A DNA stretch of 64,000 nucleotides from Erysipelotrichaceae bacterium (GTDB lineage Bacteria; Bacillota_I; Bacilli_A; Erysipelotrichales; Erysipelotrichaceae): NCBI GenBank assembly GCA_017432005.1, contig JAFRKA010000016.1, positions 1-64,000 on the forward strand. The letters run 5' to 3'. The position numbers were made by a program, and so were the translations under genes. Within the stretch, counting starts at the first letter, position 1, and every line of letters starts with the position of its first letter. Shown here one piece after another: positions 1 through 64,000 of this stretch. The notes under the pieces were generated by a model, which saw nothing but the letters and a program-made list of their open reading frames with translations, had not been told where the DNA came from and did not search any database.

Positions 1-94
1 CGACATTGTAAATTCTGGCCAGTTCTGATTTAGGTACGCCTACTTCTCTGTTCAGTCTGATGATTTCCCTTTTGTCTTCTTCACTCAATTTCAT
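1..94 (-). CDS. Transposase OrfA-like helix-turn-helix protein (N-terminal part)
   Basis: Only the first 31 codons are present; the gene runs off the left edge. It starts at ATG 94 behind AGGAGGGG. The visible residues are charged (KLSEEDKREIIRLNREVG) and lead into a helix-turn-helix start (VPKSELARIYNV), as in the small OrfA protein of IS3 elements, which binds the terminal repeats and is usually joined to OrfB by frameshifting. The adjoining terminal repeat supports this reading. A standalone regulator is possible but less likely. Confidence 0.55.
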   Translation of the reverse strand, partial: MKLSEEDKREIIRLNREVGVPKSELARIYNV

Positions 95-140
95 AAAAAA
101 CCCCTCCTATTGGTGTGTCCAATATTTGGGGTTCAGTTCA
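1..140 (-). mobile_element. End of an IS3-family insertion sequence (partial)
   Basis: Read on the minus strand, the element begins at about 140 with TGAACTGAACCCCAAATATT, continues with a TGGACACACC box, and is followed by a strong ribosome site (AGGAGGGG) and an ATG. TG at the outer tip and a TGGACA-type inverted repeat just before a small helix-turn-helix ORF are typical of IS3-family (IS150-like) elements. The other end and the target duplication lie outside the window, so family and borders rest on this one end. Confidence 0.6.
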
Positions 141-163
141 ATGAATGAAACGATCTTTTCTTT

Positions 164-2206
164 TTAACTTACTTTTACGAAATCAAACTGACGGGCGATG
201 AATTCTTTCAGTGAATTGAAGAACGAAGCTGCGTCGTTGGTATCGATCATACCGTCGAACAGGATGACCGGCAGGGCAATGAGTTCATCACGGTCTTCTC
301 TGGTGAGATCACCGATACAGAACTGGACTTTGAGCGGAGCCTGCTGATTCTCGGAGAAAGCACCGCCATATTCTTTGATTTTGCCGACCTTGAGGGTCTT
401 GACGATATCCAGGACCTTGGAGCCGATACAGACTCTGAAGGTATAGGCTATGTCGTTTTTGTCTAAAGGCTTGCTGTCAGAATTGTCGAAACATTTCAGG
501 AAGCGCTGCATCAGCAGTTCCAGTTCGTTGAAGTCGACTTTCCAGTTATTGGAGCGGCGGCTGATCATTTCGAGCAGTTCCACATATTCGGCCCAGTCTT
601 CTTTCTTGCGCAGTTCCACGACTTTCTGCAGATCCCAGTTCTTCAGATAGAGGATGTCGCCCATGGCTTCGATCTCATCGAGGATCTCACAGTTCTCAAA
701 GAATTCCGAGAAGGCATACTGCAGTTCCTCGATACTGACTTCCTTCTCTCCGTGATTGAGATAAAGGTAGTTGAGGAAGAAGTTCTCCGGTCTTACGTCA
801 TCAGGAAGCAGGGCCTTGCACTGGAAACAGTTGGTGAAGATCGAGTTGTAATAGATGTCGATCAGACGTTTCAGCTGATGATGGAACGGTTTGCCCGGAT
901 CATAGAGACAGTAGTAGACCGGATCTTTGCCGTCGGTGTCATAGTTCCTGACGATGTAGTTCTTGTAGAACATCGTACGGCTGTAGGCATCGACTTTGCC
1001 GTGACCTTCCGTGCCGTTCATGTGTGTCTGACAGAATGCCTGCATGGAGATCGTCTTGAGCGTGATCAGGAAATCGTCGATCTTTGATTCGTCAAGATGC
1101 ATATTTGTAGCCAGCAGGACGTTGTTGTCGCGGTCGATGGCCATATTGGAACAGAAGCGCAGGAATTCGACGCTGTGATGATCGACCTGGGCCGACCAGT
1201 TTTCTCTGATGCAGTAGACGGACGTCTCTGAACAGATCTGATTCCAGGCATCGATGACTTCCTTGTCTGCAGGATCGGTATTGTTATGGATGAACGGTGT
1301 GAATTCGCTGCGTCCGTAAAGGAAGACGACGATACTGCCGTTGGCCAGAAGTTTTCTGAAGGCTTCTCTTTCGCCGTTTTTATCCGTGATCACATCCCGG
1401 AAATATGAAGAATAGATCAGTGAATTGCGTTTGATGATGACCTGCTTCGCATGGAAGAAAGAAAGCAGGAAATTCCTCTTTCGGTAATCGGTGATGTATT
1501 TCTCCACATCGGGATCAGCGAAGCCGTTCGCTTCGAATTTATTGAAGAGTTCGCTGTCCGGATCATACAGCTCTTCGGAGATCCACTGGTTGTCTAAAGC
1601 GAAAGGATAGAAACAGGAAGAGCTCAGATCGGCCGGATAGGTCTTGTAGTAGATATTGTTGCCGATATTGTCGAAAGCCTTCTCCGGTACGGAGTTCTGG
1701 TTGATGAATGTATCATCGCCGCTGCCGTCTTCCTTGATCTCGGTCTCGTTTTCTTCGATGCCGTTCTTTCTGATCGCATTGAGCAGCTGTTTCATCGCAT
1801 CGATCGTGACTTCGCCATAGGCACTAAGCCCGATGTACTGATAACGGGAAAGATAGTCGACGATACCCTGAGAGCTGATCTTGTCTCTGAACCAGGAGCG
1901 GTGGATCTGACCGATGACGACGAAAAAAAGACGGAAATTCTCGGCGCCCTCTTTTCTCATCCTTTTCAGGGCGAGACCGATCTCACGCAGGACTTCGACA
2001 CGGCGTAGCGAGGAAGCTGAAAGGATCGCAACGACCACATCAGCGCTGTTCAGAGCTTCTTCGATATCGCTGGACCAGCTCGTACCGAGCGCAAGTTTGT
2101 CGGAATCAATCCACACGTCACAGCCGTGACGGGTAAGATAGCGCGCAATACCGTGAGCGCAGCTGCTGTCCTGATGCGAATAGCTGATGAATACTTTTTC
2201 TGCCAT
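164..2206 (-). CDS. TIR-domain protein, large, C-terminal function unknown
   Basis: 680 residues, start ATG 2206 behind GGAGG. Residues 1-145 form a TIR domain: it opens EKVFISYSHQD, has the DVWIDSD segment, a SADVVVAILSASSL strand and helix, and a glutamate near residue 75 (VLREIGLAL) where NAD-cleaving TIR domains keep their catalytic acid. The remaining ~500 residues, charged and without membrane segments, resemble no family I can name. Bacterial TIR proteins are often NADase effectors in phage defence or signalling, so an abortive-infection role is possible but not shown. It is monocistronic and lies 24 bases from an IS end, a setting common for mobile defence genes. Confidence 0.8.
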   Translation of the reverse strand: MAEKVFISYSHQDSSCAHGIARYLTRHGCDVWIDSDKLALGTSWSSDIEEALNSADVVVAILSASSLRRVEVLREIGLALKRMRKEGAENFRLFFVVIGQIHRSWFRDKISSQGIVDYLSRYQYIGLSAYGEVTIDAMKQLLNAIRKNGIEENETEIKEDGSGDDTFINQNSVPEKAFDNIGNNIYYKTYPADLSSSCFYPFALDNQWISEELYDPDSELFNKFEANGFADPDVEKYITDYRKRNFLLSFFHAKQVIIKRNSLIYSSYFRDVITDKNGEREAFRKLLANGSIVVFLYGRSEFTPFIHNNTDPADKEVIDAWNQICSETSVYCIRENWSAQVDHHSVEFLRFCSNMAIDRDNNVLLATNMHLDESKIDDFLITLKTISMQAFCQTHMNGTEGHGKVDAYSRTMFYKNYIVRNYDTDGKDPVYYCLYDPGKPFHHQLKRLIDIYYNSIFTNCFQCKALLPDDVRPENFFLNYLYLNHGEKEVSIEELQYAFSEFFENCEILDEIEAMGDILYLKNWDLQKVVELRKKEDWAEYVELLEMISRRSNNWKVDFNELELLMQRFLKCFDNSDSKPLDKNDIAYTFRVCIGSKVLDIVKTLKVGKIKEYGGAFSENQQAPLKVQFCIGDLTREDRDELIALPVILFDGMIDTNDAASFFNSLKEFIARQFDFVKVS

Positions 2207-2402
2207 CCGTTAAACCTCCGTAGATTATCTGTTCAATACAAACAGAAGTGTTTCTTATCGCAGTTTCATTATCCTTTATTTAAAGATAAAAAACAATTGA
2301 CGCTATTGTGAATAAAAGACAGATGTGATAATTTGATATCGCAGATAAATGCATATCAAAAAACAATCAAAATATGATTTTTTCATGGAAAGGAGTAATG
2401 AA

Positions 2403-3068
2403 GTGAAAAAAGAAAAGATGAGAAAGATCTTCTGGATCGTAGCGATGATCGCGCTGATGATGCTGACGGGATGTGCGAAAGCCGATGACAGTCAAAAGCT
2501 GGCCGTCGATGTGATCGAGGATGTCGGTCAAAGAGGCAGAAGTCTGAATAAGGATAAAGCTGATGTCGAGGGCATCGAGATCGAAGAGCGTAACAGTGAA
2601 AAAGGCCTGGCTGCCGCCAATGGCAATCCGACCTTTGAAGATTTTGCGTTCTATGATGATCTGTTAGTCAGCGGATTACCGGACAACATCGTCTATCCGA
2701 AGGTCAAATATATGGACGGTATCTGGAAATATGAGATCCGTATCAGGGAAGAAGTCGAGAACGGTGCTTATATGGATGAGATCGGTCTGGCAGAACTGTA
2801 TCTGGACGATCAGGGTGAAAACTTCTCGATCCTGCTTCATCCGCAGCTGATGAACTATAACGGCGAAGTTTATCCGGAGAGCGATGAGGAAGTCGGTTAT
2901 GAAGCGTTTGAAGGCGGATGGAACCAGGACAGCGGTCTGACGCTGACCGGCAATGGTGTGAACATGGACATCCTTGTCTACTACTTCTACAACAATGTCG
3001 AATATATCATCGGTTCGTTATATACGGCAGAGGATTATATCGGCGACTTCATAATGATCAGAGATTAG
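2403..3068 (+). CDS. Predicted lipoprotein, unknown function
   Basis: The best start is GTG 2403, seven bases after AAGGAG; the upstream ATG at 2349 in the same frame has no ribosome site. The 221-residue product has a lipoprotein signal: basic KKEKMRK, a hydrophobic stretch (IFWIVAMIALMMLTG) and a lipobox cysteine at residue 24. The mature part is acidic and soluble, rich in Glu, Asp and Tyr, with no motif I recognise. It should be anchored to the outer face of the membrane. It is monocistronic and ends at a strong hairpin terminator (3071-3102). Confidence 0.75.
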   Translation: MKKEKMRKIFWIVAMIALMMLTGCAKADDSQKLAVDVIEDVGQRGRSLNKDKADVEGIEIEERNSEKGLAAANGNPTFEDFAFYDDLLVSGLPDNIVYPKVKYMDGIWKYEIRIREEVENGAYMDEIGLAELYLDDQGENFSILLHPQLMNYNGEVYPESDEEVGYEAFEGGWNQDSGLTLTGNGVNMDILVYYFYNNVEYIIGSLYTAEDYIGDFIMIRD

Positions 3069-3070
3069 AA

Positions 3071-3102
3071 GAAAAGAGAAGACCAAAAACGGTCTTCTCT
3101 TT
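3071..3102 (+). terminator. Intrinsic terminator after the lipoprotein gene
   Basis: A perfect 13-bp inverted repeat (AAAAGAGAAGACC / GGTCTTCTCTTTT) with a six-base loop and a T-rich 3' arm starts two bases after the stop codon. Confidence 0.9.
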
Positions 3103-3127
3103 TATAATATAAGCAGGAGAACTTTTT

Positions 3128-3307
3128 ATGAAATCAGCGTTTGAAACGATCAGTGAGAAACTGGAAGCCGGCGGCATGGAAAAAGACGAGATAGATGAGT
3201 TGCTGGGGAAGTTTCTCGAAGAAGAAGCTTTTGATTATGTGGAGAATATGACGAAACTCTTTAAAGAATATCTGAAAAGACAGAAAGAAGACACCCTGAG
3301 TGCCTAG
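3128..3307 (+). CDS. Small acidic protein, 59 residues
   Basis: ATG 3128 follows GCAGGAG at good spacing and reads 59 codons to TAG 3307. The product is helical-looking and highly charged (begins MKSAFETISEKLEAGGMEKD, ends KEDTLSA), with no membrane segment or cysteine. Its stop lies 11 bases before the start of the flavin-binding protein at 3319, so the two are probably co-transcribed. I recognise no family. The clear ribosome site and codon use like its neighbours argue for a real gene. Confidence 0.65.
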   Translation: MKSAFETISEKLEAGGMEKDEIDELLGKFLEEEAFDYVENMTKLFKEYLKRQKEDTLSA

Positions 3308-3318
3308 GAGGAAGGAAG

Positions 3319-3711
3319 ATGAATGAAGTCTGGGAATTTCTGAAAGAATGCGGAGTTTACTATCTGGCTACAACAGAAGGCGATGTTCCAAAGGTCAGAC
3401 CTTTCGGCACAGCTGAGATCTTTGAAGGAAAACTGTATATCCAGACCGGGAAGAAGAAGGACTGTTACAAGCAGCTTCTGAAGAACCCGCAGGCGGAGAT
3501 CTGCTGCTTCAAGGACGGCAGATGGCTGAGACTTTCAGGCAAACTGATCCCTGATGATCGTGTAGAGGCCAAGAAAGATATGCTGGACAAGAATCCGACT
3601 TTAAGAGGAATGTACGATGAGAACGATGACAACACGATCGTGCTTTATTTCGAAGATGCGAAAGCAGTCTTCAGTTCCTTTACGGAAGCACCTAGAGAAA
3701 TAACGTTTTAA
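3319..3711 (+). CDS. Pyridoxamine 5'-phosphate oxidase-like flavin-binding protein
   Basis: 130 residues, start behind AGGAGGAAGGAAG. The sequence has the split-barrel pattern of this family: an N-terminal helix, YYLATTEGDVPKVRPFG, then KLYIQTGKKKDCYKQLLKNP and a CCFKDGRWLRLSG strand. Members bind FMN or F420-like cofactors and act as small oxidoreductases or stress proteins; the true substrate is rarely known. It follows the 59-residue gene and precedes the phosphohexomutase by about 30 bases, so a short operon is likely. The call is at family level only. Confidence 0.8.
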   Translation: MNEVWEFLKECGVYYLATTEGDVPKVRPFGTAEIFEGKLYIQTGKKKDCYKQLLKNPQAEICCFKDGRWLRLSGKLIPDDRVEAKKDMLDKNPTLRGMYDENDDNTIVLYFEDAKAVFSSFTEAPREITF

Positions 3712-3743
3712 TGTATAGCAAGATAGAGAAAGAAGGATAATCA

Positions 3744-5435
3744 ATGAACGCACAGGATAAATACAACGAATGGCTGCTGAAACTGGACAGGAACGATCCG
3801 CTATTTGCTGATCTTTTGAGTATCAGTGATGATGAAAGGGAGATAGAGGAACGATTCTATCAGGATATCACTTTCGGTACAGCCGGATTAAGAGGCAAGG
3901 TCAAGGCCGGCACCAACTGTATGAACTACTACATGGTCGGCAGAGCTACACAGGGTATTGCCAACTATATCAAGATGTTTGGAGAGGAAGCTATGAACAA
4001 AGGCGTCGTCATCGCTCATGACTGCCGTCATATGTCCAGAGAGTTCTGCTTACACACAGCGGCTATCCTGGCCAACAACAACATCAAGACCTATATCTTC
4101 AAGGATCTGAGAGCGACGCCGGAACTGGCTTTCATGGTCGGAAGACTCGGCACCCAGGCCGGTATCAACATCACCGCTTCACATAACCCTAAAGACTACA
4201 ACGGCTATAAAGCATACTGGGAAGACGGTTGTCAGGTCTCGAGCCTTGTCGCTGACGGCATGCTGGAAGAGATCGAGAAGATCGACCCGTTCAGTGTTGA
4301 GAAAGCCGACTTTGAGCAACAGCTGAAGAGGGGAATGATCATCATCCTTGATGAGAAATACGATCAGGAATACATCGACCACGTCAAATCGCTGGCTATC
4401 CATTCCGGTGATGAGATCGATCTGGACATCCCGCTGGTCTATACACCGCTCAATGGCTGTGGTACGATGCCTTTCTCGGCCATGATGGAACAGCGAGGTT
4501 TCCGCAACTGGCATATCGTTCCGGAACAGAAGGATCCTGATCCTGATTTCACGACCGTCGGTTATCCTAACCCGGAAGATCCGAAAGCCTTCAAGCTGGC
4601 GGAAGAACTGGGCAAGAAGGTCGGTGCAGAACTGCTGATGGCGACCGACCCGGATGCGGACCGCTTTGCGATCGAGCTCAGGAACGATGAAGGTGAATAT
4701 GTACCGCTCAACGGCAACCAGACCGGATATCTGCTGGTCAACTACATCCTGGAAGGAAGAAAGACCGCCGGTACTTTACCGACAAACGGTGCAATGGTCA
4801 AATCGATCGTCACCTCCACGATGTCTACAGAGATCGCCAAGGCTTACGGAGTAAAGATGTTTGAAGCTCTGACCGGTTTCAAGAACATCTGCGGACGTAT
4901 CCCTTTCCTGACCCAGAACAATTACACTTATCTCTTCGGCTATGAAGAGTCAGTCGGCTATGCCGCATCTCCGGCGATCAGAGACAAGGACGGCATCTCA
5001 GCAGGTATGCTGGTGACGGAAGCGGCAGCCTATTACCGCAAGCAGGGCAAGACCTTATTCAATGTCCTGCAGGAACTCTACGAGAAGTACGGATACTATG
5101 CTGAAGATGAACCGAACCTGATCCTAGAAGGCATCCCGGGCGCTCAGCGCATCAAGAGGATGATGAGCCATGTCAGAGACAATCTGCCGACCGAAGTCGC
5201 CGGTATCAAGGTCGAAAAGGTCATCGACTACAAGGACGGATATGAGGATATCCCGGCTTCCAATGTCTTAAGATTCTACCTTGAAGACGGCAGCTGGTTT
5301 GCGGTCAGACCGAGCGGAACAGAACCGAAGATCAAATTCTATTTCTACACGAAACAGGATTCAAGAGAAAAGGCTCTGGAAGTCAACAGCAAGATCAAAG
5401 AATCTGTCCTCGATATGGTCAACTCTGTCGAATAG
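3744..5435 (+). CDS. Phospho-sugar mutase (phosphoglucomutase/phosphomannomutase family)
   Basis: 563 residues, the usual length for the Firmicute alpha-phosphohexomutase group. The enzyme interconverts hexose 1- and 6-phosphates via a phosphoserine. Visible features are the FGTAGLRGK start of domain 1, the catalytic serine at about 146 in ITASHNPKDYNGYK, the metal loop TDPDADR (302-307), the sugar loop GYEESVGY, and the phosphate-binding RPSGTEPKIKFY near the C-terminus. All key motifs are intact, so it should be active. It probably supplies glucose 1-phosphate for glycolipid, wall or glycogen synthesis. A terminator follows at 5462. Confidence 0.95.
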   Translation: MNAQDKYNEWLLKLDRNDPLFADLLSISDDEREIEERFYQDITFGTAGLRGKVKAGTNCMNYYMVGRATQGIANYIKMFGEEAMNKGVVIAHDCRHMSREFCLHTAAILANNNIKTYIFKDLRATPELAFMVGRLGTQAGINITASHNPKDYNGYKAYWEDGCQVSSLVADGMLEEIEKIDPFSVEKADFEQQLKRGMIIILDEKYDQEYIDHVKSLAIHSGDEIDLDIPLVYTPLNGCGTMPFSAMMEQRGFRNWHIVPEQKDPDPDFTTVGYPNPEDPKAFKLAEELGKKVGAELLMATDPDADRFAIELRNDEGEYVPLNGNQTGYLLVNYILEGRKTAGTLPTNGAMVKSIVTSTMSTEIAKAYGVKMFEALTGFKNICGRIPFLTQNNYTYLFGYEESVGYAASPAIRDKDGISAGMLVTEAAAYYRKQGKTLFNVLQELYEKYGYYAEDEPNLILEGIPGAQRIKRMMSHVRDNLPTEVAGIKVEKVIDYKDGYEDIPASNVLRFYLEDGSWFAVRPSGTEPKIKFYFYTKQDSREKALEVNSKIKESVLDMVNSVE

Positions 5436-5461
5436 AGACAGGATATCAGTCTGAAGATGAG

Positions 5462-5489
5462 GGTCCGATCAAAAAAGATCGGGCCTTTT
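5462..5489 (+). terminator. Intrinsic terminator after the phosphohexomutase gene
   Basis: A nine-base inverted repeat GGTCCGATC / GATCGGGCC (one G-U pair) around six A residues is followed by TTTT. Confidence 0.85.
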
Positions 5490-5595
5490 AAAAATACTGT
5501 ATTTTTTAACCGTTTTTCACTAGAATATTAATGTATCTCTTTTCTATATAGGGATATGAACAGAGATCGGTCTTTGACGATCCGGGAGTAAATAT

Positions 5596-6003
5596 ATGCG
5601 AAGCAATAACACGATCATCATCGGGGCAGGCCGACTGGGCGGAACGATCGCCCGTTCATTGAACAACCTGGCCAATGTCGTAATCATCGACAAGAACAAA
5701 GATAAATTCAATAAGCTGCAGGATTACAGCGGATTTGTGGAATCCGGAGATGCGACTGATCTTGAATTCCTGGAGAAGAACGGTATCGCTACGGCTGACC
5801 GCGTCATCGCAGTCACGGATGACGACAACGTCAACATCTTCATCGCTGACGTGTGCTGCAGTCTTTATAATGTGAAGGACATCTACATCAAACTGAAAGA
5901 CTCAAGGAAGAGAAGTCTTGTTGAAGAGCGGGTCAACTGCATCTGTCCGTTCGATCTTTCGCTGGACAGTTTTGAAAAACAGCGGGAAGGAGAAAGCAAA
6001 TAA
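5596..6003 (+). CDS. TrkA-type potassium uptake regulator, RCK-N domain only
   Basis: 135 residues, start ATG 5596 behind GGGAG. It is a single Rossmann (RCK-N) domain with an intact nucleotide loop, IIIGAGRLGG, an acidic strand end (VVIIDKN) and GDATDLEFLEKNGI. Such proteins bind NAD(H) or adenine nucleotides on the cytoplasmic face and gate a Trk/Ktr potassium pore. It has no RCK-C domain; that is found only on the next gene, which overlaps it by one base (TAATG) and so is translationally coupled. The two probably form a mixed regulatory ring for TrkH at 6668. Confidence 0.85.
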   Translation: MRSNNTIIIGAGRLGGTIARSLNNLANVVIIDKNKDKFNKLQDYSGFVESGDATDLEFLEKNGIATADRVIAVTDDDNVNIFIADVCCSLYNVKDIYIKLKDSRKRSLVEERVNCICPFDLSLDSFEKQREGESK

Positions 6004-6665
6004 TGAAAGTCGTAATCGCAGACGGTCTCCATGAAGCCGATTATCTGATCCGTCTTTTCAAGACCGGTGGCAATGACCTCGTCGTCATCAATGAAGATCC
6101 TGATACCTGTCACTATCTTTCTTTAAACAACGACATGCCGGTGGTCAGAGGCAGATGTACGAGAGAATCAGATCTTCGGGAAGCCAACGCTGAGAACTGT
6201 GATCTGTTCCTGGCTCTTTCAGAAGATGACTACAAGAACTACGTCGCCTGCAAGACAGCGAGGATGCTTCTGGGGGCAAAGCGTTGTATCGCGACCGTCA
6301 CCAACCCGAAGAATGTCCATATCTTCAAGGAGCTTGGCGTCGATATCGTCGTCTGTTCGACATATCTGATCGGTGAGCAGATCCGCAACCTCACTTCCAT
6401 TGAAAACATGATCAACGCCCTTTCCATCGAAGATGAACAGATCTTCATCGTTGAACTGAAGATCACATCTGATCTTGATGTCGAAGGAAAGACTTTAAAA
6501 GACATCGATATCTCCAGTATCGGTTCCGTCAGTTCCGTCATTCATAACGGCAAGACCATGATCCCTAACGGACAGACCACGATCTGTGCCGGTGATAAAG
6601 TCCTCATCGTCACGACTGTCGACAACAAAGATAAAGTCATCGACATTTTCCAGAGGAAAAAATAA
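6003..6665 (+). CDS. TrkA-type potassium uptake regulator, RCK-N plus RCK-C
   Basis: 220 residues. Residues 1-135 resemble an RCK-N domain (DLVVINEDPDTCHYL, CDLFLALSEDDYKN), but the glycine loop expected at the start is replaced by VVIADGLHEADYL, so nucleotide binding may be weak or lost. Residues about 140-220 match an RCK-C domain (DLDVEGKTLKDID, ICAGDKVLIVTTV). The start codon overlaps the previous stop, and trkH follows three bases after the stop, so the three genes form one operon for K+ import. The division of labour, with the first subunit binding nucleotide and the second sensing ligand through RCK-C, is inferred. Confidence 0.85.
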   Translation: MKVVIADGLHEADYLIRLFKTGGNDLVVINEDPDTCHYLSLNNDMPVVRGRCTRESDLREANAENCDLFLALSEDDYKNYVACKTARMLLGAKRCIATVTNPKNVHIFKELGVDIVVCSTYLIGEQIRNLTSIENMINALSIEDEQIFIVELKITSDLDVEGKTLKDIDISSIGSVSSVIHNGKTMIPNGQTTICAGDKVLIVTTVDNKDKVIDIFQRKK

Positions 6666-6667
6666 AA

Positions 6668-8134
6668 ATGAAAAGGGATTATTACCGTCTGGTCTTCTTT
6701 TATCTTTCGATCTTTGTGATGATGATCGGCTTCATTCAGCTGCTGCCTTTACTGGTGCTGCCTTTTTATCCTGAAGAGATAAATTATGCCTCCTGTTTCA
6801 TCATCCCCGGGATCGTATCGATCGTGGCCGGACTGCTTCTGCACCAGCTGTTCAGAAACACCAGGATCATGAAACTGGAAAAGAACTATGATTCTCTGCT
6901 GCTGGTGATGATCTGGATCCTGGCGATCCTGATCTCCACTGTACCGTGGATGCTGAAGGGAGATTATAATTTCACCCAGGCCTGTTTTGAAATGACCAGC
7001 GGTTATTCCACGACCGGACTGTCCGTCGTCGATGTCGATCACACACCACACATCTTCCTGATGTTCAGAAGTATCACACTGTTTGTCGGCGGTGTCGGTT
7101 TCGTGCTGATCATCACTTCGGCTTTCTCTGATAAGTATGGCTTAAATCTTTATAACGCGGAAGGACACAACGACAGACTGATGCCAAATCTGAAAAATTC
7201 GGCCCGTCTGATACTGTCGTTTTATTCCTGCTATATCCTTTTCGGTACACTGGCTTACATCGCTTTCGGCATGAAAGTCTTCGATGCAATCAATACGGCC
7301 ATCGCCGCTTTATCGACCGGAGGATTCTCAGTCATCGGTGAAAGTATCTACGGCTACCATTCATTACCGATCGAGATCGTCACGATCATCCTGATGATCC
7401 TGGGTCAGACCAACTTCATGCTGCACCTGAATTTCTTCAGAAGAAAGTTCAGACGTTATTTCAATCACTGTGAGACGAAGCTCTTCATCTTCCTGTTCGT
7501 CGTCTTTGTGACCATCATGACGCACAACCTGCTGGTGAATTCCTATACAGACAATTTCTGGGAGAGCTTAAGGATCTCCGTCTTCCAGTTCGTCACCTGT
7601 CTGACGACCACGGGCTTCGTCTCGGTCAAAGACATGTCACTATTGCCTCCGGGTTTTGTGACAGTCATGATATTAATGATGCTGGTGGGAGGAGACCAGG
7701 AATCGACCGGTGGCGGTATCAAACAGTACCGTGTCATCGTCGTGCTCAAGGGCATCTATTATTCCATCAAGGAATCGATCCTGAATGCCAGAGTCATCAC
7801 GACCCATCATATCTACAGGATCGGTGAGAAATATGAACTCAAGGATGATGAGATCAGAGCGACATCAAGCTACATCCTTTTCTATCTCATCCTCTTCCTT
7901 TTCGGTTCACTGATCTTTACGCTTTACGGCTACAATCTGCAGGATGCGATGTTTGAATTCTCTTCAGCGATCTCGACCGTCGGTCTTTCCGTTGGCATAA
8001 CTTCCTATGATGCCAGCAAGGTCATCCTCTGGACGGCCATCGTCGGCATGTTCCTGGGACGTATGGAGATCATGGTCGTCTTCAAGGCGATCTTAAGAGT
8101 CAGGATCGATATCCGCAACCGCGAATATGTATAA
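6668..8134 (+). CDS. trkH: TrkH-family potassium uptake membrane protein
   Basis: 488 residues, integral membrane pore subunit. Four selectivity-filter-like loops are visible in order: SGYSTTGLS (about residue 112), LSTGGFSV (about 215), LTTTGFVS (about 311) and STVGLSVG (about 435), each between pairs of hydrophobic helices, as in the pseudo-fourfold Trk/Ktr/HKT pores. The third loop is followed by GGDQESTGGGIK, typical of bacterial TrkH. It is the last gene of a trkA-trkA-trkH operon and ends within a terminator hairpin. Confidence 0.93.
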   Translation: MKRDYYRLVFFYLSIFVMMIGFIQLLPLLVLPFYPEEINYASCFIIPGIVSIVAGLLLHQLFRNTRIMKLEKNYDSLLLVMIWILAILISTVPWMLKGDYNFTQACFEMTSGYSTTGLSVVDVDHTPHIFLMFRSITLFVGGVGFVLIITSAFSDKYGLNLYNAEGHNDRLMPNLKNSARLILSFYSCYILFGTLAYIAFGMKVFDAINTAIAALSTGGFSVIGESIYGYHSLPIEIVTIILMILGQTNFMLHLNFFRRKFRRYFNHCETKLFIFLFVVFVTIMTHNLLVNSYTDNFWESLRISVFQFVTCLTTTGFVSVKDMSLLPPGFVTVMILMMLVGGDQESTGGGIKQYRVIVVLKGIYYSIKESILNARVITTHHIYRIGEKYELKDDEIRATSSYILFYLILFLFGSLIFTLYGYNLQDAMFEFSSAISTVGLSVGITSYDASKVILWTAIVGMFLGRMEIMVVFKAILRVRIDIRNREYV

Positions 8135-8162
8135 CATTGTCCTCATCAGGACGATGTTTTTA
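8134..8162 (+). terminator. Intrinsic terminator of the trk operon
   Basis: Stem ACATTGTCCT / AGGACGATGT around CATC with a following T run; it begins at the last base of the trkH stop codon. Confidence 0.85.
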
Positions 8163-8188
8163 TAATAGAAAGAGTGGGAGGTTACACT

Positions 8189-9136
8189 ATGCGCAATATC
8201 ATAATGGACGGTGATCCCGGTCACGATGACGTCATCGCTTTTCTGGTAGCACTGGGAAACAGCGACAGACTGAAGATCAAAGGTTTTACGACCGTTGCAG
8301 GGAATGCTGCAGTCGAAAATGTCACGAAGAATATCCTCAAGATCATCGATTATCTGGGAGTCGATATACCGGTCGCTCAGGGCTATGGTTCACCATTGTG
8401 CAGAGAATTCTATTCGGCTGCCAAGTTCCATGGCGAGACCGGACTCGATGGCTGTCTGAATTATCCTGAATCAGAAAGACAAGCCGACAGCAGACACGCG
8501 ATCATCTTCTTAAGAGATCTGATCATGGAAGATCCCGAGAAGACGACGATCGTGACGATGGGGCCTCTAACCAATATCGCGGTCCTGCTCAAGACCTTCC
8601 CGGAAGTGAAAGAAAAGATCGAAGAGATCGTTATGATGGCCGGCAGCTATGCTTCAGGAAACATGCTGGCAAAAAGTGAGTTCAATATGTTTGCGGATCC
8701 TGATGCCGCCAAGATCGTCTTTGACAGTAAAGTCCATCTGGTATTGGCAACGATGGAAGCCTGCTACTCCGGAGGTATCCTGCTTAGTGAACAGGAGACT
8801 CTAAAAGACGGCGGCAAGGTCAGCAGACTTGCTTATGATATCCTCAAGTTCTATTCCCGCTATGCGATCAATAACGGCTGGGACAGAACGGCAGTCTACG
8901 ACCTGACACCGGTCATCTACCTGCTGGCTCCGGAGTTGTTTGAATATAAGGATATGAGAGTCGATATCGAGACTGACGGAGTCTACACCAGAGGCATGAC
9001 GGTCTGCGATGACCGCGGTCCGACTTATATCGAACCTTGTAAAGATCCAAAGAGAGTCTTACTGAATGTCGACAGAGAAGGACTGACGAAGATCTTCTTT
9101 AAGACCTTCAGAAAAATGGATGAAGTTTATCAATAA
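8189..9136 (+). CDS. Inosine/uridine-preferring nucleoside hydrolase family protein
   Basis: The start is set at ATG 8189, a few bases after GGGAGG; an in-frame GTG at 8174 overlaps that site and is less likely. The 315-residue protein begins with the calcium-binding motif DGDPGHDD and carries FTTVAGN, VTMGPLTN and FNMFADPDAAK, all hallmarks of the family that cleaves the N-glycosidic bond of nucleosides to base and ribose. It is cytoplasmic. The GH13 gene follows closely, so the two are probably co-transcribed. Substrate preference cannot be read from sequence. Confidence 0.92.
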   Translation: MRNIIMDGDPGHDDVIAFLVALGNSDRLKIKGFTTVAGNAAVENVTKNILKIIDYLGVDIPVAQGYGSPLCREFYSAAKFHGETGLDGCLNYPESERQADSRHAIIFLRDLIMEDPEKTTIVTMGPLTNIAVLLKTFPEVKEKIEEIVMMAGSYASGNMLAKSEFNMFADPDAAKIVFDSKVHLVLATMEACYSGGILLSEQETLKDGGKVSRLAYDILKFYSRYAINNGWDRTAVYDLTPVIYLLAPELFEYKDMRVDIETDGVYTRGMTVCDDRGPTYIEPCKDPKRVLLNVDREGLTKIFFKTFRKMDEVYQ

Positions 9137-9157
9137 ACAGTTTATGGGAGATTGAAT

Positions 9158-10477
9158 ATGGCCTGGTATGAAGAAGCAGTGTTTTATCACATCTATCCTC
9201 TGGGACTGACGGGTGCACCTTTCAATAATGATTACGGCGAGACGGTCCACCGTCTCAATACCCTGATCCCCTGGATCGATCATATAAAGAAGATCGGCTG
9301 CAACGGTCTGTACATCGGACCGCTTTTTGAGTCGGCCACTCACGGTTATGATACGACTGATTATCGGATGCTGGACAGAAGACTGGGGACGAACGATGAT
9401 CTGAAAGATTTCGTCAGAAGATGTCACGAAAAAGGTATCAGAGTCATCCTGGACGGCGTCTTCAATCATACGGGAAGAGATTTCTTTGCGTTTAAAGACA
9501 TCCAGCAGTATAGGGAGAATTCCTGGAAGAAAGACTGGTATCAGAACGTCAACTTCTGGGGCAACAACGAATTCAATGACGGCTTCTCCTATGACAACTG
9601 GGGCGGTTATAATACCCTGGTCAAACTGAACCTCTACAATCCGGAAGTAAGGAACTACCTGCTCGATACCGTCAGGTTCTGGGTAGCTGAATTCGATATC
9701 GACGGTCTGAGACTGGATGCGGCCGATGTGCTCAATTTTGATTTCATGAGAGAACTGCGTTCACTGGCCAATGAAGTGAAGGAAGATTTCTGGCTGATGG
9801 GTGAAGTGATACACGGCGAATACCATCGTTGGGTAAATGAGAAGACCCTGAATTCCGTCACCAACTATCATCTGCATAAAGCTCTTTACAGCGGACATAA
9901 CGATCACAACTATTTTGAGATCGCCCATACGATCAGAAGACAGCGGGAGATGGGGCTGGGACAGGGCGTACACCTTTATAACTTTGTGGACAATCACGAT
10001 GTGGAAAGGATCTATACCAAGCTCAACAACAAGGCTCATTTCATGCCGGTCCACATCCTCTTATATACCTTGCCGGGCATCCCATCCCTGTATTATGGTT
10101 CAGAATATGGGATCGAAGGAAAGAAGGAAAGATATTCGGATGATTCGATCAGACCGAAACTTGATCTCGAAGAACTGGAGAGACAGGACAATCAGTATGT
10201 GAGATTCATCAGCGAATTGGGAAAGATCTACAGCGAAGAAGCAGACCTCTGGTACGGCGATTATCAGGAACTGCAGTTGACGACGACCAAATATGCCTTC
10301 TCCCGTAATGAGATCATCGTCACCGTCAATAACGCCGATGAACCGGCATCTTTCGATCTTAACAGAGAAGGGACTTATATCGGTGTCTTGAGCGGGAAGA
10401 CCGTTTCAGCTGAAAACGGACAGCTGCATTTACAGATCGAAGGCAATTCAGGAGAGATATGGATACCGCAGAAATGA
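9158..10477 (+). CDS. GH13 alpha-amylase family glycoside hydrolase
   Basis: ATG 9158 is preceded by GGGAG. 439 residues with the (beta/alpha)8 barrel signature: DGVFNHTG, the nucleophile Asp ~187 in DGLRLDAADV, the acid/base Glu ~216 in LMGEVIHG, and the third acid Asp ~281 in FVDNHDVERI, all in place. It lacks a signal peptide, so it acts in the cytoplasm on imported maltodextrin-like or other alpha-glucosides. The short C-terminal beta domain is consistent with a cyclomaltodextrinase or glucosidase subgroup, but the exact substrate is uncertain. The next gene overlaps its 3' end by 19 bases. Confidence 0.92.
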   Translation: MAWYEEAVFYHIYPLGLTGAPFNNDYGETVHRLNTLIPWIDHIKKIGCNGLYIGPLFESATHGYDTTDYRMLDRRLGTNDDLKDFVRRCHEKGIRVILDGVFNHTGRDFFAFKDIQQYRENSWKKDWYQNVNFWGNNEFNDGFSYDNWGGYNTLVKLNLYNPEVRNYLLDTVRFWVAEFDIDGLRLDAADVLNFDFMRELRSLANEVKEDFWLMGEVIHGEYHRWVNEKTLNSVTNYHLHKALYSGHNDHNYFEIAHTIRRQREMGLGQGVHLYNFVDNHDVERIYTKLNNKAHFMPVHILLYTLPGIPSLYYGSEYGIEGKKERYSDDSIRPKLDLEELERQDNQYVRFISELGKIYSEEADLWYGDYQELQLTTTKYAFSRNEIIVTVNNADEPASFDLNREGTYIGVLSGKTVSAENGQLHLQIEGNSGEIWIPQK

Positions 10478-11043
10478 ATGATGAACTGATAAAAGAAGCC
10501 ATGGTCTATGTCGAGGAGCTGTTCAGTAACAACAGCGACGGTCATGATGTCGATCACACCTTCAGAGTCTATCGCAATGCGATGCGTATCGCTGATAAAG
10601 ATGAATGTGATAAACAGATTGTGGCTTTGGCAGCTCTGCTTCATGATGCCGATGATCATAAACTGTTTCAGACAGAAAACAATTACAATGCGCGCAGTTT
10701 CATGGAATCACATAACATGAATGTGGAAAAGATCGAAGCTGTCTGTAATATCATCAACAGCGTCTCTTTCTCCAAAAACAGGGGAAAACGTCCCGAGACG
10801 ATCGAGGGCATGATCGTACAGGATGCGGACAGACTCGACGCGATCGGAGCGATCGGGATCGCCAGGTGTTTTGCCTTCGGGGGAAGCCATGGCAGAGATC
10901 TGGATTCTTCCATTGCGCACTTTCATGAGAAACTGTTGCTGCTCAAGGATGAGATGAATACAGCTTGCGCAAAACAGATCGCCGAAGAAAGACATCAGTT
11001 CATGGAAAAGTTTCTGGAGCAGTACAAAAAGGAAATAGAATAA
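10459..11043 (+). CDS. HD-domain phosphohydrolase
   Basis: 194 residues. Metal-ligand motifs of the HD superfamily are present: HDVDHTFRVYR near residue 30, LLHDADD near 60, and a later Asp in QDADRLDAIGAIG. The closest general type is the YedJ-like HD group, small cytoplasmic phosphohydrolases of unknown substrate. The start at ATG 10459 has GGAG four bases upstream; a second ATG at 10474 is possible. It overlaps the GH13 gene and ends at a symmetrical terminator shared with the convergent GH3 gene. Confidence 0.88.
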   Translation: MDTAEMNDELIKEAMVYVEELFSNNSDGHDVDHTFRVYRNAMRIADKDECDKQIVALAALLHDADDHKLFQTENNYNARSFMESHNMNVEKIEAVCNIINSVSFSKNRGKRPETIEGMIVQDADRLDAIGAIGIARCFAFGGSHGRDLDSSIAHFHEKLLLLKDEMNTACAKQIAEERHQFMEKFLEQYKKEIE

Positions 11044-11067
11044 AACGATACGTTGTCGTATCGTTTT
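11042..11067. terminator. Bidirectional terminator between convergent genes
   Basis: Perfect stem AAAACGATACG / CGTATCGTTTT around TTGT, with A and T tracts on both flanks, lying between the HD gene (+) and the GH3 gene (-). Confidence 0.9.
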
Positions 11068-11069
11068 AG

Positions 11070-13514
11070 TTACAGGAGATCTTCAGCTTTGATCCTTGAA
11101 GCAACGTTACTGTGAAGGATCTGATACAGAAGCTGAGATACAGGAATGTCGAGTTCCTCTTCTTTCAGCGTCCCTTCTTTCAGAGCCTTCAGGATCGCTT
11201 CACGATAATAAGGTCCTCCCGGCATGATGATATGACCGGCCTTTATGGCTTTGGCGTTGTCACCGTGCCCTTCAAGGGTAGCGGTCCAGTCGGTCATCAG
11301 TACACCGTCAAAACCCCATTCATCTCTGAGGATCTTCACGGCCAGATCATAATTGTCCGGCGCAAAAACACCGTTGATCTTGTTGTAGGAAGTCATGGCA
11401 CCTGAAGCTTTGCCTTCTCTGACGGCGAGTTCAAATCCGCGCAGATAGATCTCACGCAAAGCCCGTTGATGGATGATACTGTCAGAGAAAGTGCGGTTCT
11501 CTTCAGCGTTGTTGCAGGCGAGGTGTTTGATCGTGATGTAATTGCCGCTGATCGACTGGGCGCCTTTAAGCAAGGCGGCAGCGAGCTTGCCGGTAAGCAA
11601 AGGATCTTCGGAATAGTATTCAAAGTTACGGCCGCACAGCGGATTCCGATGAATATTCATGCCCGGGGTTAACCAGTAGGTGACATTGAATTCGACCATT
11701 TCTTCGGAAGAGGTCCTTCCGATCTTTTCGATCAGCTCGGTATTGAAACTTTGAGCTAAAGCTGTAGCTACCGGCCAGGCCGTCGGATACTGATACAGCA
11801 GTATGTCATCTTTTTCGATCGGTCTTTCTTCAACAAAAAGTTCCATGGCAGCGACCGGATAATTGCCTTTGATATATTTGATGTTGCCGTCTTTGTCCAG
11901 TGCCGATTCTTTGAGCAGTCTTATACCGGCCGGACCGTCGGCCAGATTGACATTTATGACGCCCCGGTCCACAAATTTCTGACTGGTCCTGGCTACCGAA
12001 CCCGGAGTGTAGATGTAATTGGTCGGACGTCCGTTTCCCGGGCCGATCTCACCGATCACCATATCGACTTTATCTTCAGGGCTCATCGTGTCCATGATCT
12101 TTTCTACAAGCGGATCATGACATTTCTCCATCTCAGGATAAGTATAGACGATCGTTTCAAAGCAGGAAGGATCCAGATCCAGTACTTTAAGATCAGCGAT
12201 ATCTTCACTTATCCTCTTTGGGGCATGAAGTTCTTCGAAATCTTCTTTGCACGGCATGAGATCATCATGTTTTGAAAGAATGATCGTTTGATTGTTTCTG
12301 ATAATTGAAACCGGAACAGTATTATTTGAAGAATCACCGGCTCTGAGCAGATAGTCTCCTTTTTCCAGGATGAAAGATCGTTCCTCTTCATCATAGGAAG
12401 CACAGTATCCCAGATCGAATGAAAGTTCGAGGATCTCTTCTTCGTCCGGTTCAAGTTTCTTCGTCTTTGTGAAGGCAACGAGCCGCTGATATTCTTTATC
12501 CAGTTTTCCTTCCGGACAGGAAGCATAGACCTGAACGATTTCCTTACCTGCACATTTTCCGATATTCTTTACTGCCACTTTCAATGAAGCGGTCCTGCCC
12601 GATAGTTCAGTATCGAGCGTTCTGATCTCAAAATCGGTATATGAGAGACCATAACCGAAATGGTATCGTACAGGTATATTGAATGTATCGTAGTAGCGGT
12701 AGCCGACATAGATACCTTCCCGGTAGTATTCTTTTTCGGTATCGCCGTTGAGATATGAATATTCGTTTCCGAACGGGACATCATCATAGCTGTTGACCCA
12801 GGTATTGGTGAGTTTTCCGGAGAAATTCTCTTCACCCGTCAGCAGAGAAGCCAGGGCTCTTCCGCCTTCAAGGCCCTGCTGGCAGAAATAAATGATCGCA
12901 TCGATATGACAGTCATCAACAGATGAAAGATCGACAGAGGAACCGGAGTTGATGATCAGGATGAATCTCTTATAATGTTCAGAACAGAGTCTGATGGATC
13001 TAACTTCTTTCTCACTCAGACAGAAACCGTCTTCGAGTCTGCGATCTTTACCTTCACCGGCCTGTCTGGCAACGACAAAGATCGCTGTATCACAATCGAC
13101 CAGATCTTCTTCTTTTATTTCATCCGCGATCGGCATCGTGAAGACGAGTCCCCAGATATCGAAGATCGTGTATTTTTCTTTGATCATCTCGTTGTAGGCT
13201 TCTTTGGAAGCAGTCATGATCTTGCTGAACTCATCCAGACAACTGTCAGTGAGGATGTTGAAGCCTTTTTCCTTCAGCCCGTCATAGATCGTAGCTGAAT
13301 ATCTTTCGTTGACTTCTCCTGATCCAGATCCGCCTTTGATAGTGTGTTTGGCACCGGCACCGTATAAAGCCAGATCACATTTTTCTAAAGGAAGGACTCC
13401 GTCATTCTTGAGTAAGACGATACCTTCCAGAGCAGCGTGATAAGCCAGACAGCGGTTGTTTATCTCTCTTTGTGATTCATGATTGTCCCGTTGTGCAGCA
13501 ATGATCCTTTTCAT
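11070..13514 (-). CDS. Beta-glucosidase, glycoside hydrolase family 3, inverted domain order
   Basis: 814 residues, start ATG 13514 behind AGAGGAAC. The usual GH3 order is reversed. The first ~270 residues are the (alpha/beta)6 domain (VLLKNDGVLPLEK, GGSGSGEVN), then a fibronectin III-like domain (YVGYRYYDTF, FGYGLSYTDFEI), and only after residue ~460 the TIM-barrel domain (LADGPAGIRLL, LTPGMNIHRNPLCGRNFEY, KHLACNNAEENR) with the nucleophile Asp 742 in VLMTDW. This inverted arrangement is known from rumen beta-glucosidases such as those of Ruminococcus and Butyrivibrio. No signal peptide, so it is cytoplasmic and cleaves imported beta-glucosides. Confidence 0.93.
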   Translation of the reverse strand: MKRIIAAQRDNHESQREINNRCLAYHAALEGIVLLKNDGVLPLEKCDLALYGAGAKHTIKGGSGSGEVNERYSATIYDGLKEKGFNILTDSCLDEFSKIMTASKEAYNEMIKEKYTIFDIWGLVFTMPIADEIKEEDLVDCDTAIFVVARQAGEGKDRRLEDGFCLSEKEVRSIRLCSEHYKRFILIINSGSSVDLSSVDDCHIDAIIYFCQQGLEGGRALASLLTGEENFSGKLTNTWVNSYDDVPFGNEYSYLNGDTEKEYYREGIYVGYRYYDTFNIPVRYHFGYGLSYTDFEIRTLDTELSGRTASLKVAVKNIGKCAGKEIVQVYASCPEGKLDKEYQRLVAFTKTKKLEPDEEEILELSFDLGYCASYDEEERSFILEKGDYLLRAGDSSNNTVPVSIIRNNQTIILSKHDDLMPCKEDFEELHAPKRISEDIADLKVLDLDPSCFETIVYTYPEMEKCHDPLVEKIMDTMSPEDKVDMVIGEIGPGNGRPTNYIYTPGSVARTSQKFVDRGVINVNLADGPAGIRLLKESALDKDGNIKYIKGNYPVAAMELFVEERPIEKDDILLYQYPTAWPVATALAQSFNTELIEKIGRTSSEEMVEFNVTYWLTPGMNIHRNPLCGRNFEYYSEDPLLTGKLAAALLKGAQSISGNYITIKHLACNNAEENRTFSDSIIHQRALREIYLRGFELAVREGKASGAMTSYNKINGVFAPDNYDLAVKILRDEWGFDGVLMTDWTATLEGHGDNAKAIKAGHIIMPGGPYYREAILKALKEGTLKEEELDIPVSQLLYQILHSNVASRIKAEDLL

Positions 13515-13531
13515 CTGTGTTCCTCTTCTCT

Positions 13532-13562
13532 TTCAAAATAAAAGAGTTCACGTACGTGAACT
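13532..13562 (-). terminator. Palindromic terminator behind the 71-residue gene
   Basis: An 18-bp perfect palindrome (AGTTCACGTACGTGAACT, 13545-13562) is followed on the minus strand by CTTTTATTTT. In RNA it would form a seven-pair stem with a GUAC loop. It separates the small gene from the downstream GH3 gene. Confidence 0.7.
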
Positions 13563-13778
13563 TCAGTAGATCTTTTCGATCTCCTCATTTATCCCGTAGC
13601 GCTCTTTGAATTCTTCAAGATCTTTCATATCCCTTATCAGCATGACCTCTTCAAAGCGGCCGCTACGAAGATCTTTAAAACCCGCTGTCTGTTCACCGGT
13701 ACAGATGCTTACTCTGATGACCGGCTTTTTAGCCAGAGGGTCGTAATGTTTCTTTTCTTTCTTCTTTCTGAAAAACAT
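13563..13778 (-). CDS. Small conserved-looking basic protein, unknown
   Basis: 71 residues. It starts with a lysine-rich run (MFFRKKKEKKHYDP), then VIRVSICTGEQTAGFKD and an acidic C-terminal half (LEEFKERYGINEEIEKIY). Similar short proteins with a CTGEQTAGFKD segment occur, to my memory, in related Firmicutes without a known role. There is no membrane helix. A TATAAT lies about 12 bases before the start and only a purine-rich AGAAGAAAG could serve as ribosome site. It is transcribed toward the GH3 gene but a palindromic terminator stands between them. Confidence 0.6.
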   Translation of the reverse strand: MFFRKKKEKKHYDPLAKKPVIRVSICTGEQTAGFKDLRSGRFEEVMLIRDMKDLEEFKERYGINEEIEKIY

Positions 13779-13839
13779 CTTTCTTCTTCAATTATAGCCT
13801 GAAATCATATGCATCCGCTAAGGTCGGAAGGATCATAGA

Positions 13840-13848
13840 TGTTATAAT
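13840..13848 (+). promoter_or_regulatory. Extended -10 promoter for the propeller-HD-GYP gene
   Basis: TGTTATAAT, an extended -10 element, lies 52 bases before ATG 13901. No good -35 is visible at the expected distance, which is usual for extended -10 promoters. Confidence 0.5.
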
Positions 13849-13900
13849 TAGATAAAGCATTTATTGCGTCTTTTTGTGTGTAAATAGAAGGGACCGGTGT

Positions 13901-16879
13901 ATGAATAATATCTGGAAAAACAGAAATCTTATATGGAAAATATCCAGGCTCGTTTTGTGTGTCCTGATCGTTGCCATCTGCGGTTCAGTTTTTTTCAGCA
14001 ATATCAGTGCTGACAGCACTTTGAGCGCCAAGGATTTTACCGACAACAACACCAGTTATGAAGCGGTCCTTTATGATAATTCCAACGGTCTGCCGACTTC
14101 TGAAGCCAATGCGATCGCTCAGACGGAAGAAGGCTTCATCTGGATCGGCGGCTACAGCGGACTGATCCGCTATGACGGCACGAACTTCAATCTTTATTCA
14201 TCCAATATTGGTATCGCCTCGGTAATGAGTCTCTACGTGGATTCCAAAGGCAGACTGCTGATCGGAACAAATGACAACGGTCTGGCGATCCTGGCTGATA
14301 ACGATTTTACTTTCTATACGCGTCATGACGGACTGCGCAATTCTTCGATCCGTTCCATCGCAGAAGATGAGAACGGAAATATCCTGATGGCGACGATGGT
14401 CGGCGTGGCATATCTGGACAGTCAGAACAGGATCAATTCGATCAACGATATCAGAGTCAATGACATCGAGATCACCAAGCTGGCAGCAGCGCAAGATGGA
14501 ACGATCTACGGTGTAGCCAAGGAAGGTGACATCTTCATGATCAGGGATCTCAAGATCATCGAATACTATCACGCCGATGATCTGGGACTTGGTGCCATCC
14601 AATCAATCTATCCTGATCCGCTTGATGCAGGTAAAGTCTACCTTGGCACAGAGATGAACGAGATCGTCTACGGCAATCCGGAGAACGGTTTTGAGGACGT
14701 TAAGATCCTGATGACCGGCGAACAGCACAAGATCAACGAGATCAGGATGATCAATGACAGGATCTGGATCTGCGCCAATGACGGCATCGGCTATTTCGTC
14801 GGTGATGAATACAGACAGTTTGATGATATCCCGCTGAACAACTCCATCGATCATATGATGGCTGACCATGAAGGAAACCTGTGGTTCACTTCTTCGAGAC
14901 AAGGTGTCATGAAGGTCGTGGAGAACACCTTTACCGATATCTCGAGACTTGCCGATCTGCCTTCGCTGGTAGTCAACTCGACCTACAAGTATGAAGATCA
15001 CCTATACATCGCCACCGAAACAGGACTGACGATCATCGATGACAACTATCAGAAAGTCGAAAACAGGATCACGAAACTGCTGGGCAAGGAAAGGATCAGA
15101 AGTGTCCTTCCTGATTCCAAAGGCAATCTGTGGTTCTCATCCAACGGTGATTATGGTCTGGTACGCTATGATCCAAGGACCGATGAATACAAGACTTTCA
15201 CAACGGAAGACGGACTTTGTTCAAACAAGCCGCGTCTGATCAAGGAACTGAAGAACGGCGACATCGCCGTAGCGACCAACGCCGGACTCAACATCATCAG
15301 AGATGATGAAGTGACGGCCCGCTACGATCAGGATCAGGGCATCAGCAACGTCAAGATCCTTTCGCTGGAAGAAGATGAGAACGGAACCATCTACATGGGA
15401 ACTGACGGCGGAGGTATCTTCTGTCTGAAGAACGGCGCTGTGACCAGGATCGGCCTTGATGACGGATTGAGATCCGAGATCATCATGCGCATGAAGAAGG
15501 ATCCGCTACACATGGATGTCTTCTGGCTGGTCTGCAGCAATTCTCTGGCCTACATGCAGAACGGCAAAGTCACGACGATCAGCGACTTCCCGTATTCCAA
15601 CAACTTCGATATCTACTTCAATAACGAGAACGAGATGTGGATCCTCAGCGGCAACGGCATCTATGTCGTCGAAAGAGAAGAGATGCTGGCGAACGAAGAG
15701 ATCCGCTATGTCTTCTATGATGCCAAGAGCGGTCTGCCGTGCATCACCACGGCTAACTCGTACAGCCATCTGCTGGATGACGGAACACTGTATATCTCCG
15801 GTTCCACCGGAGTGGCGATGGTCAATATCAACGATGACAGGACTGATGATGTACAGCTGAAGCTGTCTATCCCGTATGTATCGGCTGATGATAATTACTA
15901 TCCGGTCATCAACGGGGAAGTCACGATCCCGGCCGATACCAAGCGTCTGAACATCTATGCCTATACGTTCACTTATTCCCTGAGCAATCCGTATATCAGT
16001 TACTATCTGGACGGTTTTGACCGCGAACCGATCAACATGACCAGGGACAAACTCTCGGAGATCACCTATACCAACCTGGACGGCGGAACTTATACCTTCA
16101 ACCTTTCCCAGATCGATCTGATCAGCGGCGATGAACTGCAGACACTGAAAGTGAAGATCATCAAAGAGAAAGCCATATATGAGAAGACCTGGTTCAGAGT
16201 CGCACTGGTCCTGGGCGTCCTGGCCTGCGTTGCCGGTGTCGTTGCCATGTATTTCCATGAGAAGACCCTCAAACTGGAAAAGAAGGAAAGGGAACACCGC
16301 AAGCTGATCACCGAGATCTGCAATGTCTTTGCGAAGACGATAGACCTTAAGGATAAATACACCAACGGTCATTCGACCAGGGTGGCCAAATATGCCTGCA
16401 TGCTGGCAGAGAGGATGGGACGATCTCCTGAAGAGGTCGAAAAGATCCACAATATCGCTCTGTTGCACGACATAGGCAAGATCGGTATTCCGGATAATAT
16501 CCTGAATAAACCGGGCAAGCTGACAGATGAGGAATTCGTCATCATGAAATCTCATGCCCAGCGCGGCTACGATATCCTGAAAGAGATCAGTATCGAACCG
16601 GATCTGGCTATCGGTGCCGGTTATCACCACGAGAAGATCGACGGTACCGGTTATCCTAATCACCTGCACGGTGATCAGATCCCGGAATTTGCCCAGATCA
16701 TCGCTGTCGCTGATATGTATGATGCGATGCATTCGACCAGAGTCTACCGCAAGGGTATGAGCGTCCATAAGATCGCCGAGGAGATGAAGCGCGTCTCCGG
16801 CACACAGCTCAACGAAGAAGCAGTCAATGCGATGCTGAGTCTGATCGATGACGGAACTTTAAATGATTTAGATCTTTAA
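13901..16879 (+). CDS. Membrane-bound propeller sensor with HD-GYP cyclic-di-GMP phosphodiesterase output
   Basis: 992 residues from ATG 13901 (AAGGGACC upstream). Order: a membrane anchor (about 15-35), then some 650 residues of two-component-regulator propeller repeats (GLPTSEANAIAQTEEGFIWI, DGLRNSSIRSIAEDENG, EDGLCSNKPR), a Y_Y_Y-like domain to about 755, a second membrane helix (about 765-790), and an HD-GYP domain with HSTRVAKYA, LLHDIGKIGIP near 855 and HHEKIDGTGYP near 908. The fold senses something outside the cell, probably a glycan or its breakdown product, and the output should hydrolyse cyclic-di-GMP inside. Propellers of this type normally sit on histidine kinases (hybrid sensors of Bacteroidetes); here the output is HD-GYP. 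Confidence 0.9.
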   Translation: MNNIWKNRNLIWKISRLVLCVLIVAICGSVFFSNISADSTLSAKDFTDNNTSYEAVLYDNSNGLPTSEANAIAQTEEGFIWIGGYSGLIRYDGTNFNLYSSNIGIASVMSLYVDSKGRLLIGTNDNGLAILADNDFTFYTRHDGLRNSSIRSIAEDENGNILMATMVGVAYLDSQNRINSINDIRVNDIEITKLAAAQDGTIYGVAKEGDIFMIRDLKIIEYYHADDLGLGAIQSIYPDPLDAGKVYLGTEMNEIVYGNPENGFEDVKILMTGEQHKINEIRMINDRIWICANDGIGYFVGDEYRQFDDIPLNNSIDHMMADHEGNLWFTSSRQGVMKVVENTFTDISRLADLPSLVVNSTYKYEDHLYIATETGLTIIDDNYQKVENRITKLLGKERIRSVLPDSKGNLWFSSNGDYGLVRYDPRTDEYKTFTTEDGLCSNKPRLIKELKNGDIAVATNAGLNIIRDDEVTARYDQDQGISNVKILSLEEDENGTIYMGTDGGGIFCLKNGAVTRIGLDDGLRSEIIMRMKKDPLHMDVFWLVCSNSLAYMQNGKVTTISDFPYSNNFDIYFNNENEMWILSGNGIYVVEREEMLANEEIRYVFYDAKSGLPCITTANSYSHLLDDGTLYISGSTGVAMVNINDDRTDDVQLKLSIPYVSADDNYYPVINGEVTIPADTKRLNIYAYTFTYSLSNPYISYYLDGFDREPINMTRDKLSEITYTNLDGGTYTFNLSQIDLISGDELQTLKVKIIKEKAIYEKTWFRVALVLGVLACVAGVVAMYFHEKTLKLEKKEREHRKLITEICNVFAKTIDLKDKYTNGHSTRVAKYACMLAERMGRSPEEVEKIHNIALLHDIGKIGIPDNILNKPGKLTDEEFVIMKSHAQRGYDILKEISIEPDLAIGAGYHHEKIDGTGYPNHLHGDQIPEFAQIIAVADMYDAMHSTRVYRKGMSVHKIAEEMKRVSGTQLNEEAVNAMLSLIDDGTLNDLDL

Positions 16880-16929
16880 GATCTATATCATAGAAGATGT
16901 TTATTCATTGAAATGAAAGGACATTAGAA

Positions 16930-18033
16930 ATGAGTGAAAAAATGAAACTTGGTTTCGGACTGATGAGACTGCCGAAACTGGAAGACGGTTCGATCGATGT
17001 CGAACAAGTCAAGAAGATGGTCGATCTGTTTATTGAAGCAGGAGGAACATATTTTGATACAGCCTTTGCCTATCCGGGTTCCGAAGAGGCTATTAAGAAG
17101 GCGCTGGTCGAAAGATATCCCCGCGATTCCTATACGCTGGCTACCAAGCTGATCGCCTCCGGCGACAACTGCAAGGATGAAGAATCGGCCAAACAGGAAT
17201 TCTATACGAGCCTGGAGAGAACAGGTGCCGGTTACTTCGACTATTATCTGCTTCATGCGCTGCAGCGCAGCAATTACGAGAACTATGAGAAATATCATCT
17301 CTGGGAATTCGTAAAAGAGCAGAAGGAGAAGGGACTCATAAAGAACTGCGGTTTCTCTTTCCACGGTGATCCTGAACTGCTGGAGGAGCTGCTGAACGCT
17401 CATCCGGATGTAGACTTCGTCCAGCTGCAGATCAACTATGCGGACTGGGAGAATCCGGGGGTTGCTTCAAGAGAGAATTATGAGATCTGCAAGAAACACG
17501 GCAAGCAAGTCACAGTCATGGAGCCGGTCAAAGGCGGTATCCTGGCTGATCCGATCCCGACGGTCAAAGAGATCTTCGATAAAGAAAACAACGGTCTGTC
17601 CTATGCGTCATGGGCACTCAGGTTCGTTGCCAGCAAGGACAATATCCTGACAGTCCTTTCCGGTATGAGCAATGTCGCTCAGATGGAAGATAACCTGAGT
17701 TTCATGAAAGACTTCAGGCCGCTCGATGAACACGAGGAAGAAGTCATCAGAGCTGCTCAGGAAGCGATCTTCGCCGATAAAAAGATCGCTTGTACAGGCT
17801 GCCGCTATTGCACGGAAGGCTGTCCGATGAACATCCCGATCCCTGATATCTTCACAGTTGAAAACCGCAAGGAAGGTTCACCTGAATTCAGGACGAAGAG
17901 AGAATATGCGATCGTCACCCACAACAAGGGCAAAGCTTCCGACTGTATCCAGTGCGGACAGTGTGAGAGTGCCTGTCCTCAGCACCTTCCGATCATTTCT
18001 CTGCTGGAAGGCTGCAGAAGTCTGGAAGACTGA
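16930..18033 (+). CDS. Aldo/keto reductase with C-terminal 4Fe-4S ferredoxin domain
   Basis: 367 residues. The aldo/keto barrel (1-280) has the catalytic tetrad: Asp 43 and Tyr 48 (YFDTAFAYPG), Lys 73 (ATKL) and His 109 (YYLLHAL). The C-terminal 90 residues carry two cysteine clusters, CTGCRYCTEGCP and CIQCGQCESACP, for two 4Fe-4S centres. This architecture is widespread in anaerobes; the Fe-S part probably passes electrons to or from ferredoxin while the barrel reduces a carbonyl using NAD(P)H or flavin. The physiological substrate is unknown. A short G+C hairpin terminator follows directly. Confidence 0.92.
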   Translation: MSEKMKLGFGLMRLPKLEDGSIDVEQVKKMVDLFIEAGGTYFDTAFAYPGSEEAIKKALVERYPRDSYTLATKLIASGDNCKDEESAKQEFYTSLERTGAGYFDYYLLHALQRSNYENYEKYHLWEFVKEQKEKGLIKNCGFSFHGDPELLEELLNAHPDVDFVQLQINYADWENPGVASRENYEICKKHGKQVTVMEPVKGGILADPIPTVKEIFDKENNGLSYASWALRFVASKDNILTVLSGMSNVAQMEDNLSFMKDFRPLDEHEEEVIRAAQEAIFADKKIACTGCRYCTEGCPMNIPIPDIFTVENRKEGSPEFRTKREYAIVTHNKGKASDCIQCGQCESACPQHLPIISLLEGCRSLED

Positions 18034-18041
18034 TGAGAAAC

Positions 18042-18065
18042 AAGCGGCGATCTTCGCCGCTTTAT
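18042..18065 (+). terminator. Intrinsic terminator after the aldo/keto reductase gene
   Basis: Stem AAGCGGCGA / TCGCCGCTT with a TCT loop. The next start codon (18070) lies five bases after the listed end, so the hairpin occupies that gene's whole leader. The T run is short. Confidence 0.65.
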
Positions 18066-18069
18066 AAAT

Positions 18070-18855
18070 ATGGTCAAAGCGATCTTTTTCGATATCGACG
18101 GAACGATCCTGTCGCACACGATCTCGGACATACCGCAGAATACGCTTAAAACTCTCGACAGACTGAGAGAGAAAGGTATCCTGCTTTTTGTGGCGACCGG
18201 AAGACATCTGAGCGAGATGCGCCGTCTGCCTTTGCATGACTATCCCTTTGACGCTTATGTGACCCAGACCGGACAGCTGTGCTATGACCAAAATCTCAAA
18301 GCGATATACAAAGAACCGCTGAGTAAAGAAGATACGGAAGTTCTGGTCAGATATTTCAACGAGAAAAAGATCCCGCTGGTCTTACTGAATGAAGAAGAAC
18401 TGTATATGAATTATGTGGATGAGACCGTCATCTCTACCCAGATCTCGATCAACACGGCTGTCCCGCAGATCGGGACCTATAAAGGTGAAGAACTGTACGG
18501 CGCCACTGTATTTGGAAAAGGAGCGATCCTTGAACAGCTGATGAATGAACTGAAGGAATGCAAGGAATCGTCTTGGCATAAGAACGCTTCAGATATCATC
18601 TTAAAAAGCAGCGGTAAGGTCAAAGGCATCGAAGAGATCCTGAAGCACTTCGATCTGAAAAGAGAAGAGACGATGGCCTTCGGTGATGCGGACAATGATC
18701 TGGAGATGCTGGATTACGCAGCCATAGGTGTAGCCATGGGCAACGGTACAGACAGACTGAAAAGCATCGCCGACTATGTCACGGCATCCGTTGATGATGA
18801 CGGCATCACGAAAGCTTTGATCCACTATGGGATCATCGATGAGGAGGAAGGATGA
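18070..18855 (+). CDS. HAD-superfamily hydrolase, Cof type
   Basis: 261 residues. Motif I is FFDIDGTIL (Asp 8 and Asp 10), motif II the VATGRH segment, motif III around KSSGKVKGIEEILKHF, and motif IV FGDADNDLEML. The C2-type cap identifies the Cof subgroup, which dephosphorylates sugar phosphates, flavin nucleotides or cofactor precursors in the cytoplasm. There is no Shine-Dalgarno site before ATG 18070; the preceding bases are the terminator hairpin. Its last four bases overlap the start of trmD (ATGA type), so the two are coupled. Confidence 0.9.
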   Translation: MVKAIFFDIDGTILSHTISDIPQNTLKTLDRLREKGILLFVATGRHLSEMRRLPLHDYPFDAYVTQTGQLCYDQNLKAIYKEPLSKEDTEVLVRYFNEKKIPLVLLNEEELYMNYVDETVISTQISINTAVPQIGTYKGEELYGATVFGKGAILEQLMNELKECKESSWHKNASDIILKSSGKVKGIEEILKHFDLKREETMAFGDADNDLEMLDYAAIGVAMGNGTDRLKSIADYVTASVDDDGITKALIHYGIIDEEEG

Positions 18856-19568
18856 AGATAACGATACTGACGATCTGTCCGGAGCAGTTCAACGATTTCC
18901 TCAATACCCCACTGATCTCAAGAAATAGCGAAAAAGGTCTGCTTGAAATAGAGATCTGCGATATCAGAGACTATGCACCGGGAAGTTTCCGCAAAGTTGA
19001 TGATTCACCTTACGGAGGCGGAGCAGGGATGATCATGCGCTGTCAGCCGGTACTGGATGCACTGGCCGATAAAAGGACTGCTGATTCATATGTTATAGTT
19101 TTATCTCCGCAGGGCAGAAGATACGATCAGAAAGAAGCACACCGTCTTTCACAGATGAAACATCTCATCTTCATCTGCGGACACTATGAAGGCATGGATG
19201 CGCGTATCTATGATCACGTCGATGAACTGATCTCGATCGGTGACTATATATTGTGCGGCGGGGAAATGCCGGCTATGATCATTACGGAATCAGTCATGAG
19301 GCTGGTCGACGGCAGTATGAAGAAAGAAAGTGTCCTGGAGGAATCCTTTGAAGAAGATCTGCTGGAATATCCCCAATACACCAGACCTGCCGACTATAAA
19401 GGACAGAAAGTTCCGGAAGTACTGCTTTCAGGAGATCACGAAGCGATCAGGAAATGGCGTCATGAAGAAGCAGTGAAACTGACAGAAAAGATGCGTCCGG
19501 ATCTGCTTGAGAAAAAAAGGAGAAAAAATGTTCAGACCGTTAAACAGAATAAAACAGGCGCTCAGTGA
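18852..19568 (+). CDS. trmD: tRNA (guanine37-N1)-methyltransferase TrmD
   Basis: 238 residues, the family's normal size. It methylates G37 next to the anticodon of certain tRNAs using S-adenosylmethionine, preventing +1 frameshifts. The trefoil-knot SAM-binding motifs are intact: DDSPYGGGAGM, VLSPQGRRYDQ, ICGHYEGMDARI and ISIGDYILCGGE, followed by the C-terminal helical domain with LEYPQYTRP. It overlaps the upstream HAD gene by four bases and the downstream flavoprotein gene by about 40. The usual neighbours rpsP, rimM and rplS are absent, so this may be a relocated or second copy. Confidence 0.95.
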   Translation: MKITILTICPEQFNDFLNTPLISRNSEKGLLEIEICDIRDYAPGSFRKVDDSPYGGGAGMIMRCQPVLDALADKRTADSYVIVLSPQGRRYDQKEAHRLSQMKHLIFICGHYEGMDARIYDHVDELISIGDYILCGGEMPAMIITESVMRLVDGSMKKESVLEESFEEDLLEYPQYTRPADYKGQKVPEVLLSGDHEAIRKWRHEEAVKLTEKMRPDLLEKKRRKNVQTVKQNKTGAQ

Positions 19569-20004
19569 AGAAGAATGCCTGGAGATAATGAAGAACGAAC
19601 TGCGCGGTGTATTGTCATTGAACGGAGAAGGCGGATATCCGTATGGTGTACCAATCAACCATTTCTACAATGAAGAAGACGGATGTCTCTACTTCCATGG
19701 CGGAAAGGTCGGCTACAAGATCGATATGATCAGAGAAAACAACAAGGCTTCGTTCTGTGTCATGGATAAAGGCGTACGTGACGAGAAGGGCTGGTGGCTT
19801 AACATCAGAAGTGTCATCGCTTTCGGAAAGATCGAATTCGTGGAAGATGAAGATATGGTGGCCGATATCAGCAGGAAACTGTCTCTGAAATTCACCGATG
19901 ATGAAGAATTCATTGCCAGAGAGATACAGGATTCTTTAAAGACGACGCTGATGTTCAGAATGAAGATCGAACACCTCAGCGGAAAGAGAGTCAGAGAAAA
20001 ATAA
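19528..20004 (+). CDS. Pyridoxamine 5'-phosphate oxidase / NimA-like flavoprotein
   Basis: ATG 19528 is preceded by AAGGAG and lies inside the 3' end of trmD in another frame, giving 158 residues. The pattern LRGVLSLNGEGGYPYGVPIN, then CLYFHGGKVGYKIDMI and KASFCV matches the NimA-like branch of the split-barrel FMN proteins, some of which reduce nitro-aromatic drugs. Its two histidines near residue 45 and 57 are in the usual places. With the nitroreductase that follows, it forms a small flavin-enzyme cluster. Confidence 0.88.
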   Translation: MFRPLNRIKQALSEEECLEIMKNELRGVLSLNGEGGYPYGVPINHFYNEEDGCLYFHGGKVGYKIDMIRENNKASFCVMDKGVRDEKGWWLNIRSVIAFGKIEFVEDEDMVADISRKLSLKFTDDEEFIAREIQDSLKTTLMFRMKIEHLSGKRVREK

Positions 20005-20033
20005 AATGTTCCCTAGAACTACAGGAGAGTGAA

Positions 20034-20561
20034 ATGAACACTGTTGAAGCGATCATGAAACGCCACAGTTACCGCGGCAAGTATAAAAATGAAGCAGTTC
20101 CAAAAGATGATCTGATCACGATCATGAAGGCCGGACTAGCTGCTCCTTCAGGATGCAACAAACAGACGACGAGCCTGATCGCTGTCGATGATCTTGAAGT
20201 ATTGAAGAGACTGTTTTCAGTCATGGATCCGCCGGTCGGTGAAACAGCACCGGCAGCGATCTGTGTACTGACCGAGAGGATCATCGCCTACAGAGACAAG
20301 TGCTACGCAGTTCAGGATTATGCAGCAGCCATCGAAAACATGCTTCTGACGATCACAGAACTCGGTTACAGCAGCTGCTGGTATGAAGGCCACATCTGTG
20401 GTGATGATCGAACCGGTTATAAGATGGCACAGATCCTGAACGTTCCTGACAATTATGAACTGGTCTGCTTCCTGCCGATCGGCAAGGCTATCGAGGAAAT
20501 GCCTGTGGTACAGAGGAAATCTTTTGAAGAAAGGGCGTGGTTCAATGGTTTCAGAAAATAA
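20034..20561 (+). CDS. Nitroreductase-family FMN oxidoreductase
   Basis: 175 residues, start behind AGGAGAG. The FMN-binding N-terminus is clear (RHSYRGKYKNEAVPKDDL, LAAPSGCNKQ), and the middle has DYAAAIENMLLTITELGYSSCW, typical of the family. Such enzymes use NAD(P)H to reduce nitro groups, quinones or other electrophiles, and work as dimers in the cytoplasm. It is part of a tightly packed run (trmD, flavoprotein, nitroreductase, GNAT, HD) and overlaps the next gene by 17 bases. Confidence 0.92.
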   Translation: MNTVEAIMKRHSYRGKYKNEAVPKDDLITIMKAGLAAPSGCNKQTTSLIAVDDLEVLKRLFSVMDPPVGETAPAAICVLTERIIAYRDKCYAVQDYAAAIENMLLTITELGYSSCWYEGHICGDDRTGYKMAQILNVPDNYELVCFLPIGKAIEEMPVVQRKSFEERAWFNGFRK

Positions 20562-21006
20562 TATCCGGAAAGCTCAAGAGAAAGATCTTTCCAGGATCGC
20601 GGAGATCACGGTCTTTGTGAAACGGATACAGTACCGTCCGATCTTTCAGGACGATAATTATTCGTTCAATAAAATGCAGGTCATCACGGAAGCAGAGAAA
20701 TACGCTGAGCAACTGGACGACATCTGGGTCTATGATGACGGGATCGTCAAAGGCATGATCCACATTGAAGATAAAGAAATAGTTGAACTGTATGTGGATC
20801 ATTTCTTTCAGGATCAGTACATCGGTTCAAAACTGATCGAATTTGCCAAAGAGAGATTCAATGTTGAGTTTCTCTGGGCGATGGAAAAAAACATCAATGC
20901 GATCCGTTTCTACAGAAAACACGGTTTTGAACCGGGCAGTGAAAGAAAACTGGTAGAAGATACTGCTGAGTATGTCGTGAAGATGGTGAGGAACGATGTA
21001 TCCTGA
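20545..21006 (+). CDS. GNAT-family N-acetyltransferase
   Basis: ATG 20545 (with GAAAGGG upstream) gives 153 residues. The GNAT core is seen in VKGMIHIEDKEIVELYVD, the acetyl-CoA loop region FFQDQYIGSKLIEFAKE and the C-terminal NAIRFYRKHGFEPGSE. Members transfer an acetyl group from acetyl-CoA to an amine; the acceptor is not predictable here. It overlaps the nitroreductase gene upstream and the HD gene downstream, implying one transcript. Confidence 0.9.
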   Translation: MVSENNIRKAQEKDLSRIAEITVFVKRIQYRPIFQDDNYSFNKMQVITEAEKYAEQLDDIWVYDDGIVKGMIHIEDKEIVELYVDHFFQDQYIGSKLIEFAKERFNVEFLWAMEKNINAIRFYRKHGFEPGSERKLVEDTAEYVVKMVRNDVS

Positions 21007-21583
21007 TCGGAAAGAAGCTGAAAGACTGCTTTGTGAAGCAGAAAAGATGAATCCCGGTCCGTGGGGCGATCACAGCCGGACGGCAGCACATTGTGCTGAA
21101 TGCATTGCCTTACGCTGCGGCATGGATTCTGACAAGGCTTATGTCCTGGGACTTCTTCATGACATCGGCAGACGCTTCGGCAAGCGTCATCTCGGACATG
21201 TCTCTGACGGTTATTCTTATATGATGTCCTTAGGCTATGACGAAGTGGCCAGAGTCTGTCTTTCTCATTCTTTCAATAACAGAGATCTCAATGCCTATGT
21301 CGGTGATCACGATACAAGTGAAGAAGAAACAAAACTGATAGCTGACAATTTGAATAAGATGGAGATGGATGATTATGACCGGCTGATCCAGCTCTGTGAT
21401 TCGATCAGCGGTTCTGAAGGTGTCATGGACATCATTGAACGGATGAGCGACGTGAAGAGAAGATACGGATTCTATGATCAGGATAAATGGGATGCGAATC
21501 TGAAACTGAAGGAATACTTTGAAAGCAAGATAGGCATGGATGTCTATCAGGCAACAGATAAAGAAAATTATCGTCCAGGATGA
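20996..21583 (+). CDS. HD-domain metal-dependent phosphohydrolase
   Basis: 195 residues, start preceded by GTGAGGAACG and overlapping the GNAT gene by 11 bases. HD motifs: a first histidine in GDHSRTAAHC, LGLLHDIGRRFG near residue 48, later histidines (RHLGHVSDGY, LSHSF) and a C-terminal Asp (LIQLCDSIS). This resembles uncharacterised HD enzymes of Firmicutes acting on nucleotides or phosphorylated metabolites. It is the last gene of its run, ending before a strong terminator. Confidence 0.88.
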   Translation: MYPDRKEAERLLCEAEKMNPGPWGDHSRTAAHCAECIALRCGMDSDKAYVLGLLHDIGRRFGKRHLGHVSDGYSYMMSLGYDEVARVCLSHSFNNRDLNAYVGDHDTSEEETKLIADNLNKMEMDDYDRLIQLCDSISGSEGVMDIIERMSDVKRRYGFYDQDKWDANLKLKEYFESKIGMDVYQATDKENYRPG

Positions 21584-21618
21584 TACCGGATGTTCACAGA
21601 ATACCAATAATGAGCATC

Positions 21619-21658
21619 AAAAAAGATACAGCTTTAATATAAGAACTGTATCTTTTTT
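21619..21658. terminator. Terminator between convergent HD and GGDEF genes
   Basis: Thirteen-base arms AAAAAAGATACAG / CTGTATCTTTTTT around a 14-base loop; A and T tracts allow use from both sides. Confidence 0.88.
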
Positions 21659-21672
21659 CTTCGGTAATTATT

Positions 21673-22827
21673 CTATCTTCCGTAATGGTATTTCTTCTTT
21701 TCCTCGTACAGCATCTCATCAGCTTTATTGATCGCTTCAAGGAAGTCTTTGAAGGTCTTACAGAAGGATGCATGACCGATCGCACAGCTTAATTCATACT
21801 CTTTATCTGAGTTATCATTGTTTTCTTTGAAGCCGTTCCTGATCGCCTCTGATAGAGCGATTACTTCTTCTTCATTCTCCGTTCTGACGATCGCGATGAA
21901 TTCATCTCCGCCATAGCGGGCGATGAAAGGACGGTTCTTGTCTTTGCCGCAGACGTTCTTGATGATGTCGGCGGCTTTTATGATGGCACGATCACCTTCG
22001 ATGTGACCATAGCGGTCGTTGATGTTTTTGAAATCATTGAGATCGAACATGATCACGTAATGTGTCGCATCGCTTTGATGCTGGAGCTCCTGATAGACAT
22101 AACGGTTGAGCTGAGCCCTATTGTTGAGTGAAGTGAGCGGATCCAGTGAGACCAGATCATCCAATGAAGCCAGATACATGTAGATCATCGTGATCGTACA
22201 GCCGAAGCAGAAGATCGGGATATCGAGACCTATCATCTGTAATACGCCGAAGATGACGACCGCTACACCATAGAACATGATAGTCAGGTTGGTTGAACGG
22301 ACATCCGGGTTGTCGGTCTTTATCGCTCTTGCGAGTGAACGGATGATACCGGCAAAGATATAGAAGATCGGGACCGGTATGAACAGGATGATATACAAAA
22401 GGGTCTGTTCAAAGTTCTCGTCGATCATCAGTGATGGGAAGAAGATGAACAGAAAGACGTTGATGAGCGACAGGATGATGGCCGGCAGCTGAACACGGAG
22501 ACGGGTGATCCTGTTTTCCAGGGAGATGACTTTCTGGTTCATCTCGACATAGATATACCAGAAGCAGCAGATACTCATCAGCAGGATACTGTTGCCGCAG
22601 TTGGCCAGCGAAACGGTAAAAAGGTTCTTCGGCAGGTAACTGTTCAAGACCAGGATCCAGAAGGAATCACAGATGAAGTAGTTGATATTGCACATGAGGA
22701 CGATGTTGAAAATGCGCTGTTTGGCCTGATGGTCGACACCGCGTAAACTCCTCATCAGCATCAGTATGTAGATGATTATACAGACGATATTTGCTTCGAC
22801 ATAGAAGAGAGTATAATAGTATTTCAT
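21673..22827 (-). CDS. Membrane-bound diguanylate cyclase (GGDEF)
   Basis: 384 residues from ATG 22827. The first ~215 residues make seven or eight hydrophobic helices with no recognised ligand domain. After a short linker, SLDPLTSLNNRAQLNRYV opens the GGDEF domain, which has FDLNDFKNINDRYGH and the active loop RYGGDEF, so it should synthesise cyclic-di-GMP. No RxxD inhibitory site is evident before the loop. The gene has no Shine-Dalgarno site; a TAAAAT box ends seven bases before the ATG. It is divergent from the HD-GYP gene at 22895, which should degrade the same messenger. Confidence 0.92.
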   Translation of the reverse strand: MKYYYTLFYVEANIVCIIIYILMLMRSLRGVDHQAKQRIFNIVLMCNINYFICDSFWILVLNSYLPKNLFTVSLANCGNSILLMSICCFWYIYVEMNQKVISLENRITRLRVQLPAIILSLINVFLFIFFPSLMIDENFEQTLLYIILFIPVPIFYIFAGIIRSLARAIKTDNPDVRSTNLTIMFYGVAVVIFGVLQMIGLDIPIFCFGCTITMIYMYLASLDDLVSLDPLTSLNNRAQLNRYVYQELQHQSDATHYVIMFDLNDFKNINDRYGHIEGDRAIIKAADIIKNVCGKDKNRPFIARYGGDEFIAIVRTENEEEVIALSEAIRNGFKENNDNSDKEYELSCAIGHASFCKTFKDFLEAINKADEMLYEEKKKYHYGR

Positions 22828-22834
22828 CAACAGA

Positions 22835-22840
22835 ATTTTA
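22835..22840 (-). promoter_or_regulatory. -10 box abutting the GGDEF start codon
   Basis: TAAAAT on the minus strand with seven bases to ATG 22827, placing the expected transcription start at or next to the start codon. No strong -35 is visible, so this is tentative. Confidence 0.4.
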
Positions 22841-22882
22841 TCACTAAAAACGTTATTTCCTTATTGTATATAGGAAAAATTG

Positions 22883-22888
22883 TATAAT
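22883..22888 (+). promoter_or_regulatory. -10 box abutting the HD-GYP start codon
   Basis: Consensus TATAAT with six bases to ATG 22895, so the expected transcription start falls on the A of ATG. A weak -35 (TTATTG, 22861-22866) lies 16 bases upstream. Confidence 0.5.
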
Positions 22889-22894
22889 AAAGGC

Positions 22895-25063
22895 ATGAAA
22901 GAAGAAGGAAACAATAACGCCTTTTTCAAGATCGTGAATAACGAGCTCGCCGTATGTCTTTTCGGTATAGCGATCAATATCGGCGGAGCTCAGCTGGCTA
23001 AACTGCTGAAACTGCCGCTTTTCCTCGACAGTATCGGAACAGTCCTGGTCGCAGCGATCGGCGGTTATCTGCCGGGCGTCATCGTCGGTTTCTGTTCGAA
23101 CATGATCAATGCCATGAACGACCCGGCCAATGCCTACTATACGCTGCTGTCGGTACTGATCGCGGTCGTAACGGCTTATTATTCCCACAGGGGTTATTTT
23201 GAAAAATATTACAAAGCCATCCTGTTGGTCTTCCCGTTGTCGATCGTCGGTGGAGCTTTGGGTTCGATCCTGACATATCTCATCTACGGTTTCGGTTTTG
23301 GTGAAGGTATTTCGCTTGGTCTGGCGAGGACCTTATATGATACCGGCAGTCTGAGCCTTTTCTTTGCGCAGTTCATCTCGGACATGATCATCGATCTGGG
23401 CGACAAATTTGTTACCGTAACGATCGTCTATCTGCTGCTCAAACTGCTGCGCAGATTTGTCAAGGAAGATCTGAATTTCCATTCATGGCATCAGAGACCT
23501 CTTTCACTTGAGGATCAGCAGAAGGTCAATAAGACCCGTTCTTCGAAGATGTCACTTCGTTCCAAGATCCTGATCATTATTTTCATTGCAACGTTCATCA
23601 TTGCCACGATCACGACCGTGATCAGTTTTACACTGTATCATCAGTCTACCGTTTTGGAACATACCGAGATGGGTATCGGTGTCTCCAAACTGGTCGCAAC
23701 GATCGTCGACGGTGATAATGTCAACCGCTATCTGGCGATGGGTGAGAAGGCAGACGGTTATAAAAAAGTGGAGAAAAAATTGGAAGATATCCGTGGAACT
23801 TCCGGGGAAATAAAATATGTCTATGTCTACAAGATCCTGGAAGACGGCTGTCATGTCGTCTTTGACCTGGATACCGAAGATACACCGGGTGGTGAACCGG
23901 GAGATATCGTCGAATTTGATGAGGCTTTTGAGCCTTATCTGGATGATCTGATCGCCGGCAAGCCGATCTCACCGATCGTTTCCGATGAGACTTTCGGCTG
24001 GCTGCTGACGATGTATGAACCAATCATCGATTCCAAAGGTGTTACTCAGGCTTATGCCTGTGTCGATATCTCCATGGAACAGGTGACACTGAATGAGATC
24101 AGCTTCCTGGTCAAGGTCATCTCCATGTTCCTGGGCTTCTTCATCATGATCGTCACGATCGGTCTGTGGCTGGCAGAATACAACCTGATCCTGCCGATCA
24201 ATACGATGTCGCTGGCGGCCGAGCGTTTCGCCTACAATAATGACGGCGAGATCGAAAAGAATGCCGCCAGGTTCAAGAGTCTGGAGATAGAGACAGGTGA
24301 TGAGATCGAAAATCTGTACAATTCGTTCTCGATGACGATCGAGGAAGCTGTCAGATATCTGGCTGAAACACAGAAGCAGGCTCTGGCGATAAACAAGATG
24401 CAGAACGGTCTGATCATGGTCTTGGCTGATATGGTCGAGAGCCGTGACCAGTGTACCGGTGATCATGTCCGCAAGACGGCTGCATATTGCCGACTGATCC
24501 TGGAAGAACTGAGAAGCAAAGGCAAATACACCGATCTGCTCACTGATGAATATATCAATGACGTGGTCAACTCTGCGCCTTTACATGATATAGGCAAGAT
24601 CAAAGTTCCTGATGCGATCCTGAACAAACCGGGCAAGCTGACGGATGAGGAATTCAACGAGATCAAGAAACATACGACGGCCGGTAAAGAGATCATCGAA
24701 CAGGCTATCGAACTGGTCTCAGCTGATTCAAGCTATCTGAAGGAAGCTCAGAACCTGGCATACTGTCACCATGAGAAATGGAATGGTTCCGGTTATCCGT
24801 GCGGGATCAGTGGAGAAGATATCCCGCTTTCAGCGAGAGTCATGGCGGTCGCCGATGTCTTTGATGCACTGGTATCGAAAAGAAGCTACAAGGAGCCTTT
24901 CTCTTTTGAAAAGGCCATGAGTATCATCGAGGAAGGATCAGGTTCTCATTTCGATCCGCAGGTCGTGGAAGCATTCAAAAACCGGGAGGCCGATGCCAGA
25001 AAGATCTCAGAGACCTTTATGGGCAGCAGTGCCGCTAATGAAGAAAACAAAACAGTTTCTTAA
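22895..25063 (+). CDS. HD-GYP phosphodiesterase with ECF S-component-like and extracellular sensor domains
   Basis: 722 residues from ATG 22895. Residues ~15-190 are six hydrophobic helices resembling the substrate-binding (S) part of ECF vitamin transporters (LPLFLDSIGTVLVAAIGGYL, MINAMNDPANAYYTLLS). Next come a membrane helix (~205-230), an extracellular sensor (~230-380), another helix (~385-410), a HAMP-like linker, and an HD-GYP domain with HDIGKIKVPDAIL and HHEKWNGSGYP. It should hydrolyse cyclic-di-GMP in response to an outside ligand. There is no Shine-Dalgarno site, and TATAAT lies six bases before the ATG. The stop codon lies in the loop of its own terminator hairpin. Confidence 0.88.
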   Translation: MKEEGNNNAFFKIVNNELAVCLFGIAINIGGAQLAKLLKLPLFLDSIGTVLVAAIGGYLPGVIVGFCSNMINAMNDPANAYYTLLSVLIAVVTAYYSHRGYFEKYYKAILLVFPLSIVGGALGSILTYLIYGFGFGEGISLGLARTLYDTGSLSLFFAQFISDMIIDLGDKFVTVTIVYLLLKLLRRFVKEDLNFHSWHQRPLSLEDQQKVNKTRSSKMSLRSKILIIIFIATFIIATITTVISFTLYHQSTVLEHTEMGIGVSKLVATIVDGDNVNRYLAMGEKADGYKKVEKKLEDIRGTSGEIKYVYVYKILEDGCHVVFDLDTEDTPGGEPGDIVEFDEAFEPYLDDLIAGKPISPIVSDETFGWLLTMYEPIIDSKGVTQAYACVDISMEQVTLNEISFLVKVISMFLGFFIMIVTIGLWLAEYNLILPINTMSLAAERFAYNNDGEIEKNAARFKSLEIETGDEIENLYNSFSMTIEEAVRYLAETQKQALAINKMQNGLIMVLADMVESRDQCTGDHVRKTAAYCRLILEELRSKGKYTDLLTDEYINDVVNSAPLHDIGKIKVPDAILNKPGKLTDEEFNEIKKHTTAGKEIIEQAIELVSADSSYLKEAQNLAYCHHEKWNGSGYPCGISGEDIPLSARVMAVADVFDALVSKRSYKEPFSFEKAMSIIEEGSGSHFDPQVVEAFKNREADARKISETFMGSSAANEENKTVS

Positions 25064-25075
25064 GGGAACTGTTTT
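25049..25075 (+). terminator. Terminator overlapping the HD-GYP stop codon
   Basis: AAAACAGTT / AACTGTTTT stem with the TAA stop (25061-25063) inside the loop. A translating ribosome would cover this hairpin, so terminator use may depend on translation. Confidence 0.65.
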
Positions 25076-25082
25076 TCGTAAT

Positions 25083-26102
25083 ATGGACATTGAGAAAGAA
25101 GTATTCAAGAGGACTCATCCTGATCCAAAGAAGCTCAAGGCTTACGGTTTCGTAATGCGTGACAAACAGTATTTCTACGAAAAGGATCTGACGGACGGTT
25201 CCTTCAAGGCGGAGATCACCATCGATAAAGATAACAAAGTATCAGGCAAAGTGATCGACAAAGATCTCAATGAGGAATATCAAAACATCAGGATCGACAA
25301 AGCCTACGGCGGCTTCGTCGGACAGATCAGGGAAGAATATATAAGTCTGCTGGAAGACATCAGGGATAAATGTTTTATCAGGGATCCTTTCATTTTCCCG
25401 CAGACCGCAAGGATCATCGAATATATCAGGAAACAATATCACGACAGACCCGAGTTCGTCTGGAAGCAGTATCCCGGTTACGGAGTGTTCCGCAACAGCA
25501 GGAGCCAGAGATGGTATGCGCTGATCATGAACATCTCTGCTTCCAAGCTCGGACTGGACAACGAAGAGGTCGAAGTGCTTAATGTCAAAGCCGGTCCCAA
25601 GACGATCAGCGAACTCATCGATCACGTTTCTTTCTTTGAAGCCTATCACATGAACAAGGAAAAATGGCTGTCGATCCTGTTAAATGACAGTCTTGATGAT
25701 GAGATCATCTTCTCGCTGATCGATCAGTCATATGAATATGTGGATGCTGCAGATGAATGGATCGTTCCTGCCAATCCGAAATACTATGATGTGATGAACT
25801 GCTTCAATAAAGACGGTACGGCGATGTGGAAACAGTCGAGTGATATTCGTCCGGGCGACATCGTCTACATGTATGTGGCTCAGCCTTATTCCGCCATTAT
25901 GTTCAAATGCATCGTTGAAGAAAGTGATGTACCGTATGAATACAAAGACAAGAACATCACGATCAACAGGCTGATGAAGCTCAGACTCTTAAACAGATAT
26001 AAAGAGGATAAATATCCGTTCTCTTATCTCAATGAGCTCGGTATCAGAGCGATCAGAGGACCGAGAAGGATAAGCAGACAGATCAGTGAAAAACTGAAAT
26101 AA
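25083..26102 (+). CDS. MmcQ/YjbR-family protein with C-terminal EVE-like domain
   Basis: 339 residues from ATG 25083. The central part (~100-215) matches the YjbR/MmcQ DNA-binding fold: EFVWKQYPGYGVFRN, RWYALIMNISASKLGL, EAYHMNKEKWLSILL and a final LIDQSYEYV. The first ~95 residues are an extra domain common in this family. The C-terminal ~120 residues (EWIVPANPKYYDV, MWKQSSDIRPGDIVYMYVAQ) look like an EVE/PUA-type domain that binds modified bases. The fusion suggests nucleic-acid recognition, but no function is established. The ribosome site is poor because the preceding terminator fills the leader. Confidence 0.8.
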   Translation: MDIEKEVFKRTHPDPKKLKAYGFVMRDKQYFYEKDLTDGSFKAEITIDKDNKVSGKVIDKDLNEEYQNIRIDKAYGGFVGQIREEYISLLEDIRDKCFIRDPFIFPQTARIIEYIRKQYHDRPEFVWKQYPGYGVFRNSRSQRWYALIMNISASKLGLDNEEVEVLNVKAGPKTISELIDHVSFFEAYHMNKEKWLSILLNDSLDDEIIFSLIDQSYEYVDAADEWIVPANPKYYDVMNCFNKDGTAMWKQSSDIRPGDIVYMYVAQPYSAIMFKCIVEESDVPYEYKDKNITINRLMKLRLLNRYKEDKYPFSYLNELGIRAIRGPRRISRQISEKLK

Positions 26103-26117
26103 AGAAAGGATAAAGAT

Positions 26118-27503
26118 ATGTCAATATTGGCCGGATTCATGGTGCCCCATCCGCCGATGATCGTTCCTGACATCGGAAAGGGCGAAGAAAAACAGATCGC
26201 TGAAACGATCGCCGCCTATGAGGAGGTCGCTGAAGAGATCAGGAAGCTCGAACCCGAGACGATCATCATAACCAGTCCGCATGCGATCATGTATGCCGAT
26301 TATTTTCATATCTCACCGGGGCGTTATGCGAAGGGATCCTTCGAAAGATTCAGAGCTCCGCAGGTCAGTTTCAGCGAAGAATATGACTATGAACTGACGG
26401 AGAGGATCTGTGACTATACGAGCGATAATGATTTTCCGGCCGGGATCCTGGGCGAAAGAGATCCTGAGCTCGATCACGGAACGATGGTCCCGCTGTACTT
26501 CATCAGAAAGAAATATAAAGAGGGAAAGATCGTCAGGATCGGCCTTTCAGGACTGTCATTAAGCGATCATTACCGTTTGGGCATGTATATCAGAGATGCC
26601 GTGAACGATCTGGGAAGAAGGGTAGTCTTTGTCGCCAGCGGCGATCTTTCACACAAGCTGCAGCCCTACGGTCCCTACGGTTTTGCGAAGGAAGGGCCGG
26701 AATATGATGAAAGGATCATGAACGCCTGTTCAGGTGCTGATTTCGGCAAGCTTTTCGATTTCGATGAAAGCTTCTGTGATAAGGCAGCGGAATGCGGACA
26801 CCGTTCCTTTGTGATCATGGCCGGGGCATTCGACGGAATGAATGTGACAGCGAAAGCTCTGTCCCATGAGGATGTCACCGGTGTCGGTTACGGCATCTGT
26901 ACGTTCTATCCGGAAAGAGAAAGTCAGTACCGCCATTTCCTCGATCAGTATGAAAAGAAAAAGATGAAGGAACTGGAAGATAAGAGATACAATTCCGATG
27001 CCTATGTCAGACTGGCCCGAAAGGCGATCGAATACTATGTGATAAATCACCGCCATCTGCCGCTGAAAGAAGTAGATGACAGAGAATTACTGAAGGAGAA
27101 AGCGGGAACTTTCGTCTCGATCCACAAAGACGGAAGACTGCGCGGCTGTATCGGAACCATCATGGCCGTCAGGGACAATGTCGCATCCGAGATCATCGGC
27201 AATGCGGTCAGCGCCTGTTCAAGAGATCCCCGTTTCCCTCCGATCAGGGAGGATGAACTCAAGGATCTGGAGATCTCTGTCGATGTGCTGGGTGAGATCG
27301 AAGACATCGATTCCCCTGAACAGCTGGATGTGAAACGCTACGGGGTGATCGTCAGCTGCGGCGAAAGAAAGGGACTGCTGCTTCCGGATCTGGACGGTGT
27401 CGACACGGTCGAAGAACAGATCGATATCGCCAGAGAAAAGGGTGGCATCAGAAAGAATGAGAACTATAAACTTCAGCGTTTTGAAGTCGTCAGACATTAC
27501 TAG
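26118..27503 (+). CDS. AmmeMemoRadiSam system protein, fused AmrB (Memo-like) and AmrA (AMMECR1)
   Basis: 461 residues. Residues 1-265 are a class III extradiol dioxygenase-like (Memo/LigB) domain (FMVPHPPMIVPDIG, ASGDLSHKLQPYGPYG, DHGTMVPLYFI). Residues ~290-461 are an AMMECR1 domain (KAGTFVSIHKDGRLRGCIGT, SACSRDPRFPPI). These two domains recur across bacteria and archaea next to a radical SAM enzyme, as here at 27515. The chemistry of this system is not established; a role in radical-based modification has been proposed from co-occurrence. Ribosome site AAAGGATAAAG; the radical SAM gene follows after 11 bases. Confidence 0.92.
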   Translation: MSILAGFMVPHPPMIVPDIGKGEEKQIAETIAAYEEVAEEIRKLEPETIIITSPHAIMYADYFHISPGRYAKGSFERFRAPQVSFSEEYDYELTERICDYTSDNDFPAGILGERDPELDHGTMVPLYFIRKKYKEGKIVRIGLSGLSLSDHYRLGMYIRDAVNDLGRRVVFVASGDLSHKLQPYGPYGFAKEGPEYDERIMNACSGADFGKLFDFDESFCDKAAECGHRSFVIMAGAFDGMNVTAKALSHEDVTGVGYGICTFYPERESQYRHFLDQYEKKKMKELEDKRYNSDAYVRLARKAIEYYVINHRHLPLKEVDDRELLKEKAGTFVSIHKDGRLRGCIGTIMAVRDNVASEIIGNAVSACSRDPRFPPIREDELKDLEISVDVLGEIEDIDSPEQLDVKRYGVIVSCGERKGLLLPDLDGVDTVEEQIDIAREKGGIRKNENYKLQRFEVVRHY

Positions 27504-27514
27504 ATCGGAGCACT

Positions 27515-28351
27515 ATGGCTGTTTGTGAAGTGTGTTTCAGACACTGTGATATCGAAGAAGGCAAGTTCGGTTTCTGTAAAGCCAGGACCTGTAAAGATGG
27601 CAAAGTTGTGGCATACAACTATGGTTTGATCTCTTCGCTGGCTCTCGATCCGATCGAGAAGAAACCGTTAAGAAGATTTTATCCGGGATCCAATATCATC
27701 TCGGTAGGAAGCTTCGGCTGCAATCTGCACTGTCCATTCTGCCAGAACTATGAGATCTCCTGGTCCAGGGAAGCTGAACTAATGGCCAGAAGGGCCGAAA
27801 GGATCTCGCCTGAGGAGCTCGTGATGATCGCCTCACGGTACAAAGAAAAAGGCAATATCGGGATCGCCTATACCTACAACGAACCTCTGATCGGCTATGA
27901 ATTCGTGAGAGATTGCGCCAAGCTGGTCCATGAAGCCGGGATGAAGAACGTCTTAGTCAGTAATGGCATGGTCGAACTGAAGATCTTAAAAGAGATCATC
28001 CCGTATATCGATGCGATGAACATCGATCTCAAGGGTTTTACCGATGAGTATTATGCGAAGCTGCTTAAAGGAAACCGAAAGCAGGTCATGGCTTTCATTG
28101 AGGAAGCGGTAAAGCATTGTCATGTCGAACTTACGAACCTGATCATCCCGGATGAGAACGATTCGGAAGAAGAAATGAGACGACTCTCAGGCTGGATCGC
28201 CTCTTTGGACAGAAGTATACCTTTGCACATATCCCGTTTCTTTCCGTGTTTTCACATGACGGATAAAGATCCGACGGATGTAGAACATATTTATAAACTC
28301 GCAGAGATTGCCAGAGAGCAGCTTGAATTCGTATATACTGGTAACTGCTGA
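27515..28351 (+). CDS. amrS: AmmeMemoRadiSam system radical SAM enzyme AmrS
   Basis: 278 residues. The radical SAM cluster is CNLHCPFC (Cys 69, 73, 76), ligating the 4Fe-4S centre that cleaves S-adenosylmethionine. The N-terminus carries additional cysteines (CEVCFRHC and C21, C26) as in the family, perhaps for a second metal site. IGIAYTYNEPLIGYEF and ISRFFPCFHM are also family features, close to pyruvate formate-lyase activating enzymes. The gene lies 11 bases after the fused AmrB-AmrA gene. Its target is unknown. Confidence 0.93.
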   Translation: MAVCEVCFRHCDIEEGKFGFCKARTCKDGKVVAYNYGLISSLALDPIEKKPLRRFYPGSNIISVGSFGCNLHCPFCQNYEISWSREAELMARRAERISPEELVMIASRYKEKGNIGIAYTYNEPLIGYEFVRDCAKLVHEAGMKNVLVSNGMVELKILKEIIPYIDAMNIDLKGFTDEYYAKLLKGNRKQVMAFIEEAVKHCHVELTNLIIPDENDSEEEMRRLSGWIASLDRSIPLHISRFFPCFHMTDKDPTDVEHIYKLAEIAREQLEFVYTGNC

Positions 28352-28358
28352 CACTTTT

Positions 28359-28389
28359 TTGACACGTAAAAAAAGAGCAGAAATATTAT
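28359..28389 (+). promoter_or_regulatory. Promoter of the sensor-MFS/phosphatase module
   Basis: A perfect -35 TTGACA (28359-28364) and a TATTAT box (28384-28389) separated by 19 bases, overlapping a TATAAA. The long spacer makes the exact -10 uncertain. It lies right after the amrS stop codon. Confidence 0.5.
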
Positions 28390-28425
28390 AAAATAAGATA
28401 GTAAATATACAGGAGGGCTTATACA

Positions 28426-29559
28426 ATATTTTATACAGTTAGGGGTCTGTTAGAGGCCAGAGGCATTAAGCCTGAAGATACGATCTATAAAGACTGCCGG
28501 GACGACATGCTGGACTTCAAGATAGCGTCCGGTGATTTTTATGAGATACCGGACATCGAGAAGGGAGCACTGCGTTTCAAGAATGCCGCCGATCTGGTCG
28601 GCTTCAATCACCTGATCGAAGATCTTCCGGAACTCTCAAACATCAATTTCCGTCACAAGGAATTCTTCCCATACTATGCCGAGAATCTTAAGGAGATCGA
28701 AGAAGCACTAAAGAACGATCCGGATTCAGTGGCCGTCGAAGGAGGTCCGTGTCTGTTCGGTGAACATGAAGTCAATGTAGAAGTAACGCTGAAAGACGGT
28801 ACAAAATATCTGTTCGATTATTCGACAGGCAAGAAATATAACGGCGAAACTGACGGTGAATATGCTCAGACCGATCAGGATCTGGCAGGTTTCATCAACA
28901 GCGATGCTTCGCAAGTTGATTCGATCCGTTTTGAAAACAACAAGACCGGTCTGACCTATCAGGAGTATCTGCATGTCTTCTTCCCGTTTGCGGTCGCTGA
29001 TGCGCTGAAGGCCAAGCTCATCATGACTCTTCCGGATCTGTCGTATCGCAAGTATCTGGTCTATGCGATAAAGGATCTTGATGAAGGATTCCAGCAGAAA
29101 GTCTTCGCTGAATTTGATGAGATCCTGTATAAGATCACGGATATGTATATCGAACTGATCGATATCCTGCAGAACAAATTCCAGATAAGCCACTTCAAAC
29201 TGGTCCACGGACGTGATGAAGAACTCATAAGGATCTTTGAAGAGAAAAGAGAGCCTTTCATCGAAAGAAACAAGGTCCTCAAATCACTGACTAATAACGA
29301 GGCCAAACTGGAATCGATCAAGGATTATATCTCCATGCCGGCACTTCCGTATTATATCTTCGGATCGAAGAATATCCTGGAAGTAAACAGTATGGATGAG
29401 ACTGATTCCTACCGCAAATGCCGCAAGGCACACAAGAATGATATTTCTCTCAGTTGCATCCTGTTCCCGGAACTGCTCAGCTCTGACGGTGAAAGGACGA
29501 TGTACTGCACAGATATAGAACATAAAGAATACGGAAAATATGTTTCCGAATTGGAATAG
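28426..29559 (+). CDS. Unknown cytoplasmic protein with apparent ATA start codon
   Basis: The reading frame is open upstream of ATG 28507, which has no ribosome site. A perfect AGGAGG (28411-28416) is followed, nine bases later, by ATA 28426 in frame; the added 27 residues (I/M-FYTVRGLLEARGIKPEDT...) read as natural protein. No ATG, GTG or TTG lies at usable spacing from that site in any frame. I therefore set the start at 28426 as a non-standard initiator or a mutated ATG. The 377-residue product has no signal peptide or membrane helix and no motif I know. It precedes a sensor-MFS and a sensor-phosphatase gene by short gaps and may belong to their pathway. Confidence 0.6.
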   Translation: MFYTVRGLLEARGIKPEDTIYKDCRDDMLDFKIASGDFYEIPDIEKGALRFKNAADLVGFNHLIEDLPELSNINFRHKEFFPYYAENLKEIEEALKNDPDSVAVEGGPCLFGEHEVNVEVTLKDGTKYLFDYSTGKKYNGETDGEYAQTDQDLAGFINSDASQVDSIRFENNKTGLTYQEYLHVFFPFAVADALKAKLIMTLPDLSYRKYLVYAIKDLDEGFQQKVFAEFDEILYKITDMYIELIDILQNKFQISHFKLVHGRDEELIRIFEEKREPFIERNKVLKSLTNNEAKLESIKDYISMPALPYYIFGSKNILEVNSMDETDSYRKCRKAHKNDISLSCILFPELLSSDGERTMYCTDIEHKEYGKYVSELE

Positions 29560-29565
29560 AAAGTT

Positions 29566-32478
29566 ATGAAAGATTACCTGTTATCCCGCCGGTTCAGACT
29601 GGCTGACATCATCATCGTAGCCCTGTGTTTCATCCTGGGCTTTGTTTCACTGCGTTTCCGTGTTCCGGTAGCGGAAGCACTTAACAAAGAATCCGAGATC
29701 TCTTTAGGTTATATCGCCCGCAAGAGCGAAGGTCTTTACTATGTGATCGATAACGGTCACTCAAGGATTGTCTGTTTTGATGAAGACGGCAAGATCCGCT
29801 TCGAGATCATCGATCCGACCGGTGAGACTGAATACGCTCTGTACATCGATGATGTCTGTGTCGATAAGGAAAACATCTATCTTAGTGCCTCTGAATGGAA
29901 CGGTATGTTGCTGGACGGCGAACACATACTGAAATATGATCTGGAAGGCAATTATCTGGAGACAGTCGCCTATAACGATTACAGTGCTGCTCCGACCACC
30001 AACAAGCACCGTTTCTACGGTATAAATATGCAGACCGGATCTCTTCGCTATGGCGAATGTCTGACTGATCAGATCATCATCCATGAAGGAGATAAGGTCA
30101 AAACAGTAAATTATCCGAACGCCTTCAATGCGGTCAGTGATCTCGTCTTTGACGATGAGGCCATGATCGTCATGAACAAGGACGGACGGATCGAAAGCTA
30201 TAAAAACAACAGTGAACCTGAGCTTCTTTATACGACTGAAACGGAAGGTGAAGAAGAGAGGATCCCGTTCAGGATGTGTGTGAACGGAAACAAGGTCTAT
30301 TTCAGCGATATCCGTCTGCAGCAGATCGTTGAAGCAGATCCGCAAAGCGCCACATCGATCGTTTTCTATGACGGAACAGATTCACAGACGATCACTTTCG
30401 CCGATAACGGCAAAGAAGCATTACTGACCAATTCCGACGGACTGCTGGTCAAGGGTACTTCGGAAACGACTTACCTGGTACTGGAAAAGAGTGACAGTAC
30501 CATTACCACACAGTATCTGTTCCTTGCTTCGTTTGCCCTCCTGGTGCTCGTAAGCATAATCCTTTTATTCAGGATCATCTACAATCTGAGAAGAACGATC
30601 ATCACGCAGGCTACCGGTTTTATGATCGTCCTGATCTTCGTGGTCAGCGTCGTCTGTCTGATCATCAGCTTCATCCTGCTGAGTTCTTTCCGCAGCAACT
30701 ATCGTGACAAGATCAAGGAACAGCTGGAGTCAACGGCGCTGGTCGTCGCTTCCGCTGTCAATGAGGATGACATTAACGGAATTAATTATGCAAGTGATTT
30801 CAATTCCGATGCCTATAACAATCTGTGTTCCCTGATGGAAAGATCCTTCCCGCTCAATATCGATTTCTACAAGACCACCTACTGCAATATCCTGCGTCTT
30901 GATGAGAGTGGTGAGAGCGGACATGGTATTGCCTATCTCGACCAGTCGATCGGTGTCTACTTCCCGCTGGATGAAGTAGAGTATGCGGAAGTCGAAGAAG
31001 TATATCGGACTGCTCAGACAGTCTGGGATGATACGATCGAAGACGTATCCGGTACATATCTTTCCGTCAAAGTTCCGATCATCAACGGAAATGATAAAGT
31101 CGTCGGTGTCGTAGCTGTCGGTGCCGATACCTTCGTCGTCGATGAGATGATCGAAGGCATGCAGAGACGTGTACTGCTGTCGATCGTCGTCATCCTGCTG
31201 CTGATCTCGATCATCATGACCGAGTCGATCGCGCTGGTTAACGCCCATCGTGAATATCTGGAAAGAAAAGAAAAAGTCGGAGACAAGGCCATACCTGTCC
31301 ACATGATCAGAATAATGGTTTTTGCGGTCTTCACGGCCTTCAACCTGGCTTCATCATTCCTGCCGGTCTATATCCTGCGCCGCTGTGACCTGTTCCCGGA
31401 GGGAAGCAGAGAACTGATCGCATCATTACCGATGACAGTCAATATCTTTGTCATGGGTATCATGTCACTGTTCTGTGCGAAGATGGTCCGCCGCTTTGGT
31501 GTGAAGAAGATCTTTGCAGCTGCGACGCTGTTCTCCTTAGTCGGAAACCTGATCATCCTGCTTGTACCGGGATATCCAGCTGTAGCTGCCGGATTGCTGC
31601 TGGATGGTATCGGTGTCGGACTTATCAGTAATGCGATCTACGTGATCCTTGCCTACATCAATGATGAAAACGAGAGACAGGGCTGTTTCTCGACCTACAA
31701 CTCCGCTTCGCTATCAGGCATCAACTTCGGTATGATCCTTGGCGGTCTGCTGGCGACAGCACTCGGTCAGCGCTATGTCTTCCTGGCTGTTGCGATCATC
31801 TGGGGACTGATGTTACTGCTGGGTATAAAACTGGCAAAACAGTTTGAAAATATTGCGATCTCCAAAGAAGAAAAGAGCGAGGAAAAAGGCAATCTGACGA
31901 CCCTGGGCTTCATCGCCCGCAAGGTGATCTGGTCTTTCATCGTTCTGATACAGAACCCGTATATCGTCTTCAACAGTTTCGTCTTCTACTTTGTGCCGAT
32001 CTTTGCGGAAGGCATGGGTTATAATGAAACAGTCGTATCGGTACTGCTGATGCTGTACTCAGAGATCGCCGTCATCTTCGGTGACACGCTGTCGGATACA
32101 GTCGGCAAACGTATAGGTGACCGTGCCATCTATCTGGCTCTGGCCATCAATGTCCTGGCTCTGACGGTCTTTGTGATCAACGGCGAGACCTTCGGCGTGA
32201 TCGCTGCTCTCGTACTGCTGGGCATCAGTGCATCATTCGGCAAACCGAGTCAGCAGACTTACTATCTGAAACAGGAAGCTACTGCCGAATATGGAGAAGA
32301 CAGGGCCATGGGACTCTACAACTTCTCCGAGAACATCGGTGAATCGCTCGGTCCGATCGTCTTTGCGAGACTGCTTGGTGCGACCCCAACGATGTTTATG
32401 ACCTTCTTAGCTTACATTACAGGCTCTGGAGCCTTACACTATATCCTTAACAGAAAGGAACAGAAGAATGATGAATGA
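29566..32478 (+). CDS. MFS transporter fused to extracellular propeller and Cache-like sensor domains
   Basis: 970 residues. Order: membrane helix (~12-30), an extracellular region of ~280 residues with strand repeats like NHL/beta-propeller blades (GLYYVIDNGHSRIVCFDEDG), membrane helices near 320-340 and 350-375, a second extracellular sensor (~380-525), a further helix, and from ~580 a complete MFS carrier of about 12 helices. The first loop motif is weak, but VLAYINDENERQGCFSTYNS and GDTLSDTVGKRIGDRA look MFS-like. Sensors on an MFS carrier are unusual; it may report transport or act as a transceptor. The phosphatase gene overlaps its 3' end by 11 bases, implying coupled expression. Confidence 0.8.
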   Translation: MKDYLLSRRFRLADIIIVALCFILGFVSLRFRVPVAEALNKESEISLGYIARKSEGLYYVIDNGHSRIVCFDEDGKIRFEIIDPTGETEYALYIDDVCVDKENIYLSASEWNGMLLDGEHILKYDLEGNYLETVAYNDYSAAPTTNKHRFYGINMQTGSLRYGECLTDQIIIHEGDKVKTVNYPNAFNAVSDLVFDDEAMIVMNKDGRIESYKNNSEPELLYTTETEGEEERIPFRMCVNGNKVYFSDIRLQQIVEADPQSATSIVFYDGTDSQTITFADNGKEALLTNSDGLLVKGTSETTYLVLEKSDSTITTQYLFLASFALLVLVSIILLFRIIYNLRRTIITQATGFMIVLIFVVSVVCLIISFILLSSFRSNYRDKIKEQLESTALVVASAVNEDDINGINYASDFNSDAYNNLCSLMERSFPLNIDFYKTTYCNILRLDESGESGHGIAYLDQSIGVYFPLDEVEYAEVEEVYRTAQTVWDDTIEDVSGTYLSVKVPIINGNDKVVGVVAVGADTFVVDEMIEGMQRRVLLSIVVILLLISIIMTESIALVNAHREYLERKEKVGDKAIPVHMIRIMVFAVFTAFNLASSFLPVYILRRCDLFPEGSRELIASLPMTVNIFVMGIMSLFCAKMVRRFGVKKIFAAATLFSLVGNLIILLVPGYPAVAAGLLLDGIGVGLISNAIYVILAYINDENERQGCFSTYNSASLSGINFGMILGGLLATALGQRYVFLAVAIIWGLMLLLGIKLAKQFENIAISKEEKSEEKGNLTTLGFIARKVIWSFIVLIQNPYIVFNSFVFYFVPIFAEGMGYNETVVSVLLMLYSEIAVIFGDTLSDTVGKRIGDRAIYLALAINVLALTVFVINGETFGVIAALVLLGISASFGKPSQQTYYLKQEATAEYGEDRAMGLYNFSENIGESLGPIVFARLLGATPTMFMTFLAYITGSGALHYILNRKEQKNDE

Positions 32479-34120
32479 GAAATACAAATCAATCGGCAGA
32501 TCACTGCTGGTAGGCTGTGCCATCTTTATCCTGCTGGTATGTATCCTGCTGGGTATCTTCGGTTTTGTTACCTACTATCGCGGCATGATCGACAAGTATC
32601 AGGGCTATATCAGAGACGTCATGCAGCTGGCGATGACCGAGATCGATGCCGACGATATGCAGAACTGTGTCAGCACAAAGACCAAGTCTGAAAAATTCGA
32701 AGAGACTCAGGCTTTCCTTGATCGTATCAAGGAGAATTTCGATATCGAATTTATCTATATCATCGAACCGCTCAACACCAACGAGACAGACAACGTCCGT
32801 AACGTCATGGTCGGTATCACGGCCGAAGAAAGAGTCATCGACTATGATTACTATTCTGTTGAACTGGGAAGTCTGACCGGTGAAGACTATTCTGCCAAGG
32901 TTGCAGGACAGTATCTCGAGGGTATGAACAAAGACGGGATCAGCTATTTCACAAACAAGACTGAATATGGCTATGACTACACCGGTATCACTCCGATCAA
33001 AAACAAGGCCGGAAAAGCCATCGCTGTTCTGGGTGTCGATGTCTCCATGGCTGAGATACAGAGTGTCTTTATGAGATATCTGCTGATGCTGGGAGCTGTT
33101 ATCCTGGTGCTGGCAGCAGCAGCTGTCGGTATCATGTACAACTGGCTGCAGAACCGTGTCATCGATCCGCTCAAGAGACTTGAAGAGACATCAGTAAGCT
33201 TCGTAGAAAGCTCACGTACCGCTGAACATCCAAACGATCTCAGGATCATCGATCAGAACATCAAGACCGGCGATGAAATGGAATCACTCTCTGATTCCAT
33301 GATGAAGATGTTTGCCGACATGAAGAGATACATGAGCGATCTGGTCACCGTCACCAAGGAAAAAGAGAGGATCGGAGCCGAGCTGAATGTTGCCACCAAC
33401 ATTCAGGCTGACATGCTTCCAAGGATCTTCCCGGCTTTCCCGGAAAGAGAAGAATTCGAGATCTATGCTTCAATGAATCCGGCTAAGGAAGTCGGTGGAG
33501 ACTTCTACGACTTCTTCATGCTGGATGACAATCATATAGGTCTGGTCATGGCTGACGTTTCCGGTAAAGGTATACCGGCTGCTCTGTTCATGGTGATTTC
33601 CAAGACTCTGATCAAAAACAGAGCGATGATGGGCGGAGGACCGGCTGAGATCCTGGGCTTCGTAAATGAACAACTGTGTGAAGGCAATGCCGCTGAAATG
33701 TTCGTCACTGTCTGGTTTGCGATCATCGATGTCCAGACCGGTAAAGGTATGGCGGCCAACGCCGGACACGAACACCCGGTACTGCGTCACAAAGACGGAG
33801 CATATGAACTGATCGAATACCGTCATTCACTGGCTGTTGCGGCTTTTGATGGAGCTGTCTTCAAAGAGCACGAATTCCAGCTTGAACCAGGCGATACGAT
33901 CTTCGTCTATACTGATGGTGTTCCGGAAGCTACCAATGCGAATGGTGAACTGTATGGAACCGAAAGAATGCTGAAAGCACTGAACAACAATCTTGATTTA
34001 AATGTCAACCAGCTCTTGCCGGCCGTCAGAAAAGATGTCGATGAATTCGTCGGTGAAGCTCCACAGTTCGATGACCTGACGATGATGGGCTTCTACTACA
34101 AAGGACCTAAATCAAAATAA
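32468..34120 (+). CDS. Membrane sensor with SpoIIE/RsbU-type PP2C phosphatase domain
   Basis: 550 residues. A membrane helix (~12-37) and another (~203-225) flank an extracellular sensor of Cache type. A HAMP-like linker follows, then a PP2C domain from ~300. All metal-binding motifs are intact: GGDFYDFF (~342), MADVSGKGIPAALFM, VYTDGVPEAT and FDDLTMM. This family dephosphorylates serine/threonine on anti-sigma antagonists such as RsbV or SpoIIAA. No STAS antagonist or anti-sigma factor is visible in the window, so its target is unknown. It overlaps the sensor-MFS gene and ends before a terminator. Confidence 0.9.
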   Translation: MMNEKYKSIGRSLLVGCAIFILLVCILLGIFGFVTYYRGMIDKYQGYIRDVMQLAMTEIDADDMQNCVSTKTKSEKFEETQAFLDRIKENFDIEFIYIIEPLNTNETDNVRNVMVGITAEERVIDYDYYSVELGSLTGEDYSAKVAGQYLEGMNKDGISYFTNKTEYGYDYTGITPIKNKAGKAIAVLGVDVSMAEIQSVFMRYLLMLGAVILVLAAAAVGIMYNWLQNRVIDPLKRLEETSVSFVESSRTAEHPNDLRIIDQNIKTGDEMESLSDSMMKMFADMKRYMSDLVTVTKEKERIGAELNVATNIQADMLPRIFPAFPEREEFEIYASMNPAKEVGGDFYDFFMLDDNHIGLVMADVSGKGIPAALFMVISKTLIKNRAMMGGGPAEILGFVNEQLCEGNAAEMFVTVWFAIIDVQTGKGMAANAGHEHPVLRHKDGAYELIEYRHSLAVAAFDGAVFKEHEFQLEPGDTIFVYTDGVPEATNANGELYGTERMLKALNNNLDLNVNQLLPAVRKDVDEFVGEAPQFDDLTMMGFYYKGPKSK

Positions 34121-34137
34121 GAAAGCGATTATGAATC

Positions 34138-34170
34138 AAAGAGGGTGCAAGATGATGCATCCTCTTTTTC
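34138..34170 (+). terminator. Terminator after the phosphatase gene
   Basis: Twelve-base arms AAAGAGGGTGCA / TGCATCCTCTTT (one G-U pair) followed by TT and a C-interrupted T run. Confidence 0.85.
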
Positions 34171-34220
34171 TATTTGCTGAAAAAGCGCTAAAATATTGGT
34201 AATATAGAACGAATTTATCC

Positions 34221-35642
34221 ATGAATCAGAACCGTGTAATCAAACTGTCATTCATCGTCGTTATCGTCAGTTTCCTGCTGTCGACAGCTCTTTCGATCGG
34301 TTCATTACACTATATGGCTCTACGCAATCAGCAGGAACTCAACAGAGTGCTGGCTGCTCAGATCTATGACACGATAAGTATCGAACTTAGTGAGCCGGTA
34401 GTCATTGCCAGAACGATGGCCAATGACCGTTTCCTGATCGATATGCTGGAAAAAGAAGATCAGGTGAGTGAAGAAGAAGCTGCCAAGATAATAGAGGATT
34501 TCCTTTTAGGTATCAGAAACGGTTTTGATCATGAGTCGTCATTCCTGGTTTCTGAAAAGAGCAGACGTTATTACACTTACAGTGGTATCTACAAGATCAT
34601 CGATCCTGAAAATGATGTTCGTGACAGCTGGTATCCTAAATTTATTTCATCCATTCAGGATTATGATCTGGATGTCGATATCGACCAGACTCATCAGAAT
34701 ACCTGGACAGTTTTTGTCGATGCCAAGATAAACAACAAAAGAGGAGATCTGCTCGGTGTATGCGGCGTCGGTTTTCACATGAAGAAGAGCCAGGAACTGT
34801 TTAATTCGCTGGAAGAAGAATACAATGTGAAGATCAATCTGGTCGATCCTAATCATCTGGTACAGGTCGATTCAGATCTTGAAAATATCCAGAAAGTCTA
34901 TCTTGATGATATCGATCTGGAAAAAGCCTACAGTAACGAGTATATCTATCAGGATCTGGGCGGCGGACGTTATGCCGTAGTCAAGTATCTTGAAAGCATG
35001 GACTGGTTTCTGGTCATCAGAAGTAACGGTACACAGATCGGAAGCCAGTATTTAGGTGTTATCCTGCTGAACGTCCTGCTGTTTGGCCTGGTCATGGGCA
35101 TCCTGGTATTTGAGACCAGAAAGATCATGAGAAAGACAAACGACCTGACGGATGCTTCATTCAGAGACAAGAATACCGGTCTGCTCAACAGGAGAGCATT
35201 TGAAGAAGACAAGAACAGCATGAACGACAAGCCTCTGCATGAGGATCTGGTCTATCTGATCGCCGATGTGAATGGCTTAAAAGCTGCCAACGACACGATC
35301 GGACATCACGCCGGTGATGAACTGATCAACGGTGCAGCAAGCTGTCTGACTTCTGTTTTATCAGATTATGGCAAGATCTACAGGATCGGTGGCGATGAGT
35401 TTGCGGCTATCCTGAATATTCCTAAAGATAAACTGAAAGACATACAGGAAAAGCTTGATAAGGCATTCAATGAATGGTCAGGTGAAGAAGTAAAGGAACT
35501 CAGTGTGTCCTGCGGATATGCCGTATATCGTGAGCATCCTTCCGAGTCACTGAGCGGTTTGAGCAAGATCGCTGATGAACTGATGTACAACGCTAAGGAA
35601 CAGTATTATGTAAGTTCCGGCAAGGATCGTCGCAGAAGATAA
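34221..35642 (+). CDS. Sensor diguanylate cyclase (Cache-type sensor plus GGDEF)
   Basis: 473 residues. Two membrane helices (~10-32 and ~280-300) enclose a ~245-residue extracellular sensor of Cache type (SSFLVSEKSRRYYTYSGIYK, VCGVGFHMKKSQELF). The cytoplasmic GGDEF domain begins at NTGLLNRRAFEEDK and has IADVNGLKAANDTIGHHAGD and RIGGDEF, so cyclase activity is expected. The start is preceded by a TAATAT box only 15 bases upstream and no Shine-Dalgarno site, leaving a leader of about eight bases. It is monocistronic and converges on the propeller protein gene. Confidence 0.92.
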   Translation: MNQNRVIKLSFIVVIVSFLLSTALSIGSLHYMALRNQQELNRVLAAQIYDTISIELSEPVVIARTMANDRFLIDMLEKEDQVSEEEAAKIIEDFLLGIRNGFDHESSFLVSEKSRRYYTYSGIYKIIDPENDVRDSWYPKFISSIQDYDLDVDIDQTHQNTWTVFVDAKINNKRGDLLGVCGVGFHMKKSQELFNSLEEEYNVKINLVDPNHLVQVDSDLENIQKVYLDDIDLEKAYSNEYIYQDLGGGRYAVVKYLESMDWFLVIRSNGTQIGSQYLGVILLNVLLFGLVMGILVFETRKIMRKTNDLTDASFRDKNTGLLNRRAFEEDKNSMNDKPLHEDLVYLIADVNGLKAANDTIGHHAGDELINGAASCLTSVLSDYGKIYRIGGDEFAAILNIPKDKLKDIQEKLDKAFNEWSGEEVKELSVSCGYAVYREHPSESLSGLSKIADELMYNAKEQYYVSSGKDRRRR

Positions 35643-35648
35643 AAAACA

Positions 35649-35674
35649 ACGGAGCTGTAAGAGCTCCGTTTATA
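35649..35674. terminator. Bidirectional terminator
   Basis: Stem AACGGAGCT / AGCTCCGTT around GTAAG, flanked by A- and T-rich tracts, between converging genes. Confidence 0.85.
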
Positions 35675-35685
35675 AACTTAACTGA

Positions 35686-36831
35686 TCAGGAACTGTGTTT
35701 CTCTACATCCAGTTCCATCTTTTGGAAGATAGTCGACCAGCGTCCCCAGTAACGGCCAAAGGCATAGCCTATAAGTAAGTCGTCACTTAGGGAGATGTGA
35801 CCGTCAGTGTTTTTGGATATGCCAAGGTTATGAGCGTAGTCTTCGATGTTGGTCTTTCTCGTTGTAACAGAAGAGAAATTCTTGCCGTCATCTGATTCGT
35901 AAACGATGAGTCTTGATCCTTCAGACATCCTATATTCGATGGAGAAGGCCAGGAAGGAATCTAGTTCATCACAATAGACGACATCCAGTGAATCATTATT
36001 ATCGAACGGACAGACCGGACCTTTTTCTCTGATGGTCAATGGCCAGTTTTCAGTGAGATCAGCCTTGGCCAGATGGGTACTACCGCCGTTGGTATCAAAA
36101 TAAGTATAGTAGATGAACAGGTCATCATCACGGATGACGAAACTCACTTCACCGATGCCCCAGCCGTTTGGATCACCATCATATTTGATGATCGGTTCAG
36201 GATATCCGCCCCAGCCTTCACCATTCCATTTCTCATATGGACCGTCAGGATTTTCACTGCGGGCGACAAAGGCAGAGTTGTTGTAGCCTTTTCGGCCGGA
36301 ATCGGCTGTAGAAGTATAGGCCAGATAGTAATAACCGTTGAAATATACGACACCCGGATCACAGACCGAGCAGCGGTCTTTCGAACCTGAAGTCGGTCTT
36401 AAGACGATCCTTTCACCGGACCAGTTCTCACCGTCATAATGACGGTAACGGATCCAGTCCCATTCAGTGCTGTTATTGCCCGGGGAAGAGAACCAGGCGT
36501 CCATCGTTCCGTCTTCATATTTCATGATCGAAGGTCCGTAACGGTAGGCTCCTGAATTGGCAGTGGAATAGATGATAGTTCCTTCTTCTTCGATCTCTGC
36601 TTTATAGACCAGATAGGAATCAGACTGTTCATTCATCTGTTCGACGGTAAGCGGGAGTTTGAACGTTTTGTCGATCGAATTCATCGACAGTATCGCTGCT
36701 GCCAGAGGATCTCCGGGAATGAAACTGCCTTCATCATTCTTTTCGGCGAAGATCGAGGCGACATTGAATACCACCAGAAAAGCTTCAACTATTATAAACA
36801 GATGTAACATTGGTTTTCTGTCGATACTCAT
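35686..36831 (-). CDS. Membrane-anchored five-bladed beta-propeller glycosidase-like protein
   Basis: 381 residues. A single N-terminal hydrophobic segment (~8-29, LFIIVEAFLVVFNVASIF) acts as signal or anchor. The rest has repeated aromatic strands typical of the GH43/GH32-like propeller clan: AYRYGPSIMKYEDGTMDAWF, CDPGVVYFNGYYYLAYTST, GEVSFVIRDDDLFIYYTYFD. Acidic residues in these blades may be catalytic, but the exact family is unclear and it could be a non-catalytic glycan binder. The gene has no ribosome site, and a TAAAAT box lies six bases before its ATG. It is divergent from the ROK gene, 45 bases away. Confidence 0.75.
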   Translation of the reverse strand: MSIDRKPMLHLFIIVEAFLVVFNVASIFAEKNDEGSFIPGDPLAAAILSMNSIDKTFKLPLTVEQMNEQSDSYLVYKAEIEEEGTIIYSTANSGAYRYGPSIMKYEDGTMDAWFSSPGNNSTEWDWIRYRHYDGENWSGERIVLRPTSGSKDRCSVCDPGVVYFNGYYYLAYTSTADSGRKGYNNSAFVARSENPDGPYEKWNGEGWGGYPEPIIKYDGDPNGWGIGEVSFVIRDDDLFIYYTYFDTNGGSTHLAKADLTENWPLTIREKGPVCPFDNNDSLDVVYCDELDSFLAFSIEYRMSEGSRLIVYESDDGKNFSSVTTRKTNIEDYAHNLGISKNTDGHISLSDDLLIGYAFGRYWGRWSTIFQKMELDVEKHSS

Positions 36832-36837
36832 ATCTAT

Positions 36838-36843
36838 ATTTTA
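36838..36843 (-). promoter_or_regulatory. -10 box abutting the propeller gene start codon
   Basis: TAAAAT on the minus strand, six bases from ATG 36831, in a TA-rich stretch that also holds TATAAT on the plus strand for the ROK gene. Confidence 0.35.
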
Positions 36844-36876
36844 TAATATTAGTAATGAAATTTACGGAGAAATACC

Positions 36877-37770
36877 ATGAAACTGTTATGTGTCGATGTC
36901 GGCGGTACAAGTGTCAAGCACGGTATCATCGATGAAGAGCTGAATATCACAGAAAAAGGCCGTTTTGTGCCTGACAGCACAAGCCTGGAGGCTTATGTCG
37001 AAGCATTGGGACAGCTGTATGACCGCTATAGAGGGGAAGTTGAAGGCGTGTCTTTTTCGATGCCGGGTATTATAGATCCCAAAAGCGGTTATTTCTATAC
37101 CGGAGGTGCCTATGACCGTATAGTTCATGATGTCGATCTGAAGAAACTGCTGGAGGATAGGACAGGTGTTCCGGTAAGTGTAGAAAACGATGCCAAGGCT
37201 GCCGCCTATGCGGAACTTGGTTACGGATGTCTGAAGGATATCGATAACGCGGTGATCATGACGCTGGGTCATGCGATAGGCGGCTGTCTGATCTTTGATC
37301 ATAAGATCGTTTACGGTAAGCATTATTCGGCAGGTGAATTATCATTCGTCAATGTCGATTATCACAGCCTGGATTTTGGGGAGACTTTTGCGGGCAGATG
37401 CGGGGCACACGGTCTGATGGTCAAGGTACAGCAGAAGTTAGAGACTGAAGAAGAATTAAGCGGAACACAGATCTTTGAGCTGGCTAATGAGGGTAATGAA
37501 AAAGTGCTCGAAGCACTTAAGGAGTTTGCCTATGAACTGTGTATCCAGATGTATAATCTGCAGGTCACATTTGATCCGGATGTGTTCGCTTTAGGCGGAG
37601 GAATCAGTTCACAGAAGGTTTTATATGATCTGATCGAAGATGGCTTCGACAGGATGGAACAGGAACTGTTTTATTTCGTAAGAAGACCGAAGGTCATAGC
37701 CTGCCGTTTCGGCAATGATGCGAACATGATCGGTGCTTTCCACAAGTATCATCTGGATCACGATCAGTAG
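36877..37770 (+). CDS. ROK-family sugar kinase or regulator
   Basis: 297 residues, ATG behind ACGGAG. It has the ATP-binding start CVDVGGTSVKHGIID, the catalytic region VSVENDAKAAAYAELGYG (Asp is the usual base) and the second phosphate loop ALGGGISSQK. There is no DNA-binding domain, so a kinase for glucose, N-acetylmannosamine or a similar sugar is likely. The zinc-binding cysteine set is reduced to RCGAHG. It converges on the PRD regulator and their 3' ends overlap by seven bases; a role in supplying phosphorylated sugar to the nearby catabolic operon is possible but speculative. Confidence 0.88.
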   Translation: MKLLCVDVGGTSVKHGIIDEELNITEKGRFVPDSTSLEAYVEALGQLYDRYRGEVEGVSFSMPGIIDPKSGYFYTGGAYDRIVHDVDLKKLLEDRTGVPVSVENDAKAAAYAELGYGCLKDIDNAVIMTLGHAIGGCLIFDHKIVYGKHYSAGELSFVNVDYHSLDFGETFAGRCGAHGLMVKVQQKLETEEELSGTQIFELANEGNEKVLEALKEFAYELCIQMYNLQVTFDPDVFALGGGISSQKVLYDLIEDGFDRMEQELFYFVRRPKVIACRFGNDANMIGAFHKYHLDHDQ

Positions 37771-39647
37771 ACATAATAACGCAGGATGGCGAGTATTTCG
37801 CTGTCCGGAATAAAGATACCTAAGCGTTCAGATTCCTGATGCAGGTATTTTTTTATGGCTTCATACTGTTTTCGGTTCTGTCTGATCAGCTCTTCATCAT
37901 TACCCGGTTCGATGAATTCTTTCCGCTGCCAGCGGGGAACCGCCATCAGCACATGGGCATAGATACCCGAAACATTGCCGAAGGCTGCAGTCGGGATGCC
38001 TTTGGGATAAAGATCCGAGATCAGATAGAACAGGTTCATGGATACTTCTCCTAAGAGCGTACTAACCTGATAAGGGATGATGTTTTTGGCATCGTAGTAT
38101 TCCTTACGCGTCTCAAAGGATTCGTTCGCTTCAAGCTTTGTGTTCTCTTCTTCCAGGATCGATGAAGTTACGACTTCCAGTGAATCATCGAGCTGGATCT
38201 CGCTCTTGGCCAGCCAGATAGCTTCCTTGACTTTACTGATCTCGCTTTTCTGTAAAAGTGGAGAGATAACAACGTAGGGCTTACTGATATCCTGGATGGG
38301 GATCGTGGAGATCACGAAGTCGACGTTGTCGAGGATCCTGGGGTTATGACTGATGTTGTAGATCGAGCTCATGGAGACGATATGGATATCCGGAATGTTG
38401 TTGATGAGACGGGTGGCGAGCAGTTTTGAAGCTGAACGACCGGTATTGCAGACGACCATGACTTTTGTTTCCTGCATCTTCTCGACTTTATCGAAACTTC
38501 TCAGGAAGTATAAAGTAAGATAACCGACTTCATCGTCATCAAGTTTCAGTGGATAGAACTGCGTGAATTTCTGAGCAGCCGATTTGATCAGATTGAATTC
38601 ATTCGGATAGGAGCTTCTGATCTCATCCAGCAGCGGATTGTCTCTAGGCAGACCTGAACGGATCGCATCGATCGTACTCTTCAGGTGCACGAGCAGGTCG
38701 ACTCTTAATGTATCGGCATCATTGATCTGATACATGCCGGAACTGTTGACATAGTCGATCATCGTATCGACGGCTTCCGGCAGTCTGCTGTCAGGATCGA
38801 CTTCAGAAGTATTGGCAGAGTAGTCGGTCGAACCGCTCAGAAGATGTTTGAGGACATCGATCGCTTCTTTATTGAGATGGATACTGAAAAGTTCTTCAAG
38901 TGAAGAGGCGAGTTTGGCAAGCTTATCTTCTTTCTCATCGTTTCTGAAGATGTGAGATCGCTTGTTTTCCCTGGAGCGGCAGACGACGCAGTACAGCATG
39001 AAACTCAGAAAGAGGTGATGGGAGATATATAGGGCAAGATCGTTGGAGATATACTGCAGGGTCTGCTGGAGTTTGATCTCCTCTTCATCAGTGATGAAAT
39101 GATTGTCTTTACAGATCAGAGTATTATAGACGAGTTCTTCACTTTCCAGTCTGATCAGCTCTTCACAGCCTTTGATGATGTTCTTGAGCGTGCCGTCAAG
39201 GCGGTAACCCTTGTTCTGATGGCGGACAAGTTTCAGGTTGCGTTCTTTCATGGCTCGGTTGGCATATTGCACAGTTGAAATGATCGTACCTTTGGAGACA
39301 TCGAAAGTCTCACACAGATCGACGGTAGAAAGCGGTCCGTTAAGAAACAGGAAATTGAAAAGCAATATTATGGAACGTTGAGTATTGTCCAGATAAGGGA
39401 ACTCAGAATTCTTGAGGACTTTGTTCAGTTTGGAGGAGATCTCTTTGTCCGTGATGATCCGCATGCCCTGAGAAGGGATCCGGATGAATTCGATGTTCTG
39501 TTCCCGGAGATAGGAAGCTATCTCTTCGATATCGTTGCGGACCGTCCTTAAAGAGACGTTGTGTTTCTCCGCCAGCTGTCTGGCGGTGATGGCTATAGCG
39601 GACCTTTCCAGGTCTCTGATCATCAGTTTCTGGCGTCTATTCAGCAT
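37764..39647 (-). CDS. PRD-domain transcriptional regulator with EIIB-like domain (BglG/MtlR type)
   Basis: 627 residues from ATG 39647, preceded by AGGGGA. Order: a helix-turn-helix (LAEKHNVSLRTVRNDIEEI, residues ~25-45), a second Mga-like one (LCETFDVSKGTIISTV), two PRD domains (~165-400), an EIIB-like domain with the cysteine of VVCNTGRSASK, and a C-terminal domain of ~110 residues. PRD/EIIB regulators are normally controlled by phosphotransferase phosphorylation in response to sugar supply. It lies divergently upstream of the amidohydrolase-DgaE operon, which it probably controls. The EIIB loop is Gly-Arg-Ser rather than the usual Gly-Ile/Val-Gly-Thr-Ser. An HTH at the start favours a DNA-binding activator over an antiterminator. 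Confidence 0.88.
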   Translation of the reverse strand: MLNRRQKLMIRDLERSAIAITARQLAEKHNVSLRTVRNDIEEIASYLREQNIEFIRIPSQGMRIITDKEISSKLNKVLKNSEFPYLDNTQRSIILLFNFLFLNGPLSTVDLCETFDVSKGTIISTVQYANRAMKERNLKLVRHQNKGYRLDGTLKNIIKGCEELIRLESEELVYNTLICKDNHFITDEEEIKLQQTLQYISNDLALYISHHLFLSFMLYCVVCRSRENKRSHIFRNDEKEDKLAKLASSLEELFSIHLNKEAIDVLKHLLSGSTDYSANTSEVDPDSRLPEAVDTMIDYVNSSGMYQINDADTLRVDLLVHLKSTIDAIRSGLPRDNPLLDEIRSSYPNEFNLIKSAAQKFTQFYPLKLDDDEVGYLTLYFLRSFDKVEKMQETKVMVVCNTGRSASKLLATRLINNIPDIHIVSMSSIYNISHNPRILDNVDFVISTIPIQDISKPYVVISPLLQKSEISKVKEAIWLAKSEIQLDDSLEVVTSSILEEENTKLEANESFETRKEYYDAKNIIPYQVSTLLGEVSMNLFYLISDLYPKGIPTAAFGNVSGIYAHVLMAVPRWQRKEFIEPGNDEELIRQNRKQYEAIKKYLHQESERLGIFIPDSEILAILRYYVY

Positions 39648-39681
39648 TTTTGCGTCCCCTTTACCTGAAAAAACAGAATTT

Positions 39682-39696
39682 TGCACTAAGAGTGCA
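39682..39696. promoter_or_regulatory. Candidate operator, inverted repeat
   Basis: TGCACT AAG AGTGCA, a perfect six-base inverted repeat, 35 bases upstream of the regulator start. A TTGCAC half-site recurs at 39805-39810 in a similar GAATT context, nearer the divergent operon. Such repeats in the shared promoter region are plausible binding sites for the PRD regulator. Confidence 0.4.
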
Positions 39697-39865
39697 GATT
39701 ATCATACAGTTTCAGTATAACTTAATATGAAGTGAATAAAAAGGCATTAATCAGGACTTTCAGGCGTTTTTATATATCATTTTTCTTAAGATAAGTACAA
39801 AGAATTGCACCAATCAATGAAATAAAAACCGCTTTTCTTTGTATTTAACACCGGAGATAATGTAA

Positions 39866-39893
39866 TTGAAGAAAAAAGAACGCATTTTATTAA
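39866..39893 (+). promoter_or_regulatory. Candidate promoter of the amidohydrolase-DgaE operon
   Basis: TTGAAG (39866-39871), 16 bases, then TATTAA (39888-39893), about 30 bases before ATG 39924. The rest of the 39648-39923 gap is AT-rich with no other gene. The match is only moderate. Confidence 0.35.
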
Positions 39894-39923
39894 ACATAAT
39901 TGAAATATCGTACGGAGGTCAAA

Positions 39924-41045
39924 ATGGGAAAGCTGCTGCTGAAAAACGGATATCTGATCGACAAGTCAGAAAGACTTGTCAGATACAAGGCAGATGTCCT
40001 GGTAGAAGATGGTTATATTAGGAAGATCGCTGAAGGTATAGAAGATAAGGATGCGGAAGTCGTTGACTGCACCGGTCTCTATGTCGCACCGGGTTTCATC
40101 GATATCCACACGCATATCTTCAAAAGAAGCAAGTCGTTAGGCGTCGATGCGGACAGAGTCGGTGTGGAATCAGGTGTAACGACAGTCTGTGATGCCGGAA
40201 CGGCCGGACCGGAGACACTGCAGGAATTCATCGATACCGTCATCAAGCCGTCAAGGACCAGAGTCTTCTCGGGGATGCATTTCTCCAAGAGAGGTCTGGA
40301 GATCACTCCGGAAGCAGACGATGAAAGCAAATATGATTTCGATCTGGCGGAAAGAGTATATGAAGAAAACAAGAAATATATCTGTGCCATCAAGGCCAGA
40401 GCGTCAAATACGACAGTCGGTGAACTGGGCATCAAACCGATCCAGCAGGCTGAAGCATTTGCCAGAAAGATCGGATTGCCGCTATATGTCCATATCGGCA
40501 GAGCCTTGCCTTATATCGAAGAAGTTCTCGATACCTTAGGTGAAGGTGACATGATCACCCATACCTTCCATGGCAAGGAGAGCAACTGGATCCTGAAAGA
40601 CGGAAGGGTCAAACAGGAAGCATTGCGTGCCAGAGCCAGAGGAGTACTGTTCGATGTCGGACACGGTGAAGCTAGCTTCTCGTTCAAGACCGCGAAGATC
40701 GCCTTCCCGCAGGGTTTCCTGCCTGATACGGTCTCAACAGATCTTCATGCCCGCAACATCGATGGACCGGTCTATTCACTGACTCTGACGATGGACAAGA
40801 TGATGGCTTTGGGTATCACCCTGGAAGATGTGGTCGAGATGGTCACAGCCAGACCGGCACAGTACTTCAAGTTCTCTGTACCGATCGGCAAGATCAAAGA
40901 AGGCTATTGCGGTGATTTCACAATCTTCGAAGTCGAGAACGGTGAATATGAGTATCTCGATTCCGACAAGAATGAACTGAAGGGCACTACCAGGATCGTC
41001 GTTCATTATGCGATCGTTAACGGAAAAGTTGAGTTGAAGAAATAA
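39924..41045 (+). CDS. Dihydroorotase-like amidohydrolase/deacetylase (EF_0837-type family)
   Basis: ATG 39924 behind CGGAGG gives 373 residues. It is a metal-dependent TIM-barrel amidohydrolase with a complete ligand set: HxH at 62 and 64 (FIDIHTHIF), the bridging lysine 157 (CAIKARAS), His 190 (YVHIGRALP), His 213 (THTFHGK) and Asp 273 (VSTDLHARN). Relatives sit in operons with a PRD protein, the SFCGS protein, DUF4310-4312 proteins, a DgaE-type lyase and an aldolase, as here. The likely job is removing an acyl group from the imported substrate before ammonia elimination; the true substrate is unknown. First gene of the operon. Confidence 0.88.
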   Translation: MGKLLLKNGYLIDKSERLVRYKADVLVEDGYIRKIAEGIEDKDAEVVDCTGLYVAPGFIDIHTHIFKRSKSLGVDADRVGVESGVTTVCDAGTAGPETLQEFIDTVIKPSRTRVFSGMHFSKRGLEITPEADDESKYDFDLAERVYEENKKYICAIKARASNTTVGELGIKPIQQAEAFARKIGLPLYVHIGRALPYIEEVLDTLGEGDMITHTFHGKESNWILKDGRVKQEALRARARGVLFDVGHGEASFSFKTAKIAFPQGFLPDTVSTDLHARNIDGPVYSLTLTMDKMMALGITLEDVVEMVTARPAQYFKFSVPIGKIKEGYCGDFTIFEVENGEYEYLDSDKNELKGTTRIVVHYAIVNGKVELKK

Positions 41046-41046
41046 C

Positions 41047-41793
41047 ATGATCAAGAGAGAAGTAATCGAATCGATCGAAGAAGTACTGAAGATCGATGAC
41101 AGCATCAAAGAAGAGGCTGAAACGTATTCGCTGAAAGTGCTGGATTATCTGAATGAAAAAGGTGTCAGCTTTGATGAGAATACGGTCGTCGGGTTTCTGA
41201 ATCATCTGTTTGCGATGTTCCAGAGACTCGAGAAGGATGAGAAACTGCCGGATCTGGGAGATGAGATCCTTGATCAGATCGATCCTAAAGCGATCGGACT
41301 GGCAAAGGATTCACTCAAGATGATCGAGGATCTGAAGCAGGTTACTCTGGATAAAGCGGAAATAGCCCTTGTGGCGATTCATATTCAGAATGCATTACAG
41401 GAATCTGAAAAAGAAAGTGAGGAAGAAAAGAATATGGGTAGACCGATCGTTGTAATTGGAGATCGCATGGGAAAAGGCCAGCATGTCGCTGACGGTGTCG
41501 TCAAGGCCGGTGGTGAAGCTTATACGATCCCGGGCATGGCTGCTGATATGAAACTCGGCGATGTCATGAAGGAAAAGAATGCGGATCTGGGTATCAGCTT
41601 CTGTGGTTCGGGTGGTGCCGGTGCACTCAATGCCCAGAACAAGCACGGATACAAGTGCCGCTATGGCATGAGATCCATCGAAGAAGGCGAGAAGGCTGTA
41701 GCCGATGATATCGTCGCTCTGGGATTCGGTTTCATGGATAAGGAAGAGCTCGGCGAGAGGATCGTCAAAGCCTGGCTCAAGAAGAATCAATAA
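41047..41793 (+). CDS. Fused PRD-domain and SFCGS glycine-rich protein
   Basis: 248 residues. Residues ~1-115 are a single PRD domain with both regulatory histidines (FLNHLFAMFQRL and ALVAIHIQNAL). After an acidic linker (ESEKESEEEKN), residues ~130-248 are a glycine-rich protein with the signature LGISFCGSGGAGAL and a second cysteine in YKCRYGMRS. In Enterococcus and Aeromonas the two parts are, to my knowledge, separate genes (EF_0829 and EF_0830 type). Inside the frame an ATG at the junction (MGRPIVVIGDRMGKG) is preceded by GAGGAAG, so the SFCGS part may also be made alone. The SFCGS part may be the cytoplasmic partner of the two membrane proteins that follow. Function is unproven. Confidence 0.85.
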   Translation: MIKREVIESIEEVLKIDDSIKEEAETYSLKVLDYLNEKGVSFDENTVVGFLNHLFAMFQRLEKDEKLPDLGDEILDQIDPKAIGLAKDSLKMIEDLKQVTLDKAEIALVAIHIQNALQESEKESEEEKNMGRPIVVIGDRMGKGQHVADGVVKAGGEAYTIPGMAADMKLGDVMKEKNADLGISFCGSGGAGALNAQNKHGYKCRYGMRSIEEGEKAVADDIVALGFGFMDKEELGERIVKAWLKKNQ

Positions 41794-41795
41794 TC

Positions 41796-42086
41796 ATGGC
41801 TGAAAACAAATCTTCACTGAAGAAAATGGAAAAAGCTGTCGAGATCGAGGCTTATGGCAAGAACAGAAAAGAAGCCATAGGTACCGCTTTCGGCAAGATC
41901 AAGAATGAATCCTACGCTGCTGTAGGAGAGAATGAGGTTCTGGTCGATGTCCACGCTGTTGATGTCTATATCCTCGAAGAAGAGGAGAAAACAAAGATCC
42001 AGAAACTGTTCGGATTCTTCATGCCGCGGGAAGTCCAGGATTACCGCGTCAAGTTAAAGATCATCCTGGAAATCAAATATCTTTAG
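41796..42086 (+). CDS. DUF4312-family protein
   Basis: 96 residues, starting two bases after the previous stop, so translationally coupled. It is a small soluble alpha/beta protein: VEIEAYGKNRKEAIGTAFGK, then VLVDVHAVDVYILEEEEK and a C-terminal LKIILEIKYL. This family is known only from this conserved cluster (EF_0831 type) and has no assigned function. Its fixed place between the SFCGS protein and two membrane proteins suggests a cytoplasmic component of the same transporter, in the way EIIA/EIIB-like parts sit by their membrane domains. Confidence 0.85.
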   Translation: MAENKSSLKKMEKAVEIEAYGKNRKEAIGTAFGKIKNESYAAVGENEVLVDVHAVDVYILEEEEKTKIQKLFGFFMPREVQDYRVKLKIILEIKYL

Positions 42087-42135
42087 GATTTTTCTGCAAA
42101 CTGCAGTGAATCAATAGAAAACAAAGGAGGAAAAT

Positions 42136-42870
42136 ATGCTTACAATTCTTTTGAAGTCTCTGGTAATTGGTGCATTGGCCGGTGCTGCTGTTTCTGCCGG
42201 TGCGGCCAGAATGTTCCATGCTCCGGAGATTCAGGCAATGGGTGCATTTAGAACCTTAGGTGAATTAAATGCTTGTAAGGGGGACCCAGTTGCTCACTTC
42301 TCGTTTGGATTGGGATTCTACTTCTCATCTGCTGCTTCGGTTGTTGGATGTGGTGGTGTAACTCAGGATGTTGCACACAGAATCGTTCCAAACTGGGCTG
42401 CCGGTCTGTTACTGCTCAAGAACAAGAAGGTCGAAGAAACATTATATGATCCGGCCAAGATGATGCTGGTCGGTACAGTTGTCGGTGCTGTCGTATACAG
42501 CTCTCTGACTCTGCTGGCTTCTGCCGTTCCTGAAAAGTTATCTACTATCGCTGCCGGTGTTCTGACACCTGCTGCCAACAACATGGTCAACCTTGTCATG
42601 CCTATCCTGTTCTGGTTAGGTGCACTCGATGCAGGCAAGATCACAGGCGTCTGGGGCACGATCTTAGGCGGTCTCACACAGCTTATCATGGGCAATGCCG
42701 TTCCGGGTCTTGTTCTTGGTATCATCTGTGGTAAATCTATTGAAGAACACGGCTTCACCAAGATGGTCAAGATCATGATCGCCGTCATCGTCGCTCTGCT
42801 TCTCGTCATCGGTCAGGCTCGTGGATTCTGGGCAAAAGCTCTGGCTGCTCTGTCCGGATTTGGACTCTAA
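42136..42870 (+). CDS. DUF4311-family membrane protein, putative transporter subunit
   Basis: 244 residues, start behind AAAGGAGG. Six to seven hydrophobic segments are visible, with conserved-looking loops such as FHAPEIQAMGAFRTLGELNA, FYFSSAASVVGCGGVTQDV and ILTP-like helices around AANNMVNLVMPILFW. The protein belongs to a family (EF_0832 type) found only with DUF4310 and DUF4312 proteins. It probably forms one half of a two-subunit membrane carrier. No ATPase, no PTS EIIC signature and no MFS motif is present, so the energy source is unknown. Confidence 0.85.
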   Translation: MLTILLKSLVIGALAGAAVSAGAARMFHAPEIQAMGAFRTLGELNACKGDPVAHFSFGLGFYFSSAASVVGCGGVTQDVAHRIVPNWAAGLLLLKNKKVEETLYDPAKMMLVGTVVGAVVYSSLTLLASAVPEKLSTIAAGVLTPAANNMVNLVMPILFWLGALDAGKITGVWGTILGGLTQLIMGNAVPGLVLGIICGKSIEEHGFTKMVKIMIAVIVALLLVIGQARGFWAKALAALSGFGL

Positions 42871-42883
42871 GGAGGAATAAGAC

Positions 42884-43510
42884 ATGAAGAAATTACATGA
42901 ATTACTGATGAAAGAATATTCTTTCCCTCTCTTAACAGCTTTATTAGGTGCAGCTGTCTTCGCCGGAGGCTGCATGTTCCTGAATGACGGTTTCGGTCTG
43001 TTCAATGATGCTTCGCAGACTGCAATGCTGCTCGTCGGCAAGACTGAAGGTGAATGGACTACTCCTGTCGGCTACGCTGCAGGCTTCCTGATCGCCAGAG
43101 TCCTGGAAGGACCGCTGGTAGGTATCCTTGATATCGGTGGCTCTATGCAGACTGGTGTCGGTACAGGTATGGTCGCATTATGCCAGTCACTCGGTATGAC
43201 CTGGATCACTGAGAACTTCCTGGTATCTCTTATCGCTGGTGGACTTATCGGTCTCGTTATCGGTATCGTCATCATCGCTGTAAGAAAAGCTATGCCGGAA
43301 GGTATGTCTGCTTCAGGTACTGACATCATGATGGGTGTCGGTAACGCTGCCGGACGTTATCTTGGTCCTTTAACGATCTTATCTGCGATCAGCTACTCTA
43401 TCCCTTGCGGTGTGGGTGCTATCATCGGTTCCGTTATCATGCATAAGTTAGACAAGCCGATCATCGGTGGTGCTATCTTAGGCGCTATGATCGTCGGTGC
43501 ATTCTTCTAA
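42884..43510 (+). CDS. DUF4310-family membrane protein, putative transporter subunit
   Basis: 208 residues, start behind GGAGGAATAAG, 13 bases after the DUF4311 gene. About five hydrophobic helices alternate with glycine-rich loops (LEGPLVGILDIGGSMQTGVG, DIMMGVGNAAGRYLGP). It is the EF_0833-type partner of the DUF4311 protein. Paired small membrane proteins next to soluble partners and catabolic enzymes strongly suggest an importer for the pathway's substrate. The gene ends just before a strong terminator hairpin that separates it from the catabolic genes. Confidence 0.85.
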   Translation: MKKLHELLMKEYSFPLLTALLGAAVFAGGCMFLNDGFGLFNDASQTAMLLVGKTEGEWTTPVGYAAGFLIARVLEGPLVGILDIGGSMQTGVGTGMVALCQSLGMTWITENFLVSLIAGGLIGLVIGIVIIAVRKAMPEGMSASGTDIMMGVGNAAGRYLGPLTILSAISYSIPCGVGAIIGSVIMHKLDKPIIGGAILGAMIVGAFF

Positions 43511-43519
43511 GAAATAAAG

Positions 43520-43550
43520 AAAGATTGGAGACGATGTCTCCAATCTTTTT
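43520..43550 (+). terminator. Strong terminator-like hairpin inside the operon
   Basis: Twelve-base perfect stem AAAGATTGGAGA / TCTCCAATCTTT, CGATG loop, then T residues. It lies between the DUF4310 gene and the DgaE-like gene, with the next start codon only 12 bases downstream. It could lower enzyme expression relative to the transporter or act in an attenuation switch. Confidence 0.8.
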
Positions 43551-43562
43551 CAGGATTGAACT

Positions 43563-44672
43563 ATGGAAACAATTTACGAAAAAATAGGATTACAGAGAGT
43601 TGTCAATGCCAGCGGCCGTATGACTTACCTGGGCGTTTCGACTTTGTCAGATGAAGTTGCGAAAGCAGCGGTCGAAGGCGGTCAGAATTATGTCGTCATC
43701 GCTGATCTTATAAATAAAGCCGGAGAGCTGATCTCGACTCATACCGGAGCAGAAGATTCCTGCGTAACCTGCAGTGCTTCCGCCGGTATCGCGATCTCCA
43801 TGGCCGGTCTGATCTCCAAAGGCCAGCGGTCCATCATGAACCGTCTGCCTGATACGACAGGATTAAAGAATGAAGTCATCCTGCAGAAGGGTCATTCCGT
43901 GGAATACGGAGCTCCGATCACCACGATCATGAGACTGGGCGGTGCCGTACCTGTCGAAGTAGGCAATGCGAACCTGGTCTATCCGGAAGAGATCGAAGAA
44001 GCGATCGGTGAAAAGACTGTCGCCTTGCTTTACTGCAAGTCTCATCACTGTGTCCAGAAGGGCATGGTGTCACTGGAAGACATGATCGCGATCGCTCATC
44101 GACATGACCTGCCTCTGGTAGTCGATGCGGCTGCTGAAGAGGATATGCGCAAGTATGTGGCCATGGGTGCCGATCTGGTCATCTACAGCGGTGCCAAGGC
44201 TCTGGAAGCTACGACTTCCGGTTTCATCACCGGTAAAAAAGAATATATCGCCTATTGCAAGAAACAGTATTCAGGTATCGGCAGAGCCATGAAAGTCGGC
44301 AAGGAACAGATCATGGGTCTGATCGCGGCGATGGACCGTTATGACAATATCGATCACGAGGCTCAGGCTGAGGAACATCTGAAGACTGTCAATTATCTGA
44401 ATGAAGAGATCAACAAGATCCCGTACTGCCACGCCTCTTTACTGCAGGATGAAGCAGGAAGGAAGATCTACAGATCGAAGGTCACCTTTGACAAGGAATG
44501 CGGCATGACAGCCACTGAGATAAGCAATAAACTGAAGGAAGGCAACCCCTCCATCCACTGCCGTCCTAATCAGCTGAATCTGGGTGTCATCATGTTCGAT
44601 GTCAGACCACTGGTGAAGGGTGATACTGAACTTATCATTTCCAAACTCAAAGAGGTCATGAAAGGAGCTTAA
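43563..44672 (+). CDS. dgaE: DgaE-type PLP-dependent ammonia lyase
   Basis: 369 residues, SelA/SelA-like aminotransferase fold. The PLP lysine is Lys 212 in YSGAKALEATTSGF, with a preceding Asp in PLVVDAAAEE. NASGRMTYLGVSTLS at the start and SCVTCSASAGIAISMAG are family marks. In Salmonella, DgaE converts D-glucosaminate 6-phosphate to 2-keto-3-deoxygluconate 6-phosphate and ammonia; this homologue (EF_0838 type) probably performs the same kind of elimination on a related amino sugar acid. It follows a terminator hairpin and precedes the two aldolase genes. Confidence 0.88.
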   Translation: METIYEKIGLQRVVNASGRMTYLGVSTLSDEVAKAAVEGGQNYVVIADLINKAGELISTHTGAEDSCVTCSASAGIAISMAGLISKGQRSIMNRLPDTTGLKNEVILQKGHSVEYGAPITTIMRLGGAVPVEVGNANLVYPEEIEEAIGEKTVALLYCKSHHCVQKGMVSLEDMIAIAHRHDLPLVVDAAAEEDMRKYVAMGADLVIYSGAKALEATTSGFITGKKEYIAYCKKQYSGIGRAMKVGKEQIMGLIAAMDRYDNIDHEAQAEEHLKTVNYLNEEINKIPYCHASLLQDEAGRKIYRSKVTFDKECGMTATEISNKLKEGNPSIHCRPNQLNLGVIMFDVRPLVKGDTELIISKLKEVMKGA

Positions 44673-44673
44673 G

Positions 44674-45402
44674 ATGAATTTCTATAATGATCGTGTAATG
44701 CTTAATGTGCTTGGCGGTTCTCTGGAGAACGCCAAAGAAGTCTATGAAGCAGGTGAGAAACATGTACTGGTCGGTGTACTTTCCGCCAATTATCCTAACG
44801 TCGAAGAAGCGGTAAAGGATATGCAGAAGTATAATGAAGTGCTGGAAGGCAATCTGTCTGTCGGTCTGGGCGGAGGCAATCCGATGCAGTGGAAAGCTGT
44901 CGGTGATATCGCCAAACAGATCAAATGTAATCACTACAATCAGACGTTTACAGCTGTCGCCTATACCAGAGCCAATGTCGGCAATGATGAAGCGATCGTC
45001 AACTGTATGATGGCTCCGTGCGGTGAACCCGGCAAGATCAACATCTGTACCGGTCCTTTAAGCAAGGATGCCAAGAATCCGGCACTCGTCGATGTCGACA
45101 CAGCCATAGCTCTGGCTAAGGACATGGGTGCCTCTTCGATCAAGTTCTTCCCGATGCACGGTCTTGCCTGCAAGGAAGAGCTCAAGGCTCTGGCCAAGGC
45201 CTGTGCCGAGAATGATTTCATGCTGGAACCGACCGGTGGTATCGATCTGGAGAACTTTGAAGAGATCGTTGAGATCATCGTCGATGCCGGCGTGAAGAGA
45301 TTCATTCCGCACGTCTATTCTTCGATCATCGACAAAGAGACAGGCAATACGAGACCTGAAGATGTAAAGGCTCTGTTAGATATCATTAAGAAGCACGTCT
45401 AA
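44674..45402 (+). CDS. dgaF: DgaF-type 2-keto-3-deoxygluconate-6-phosphate aldolase
   Basis: 242 residues, ATG behind AAAGGAG. This family (EF_0839 type) splits 2-keto-3-deoxy-6-phosphogluconate to pyruvate and glyceraldehyde 3-phosphate. Visible features are VMLNVLGGSLENAKEVYEAG at the start, VGLGGGNPMQWKAVGDIA, the likely active lysine in SSIKFFPMHG and the barrel-closing EPTGGIDLENFEEIV. It follows the DgaE gene without a gap and its stop overlaps the start of the next aldolase (TAATG). Having both this and the Eda-type aldolase is unusual. Confidence 0.88.
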   Translation: MNFYNDRVMLNVLGGSLENAKEVYEAGEKHVLVGVLSANYPNVEEAVKDMQKYNEVLEGNLSVGLGGGNPMQWKAVGDIAKQIKCNHYNQTFTAVAYTRANVGNDEAIVNCMMAPCGEPGKINICTGPLSKDAKNPALVDVDTAIALAKDMGASSIKFFPMHGLACKEELKALAKACAENDFMLEPTGGIDLENFEEIVEIIVDAGVKRFIPHVYSSIIDKETGNTRPEDVKALLDIIKKHV

Positions 45403-46037
45403 TGTTTGAACAGCTCAGACAGACCGGTATAATCCCGGTCGTCAGTATCAATGATGCGGATAAGGCTGTACCGCTGGCTAAGGCACTCTACGAAGGCGGA
45501 CTTCACTGTATCGAAGTGACCTTCAGGACCAAAGCAGCAGCTGCTTCGATCAGAAAGATCAGAGAGAACTGTCCCGACATGTATATCCTGGCCGGAACGG
45601 TCCTTTCTCCTGAACAGGCCGATGAGGCCATGACTGCCGGAGCATCGCTGATCGTCGCTCCCGGTCTCAACCCCAAAGTTGCGAAGCACTGCAGTGAGAT
45701 GAATTATCCGTACATACCGGGCATCTGTACAGCCAGTGAGATAGAACAGGCTATGGACCTGGGTCTTAGGACTGTGAAATTCTTTCCGGCTGAAGCTTCA
45801 GGCGGAGTTAAGATGCTGGAAGCATTACATGCGCCATACAGAGATATCATGTTCATGCCGACCGGCGGGATAAGTTATGAGACAGCAGGAGAATATCTGG
45901 AAAAGGATTATATCCTGTGTATCGGTGGATCCTGGATCGCCAAGAGCGAGATGATCGACAAGGAACAGTTCGAACATATCGGAATGGCTGCAAAACAGGC
46001 AGCTGAACTGGTACGTTCAATCAGAATAAAGGAATAA
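45402..46037 (+). CDS. eda: KDPG / 4-hydroxy-2-oxoglutarate aldolase, Eda type
   Basis: 211 residues, a classical class I aldolase. It has the base-containing strand CIEVTFRTKAAAASI, the AGTVLSPEQADEAM loop, APGLNPKVAKHC and the Schiff-base lysine in TVKFFPAEASGG. It would split 2-keto-3-deoxy-6-phosphogluconate or a 4-hydroxy-2-oxo acid. The start overlaps the DgaF stop by one base. Since the DgaF gene should already provide this activity, Eda may accept a stereoisomer or a different carbon chain made in the same pathway. It is the last gene of the operon. Confidence 0.93.
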   Translation: MFEQLRQTGIIPVVSINDADKAVPLAKALYEGGLHCIEVTFRTKAAAASIRKIRENCPDMYILAGTVLSPEQADEAMTAGASLIVAPGLNPKVAKHCSEMNYPYIPGICTASEIEQAMDLGLRTVKFFPAEASGGVKMLEALHAPYRDIMFMPTGGISYETAGEYLEKDYILCIGGSWIAKSEMIDKEQFEHIGMAAKQAAELVRSIRIKE

Positions 46038-46060
46038 AGGAGGCTTATGTGAGCCTCCTT
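46037..46060 (+). terminator. Hairpin at the end of the catabolic operon
   Basis: Nine-base perfect stem AAGGAGGCT / AGCCTCCTT, starting at the last base of the eda stop codon. The T tract is poor. The 5' arm is a full Shine-Dalgarno sequence and the loop contains ATG-TGA, so a translation-related role is also possible. Confidence 0.6.
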
Positions 46061-46071
46061 CGATAAAAATT

Positions 46072-46710
46072 ATGATAAAAGCAATCCTGTTCGATTTTGA
46101 TGATACATTGGGAAACAGAGAATATGCGGCTTACAATCTCTATCGTGATCTGCTGAAGCCGTATTTTTCTGATGAGTTGCTGCTGGAAGCAGCGATCCAG
46201 GATACACTGGTCGCTGAACAGTACGGCAACTGCAATAAAGCCAATGTCCAGAAACAGATCGAAGAAAGATACAAAGTAAAATTCGATTTCGATCTGAAAG
46301 ACATCTGGGACAAACTGATCGGAAAATACCATCTGGCTTTTGATGATACGGTAGAGACATTGGAGTATCTGAAAAAGAAATATCTGCTCGGTGTCATCAC
46401 GAACGGTTTTATTACGACTCAGCATGAAAAACTTGATTCTGCCGGGATCACGCAATATTTCGATATGATCCTCACTTCAGAGGAAGCAGGTGTCACGAAA
46501 CCTGATCCTGCCATCTTCCGATGTGCAGCTGAAAGGATGGGCGTCAGACTCGATGAATGCGTCTATGTCGGAGATGTCTTCAGCAATGATATCTATGGAG
46601 CACTCAAAGCGGGCATGGATGCCGTCTGGATCTGGAAAAGAGGAGACAGACAGTGCCGCTATGATGTCAAAAAGATTGGAACACTTTCCGAGCTGATGAA
46701 GATGTATTAA
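46072..46710 (+). CDS. HAD-superfamily hydrolase, subfamily IA
   Basis: 212 residues. Motif I LFDFDDTLGN (Asp 8, Asp 10), motif II GVITNGF, motif III in VTKPDPAIF and motif IV VYVGDVFSNDIYGA are all present, with a helical C1 cap as in YjjG- or Gph-like phosphatases. It should remove phosphate from a small metabolite in the cytoplasm. No ribosome site stands at normal distance; AAGGAGG lies 28 bases upstream inside the hairpin. It may be co-transcribed with the operon by read-through. Confidence 0.9.
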   Translation: MIKAILFDFDDTLGNREYAAYNLYRDLLKPYFSDELLLEAAIQDTLVAEQYGNCNKANVQKQIEERYKVKFDFDLKDIWDKLIGKYHLAFDDTVETLEYLKKKYLLGVITNGFITTQHEKLDSAGITQYFDMILTSEEAGVTKPDPAIFRCAAERMGVRLDECVYVGDVFSNDIYGALKAGMDAVWIWKRGDRQCRYDVKKIGTLSELMKMY

Positions 46711-46719
46711 AAGGTATTA

Positions 46720-48312
46720 TCAGTTCTGATATACACAATGGCCGCCGAGATAGGTGGCTTTTATTTTTATTTCGTGAAGTCTCTTCGGTTCAGTTTCAAA
46801 CGGATCTGCATCCAGGATGACGAAATCAGCCAGATAGTTCTCTTTAATCATTCCCTTATAGCCTTCTTCAAAGCTGCCGATAGCTGAACACTTCGTGAAG
46901 GAGTCGATCGCTTCCTTTACGGTAAAAGCTTCATCAGGAAGATAAGGTCCTGTTCCATCCAGCGATGTCCTGGTCACGGCGCACTCGATACCTTTCATGA
47001 CATCAGGGATCTCGACTGGTGCATCAGAACCGTTGGAGACAGTTACACCGTTTTTCATCAGGGTCTTCCAGCTGTAGCTGGTCGAAGCAAGTTTCTTGCC
47101 CACACGGGCTTCAACGATGTGATTGTCATAATCCAGGAAGACCGACTGGGCATAGACGTGAAGTTTGAGTTCAGCGATCTTCTTGAGCTGATCCGGTCTT
47201 GAGATCTGACAGTGGACGATACCGTGACGGTGATCTTCTCGCGGATGTTCCTTTAAAGCCAGCTCGATGGCATTGAGGACCTGATCGAGACATTTGTCAC
47301 CGATGGCATGAACTGCTACCGGCATATTATGACTGTTCGCATAAGCGACCATGGCGTTCATCTGTTCATCGCTGAACAGACAGAATCCGCAGGTATCAGG
47401 ATCATCATTATACGGGATGGAAAGATTGGCACTTCTCGAACCCAGTGATCCGTCTCCCAGCATCTTCAAAGGCCCGATCTTGAACATCAGATCGCCAACG
47501 CCTGTCACATTGCCGGCTTTGACGAAGCGGTCAAGTTCATTCAGGTCAGTGAAGTTGGACTGTTCATAGACTCTGACCGTAAGTTCACCACTGGCGATCA
47601 TTTCTTTATAGGCATCGTTGATGACTTCAAACGGGAGTTGTCTGAAAGAGGAATAGTCGTCGCTTTGAGATGAAGTTATACCAAAGCTGTTCAGGAAAGC
47701 TGAAGAGCTTTTGATCATCTGTTTTATTTCATCTTTGGATGGGGCAGGGATATAGCCTTCGATCATGTCGATGGCGTTGTCATATAAAAGACCGTTCTCA
47801 TAATCGATGGCTCCGCCCAGCGGGGCAGGTGTATCTTCTTCGACATGAGTAAGTTTCAGAGCCAGAGAATTCAACACGGCACAATGTCCGCAGGCTCTGG
47901 TCAGGATGACCGGATTATCCGCAAACAATTTATCAAGATCATGCTTACTGGGCATCCTTTTTACATCAGTGAAATAATCCTGGTTCCAGCCTCTGCCTTT
48001 GATCCACTGACCTTCAGTGATGTTTTTTTCGTTTTTGAATCCCTTCAAATATTCCAGCATGCCTTCCAGAGAATCGGAATGCTCATCCAGCTTGGCGACA
48101 TTGAGCGCATTGCCCAGACCGATCAGATGCATATGGGAATCATTGAATCCGGCACAGACGAATTTCTGTTCAAGGTCGACTTTCTCATCGTATTCATCCT
48201 TAAGCAGTTCTTCGTTTGTTCCGACCTTAATGAAACGGTCACCTTCAGTGATGAATGCTTCAACCGATCCTTCACCGGTATAGATCTTTCCATTGTAATA
48301 CAGTGTTTTCAT
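46720..48312 (-). CDS. YtcJ-like metal-dependent amidohydrolase
   Basis: 530 residues, start behind GGCAGGACAAAG. The amidohydrolase-3 pattern is clear: N-terminal beta-sandwich (YNGKIYTGEGSVEAF), HxH metal site in GFNDSHMHLIGLGNAL, a central GWNQDYF, VAVHAIGDKCLDQVL with a metal histidine, HRHGIVHCQI, and the final aspartate in VSNGSDAPVEIPD. Members hydrolyse N-acyl or formamide-like bonds; exact substrates are rarely known. It lacks a signal peptide and is probably monocistronic. It is unlike the amidohydrolase at 39924, which belongs to the dihydroorotase-like group. Confidence 0.9.
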   Translation of the reverse strand: MKTLYYNGKIYTGEGSVEAFITEGDRFIKVGTNEELLKDEYDEKVDLEQKFVCAGFNDSHMHLIGLGNALNVAKLDEHSDSLEGMLEYLKGFKNEKNITEGQWIKGRGWNQDYFTDVKRMPSKHDLDKLFADNPVILTRACGHCAVLNSLALKLTHVEEDTPAPLGGAIDYENGLLYDNAIDMIEGYIPAPSKDEIKQMIKSSSAFLNSFGITSSQSDDYSSFRQLPFEVINDAYKEMIASGELTVRVYEQSNFTDLNELDRFVKAGNVTGVGDLMFKIGPLKMLGDGSLGSRSANLSIPYNDDPDTCGFCLFSDEQMNAMVAYANSHNMPVAVHAIGDKCLDQVLNAIELALKEHPREDHRHGIVHCQISRPDQLKKIAELKLHVYAQSVFLDYDNHIVEARVGKKLASTSYSWKTLMKNGVTVSNGSDAPVEIPDVMKGIECAVTRTSLDGTGPYLPDEAFTVKEAIDSFTKCSAIGSFEEGYKGMIKENYLADFVILDADPFETEPKRLHEIKIKATYLGGHCVYQN

Positions 48313-48434
48313 AGCTTTGTCCTGCCTTCAGGATTATTATATCCAAAATCACTGAACGGACCTAAAGCGACGATCTCCTGTTGTATCATAGAGTTATAAA
48401 GAGAATAAGAGATAATAGCCAGGAGGACCGATTT

Positions 48435-49085
48435 ATGCTTCGTTACCGGAAAGAGAAAGAAGAGATCGTCAGCCGTTTTCTGCGTCTTTATGACGCCGGC
48501 ATGATCAATATGTTTGAAGGAAACATCTCAATGAGGATGGATGACTGTGTACTGATCACCCCGTCACAGATGGAGAAGGATCAGATCACGGCCGAAGATG
48601 TCGTTGAGATCGATATGGAAGGAAGCAGACTGAATGATAACGGAAGATCTCCATCTTCGGAATACCGGATGCATCTGGCTATCTACAGACTGCGCGATGA
48701 TCTGAAAGCTGTTGTCCATACTCACTCACCATACGCAACGGCCTATGCGGTAGCCGGTATACCGATCAGCGTCAGTATGGCTGAGACCTATATGTTTTTT
48801 GGCGGTGAGATCCCGGTATGTTCATATGGTGCTCCGGGAACTGATGACATTAGTGCTGATTTCAGAAAATACTTCATCGATGAAGATAAAGACTCCGTAC
48901 TGGTCGGAAACCATGGAGCCGTATCCAGCGCCAGAACGCTGCAGGAAGCTTTCAGCAAAACGGAAGCGATCGAAAAACTGGCGATGATCGACAGTGAAGT
49001 AAGAAAACTGGGAAGCGAGAGAAGATTCACGGAAGCAGAAAAAGAAACACTGCTGAAGTTCTACAGAGAAAGAAAGGACAGGTAA
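48435..49085 (+). CDS. Class II aldolase/adducin-family protein
   Basis: ATG 48435 behind GGAGG gives 216 residues. The zinc ligands are in [13 protein letters not shown] (two histidines) and [12 protein letters not shown], with the catalytic acid in SSEYRMHL. The family includes L-fuculose-phosphate aldolase, 5-deoxyribulose-1-phosphate aldolase and MtnB dehydratase. Because mtnA follows at once, the likely substrate is 5-deoxyribulose 1-phosphate or 5-methylthioribulose 1-phosphate, giving dihydroxyacetone phosphate and an aldehyde. I cannot choose between aldolase and dehydratase from sequence alone. Confidence 0.88.
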
Positions 49086-49089
49086 GGAT

Positions 49090-50163
49090 ATGAAAGCGAC
49101 ATATGAAGACAGGATGGGCGGAAGTGTCCACCTTTCGGAAGATGAAAGAAGTGTGATCATCCTCGATCAGACTGAACTGCCTAACAGGACTATCTATCTT
49201 GATCTTGATACAGCTGAGAAGATCTATGATGCGATCAAAAGACTGGCGGTGCGCGGAGCACCGGCCATCGGTATCTGTGCTGCCTACGGTATCTATATCC
49301 TGGCCAGACAGCTGGAGAACGAACCGTATGCATCTTTTAAAGAGAAACTGACAGAGAAAGGTGATTACCTGATCTCTTCACGTCCGACGGCCGTCAATCT
49401 CAGCTGGGCGGTGAAGAGGATGCTGAAGATCGTGGAAGACAATGATGACGTTAAAAAGATCATCAATCTGCTTCATGATGAAAGTATCGCCATCCACAAC
49501 GAAGATATCGAGATGTGCTATCGCGTATCAGAATATGGTCTGTCCTTACTGAAACCGGGAGACGGTATCCTTACTCACTGCAACACCGGACCATTAGCAA
49601 CTTCCAAATACGGAACAGCAATCGGACCGGCGCTCTTAGGCAAGGAAAGAGGGATCGACTTCCATGTCTATGCGGACGAGACCAGACCGTTATTACAGGG
49701 TGCCAGACTCACCTCATACGAACTGCATAAAGCCGGTGTCGATGTGACACTTATCTGTGACAACATGGCATCACAGGTCATGAAGAACGGCTGGGTACAG
49801 GCCTGCTTCGTCGGCTGTGACCGTATCGCTGCCAATGGTGATGTCGCCAACAAGATCGGTACTTCCGGTGTGGCGATCCTGGCTAAGCATTACGGCATCC
49901 CTGTCTATTCCTGCGGACCGACCTCTACAATCGACACGAACTGTCCGACTGGTTCAGATATCAAGATCGAACTTAGAGATCCGGAAGAGATCAGAACGAT
50001 GTGGTATAAAGAACCGATGGCTCCGGAAGGTGTTAAATGTTATAACCCGTCTTTCGATGTCACGGATCATGAACTGCTTACCGGCATCATCACTGATCAG
50101 GGTATCGTCTATCCGCCGTTCGATGTGAATCTGAAGAAACTGTTTGAAAACAGAAAAGATTGA
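49090..50163 (+). CDS. mtnA: S-methyl-5-thioribose-1-phosphate isomerase (MtnA)
   Basis: 357 residues, the family's usual size. It has [15 protein letters not shown], the catalytic cysteine 164 in [17 protein letters not shown], and the catalytic aspartate 244 in [18 protein letters not shown]. The enzyme isomerises 5-methylthioribose 1-phosphate (and 5-deoxyribose 1-phosphate) to the ribulose form. It follows the class II aldolase by four bases, forming a salvage pair for SAM by-products. The kinase (mtnK) that would feed it is not in this window. Confidence 0.94.
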
Positions 50164-50179
50164 AAACGAGTGTAACAAT

Positions 50180-50935
50180 ATGAAGGTCGCCATCATTACC
50201 GGAGGCGGCTCCGGACTCGGAGCCGTTTATCTCAAAACAATCAGAAAAAGATATCCTGAACTTGATGAATACTGGATCATCGATATCCAGGAAGACAAGA
50301 TGAAAGAAGTTTCAGGAAACGATCCTAAGATCAGGCCTGTTTTAATGAATCTTTCAGAAGATGATTCTTATGTTTATCTGAATAAGCTGCTTGAAGATAA
50401 TAACGCTGACATCCGCATCCTGATAAACAATGCCGGTGTTGAGACCGTCGCTTCCTTTGAGGAGGCACCGGAAAGAAAACTCGTCAATACCGTAAGAGTA
50501 AATTCCGAAGCCGTGATGCGGATCGATAAAACGTGTATCCCTTTTATGCGTGAGGGAAGTTCCATCATCCATACTGCTTCGATCTATGCCTTCTCTCCCG
50601 TACCGGGTGATGCCGTCTATGCAGCATCCAAAGCTTTTGTGAGATCGCTGTCTCTGGCTTTACACGAAGAGCTCAAGGAAAAAGGGATCAATGTTATGGT
50701 ACTTTCCCCGGGTGGTATGAATACCGCGATGGATCGCAGCGACTTACGAAAAAAGAGTCTGCTTTCCATGCCTTTCCTAGACATGGAGAAAGTTGCCAAC
50801 GGTGCACTTGATCAGGCGGAAAAAGGCAAGGCTTCCTATGTGCCAACTCTGTATTATCGTCTGTATACGCTTTTCTGTAAACTGTTTCCTTCTTCCTTTA
50901 CTGCCAGGATCATCGGAAGCAATTATAAGAAATAG
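50180..50935 (+). CDS. Short-chain dehydrogenase/reductase (SDR)
   Basis: 251 residues from ATG 50180, 16 bases after mtnA. The nucleotide loop is TGGGSGLG, followed by the NNAG motif and the catalytic Tyr-Lys in VYAASKAF with a serine in TASIYAF. The C-terminus is hydrophobic and basic (YRLYTLFCKLFPSSF). It is cytoplasmic and oxidises or reduces an alcohol/carbonyl pair with NAD(P). Position after mtnA hints that it may reduce the aldehyde released in the salvage route, but that is inference. Confidence 0.9.
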   Translation: MKVAIITGGGSGLGAVYLKTIRKRYPELDEYWIIDIQEDKMKEVSGNDPKIRPVLMNLSEDDSYVYLNKLLEDNNADIRILINNAGVETVASFEEAPERKLVNTVRVNSEAVMRIDKTCIPFMREGSSIIHTASIYAFSPVPGDAVYAASKAFVRSLSLALHEELKEKGINVMVLSPGGMNTAMDRSDLRKKSLLSMPFLDMEKVANGALDQAEKGKASYVPTLYYRLYTLFCKLFPSSFTARIIGSNYKK

Positions 50936-50950
50936 AAAGGGTTTTAAGAT

Positions 50951-51490
50951 ATGGGTGCAGATATTAAGGAAAAGACACCTGTCAGAAAGATCATGATCCT
51001 CAACGGTGCCGGAAAGAAAGACGGAAAGACGGCTGAAATGATCAGTGCCTTTTCCAGGGCAGCTGAAGCCAACGGCAATGAGATAAAGGAATTCCAACTC
51101 ATCGATATGAACATCCGTGACTGTCTGGACTGTCAGGAGTGTTCAAAGAAAGAACCAGGAAGCAGGAATCCCTGTATCCAGGAAGATGACATGACGAAGA
51201 TCTATGAAGCCTTCTTTGAAGCCGATGTGATAGTCTTTGCTTCACCGGTCTATTTCTGGACCTTGTCCGGGATCCTGAAGACCGCCGTCGATCGTCTCTA
51301 CGCGGTTTTCCGCAACAACTATGAAGTCAGACCTAAAGAATGTGTCCTGCTGATGAGTTCAGGAGGATCGGATCTGAAACTGACGTCAGAGTGGTATCAC
51401 GGTTTTGAATACTGGATGGACTGGAAAAGTATCGGTGAAGCCATCAACGATGTTTCGCTGGCTGCCCAGATCGGTTCCATGATCAGGTGA
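50951..51490 (+). CDS. Flavodoxin-like NAD(P)H-dependent FMN reductase
   Basis: 179 residues, ATG behind AAAGGG. The FMN phosphate loop is ILNGAGKKDGKTAEMI, and a cysteine pair (CLDCQECSKK, then C before IQEDD) resembles iron-sulfur flavoproteins of anaerobes, though spacing for a full 4Fe-4S site is not certain. IVFASPVYFWTLSGILKTAVDR is the second flavin-binding segment. It likely moves electrons to or from quinones or metals. It is the last gene of the aldolase-mtnA-SDR run and is followed by a terminator. Confidence 0.88.
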   Translation: MGADIKEKTPVRKIMILNGAGKKDGKTAEMISAFSRAAEANGNEIKEFQLIDMNIRDCLDCQECSKKEPGSRNPCIQEDDMTKIYEAFFEADVIVFASPVYFWTLSGILKTAVDRLYAVFRNNYEVRPKECVLLMSSGGSDLKLTSEWYHGFEYWMDWKSIGEAINDVSLAAQIGSMIR

Positions 51491-51502
51491 TGTTAATAAA
51501 GT

Positions 51503-51534
51503 AAAACAGGGTTTATATTCAGACCCTGTTTTTA
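51503..51534. terminator. Terminator shared by the flavoprotein gene and the surface-protein remnant
   Basis: AAAACAGGGT / ACCCTGTTTT around a ten-base loop, with Ts on the plus side and A/T on the minus side. A weaker copy (AAAACAGGG / CCCCGTTTT, 51923-51957) lies on the other side of the remnant. Confidence 0.85.
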
Positions 51535-51541
51535 TATATCT

Positions 51542-51853
51542 TCAGTTTATTCCGGTGACCGGCAGAGAATAAGATTCCTGTTTCTTTTCAACAATAGATG
51601 AAGTAGAACAGCTTCCGTCTGTAAAGAATACTTTCATGGTGTGTGATCCTGCAGATAGTTTGTTCAGATAGGAAGAGTCAAGCGTAATGATGAGATTGCC
51701 TTTTTTGACTTTGTATGATCTGATCTCTTTGTCATCTATTTCGACTTTGACGAATCTGTCATATGTCTTATAGTCATTTACAGTTTTTCGGAAAACAAAA
51801 TCAAGTGAGCCTTTATTTTTCAGGATGAAACATGACGCTAAGAATAATAACAG
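51542..51853 (-). pseudogene. 3' remnant of an LPxTG-type surface protein
   Basis: An open frame of 103 codons with no start codon until near its end, bounded upstream by TAA. The product has a repeat-like domain common before cell-wall anchors in Firmicute surface proteins (YDRFVKVEIDDKEIRSYKV, GNLIITLDSSYLNKLSAG, SHTMKVFFTDGS) and stops straight after LPVTGIN, without the membrane helix and basic tail a sortase substrate needs. The frame's first residues (LLLFLASC) look like part of a lipobox or helix but have no initiator. I read it as a decayed fragment of a larger gene. It lies at the edge of an AT-rich stretch. Confidence 0.6.
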
Positions 51854-51964
51854 TTAATAGAAAAAAATTATGAATGGTTAAGAATTATAAACTGTGGTTC
51901 TTGTTATGCTGTTAAAAGGATTAAAACAGGGATTTTCATCCAAATAAACCCCGTTTTCAGCTTC

Positions 51965-51994
51965 TTGACCGACCCTTTTTACGAGATGTATTAT
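51965..51994 (+). promoter_or_regulatory. Promoter of the secreted beta-helix protein gene
   Basis: TTGACC (51965-51970), 18 bases, TATTAT (51989-51994), 28 bases before ATG 52022. The 51854-52021 stretch is otherwise AT-rich with no gene, apart from the imperfect hairpin at 51923-51957. Confidence 0.55.
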
Positions 51995-52021
51995 TAAAGA
52001 AACCGAAGGGGATAATAACAT

Positions 52022-54658
52022 ATGTATATAAAAAGAATAATCAGATTATTCATGATAATAATGATGATTACGGCATCTTTGTTTTTGAATAATCAGACAG
52101 TAAAAGCAGATACTTTAGAAACCGGTTTGTATATTTATACAGGTTACGAAGATAATCTTGCCGATGAGACGAAATTAGAATACTTCACCAAAAACGCAAC
52201 TGTAACAACAGACAAGAGATTTTCTTTCGTATATGTTACTAAAAATGGCGAAAACGAGACCAGAAGTATAATTCAAAGTAATAATGTAACGATACCAGAA
52301 GGTTTGACACTGACGCCAGCTGATAATGATAAATATGTAACGGCAAAAGCTACTCAAACAGGTAAGTATACGGTCACATACAGTGGGTCTTCAGCTGATG
52401 TGACATTATTAGAAAACTTAGAACCTGGTTTCTATTTGTATAGGGGATCATCAGGACCGGCAGATGGTATGGATCTTGATAAATACTATAAAGAAGCTAG
52501 CGTTACACCAAGTACCACTTTTGGGCTCGCATATGTAGAGATTATCGACGGCGTCATGAAGAGGACTGCTATCAAATTGGATAATGCAAGTCTCAGTAAA
52601 CCGGAAGGATTGCAATTAACTGTTGCAGATTTTGATAATCAGTTTATGACCGCAAATGCTGCAAATAGCGGAAAATACAAACTCTCATATAACGGGTCTG
52701 AAGTTACAATAACATTTCCTGAAAAATTTGATCAAGGTCTTTATATTTATACAGGGAATGAATCACCTATTGACGACCCGGATTTCAGTCATTACACAAA
52801 CGAAAAAGAGCTCAGCATAAATAAAGATTATGTACTGATGCTTGTATATGTTGATGAAAATGGAAGTAGAAGTTCAGCTGATCCCGGGAAAGTTGATAAA
52901 AGTTCAGATTTAATAATAACAAATCATGATGGCGATAAGATGACTTTCCGTACGAGCAAAGCCGGCGATTATGTTGTTAAATATAAGAAAAACAACACGG
53001 AAATAACCAATTTTTCTGTAACCCTGAAATTCTCTGATAACGATGACGACGAAGATACTACATTAGCTTCATATAAATTTGGTACTACTAAATATTATTT
53101 TGGTTTGGTCGATTGGACAGGAGAATCTACCACCGAGAACGCATTTATGGTTGATTACAGGCCGATTGATCAAATGGGAAGCATTCGGAGGTTTCGTTCA
53201 GCTTTTGTAGGTACCAAACAGCAGCAAGCGAACAAAGAAGTTGCCCCTCAAAACATAATGGACAGTATATCTGATCTGAAGGTTGAATTGGATCCTTCTT
53301 CAACGATTGATCCCAATGCAGTTCAGATAGTTCGCAATGAGAATGAAAAAATAAGTGTTTTCGGTGTAAGCTGTGACAAGTTTGAACTGATAATTGATGC
53401 AAATTATGCTGGAAAAGCAATATTCAAAACAACATTCAATCTGCATGTAGGTGAAGAAGTAATCCCTTTAACATCAATTCAAGAATATGAAGTGATAGAT
53501 TACGAAGATATCGTTATTTATCTTAATAATGATCAAATGTCACATTTTGAAGATTATTTTAATCCAAGTTCTGGTGATTCATATGGCAAATTAGAAGGGC
53601 TATATGGGAAAGAAATAAACAGGAAAAAACCTCAGAATGTTATTGTTGTTCTTCCGGAAGGTGAGTATGAAGGAATGTATCACATTAATATGCAGGACTT
53701 TGTAAACGCAAATCAAACCAATTCCATGACCTTCAGCGGTTTTGTTACAGATGACACACACCACAGAGAAGCTCCAACAAGAATCAGGGGAGGCTTTGTA
53801 GTCAATGGCGGAAGAATCAAATTTGAACACCTTGATATGGTGGCTTCTTCTAATGTTAATTACAACGATAAAAAGGGAAGAGAATATTCTGGCAAAAAAG
53901 TTGGAATGATTGCTGAAAAAAATAATACAAATCTTGCAGATATATCGTGGATAATGTCGTGTTCCTTTAGTGATTATGATTATGCTGTGATATCGACCGA
54001 AACAGGAGTAGTCGCCGCATGCAGCTACAATTATTTTAAAGATAATGATTATGGTTTCTATATGAATTGTGATGGAAGCTGGTTTGGTACAGGCGCAGAC
54101 GGAAACTTTGGAAATGTATTTGTGAATTCAAAAACAGCAGCGGTTGCTTTAATATCTACCCCAAGTAAAAAACCGTTTAACGTCTTATTTAACAAAAACC
54201 TCTTCTTTAACAACGTTGATGGTTACGATTTTTATGTAGAAGAAGATGGAACAGAAGAAAATATAGCTGGTTATCTGATGATGTATAACTATTATGGAAA
54301 AACACTGAACGATGATCGTAATTCTGTTACTGCAGATAATACAAGACCAGCCAGAGTTAACTATGGTGGGACAAGATTCGCGATAGTTTATACTAATCCG
54401 TGTCTTATGTTCCCGTTAGAGGATAAACCAAACATCAAAGATTACATGTGGGATATAGTTCGAACAGACGAAGACCCATTCTCAGCACCGGGCGTTCTGG
54501 GTCTTGATAATACTCCAGGGTTATTCTCCTGCGCAATGAATAACGTCAGAATAGTTTTAAATGGTTCAGCAAAGAATAATGTGAACACATTTGAAATCCT
54601 GGAAATAAACGATAATGGTGTTAATCAGATTGGAGGCTTTAGAAGTGGGCAGCGTTAA
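52022..54658 (+). CDS. Large secreted protein with three tandem repeats and a beta-helix-like region
   Basis: 878 residues, start behind AGGGGAT. The signal peptide is clear (KRIIRLFMIIMMITASLF, cleavage after VKA at about 29). Three ~100-residue repeats follow, each opening with GLYIYTG or GFYLYRG (about 33-132, 133-235, 236-338) and ending with a GKYTVTY-type strand. Residues ~540-790 have the strand-turn rhythm of a right-handed beta-helix (VVLPEGEYEGMYHINM, AVISTETGVVAACSYNYF), as in polysaccharide lyases or adhesins. No catalytic site or anchor is recognisable. The gene is visibly richer in A and T than its flanks, suggesting transfer or fast evolution. Confidence 0.8.
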   Translation: MYIKRIIRLFMIIMMITASLFLNNQTVKADTLETGLYIYTGYEDNLADETKLEYFTKNATVTTDKRFSFVYVTKNGENETRSIIQSNNVTIPEGLTLTPADNDKYVTAKATQTGKYTVTYSGSSADVTLLENLEPGFYLYRGSSGPADGMDLDKYYKEASVTPSTTFGLAYVEIIDGVMKRTAIKLDNASLSKPEGLQLTVADFDNQFMTANAANSGKYKLSYNGSEVTITFPEKFDQGLYIYTGNESPIDDPDFSHYTNEKELSINKDYVLMLVYVDENGSRSSADPGKVDKSSDLIITNHDGDKMTFRTSKAGDYVVKYKKNNTEITNFSVTLKFSDNDDDEDTTLASYKFGTTKYYFGLVDWTGESTTENAFMVDYRPIDQMGSIRRFRSAFVGTKQQQANKEVAPQNIMDSISDLKVELDPSSTIDPNAVQIVRNENEKISVFGVSCDKFELIIDANYAGKAIFKTTFNLHVGEEVIPLTSIQEYEVIDYEDIVIYLNNDQMSHFEDYFNPSSGDSYGKLEGLYGKEINRKKPQNVIVVLPEGEYEGMYHINMQDFVNANQTNSMTFSGFVTDDTHHREAPTRIRGGFVVNGGRIKFEHLDMVASSNVNYNDKKGREYSGKKVGMIAEKNNTNLADISWIMSCSFSDYDYAVISTETGVVAACSYNYFKDNDYGFYMNCDGSWFGTGADGNFGNVFVNSKTAAVALISTPSKKPFNVLFNKNLFFNNVDGYDFYVEEDGTEENIAGYLMMYNYYGKTLNDDRNSVTADNTRPARVNYGGTRFAIVYTNPCLMFPLEDKPNIKDYMWDIVRTDEDPFSAPGVLGLDNTPGLFSCAMNNVRIVLNGSAKNNVNTFEILEINDNGVNQIGGFRSGQR

Positions 54659-55046
54659 AAAAGTGTTATTCATGTTTGCATGTCTTTCTCTCGCGCTGTT
54701 ACTTCCTGAGAATACGATCATGGCTGATGAGAAGAATTTTGTGGTTCAGATCAACATCACCGGAGGTAATGGAGAATACGTTGTCGATATCTTGGATGAT
54801 CAATATTATGCTGAAATGAAGCCGACGATATTCGTCAATACAGACCTTGATGGCGATCTTGTAAAAGTTGTTGATGAAAACGACAAAGAAATGCCGAGTG
54901 TGCTGGTAAACGGAGAAGTAAGCTTTACTGTCAGCAAGGGCGGTAAATATTTCATCACAAAAGGCACAAAGAGGAATACACCGGAAGGTAAGACTAAGAG
55001 GAATACCACGCCGAAATATGTCATGCCTAAAACGGGTGTAGAGTAG
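54645..55046 (+). CDS. Small secreted protein ending in MPKTGVE
   Basis: GTG 54645, eight bases after GGAGG, gives 133 residues and overlaps the upstream gene by 14 bases. The signal peptide is VKKVLFMFACLSLALLLPE, with cleavage near IMADE. The mature part is a short beta-rich domain (NFVVQINITGGNGEYVVDIL) followed by a basic, Thr-rich tail (KGTKRNTPEGKTKRNTTPK) and MPKTGVE at the very end. An LPxTG-like motif without the following membrane segment cannot be used by a normal sortase. It is probably made together with the beta-helix protein. Confidence 0.7.
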   Translation: MGSVKKVLFMFACLSLALLLPENTIMADEKNFVVQINITGGNGEYVVDILDDQYYAEMKPTIFVNTDLDGDLVKVVDENDKEMPSVLVNGEVSFTVSKGGKYFITKGTKRNTPEGKTKRNTTPKYVMPKTGVE

Positions 55047-55071
55047 TAAAGAGTCTATAAACAATCAACAT

Positions 55072-55105
55072 AAGATATCAGGATGTAAGTCCGGATATCT
55101 TTTTG
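55072..55105 (+). terminator. Terminator of the secreted protein genes
   Basis: AAGATATC with an AGG/CCG pairing core and GATATCTTTTTG; imperfect stem with a clear T run. Confidence 0.75.
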
Positions 55106-55203
55106 TAATAGGTGCTTTTATGGTCTTATTACCTGATAACATGAGAAAAAGCATTTATCTTAAGCGGAAAAAAGCGTAGAATAGTTATTAGGTAGGTATT
55201 GGA

Positions 55204-56097
55204 ATGGAAAACAAGATTGATCTTAGAGAAGAACTCATCCAGAAGCTTGAAGAACTGATGGGTGAAGAAAATGCCGCAATGGCATTTGCCAAAGCAAAGG
55301 AACTGAAGAGAAGGTGGCCGAAGGTCAGAGAAGAGGAAGAATCTTTCTCCGATCAGGAACTTTCTGAGAAGTTCAACGGCATGATGGACGAACTGGCCAA
55401 GAAAGCAGGCAACGTTTTCGTTAATACGGAAGAAAAGAAGAACGAGATCATTGCCAGAGCGAAGGAGATCGTCGAAAAGAACAACTTCAAGAAGGGTACA
55501 GAAGAGATGAAACTTCTCCTTGAAGAATGGAAGCTGGCCGGACGCATCAACAAGGAAAAGGATGACGAACTCTGGAATCAGTTCAGTGAAGTAAGAAAAG
55601 AATTTTTTGAGAAAAAGAATGAATATTTCGATAATCTCAAGGCTTCATTTGCGGAAAACAAGAAGCTGAAGGAAGAGATCATCGAAAAGGCGAAGGAAGT
55701 AGCCAATATTGAGAATATTAAGGAAGCCGGAAACAGAGTCAATGAACTGATGGAAGAATGGAAGAAAGTCGGTTCTGCCAGCAGAAAAGAAGATGACGAA
55801 CTCTGGAATCAGTTCCTGGCTGAGAGAAAAGCTTTCTTTGCGAGAAGAGATGCCTTCTTCGATGAGATGAAGGAAACATTCGCCAAGAGAGTCGAAGAAA
55901 AGAAAGAGATCATCTCACAGGCCAAGCTGTATCTGGCCAGAAGTGAATTCACTGATGAAGAAGTGAATGCAGTCAAGGAACTGCGCAACAGATGGAAACA
56001 GATCGGCAATGCCGGCAAGAACCACGAGAATGAGCTCTGGAACGAATTCAATACCATCCTCGACAAATACTTCGAAAACATGAAGTACTACAAATAA
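55204..56097 (+). CDS. DUF349-repeat protein
   Basis: 297 residues, all-helical and highly charged. Three DUF349 repeats are visible: LLEEWKLAGRINKEKDDELW, LMEEWKKVGSASRKEDDELW and LRNRWKQIGNAGKNHENELW, each followed by F(x)xxR(K)xFF-type helices. The family is known from Actinobacteria and Firmicutes with no settled function; links to stress and ribosome-associated roles have been suggested. There is no signal peptide or membrane helix. The gene is monocistronic, between terminators. Confidence 0.9.
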   Translation: MENKIDLREELIQKLEELMGEENAAMAFAKAKELKRRWPKVREEEESFSDQELSEKFNGMMDELAKKAGNVFVNTEEKKNEIIARAKEIVEKNNFKKGTEEMKLLLEEWKLAGRINKEKDDELWNQFSEVRKEFFEKKNEYFDNLKASFAENKKLKEEIIEKAKEVANIENIKEAGNRVNELMEEWKKVGSASRKEDDELWNQFLAERKAFFARRDAFFDEMKETFAKRVEEKKEIISQAKLYLARSEFTDEEVNAVKELRNRWKQIGNAGKNHENELWNEFNTILDKYFENMKYYK

Positions 56098-56111
56098 GCG
56101 ATACTTAACAG

Positions 56112-56163
56112 GACGGCAGAGTGATCTGCCGTCTTTTTTATAACAGTCATGAGACTGTTTTTT
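56112..56163 (+). terminator. Tandem terminators after the DUF349 gene
   Basis: First hairpin GACGGCAGA / TCTGCCGTC around GTGA with a T run (56112-56139), then AACAGTC / GACTGTT around ATGA with Ts (56142-56163). Confidence 0.9.
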
Positions 56164-56195
56164 ATATAATTGTCTTATAGACGAGGAAAATCCAT

Positions 56196-57530
56196 ATGAA
56201 ACTTAATTACAGCAGAACTCTTCTGGTCGGAATGGCTTTTCTGTCCATCTGCGCTTTCTGGCAGATGTATGACAATGTCATTCCTCTGATCCTGACCAAC
56301 ACTTTTCATCTGAATGAGACTTATTCCGGTGCCATCATGGCGGCCGATAATGTCCTGGCATTGATCATGTTGCCGCTGTTTGGATCACTGTCAGACAAAA
56401 CGAATACGAAGATCGGCAAGCGCATGCCTTACATCCTCTTTGGTACCGGACTTGCGATCATCACCATGAATATCCTGCCGATCCTGGATAATTCTTATTT
56501 CCAGGAAGCGAATCAGACCAAACTGATCTCGTTTGTTGTTGTGCTGGGTATCCTGCTGATAGCGATGGGAACCTACCGTTCACCGGCAGTAGCTCTGATG
56601 CCTGATGTGACACCGAAACCGTTGCGTTCCAAAGCTAATGCCATCATCAATCTGATGGGTGCAGTAGGCGGTATCATCTATCTCGGTATCGCAGCCTTCC
56701 TTTATCCTAACTCCAAGACCGTCGGTGTCGCTCATGTGGATTATCAGGTCCTGTTCATCGTTGTAGCAGCGATCATGTTTGTGGCGGTCGGACTGCTGTT
56801 CCTGTTCGTCAAGGAACCGGCGCTGGTCGAAGAGAACCGGAGACTTGAGGAGGAACATCCGGAATGGAATCTGGCTGAAGATGACGGTTCTGGAAATGAG
56901 AAACTTCCTGATGACGTCAAGAGGTCACTGGCTTTCCTTTTAGCTTCGATCGCTTTATGGTTCATCGGCTATAACGGTGTGACGACCTGGTTCACGACTT
57001 ATGTATCAGTCGTCATGGGACAGGGACTGGGTGGAGCCAGCACTTGTCTCCTGGTAGCGACGGCCGGAGCCATCGTTTCCTACATCCCGATCGGCAACAT
57101 CGCTTCAAAGATCGGCAGAAAGAAGACGATCATGGGCGGTATCGTCCTGCTGTCAGTCATGTTTGCGGTGGGATTCGTTCTGACTAATATCTTCAAGTCC
57201 ATCAATATCGTCATGTATATCAGCTTTGCCTTGGTCGGACTGGCCTGGGCAGCGATCAATGTCAACTCATTGCCGATGGTGGTCGAGATGTGCAAGGGTT
57301 CCGATATAGGAAAGTTCACCGGTTACTATTACACCGCCAGTATGGCGGCTCAGATCGTGACGCCGATCCTGGCCGGTACGCTGATGAGACTGATCTCCTA
57401 CAAGATCCTGTTCATCTATTCCGCTTTCTTCGTCCTGCTTTCCTTTGTAACGATGACCCAGGTCAGACACGGTGATCAGAAAGTCGAAGCCAAGAAAGGC
57501 CTGGAAGCCTTCGAGGATATGGGCGACTGA
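56196..57530 (+). CDS. MFS transporter, sugar-type (SLC45/GPH-like)
   Basis: 444 residues with about 12 membrane helices. The first half has LFGSLSDKTNTKIGKRMPYIL, the classic loop 2-3 motif of sugar:cation symporters of the GPH/SLC45 group, and YRSPAVALMPDVTPK in the middle. A cytoplasmic acidic loop (~215-240) is followed by IASKIGRKKTIMGG, the second loop motif. It probably imports a glycoside with H+ or Na+; the substrate is not predictable. Ribosome site GAGGAAAATCC. It ends near a terminator facing the glycosyltransferase gene. Confidence 0.9.
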   Translation: MKLNYSRTLLVGMAFLSICAFWQMYDNVIPLILTNTFHLNETYSGAIMAADNVLALIMLPLFGSLSDKTNTKIGKRMPYILFGTGLAIITMNILPILDNSYFQEANQTKLISFVVVLGILLIAMGTYRSPAVALMPDVTPKPLRSKANAIINLMGAVGGIIYLGIAAFLYPNSKTVGVAHVDYQVLFIVVAAIMFVAVGLLFLFVKEPALVEENRRLEEEHPEWNLAEDDGSGNEKLPDDVKRSLAFLLASIALWFIGYNGVTTWFTTYVSVVMGQGLGGASTCLLVATAGAIVSYIPIGNIASKIGRKKTIMGGIVLLSVMFAVGFVLTNIFKSINIVMYISFALVGLAWAAINVNSLPMVVEMCKGSDIGKFTGYYYTASMAAQIVTPILAGTLMRLISYKILFIYSAFFVLLSFVTMTQVRHGDQKVEAKKGLEAFEDMGD

Positions 57531-57547
57531 TATAAATATTTAAAATG

Positions 57548-57574
57548 AAAGCTCAGAGTGATCTGAGCTTTTTA
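57548..57574. terminator. Terminator between converging MFS and glycosyltransferase genes
   Basis: Perfect ten-base stem AAAGCTCAGA / TCTGAGCTTT around GTGA; the glycosyltransferase stop codon (57572-57574) overlaps it. Confidence 0.88.
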
Positions 57575-58741
57575 GTCGGGATCTTCGATGTTCAGGATCC
57601 GTTTATAATTTTCTCTGGCGATCGTCACCGCATCGAGCCAGGACAGATACAGTTCATCCATGGCTTTGTCTCCTGCGGCATTGAGTCCGGTTATATCGTT
57701 TCCGATCTTCAGCAGTGTTTCAGCCAGTGATTCAGCGTTCTCGTCGATCAGATAGCCGTTTCGTCCTTCAGTGACGCCTTCAGCGGCACAACTGTTTCTG
57801 ATCAGAACGGAAGCCAGACCCGCAGCTGCCGCTTCTCTGACGACGATGCCGTTGGTATCGTAGGTCGAAGGGAAGAGGAAGAGGTTGGCTCTGGTGTACC
57901 AGGCTCTGAGCAGTTCTCTGTCTGAGACTCTGCCGATGAAACGGACCTTATCCTGCAGATTCAGTTCAACATTTCTTTTCTTGAGATATTCCACATCTCC
58001 GCCTTCACCGATAAAGATCATGCGGAAATCGAATCCTTTGTCTTTCAGGATCTTCAAAGCATCGAGAATGATATTGAGGCCTTTATAGACAAACAGCCTT
58101 CCGACAAAAAGAAAGAGTGGGACATCATCCGGCAGATCGAAGGCGGAAGTTGCTTTACGGACAGCTTCCTCATCGGCCTTGCCTTTAGGAAAATCGACGC
58201 CGTTATACATGATCCGCCAATCTCCTTTATAGCCAAGTTCCGTGAGGCTTTCTCCGGCTCCTTTTGAAACGGTCCACACTTCATCAGAAGCTGAATCGAT
58301 AAAGGTACACATTCCTTTGACGATCGCATCGGTGATCGTACGGAAGCGGGCAGCTCTTTTTATATCCACATCGAATTTGGTGTGATAGGTGAAGACGACC
58401 GGTGCCCCGGTAAGCAGATGGATGTGTCTGGCCAGCAGAAGCGAAGAGAACGGACAATGTGAATGGATGATGTCCGGTCTGAATTCCCTGAGCCGAAGCA
58501 GAGCTTCCGGTGAATAGGCATTGCCCATACGGTAACCGGCAGTGACTTTACGGGTATTGATACTCTGATAAGGCAGGACCTCAAAAGGGTATTTGGAATA
58601 ATCAGCACGTGGATAACGCGGCGTGGCAACGATGACCTCATCTTTCCAATACTCGCTCAGGACATTGGCGTAGTTTAAAACCGTGGTGGCAACACCATCG
58701 ATAAGAGGTGGAAAGGAATCATTCAACAGACAGATCTTCAT
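57572..58741 (-). CDS. Glycosyltransferase family 4 (diacylglycerol glucosyltransferase-like)
   Basis: 389 residues with the GT-B two-domain fold. The N-terminal domain opens CLLNDSFPPLIDGVATTV and has DIIHSHCPFSSLLLARH and VFTYHTKFDVD; the C-terminal domain has FVGRLFVYKGLNIIL and the donor-binding NGIVVREAAAAG. The nearest well-known type is the membrane-associated lipid glucosyltransferase of Firmicutes that builds glycolipid anchors for lipoteichoic acid. The gene has no ribosome site; TATAAT lies eight bases before its ATG. A signal peptide is absent, as expected for a peripheral membrane enzyme. Confidence 0.9.
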   Translation of the reverse strand: MKICLLNDSFPPLIDGVATTVLNYANVLSEYWKDEVIVATPRYPRADYSKYPFEVLPYQSINTRKVTAGYRMGNAYSPEALLRLREFRPDIIHSHCPFSSLLLARHIHLLTGAPVVFTYHTKFDVDIKRAARFRTITDAIVKGMCTFIDSASDEVWTVSKGAGESLTELGYKGDWRIMYNGVDFPKGKADEEAVRKATSAFDLPDDVPLFLFVGRLFVYKGLNIILDALKILKDKGFDFRMIFIGEGGDVEYLKKRNVELNLQDKVRFIGRVSDRELLRAWYTRANLFLFPSTYDTNGIVVREAAAAGLASVLIRNSCAAEGVTEGRNGYLIDENAESLAETLLKIGNDITGLNAAGDKAMDELYLSWLDAVTIARENYKRILNIEDPD

Positions 58742-58749
58742 GCTATTTC

Positions 58750-58755
58750 ATTATA
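58750..58755 (-). promoter_or_regulatory. -10 box abutting the glycosyltransferase start codon
   Basis: Consensus TATAAT on the minus strand, eight bases before ATG 58741; no Shine-Dalgarno site can fit between. The rest of the gap to 58904 is AT-rich with no other gene. Confidence 0.45.
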
Positions 58756-58904
58756 TATTATGTTCATCAGATAATATCTAATGTTTTTGTTGAAAAAATA
58801 AATGAAATGAGTTTAAATAATAGAAAGAATTTTATTTTTAAATGAATCGAGCAGATATAAAGGACAGTGTTCCTTAATTTTGCATAGGTTCTGAAGGGGG
58901 CATT

Positions 58905-59378
58905 ATGGCAAAAACACTGGTAACATTCTTTTCGGCAAGCGGTACTACCGCCAAGGTAGCAGGCCGGCTGGCAGAAGCACTTTCGGCAGACCTTTACGAG
59001 ATCGTTCCGGCAGTCTTATACACCGATGATGATCTTAACTGGATGAACAAGCAGTCACGTTCATCGCTGGAAATGAGTGACCGCAGCAGTCGTCCGCCTT
59101 TAGCTGATATGGACGCCAGGATCGAAGATTACGATGTGATCTACGTCGGTTTCCCGATCTGGTGGTACAGAGAACCTTCGATCATCGATACTTTCATCGA
59201 GAGTTACGATTTCTCCGGCAAAAAGATCATTCCGTTTGCGACTTCCGGAGGTTCGCCGATCGGCGACTCCGGTAAAAACATTCAGGAACTGGCCAAGAAC
59301 GCTGAAGTTGCCAAGGGGAAAAGAGTCCTGGCAACGGTGGGAGTCAGAGAACTGAAGAAGATCTTCGGTGATAAATGA
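58905..59378 (+). CDS. Flavodoxin
   Basis: 157 residues, ATG preceded by AAGGGGGC. The FMN phosphate loop is TFFSASGTTAKVAGRLAE, with IYVGFPIWWYREP contacting the flavin ring and FATSGGSPIGDSGKN forming the third loop. Members of this shorter group carry electrons or act in anaerobic reduction of quinones and radical-SAM enzymes. Monocistronic, with its own terminator. Confidence 0.9.
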   Translation: MAKTLVTFFSASGTTAKVAGRLAEALSADLYEIVPAVLYTDDDLNWMNKQSRSSLEMSDRSSRPPLADMDARIEDYDVIYVGFPIWWYREPSIIDTFIESYDFSGKKIIPFATSGGSPIGDSGKNIQELAKNAEVAKGKRVLATVGVRELKKIFGDK

Positions 59379-59383
59379 GAACT

Positions 59384-59406
59384 GGAAGCATCAGCTTCCT
59401 TTTTTC
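59384..59406 (+). terminator. Terminator after the flavodoxin gene
   Basis: GGAAGC / GCTTCC around ATCA with six Ts following. Confidence 0.85.
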
Positions 59407-59446
59407 ATAGAATCAAAATCGATTAAAATAGAATTAAAGAAGCTTT

Positions 59447-59452
59447 TATTAT
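59447..59452 (+). promoter_or_regulatory. -10 box abutting the hybrid kinase start codon
   Basis: TATTAT with seven bases to ATG 59460; a TTAAAA box (59423-59428) lies 18 bases upstream as a fair -35. Confidence 0.45.
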
Positions 59453-59459
59453 TTGAGAT

Positions 59460-61607
59460 ATGAATATAAAAAGACTCAGTATCAGGGAAGTAATAAACAA
59501 TATCGGGCTCAAAAGCATCATCGCTTCTGCTTTTGTCTTTCTGCTGACTGTGGCAGCTACCTGTGCCGGCGGTATCCAGCTGTACCGTTCCACCAAGGAA
59601 AGTATCCATCTGCAAGGCAGAGTCAATGCCGTAGAGTCAGCGAAGGAATTCGATAATTATTTGCTGGTCAGAAAGAATACGGTCATGCTGGCAGGACACG
59701 TAGTCGATGAGATGATCAGGGAAGGAAAGCCCAATGAGGAGATCCTGGAATATCTGACGGCTGAATCTCTGAGTATCAAGAAATCGATCGATATGGATTA
59801 CACCGGTCTCTACGGCTGGATCAATAACGAATATCTCGACGGTGTCGGCTGGGTGCCTGATGAGGACTATGTACCGACAGAACGTCCGTGGTATACGGAA
59901 ACGATCGCTGACAAGAGTGAAGTGACTTTCGTCAAACCGTATCTGGATGAACAGACCGAGACCGTTCTGACGACGATGGCAGAAAAACTATCGGACGGCG
60001 TCAGTGTCATCGCACTCGATATCACACTCAGTTACATCCAGGACATCACGGAAGAGATCGCTGAACACACCTACGGCAGTTACGGTATGGTGCTGGACAA
60101 GAGCGGACAGGTCATAGCTCATTCCGACAGATCCGAGATAGGAAAGAACTATCTGGAAGAAAACGGTACTCTTGGTGCTGTGCTTGCGGATAAACTATAC
60201 AATACTGATAAAGATGAATTTGAACTCAAATTTGGAAACGAAAGATATATCGTCTTCGTCGAGAAGATCGAAGGCGACTGGCAATCCGTTTCCCTGATCA
60301 ATACGCAGGTCTTCTACAGCCCGCTGAAGATCATCCTGCTGCTTTCAGGACTCTTTTCTCTGCTGGAAGCGATCGTATTCATAACTGTCTTCTATAACCA
60401 GAGCGAAAAGAATATCGCTATCGCTACGGCCAAGGAAGCAGAAAGTGCCAGCCGCGCCAAATCACAGTTCCTGTCCCAGATGTCTCATGAGATCAGAACG
60501 CCGATCAACGCCATCATCGGTCTCGATAGTATCGCCTTGCGTGATGAAAGCATCTCGCCGAGGACCAGAAATGAACTGGAGAAGATCAGTTCCAGTGCCA
60601 AGCATCTGCTTTCCATCATCAACGATATCCTGGATATCAGCCGGATCGAATCCGGCCATATGGAACTCAAGGAAGAAGCATTCTCTATGAAGGAGTTCCT
60701 GGATCAGATCAGTATCATCGTGGGCGGCCAGTGTGAAGACAAGGGCTTGGAATTCATATGCAATACAGATGCTTTTCTTGAGAAATATTATGTCGGTGAC
60801 AGTCTGAAGCTCAAACAGGCCATGATCAATATCCTGGGCAACTCGGTCAAATTCACCAATGCGCCGGGAAAGATCACCTTCACTGTGGAGCGTGCAACAT
60901 CCGATAATGATACAGAGACTTTGAGATTCAGGATGAAAGATACCGGTATCGGTATGGATAAAGAATTCATTCCGAAACTGTTCGATGCCTTCTCGCAGGA
61001 AGATACCGGCAACACTTCCCGCTACGGCGGCAGCGGTCTGGGCATGGCGATCACCAAGAGTATCGTCGACATGATGGGAGGAAAGATCGAAGTTGAAAGT
61101 GAAAAAGGAGTCGGTTCGACTTTTACCGTCACCATACCGTTAAGAAAAGCGACAGCAGGTGAATATCTCTCTGCCGAAACAAAGAAAGATGTTAATGAAA
61201 ATATTTCGCTGGCAGGATGTCATCTGCTTATAGCCGAGGACCAGGAGATCAACGCGGAAGTCCTGATCGACCTGCTGGAACTGGAAGACATGAGTTCCGA
61301 ATGGGCGGAGAACGGCAAGCAGGCTGTAGAGATCTTCAATGAAAGTGAGGCTGGTCATTTCGATGCCATCCTGATGGATATGCGCATGCCGGTGATGGAT
61401 GGTCTCAGTGCAGCCAGAGAGATTCGTAAGCTCGATCATCCTGATGCGAAGAAGATCCCGATCATTGCCTTAACGGCCAATGCCTTCGAAGAAGATGTGA
61501 AACAGTGTCTGGATGCCGGCATGGATGCGCATCTGTCCAAACCGGTGAATATCGATCTGCTTAAAGAAAAGCTGAGCCTGATGCTTGAACCGGAAAATAA
61601 AGAATAA
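59460..61607 (+). CDS. Hybrid sensor histidine kinase with receiver domain
   Basis: 715 residues. Membrane helices near 22-42 and 283-305 flank a Cache-type extracellular sensor (VDEDYVPTERPWYTETIADK-like segment). The HisKA box has phospho-accepting His 343 in MSHEIRTPINAIIG, then the ATPase boxes NILGNSVKFTNA, DTGIGMD and GGSGLGMAI. The C-terminal receiver has acceptor Asp 640 in LMDMRMPVMDG and the conserved TAN and SKP segments. No HPt or response-regulator gene is adjacent, so the signal path beyond the receiver is unknown. There is no Shine-Dalgarno site. Confidence 0.93.
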   Translation: MNIKRLSIREVINNIGLKSIIASAFVFLLTVAATCAGGIQLYRSTKESIHLQGRVNAVESAKEFDNYLLVRKNTVMLAGHVVDEMIREGKPNEEILEYLTAESLSIKKSIDMDYTGLYGWINNEYLDGVGWVPDEDYVPTERPWYTETIADKSEVTFVKPYLDEQTETVLTTMAEKLSDGVSVIALDITLSYIQDITEEIAEHTYGSYGMVLDKSGQVIAHSDRSEIGKNYLEENGTLGAVLADKLYNTDKDEFELKFGNERYIVFVEKIEGDWQSVSLINTQVFYSPLKIILLLSGLFSLLEAIVFITVFYNQSEKNIAIATAKEAESASRAKSQFLSQMSHEIRTPINAIIGLDSIALRDESISPRTRNELEKISSSAKHLLSIINDILDISRIESGHMELKEEAFSMKEFLDQISIIVGGQCEDKGLEFICNTDAFLEKYYVGDSLKLKQAMINILGNSVKFTNAPGKITFTVERATSDNDTETLRFRMKDTGIGMDKEFIPKLFDAFSQEDTGNTSRYGGSGLGMAITKSIVDMMGGKIEVESEKGVGSTFTVTIPLRKATAGEYLSAETKKDVNENISLAGCHLLIAEDQEINAEVLIDLLELEDMSSEWAENGKQAVEIFNESEAGHFDAILMDMRMPVMDGLSAAREIRKLDHPDAKKIPIIALTANAFEEDVKQCLDAGMDAHLSKPVNIDLLKEKLSLMLEPENKE

Positions 61608-61617
61608 AAGAAATAAA

Positions 61618-61656
61618 AAGACGAAGTGATCAATCAAGTGAACTTCGTCTTTTTTG
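61618..61656. terminator. Terminator between converging kinase and ECF S-component genes
   Basis: AGACGAAGT / ACTTCGTCT stem with a long loop, A run before and T run after. Confidence 0.85.
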
Positions 61657-61675
61657 TGATCTTGTTTATATAACT

Positions 61676-62266
61676 TCAGTCTTCAGGGATACGCGGCAGG
61701 AAGCTCTTGTACAGTGCCAGATAGAGGACGACTGAAACAAAGACACACACGACCGCATTGATGGCAGTGGAACCTGCTACCCAGGAAGCGATGATCTTGG
61801 CTGCTTCCTGCGGGATGCCCAGAAGATACTTGCGGTAGAAATAGCCGACGACCGGATCAGCGATCACATTGAAACCAAGACCGGCGATCGCGGAAATGGC
61901 GGTGATCCTGGCGATGCGTTTCGGATCTTTCTCTTCCTTCAGATTCAGTGATTTGGCGACAGTCCCGGAAATAAAGCCGATCAAAAATTTGAGCAGGAAA
62001 GTTTTGGGAGCCGAAGCGATATAACGCGGATCGATGATATCGGCGATTGAAAGACCGATGGCACCTGAGAGTCCTCCATAGACCGGCCCTAAAAACAGGG
62101 CTGAAAGTACGACGACTGCATTGGCGATGTGGATGGCTGTCGAAGTTCCGGCTGTGACCGGGATCGTGATCTTGCCATAGGTGAAGGCCACGAAGTTGAT
62201 GACCGCAAACATAGCGGTATAAACGATCTTTCTGGTTTTACTGTTTGTCATGTTGCGTTTCTCCAT
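61676..62266 (-). CDS. ECF transporter S component, probably vitamin B6 type
   Basis: 196 residues with about six hydrophobic helices, the size and shape of an ECF substrate-binding protein (VYTAMFAVINFVAFTYGKIT, GPVYGGLSGAIGLSIADIID, AGLGFNVIADPVVGYFYR). It would bind a vitamin outside the membrane and work with the shared EcfA-EcfA'-EcfT module encoded elsewhere. The divergent neighbour is a PdxR/MocR-type PLP regulator, which makes pyridoxine or pyridoxal the likely substrate. Specificity cannot be confirmed from sequence alone. Confidence 0.85.
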   Translation of the reverse strand: MEKRNMTNSKTRKIVYTAMFAVINFVAFTYGKITIPVTAGTSTAIHIANAVVVLSALFLGPVYGGLSGAIGLSIADIIDPRYIASAPKTFLLKFLIGFISGTVAKSLNLKEEKDPKRIARITAISAIAGLGFNVIADPVVGYFYRKYLLGIPQEAAKIIASWVAGSTAINAVVCVFVSVVLYLALYKSFLPRIPED

Positions 62267-62301
62267 CTTTAAGATAACAGTAAATTGATATACATAAAAG
62301 T

Positions 62302-62332
62302 ACCAATTTTGTATAATTTTATAGAACCAATT
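62302..62332. promoter_or_regulatory. Direct repeats in the ECF/MocR promoter region
   Basis: Two ACCAATT repeats at 62302-62308 and 62326-62332, 24 bases apart start to start, flank a TATAAT (62312-62317) that fits the MocR gene's own -10 box. MocR/PdxR regulators often bind direct repeats, so this is a candidate operator. Confidence 0.45.
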
Positions 62333-62335
62333 ATT

Positions 62336-63736
62336 ATGCTTAATATCGATAAGAATTCAGCTGTTCCGGTATATGAACAGATATATCGGCAGTTAAAGGA
62401 ACAGATCATTGATGGTGAACTTCCTTCCGGAAGCCGTTTGAGTGCGACCAGGACGCTGGCAGCTGATTATCATATCAGCCGCAATACTGTTCTGACTGCT
62501 TACCAGCAGCTGGAATCGGAAGGTTTCATCTATTCGAAAGTCGGATCCGGTTTTTATGTGGAGGATCTGCCGGAGATTGACAACTCTGCTGCAAGAGAGA
62601 CGATCCAGTCTGAAACTGAAGATGAAGATCATGATGTCAGATATGATTTCCGTTATGGGAACATCGAACCTAATATATATGGAACAAGATCATTCCGTAA
62701 GGCCTTGAAGGATGCGTTAAGTGAACTGGAACTTAAAACATCCTTGTCAGACAGCGATCCCCGCGGTTATCTTTCTTTAAGACAGGCGCTGGCTGAACAT
62801 TTGCTCAAGGTGAGAGGAGTAGTCGCTTCCGTCGATCAGATCATCATAACCTGCGGCCACCATTATTCATTAAAGATGATCAGTGAATTCTTTCCCCGGG
62901 AGGAATACCGTTTCATCATGGAAGAACCGGGTCATCAGGATACCAGAGAAGTTTTTCTTTCTACCGGATATCATATCGATCCGATCAGACTGGATGAAAA
63001 CGGCATCCAGGTGAACAGACTGAGCAGGACCAGAAAGGCTCTGGCCTATGTGACACCTTCCCATCAGTTCCCTTTGGGCTATATCCTGCCTTTCAGCAGG
63101 AGGATCAAACTTCTGGAATGGGCTCAAGAGACAGACAGTTATATCATCGAAGATGACTATGATTCAGAACTACGATACAAAGAGAGACCGATCCCTTCTC
63201 TTCATTCCCTGGATCGCAATGACCGGGTCATCTATCTGGGATCGTTCTCCAAATCACTGTCACCGGATCTGCGCATCTCCTATATCGTCTTTCCCCGGAA
63301 GATGAAGATCGAACAGCTGGCTGTACATCCTTTACTTAATTCAAGTTCACCGGCTCTTATCCAGCTGACACTGGAGAAGTATCTTCGTTCCGGTGAATAT
63401 CTTAAACGGATTAATCAGGTCCGCAACAGTTTCAGGCGTAAGCATAATCTGATCATCGATTTTCTGAAAAAGAATTATCCGGAACAGATAAAGATCTACG
63501 GCAGCGGAGGAGGAACACATTTCATCCTGGAACTTGATACTAAAATGAGTCAGAAACAGCTGATCGAAAGATTCAAAAAAAATGATGTCGGAGTCTACCC
63601 GACGAAAGGCTTCTGGGCCGATCAGAGCCAGTCACATGAAAACAGGATCATGATCGGGTATGCGGGCATACCTGAAGATCAGATAGAAGAGTATCTTGAG
63701 AGACTTAAGACAGTGATCGATGAGGTGCTCTGCTGA
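62336..63736 (+). CDS. MocR-family PLP-dependent regulator, PdxR-like
   Basis: 466 residues from ATG 62336. The N-terminal ~75 residues are a GntR-type winged helix (PVYEQIYRQLKEQIIDG, YHISRNTVLTAYQQLESEG). The rest is an aminotransferase class I fold with the PLP lysine 306 in GSFSKSLSPDLRISY and YIIEDDYDSELRY. Such proteins sense PLP and usually switch pyridoxal synthesis or uptake genes. It is divergent from the ECF S component, and the ACCAATT repeats lie between them. The start has no ribosome site and a leader of roughly ten bases. Confidence 0.92.
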   Translation: MLNIDKNSAVPVYEQIYRQLKEQIIDGELPSGSRLSATRTLAADYHISRNTVLTAYQQLESEGFIYSKVGSGFYVEDLPEIDNSAARETIQSETEDEDHDVRYDFRYGNIEPNIYGTRSFRKALKDALSELELKTSLSDSDPRGYLSLRQALAEHLLKVRGVVASVDQIIITCGHHYSLKMISEFFPREEYRFIMEEPGHQDTREVFLSTGYHIDPIRLDENGIQVNRLSRTRKALAYVTPSHQFPLGYILPFSRRIKLLEWAQETDSYIIEDDYDSELRYKERPIPSLHSLDRNDRVIYLGSFSKSLSPDLRISYIVFPRKMKIEQLAVHPLLNSSSPALIQLTLEKYLRSGEYLKRINQVRNSFRRKHNLIIDFLKKNYPEQIKIYGSGGGTHFILELDTKMSQKQLIERFKKNDVGVYPTKGFWADQSQSHENRIMIGYAGIPEDQIEEYLERLKTVIDEVLC

Positions 63737-63849
63737 TATATTGCGAATATATAAGCGATAATTTATCATAAAAATATAGAAGGAAAGACTGCATAATACG
63801 CTATAGCGGTGTGAAGCATCCCGTTTTTTGTCTTCCGGAAGGAGCAACA

Positions 63850-64000
63850 ATGAACAAGTGTCCGTATTGCGGGAAGAATATCCCTTCATATACGAAATAC
63901 TGTCCTGAATGTAAGGAGAAACTGCCGGCATGGAACAGGATCCTGGACCGCTTCGGCGGTACGATCCCTGACTGTTTCCAGGCCGTCAGAAAGATGTTTG
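63850..64000 (+). CDS. Zinc-ribbon protein (5' part only)
   Basis: ATG 63850 follows GGAAGGAG and 50 codons are visible before the window ends. The start MNKCPYCGKNIPSYTKYCPE has the CxxC...CxxC pair of a zinc ribbon (CPYC and CPEC), common at the N-terminus of membrane or regulatory proteins of Firmicutes. The frame then runs KLPAWNRILDRFGG. Whether a membrane or catalytic domain follows cannot be seen. Confidence 0.75.
   Translation, partial: MNKCPYCGKNIPSYTKYCPECKEKLPAWNRILDRFGGTIPDCFQAVRKMF

Follow-up and report, generated by a model that had tools for sequence, protein, structure and literature searches.

A conserved PRD, SFCGS and DUF4312-DUF4310 module beside DgaE/DgaF-type genes in an Erysipelotrichaceae bacterium, probably a PTS-powered uptake system

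Among the main routes by which bacteria take up carbohydrates are the PTS permeases, which have been studied intensively and fall into a handful of families. The D-glucosaminate operon dgaABCDEF of Salmonella is served by a mannose-family PTS permease, according to the account of Miller et al. 2013 cited in PMC9529869. Two further gene groups resemble the locus described here: the EF_0829-EF_0839 / AHA_3910-3917 cluster and the E. coli operon yhfY-yhfU-yhfT, which encodes a PRD, DUF2620 and YhfT. A literature search found no paper naming DUF4310-4312, only fitness and expression screens in E. faecalis for SFCGS and these EF genes, and nothing bearing on the function of DUF2620/YhfU or of the TIGR names.

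The window comprised the first 64,000 nucleotides of contig JAFRKA010000016.1 from an Erysipelotrichaceae bacterium. The locus and its immediate surroundings held the following features.

37764..39647, minus strand: PRD-containing transcriptional regulator, divergent from the operon, with HTH_11, Mga HTH, two PRDs and an EIIB-like CNTGRSASK motif (Pfam, NCBIfam)
39648..39923, no strand: divergent intergenic region, presumed operator/promoter from its position only
39924..41045, plus strand: EF_0837-type amidohydrolase/deacetylase (PRK09237 above cut-off, TIGR03583 below; PDB relatives 2ogj, 8wzy, 2ics and 8je0)
41047..41430, plus strand: PRD domain, N-terminal part of a PRD-SFCGS fusion (PF00874, 1e-9)
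41434..41793, plus strand: SFCGS domain, C-terminal part of the fusion (PF14272, Gly_rich_SFCGS, 8e-50)
41796..42086, plus strand: DUF4312, small soluble protein (PF14189, 3e-14)
42136..42870, plus strand: DUF4311, polytopic membrane protein (PF14188, 6.5e-101)
42884..43510, plus strand: DUF4310, polytopic membrane protein (PF14187, 2.8e-70)
43563..44672, plus strand: DgaE-family PLP ammonia-lyase (NF047797 1e-142, below cut-off; TIGR01437 above; PDB 7lc0, 1e-107)
44674..45402, plus strand: DgaF-type KDPG aldolase (NF047796 above cut-off; Pfam KDGP_aldolase, 8e-93)
45402..46037, plus strand: Eda, KDPG/KHG aldolase (TIGR01182 above cut-off; Pfam Aldolase, 3e-70)
46072..46710, plus strand: HAD phosphatase, 34 bp 3' of eda

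The first-pass annotation had placed a PRD regulator opposite an operon of amidohydrolase, PRD-SFCGS protein, DUF4312, DUF4311, DUF4310, DgaE, DgaF and Eda, and Pfam and NCBIfam models recovered every one of these genes between 37764 and 46037. Its label of a PRD/EIIB regulator was correct for the two PRDs and the HTH; the EIIB-like part was present only as the CNTGRSASK motif, and no EIIB family model matched the regulator at the threshold used. The regulator probably starts at ATG 39647, with GTG 39686 as a possible alternative, and the amidohydrolase probably starts at 39924. No clear sigma-70 site stood out above background in 39648..39923. The five-part module of PRD, SFCGS, DUF4312, DUF4311 and DUF4310 occupied four genes, PRD and SFCGS being fused, and was flanked by the amidohydrolase on one side and by DgaE, DgaF and Eda on the other. 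The HAD phosphatase possibly closes the operon; a HAD of another kind recurred near 11 relatives. An apparent paralogue of the operon turned out to lie on a redundant contig (99.975% identity across 19.9 kb).

All seven families TIGR03577-TIGR03583 were matched at this one locus (NCBIfam). TIGR03577 (EF_0830/AHA_3911), TIGR03580 (EF_0832) and TIGR03581 (EF_0839) scored above their curated cut-offs, and TIGR03578, TIGR03579, TIGR03582, TIGR03583 and the DgaE equivalog NF047797 were matched below theirs. The first-pass assignment to the EF_0829-EF_0839/AHA_39xx families is therefore correct, with the proteins as somewhat divergent members. The locus shares the protein families and grouping of that cluster and belongs to it, but differs in the fused PRD and SFCGS, the divergent regulator and the several scores below TIGR cut-offs.

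Judged from its relatives, the module is probably an uptake system powered by the PTS. The evidence tips slightly towards an Enzyme-II-like permease in which PRD, SFCGS, DUF4312, DUF4311 and DUF4310 use the general PTS proteins while sharing no detectable sequence with known EII families. The likeness to PTS Enzymes II lies in a dependence on Enzyme I (EI) and HPr, suggested by linkage and co-occurrence, and in candidate His and Cys residues in the places of EIIA and EIIB.

The DgaE- and DgaF-type enzymes are shared with Salmonella dgaABCDEF. R304, R334 and R348 of DgaE aligned with the 6-phosphate arginines of Salmonella DgaE and were 100% conserved in 81 sequences. Against the D-glucosaminate-6-phosphate equivalog NF047797, DgaE reached 475 bits with a cut-off of 600; the His-His, Lys and three Arg residues were nonetheless conserved. 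In the amidohydrolase, the metal-ligand His/Asp residues and the Lys position were invariant in 89 relatives. In contrast to dgaABCDEF, an amidohydrolase is added here, and the five module parts replace the mannose-family PTS permease. Such a PTS had been noted as missing, which holds for the operon, where Pfam and NCBIfam detected no mannose-family PTS genes, but not for the genome, which carries one mannose-type EIIC (an EII-Sor gene) about 130 kb away. This EIIC and the DgaE score below the equivalog cut-off weigh against a PTS-linked permease. The EIIC leaves room for DUF4310/4311 as an exporter, channel or membrane anchor, with uptake by another system such as a mannose-type PTS elsewhere in the genome, and so does the finding of no known fold or family for the two proteins. 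However, that EIIC is unlinked to the operon, and across several phyla the module has been inherited together with catabolic genes, with no other conserved transporter alongside. An exporter, channel or anchor was considered very improbable.

Relatives of the module were compared in 89 loci from several phyla. The order PRD-SFCGS-DUF4312-DUF4311-DUF4310 was constant in 87 of them, with DUF4312 always between SFCGS and DUF4311, whereas the positions of amidohydrolase, DgaE, DgaF and regulator varied. Three loci (L040, L042 and L105) had the module and a regulator with no DgaE, DgaF or amidohydrolase nearby. A module of fixed order that persists while enzyme and regulator genes move, in some loci without catabolic enzymes, favours a PTS-linked permease. 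The earlier proposal that DUF4310, DUF4311, DUF4312 and SFCGS are one transporter-like unit was borne out, in that they behave, together with the PRD, as a single module with uptake-system features. Natural fusions joined PRD to SFCGS, amidohydrolase to PRD and, in one locus, all three, and also favour this reading; an independent rumen MAG had the identical gene order, PRD-SFCGS fusion included. Recurrent neighbours were HAD phosphatases and peptide ABC transporters, and no substrate hints beyond these were found among them.

The PRD of the fusion was diverged in sequence, and nearly all positions except two phosphorylatable His, an Arg and Glu were unconserved. In 89 sequences, H53 was conserved at 98%, R60 at 98%, E65 at 88%, E105 at 98% and H112 at 96%. 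His53 and His112 are candidate phosphorylation sites, going by conservation. SFCGS Cys186 lies in a CGSGGAGA loop, and the cysteine was present in 100% of 88 sequences. The conserved PRD His and SFCGS Cys favour a PTS-linked permease. The cysteine also aligned with the CGTG loop of RpiB, and LacAB_rpiB (PF02502) matched 20 of 29 SFCGS members, the best at 5.7e-5; the SFCGS protein of the window scored 18.4 bits, below the gathering score of 24.7. Since SFCGS is related to the RpiB/LacAB sugar isomerases, with a CG-x-G loop and aligned cysteine in common, the residue could be a catalytic base, which speaks against a phosphocarrier. SFCGS would then be a sugar-acid isomerase or epimerase acting downstream of a transporter, with the PRD controlling the enzyme complex, and the locus fusing SFCGS to PRD and amidohydrolase agrees with this. 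The similarity is weak, however, and SFCGS is diverged outside the Cys loop. SFCGS stays with the membrane genes even in the three loci without any catabolic enzymes, and the related YhfU likewise adjoins a membrane gene. An isomerase role was regarded as improbable. The suggested PTS link through the SFCGS cysteine is backed as far as the PTS is concerned, by the conserved residues and by the HPr/EI data below, but the PRD is just as good a candidate for the phosphocarrier, and the cysteine could be catalytic instead.

In 18 loci and in one genome from a random draw (G582), an HPr gene lay next to the module and on its strand. Ten of these also had EI, namely nine named loci (eight of Paenibacillus and one of Acidaminobacter) and G582, where HPr and EI were downstream of the operon. 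HPr was within about 50 bp of the operon's EI, regulator or DgaF gene in all 18 loci but one (L053, 843 bp), with spacings such as HPr(-1)EI(191)REG, HPr(28)REG(71)PRD and DgaF(12)HPr. Among 32 loci with known HPr counts, 8 were HPr-linked and 0.46 expected by chance, a calculation that overstates independence because the linked loci are kin to one another. Two sets of carrier genomes were tested: all 40 of one had EI, and all 34 of the other had HPr. As a background, EI was present in 73 of 199 genomes of one phylum (37%) and in 61% of GntP carriers. Linkage above chance and the presence of EI and HPr in all carriers tested favour a PTS-linked permease. Linkage was concentrated in Paenibacillus and Brevibacillus; its absence from most loci, and the possibility that it serves the PRD regulator alone, count against this reading. 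The 6-phosphate arginines of DgaE, together with the rarity of a linked PfkB kinase (3 of 89 loci), point indirectly to phosphorylation during entry. Those three loci and one without a detectable stand-alone PRD (L018) argue against a PTS-linked permease. A ROK kinase next door (36877-37770) was rejected as the missing kinase, being convergent and not conserved beside relatives.

DUF4311 was highly conserved, with invariant R25, E43, N45, D50, H54, H81, R82, N187 and R229; conserved residues of DUF4310 were R72, E75, D83 and N154. AlphaFold2 single-chain models reached a pLDDT of 89 for DUF4311 and 79 for DUF4310. Searched against PDB folds with two aligners, they gave no match above the expectation for helical bundles, which is no proof of a new fold. 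Pfam matches of DUF4311, DUF4310 and SFCGS members, taken to E values as high as 10, included no EII family model, whether EIIA, EIIB or EIIC, and this sets the module apart from known Enzymes II. Profile comparison related DUF4311 to DUF4310 weakly (P 0.0017, probability 15%). One sub-threshold DUF4311-like match occurred in the E. coli control genome.

That no sequence or fold similarity was found between DUF4310/4311 and any EIIC disfavours a PTS-linked permease and would suit an ordinary carrier, ion-coupled or other. PRD, SFCGS and the linked HPr/EI would then merely report the PTS state, switching carrier or regulator (inducer exclusion), and an unlinked kinase would phosphorylate the substrate. 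PRDs are classic targets of phosphorylation by HPr and EIIB, and the regulator of the operon, a PRD protein too, needs HPr. PRDs are regulatory targets and are not known to be carriers, a further point against the permease. The PfkB genes of the three loci would also fit, but 86 of 89 loci have none. The PRD-SFCGS pair keeps with the membrane genes and not with the regulator, even where the regulator sits elsewhere, and a dedicated EI and HPr exceed what regulation should need. An ordinary carrier was judged unlikely, though a serious contender.

In the PTS-linked permease as we infer it, phosphate would pass from PEP through EI and HPr to a PRD histidine (in the place of EIIA), then to the SFCGS cysteine (EIIB) and finally to a sugar acid entering through DUF4311/DUF4310 (EIIC). 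The product would be the 6-phosphate of a 2-amino-2-deoxy aldonate, or its acylated or cyclic form. The amidohydrolase may trim it if needed, DgaE would deaminate it to 2-keto-3-deoxy-6-phosphogluconate (KDPG), and DgaF/Eda would cleave KDPG, yielding pyruvate and glyceraldehyde 3-phosphate. Sensing of the phosphorylation state would fall to the PRD regulator.

A broader proposal is tenable but somewhat doubtful: the module would represent a type of PTS permease distinct from the known EII families, in which a PRD takes the part of EIIA, an RpiB-like cysteine protein that of EIIB, and DUF4311/DUF4310 form a membrane translocator without recognised relatives; E. coli YhfY/YhfU/YhfT would be another branch built on this plan. 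If so, a class that combines a PRD with an isomerase-like cysteine protein would be added to the list of PTS permease families, and PRDs could be carriers, not sensors only. Several uncharacterised protein families of rumen, gut, insect-gut and soil bacteria, and perhaps E. coli YhfT/YhfU, would gain a testable role. YhfT had no detectable relation to DUF4311 or DUF4310 in profile comparison, and no HPr/EI linkage was seen in 12 yhf-type loci of Bacilli. The yhf operon repeats the combination of PRD, cysteine protein and membrane protein, which favours a PTS-linked permease: it has a stand-alone PRD (hhalign E 8e-13), the cysteine glycine-loop protein YhfU with a weak relation to SFCGS, a single membrane protein and a PLP enzyme.

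All families named in the first-pass annotation were present at 37764-46037 in the window. The operon encoded, with short gaps, an amidohydrolase, the fused PRD-SFCGS protein, DUF4312, DUF4311, DUF4310, DgaE, DgaF and Eda, and the PRD regulator was transcribed divergently from it. Several of the operon proteins did not reach the curated thresholds set for the EF_08xx/AHA_39xx models, and the locus was therefore affiliated with this cluster as a divergent member. Among the matches listed, the closest DUF4311 relatives (95-97%) belonged to two Erysipelotrichaceae MAGs, which gives the genome an Erysipelotrichaceae-like character. One, L027, shared the gene order and the PRD-SFCGS fusion of the window; in the other, L026, PRD and SFCGS were two overlapping frames. 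A second copy in the assembly as a separate locus was rejected. The contig concerned, C20 (positions 1-19886), was 99.975% identical to window positions 25210-45095 and is redundant, probably a strain variant. At 48381-50163, a class II aldolase-type gene was followed by mtnA (methylthioribose-1-phosphate isomerase), resembling a 5-deoxyribose/methylthioribose salvage operon.

When 392 genomes of the window's phylum were sampled, 8 carried DUF4310, three of them Mollicutes-type genomes reading TGA as tryptophan. In these three, DUF4310 (L022:7440-9119, L023:6960-8606 and L024:7003-8685) had about 350 extra N-terminal residues with the look of an extended, charged coiled coil. Scanning of species genomes yielded at least 594 stretches, at least 571 of them encoding relatives; 80 were retained and, with nine from the first draw, formed a set of 89 loci spanning Bacillota, Fusobacteriota, Actinomycetota (Olsenella) and Proteobacteria. 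The order PRD-SFCGS-DUF4312-DUF4311-DUF4310 was found in 87 of these. The exceptions were L098, cut by a contig end, and L018, where, alone among the complete modules examined, no stand-alone PRD gene was detected next to SFCGS. The genes for amidohydrolase, DgaE, DgaF and the regulator varied in position, lying upstream, downstream or apart, and in L040, L042 and L105 the module was present with none of the three enzymes nearby. This fixed order, together with the varying placement or absence of the enzymes, sets the five proteins apart from the latter as a functional unit of their own.

Conservation above 85% in the PRD (89 sequences) was restricted to H53, R60, E65, E105 and H112, a pattern that selection on phosphorylation would leave behind. 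The SFCGS cysteine was conserved in all 88 sequences, within a near-invariant CGSGGAGA loop. Fusions joined PRD and SFCGS (window, L027), amidohydrolase and PRD (L031, L043, L048) or all three (L032).

Genes for general PTS proteins were found beside the module. Enzyme I (EI) adjoined the regulator in seven loci by clustering of neighbour genes, and direct search placed it beside nine loci, eight from Paenibacillus and one from Acidaminobacter. Same-strand HPr genes, with the motifs GLHARPA/GIHSRPA and NAKSI/NGKSI, occurred in 18 loci. The arrangements were HPr-EI-regulator-operon, HPr-regulator-module lacking the enzymes, HPr placed between the regulator and a detached block of enzyme genes, DgaF-HPr with a slight overlap or a 12-20 bp gap and, in Alkaliphilus, HPr 843 bp downstream. 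In G582, a genome from a random draw, HPr and EI followed DgaF. Among 32 loci with known genome HPr counts, 8 were HPr-linked against 0.46 expected (Poisson P 3e-8, which overstates the evidence because the loci are not independent). EI was present in 40 of 40 carrier genomes and HPr in all 34 of a second carrier set. Within 199 genomes of the Alkaliphilus phylum, EI occurred in 73, in 61% of the 77 carriers of the GntP gluconate permease and in all three DUF4311 carriers, among them the genome on which the draw was centred. Since EI is widespread in the groups to which many of the carriers belong, this co-occurrence is supportive rather than decisive for a PTS link. The main rival explanation is that the PTS proteins are solely regulatory. 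The most economical reading is that the module is an Enzyme-II-like permease of unfamiliar parts, to which the operon itself would contribute HPr and sometimes also EI; we infer each of the phosphotransfer and transport steps.

The substrate of Salmonella DgaE is a 6-phosphate, with the phosphate modelled near Arg-301, 332 and 346 (PMC9529869). These align with R304, R334 and R348 of the window DgaE, which, like two histidines and the PLP lysine, were 100% conserved in 81 relatives. A linked PfkB-type sugar kinase was found in three loci only (L067:4523-5551, L068:4524-5567 and L103:17509-18537). A substrate-phosphorylating permease would close this gap; an unlinked kinase would do so too. For the operon, the probable substrate is a 2-amino-2-deoxy aldonate or one of its derivatives that the amidohydrolase would need to hydrolyse. 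The window DgaE scored below the D-glucosaminate-6-phosphate cut-off, and the substrate may differ from D-glucosaminate in stereochemistry. A relative of the amidohydrolase, Atu3266 (structure 2ogj), reportedly hydrolyses acetyl-(R)-mandelate.

AlphaFold2 models of DUF4311 (pLDDT 89, good) and DUF4310 (pLDDT 79, moderate) were all-helical, and solved structures gave a convincing match for neither. LacAB_rpiB was matched by 20 of 29 SFCGS members (best 5.7e-5) and DUF2620 by 17 (best 0.008); the window protein fell below both gathering scores. The CGTG loop of an RpiB-like protein from the same genome aligned with the SFCGS loop. E. coli YhfU is a DUF2620 protein, and its kinship to SFCGS is weak. 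As in the module, the yhf operon of E. coli K-12 (L025) combines it with a membrane protein, YhfT, and a stand-alone PRD, YhfY, which is related to the module PRD (hhalign E 8e-13). No relation of YhfT to DUF4311 or DUF4310 was detectable. In 11 of 12 Bacilli YhfT loci (L123-L134), YhfU adjoined YhfT with a YhfY-type PRD close by. Judged from these likenesses, yhf may represent another system built to the module's plan.
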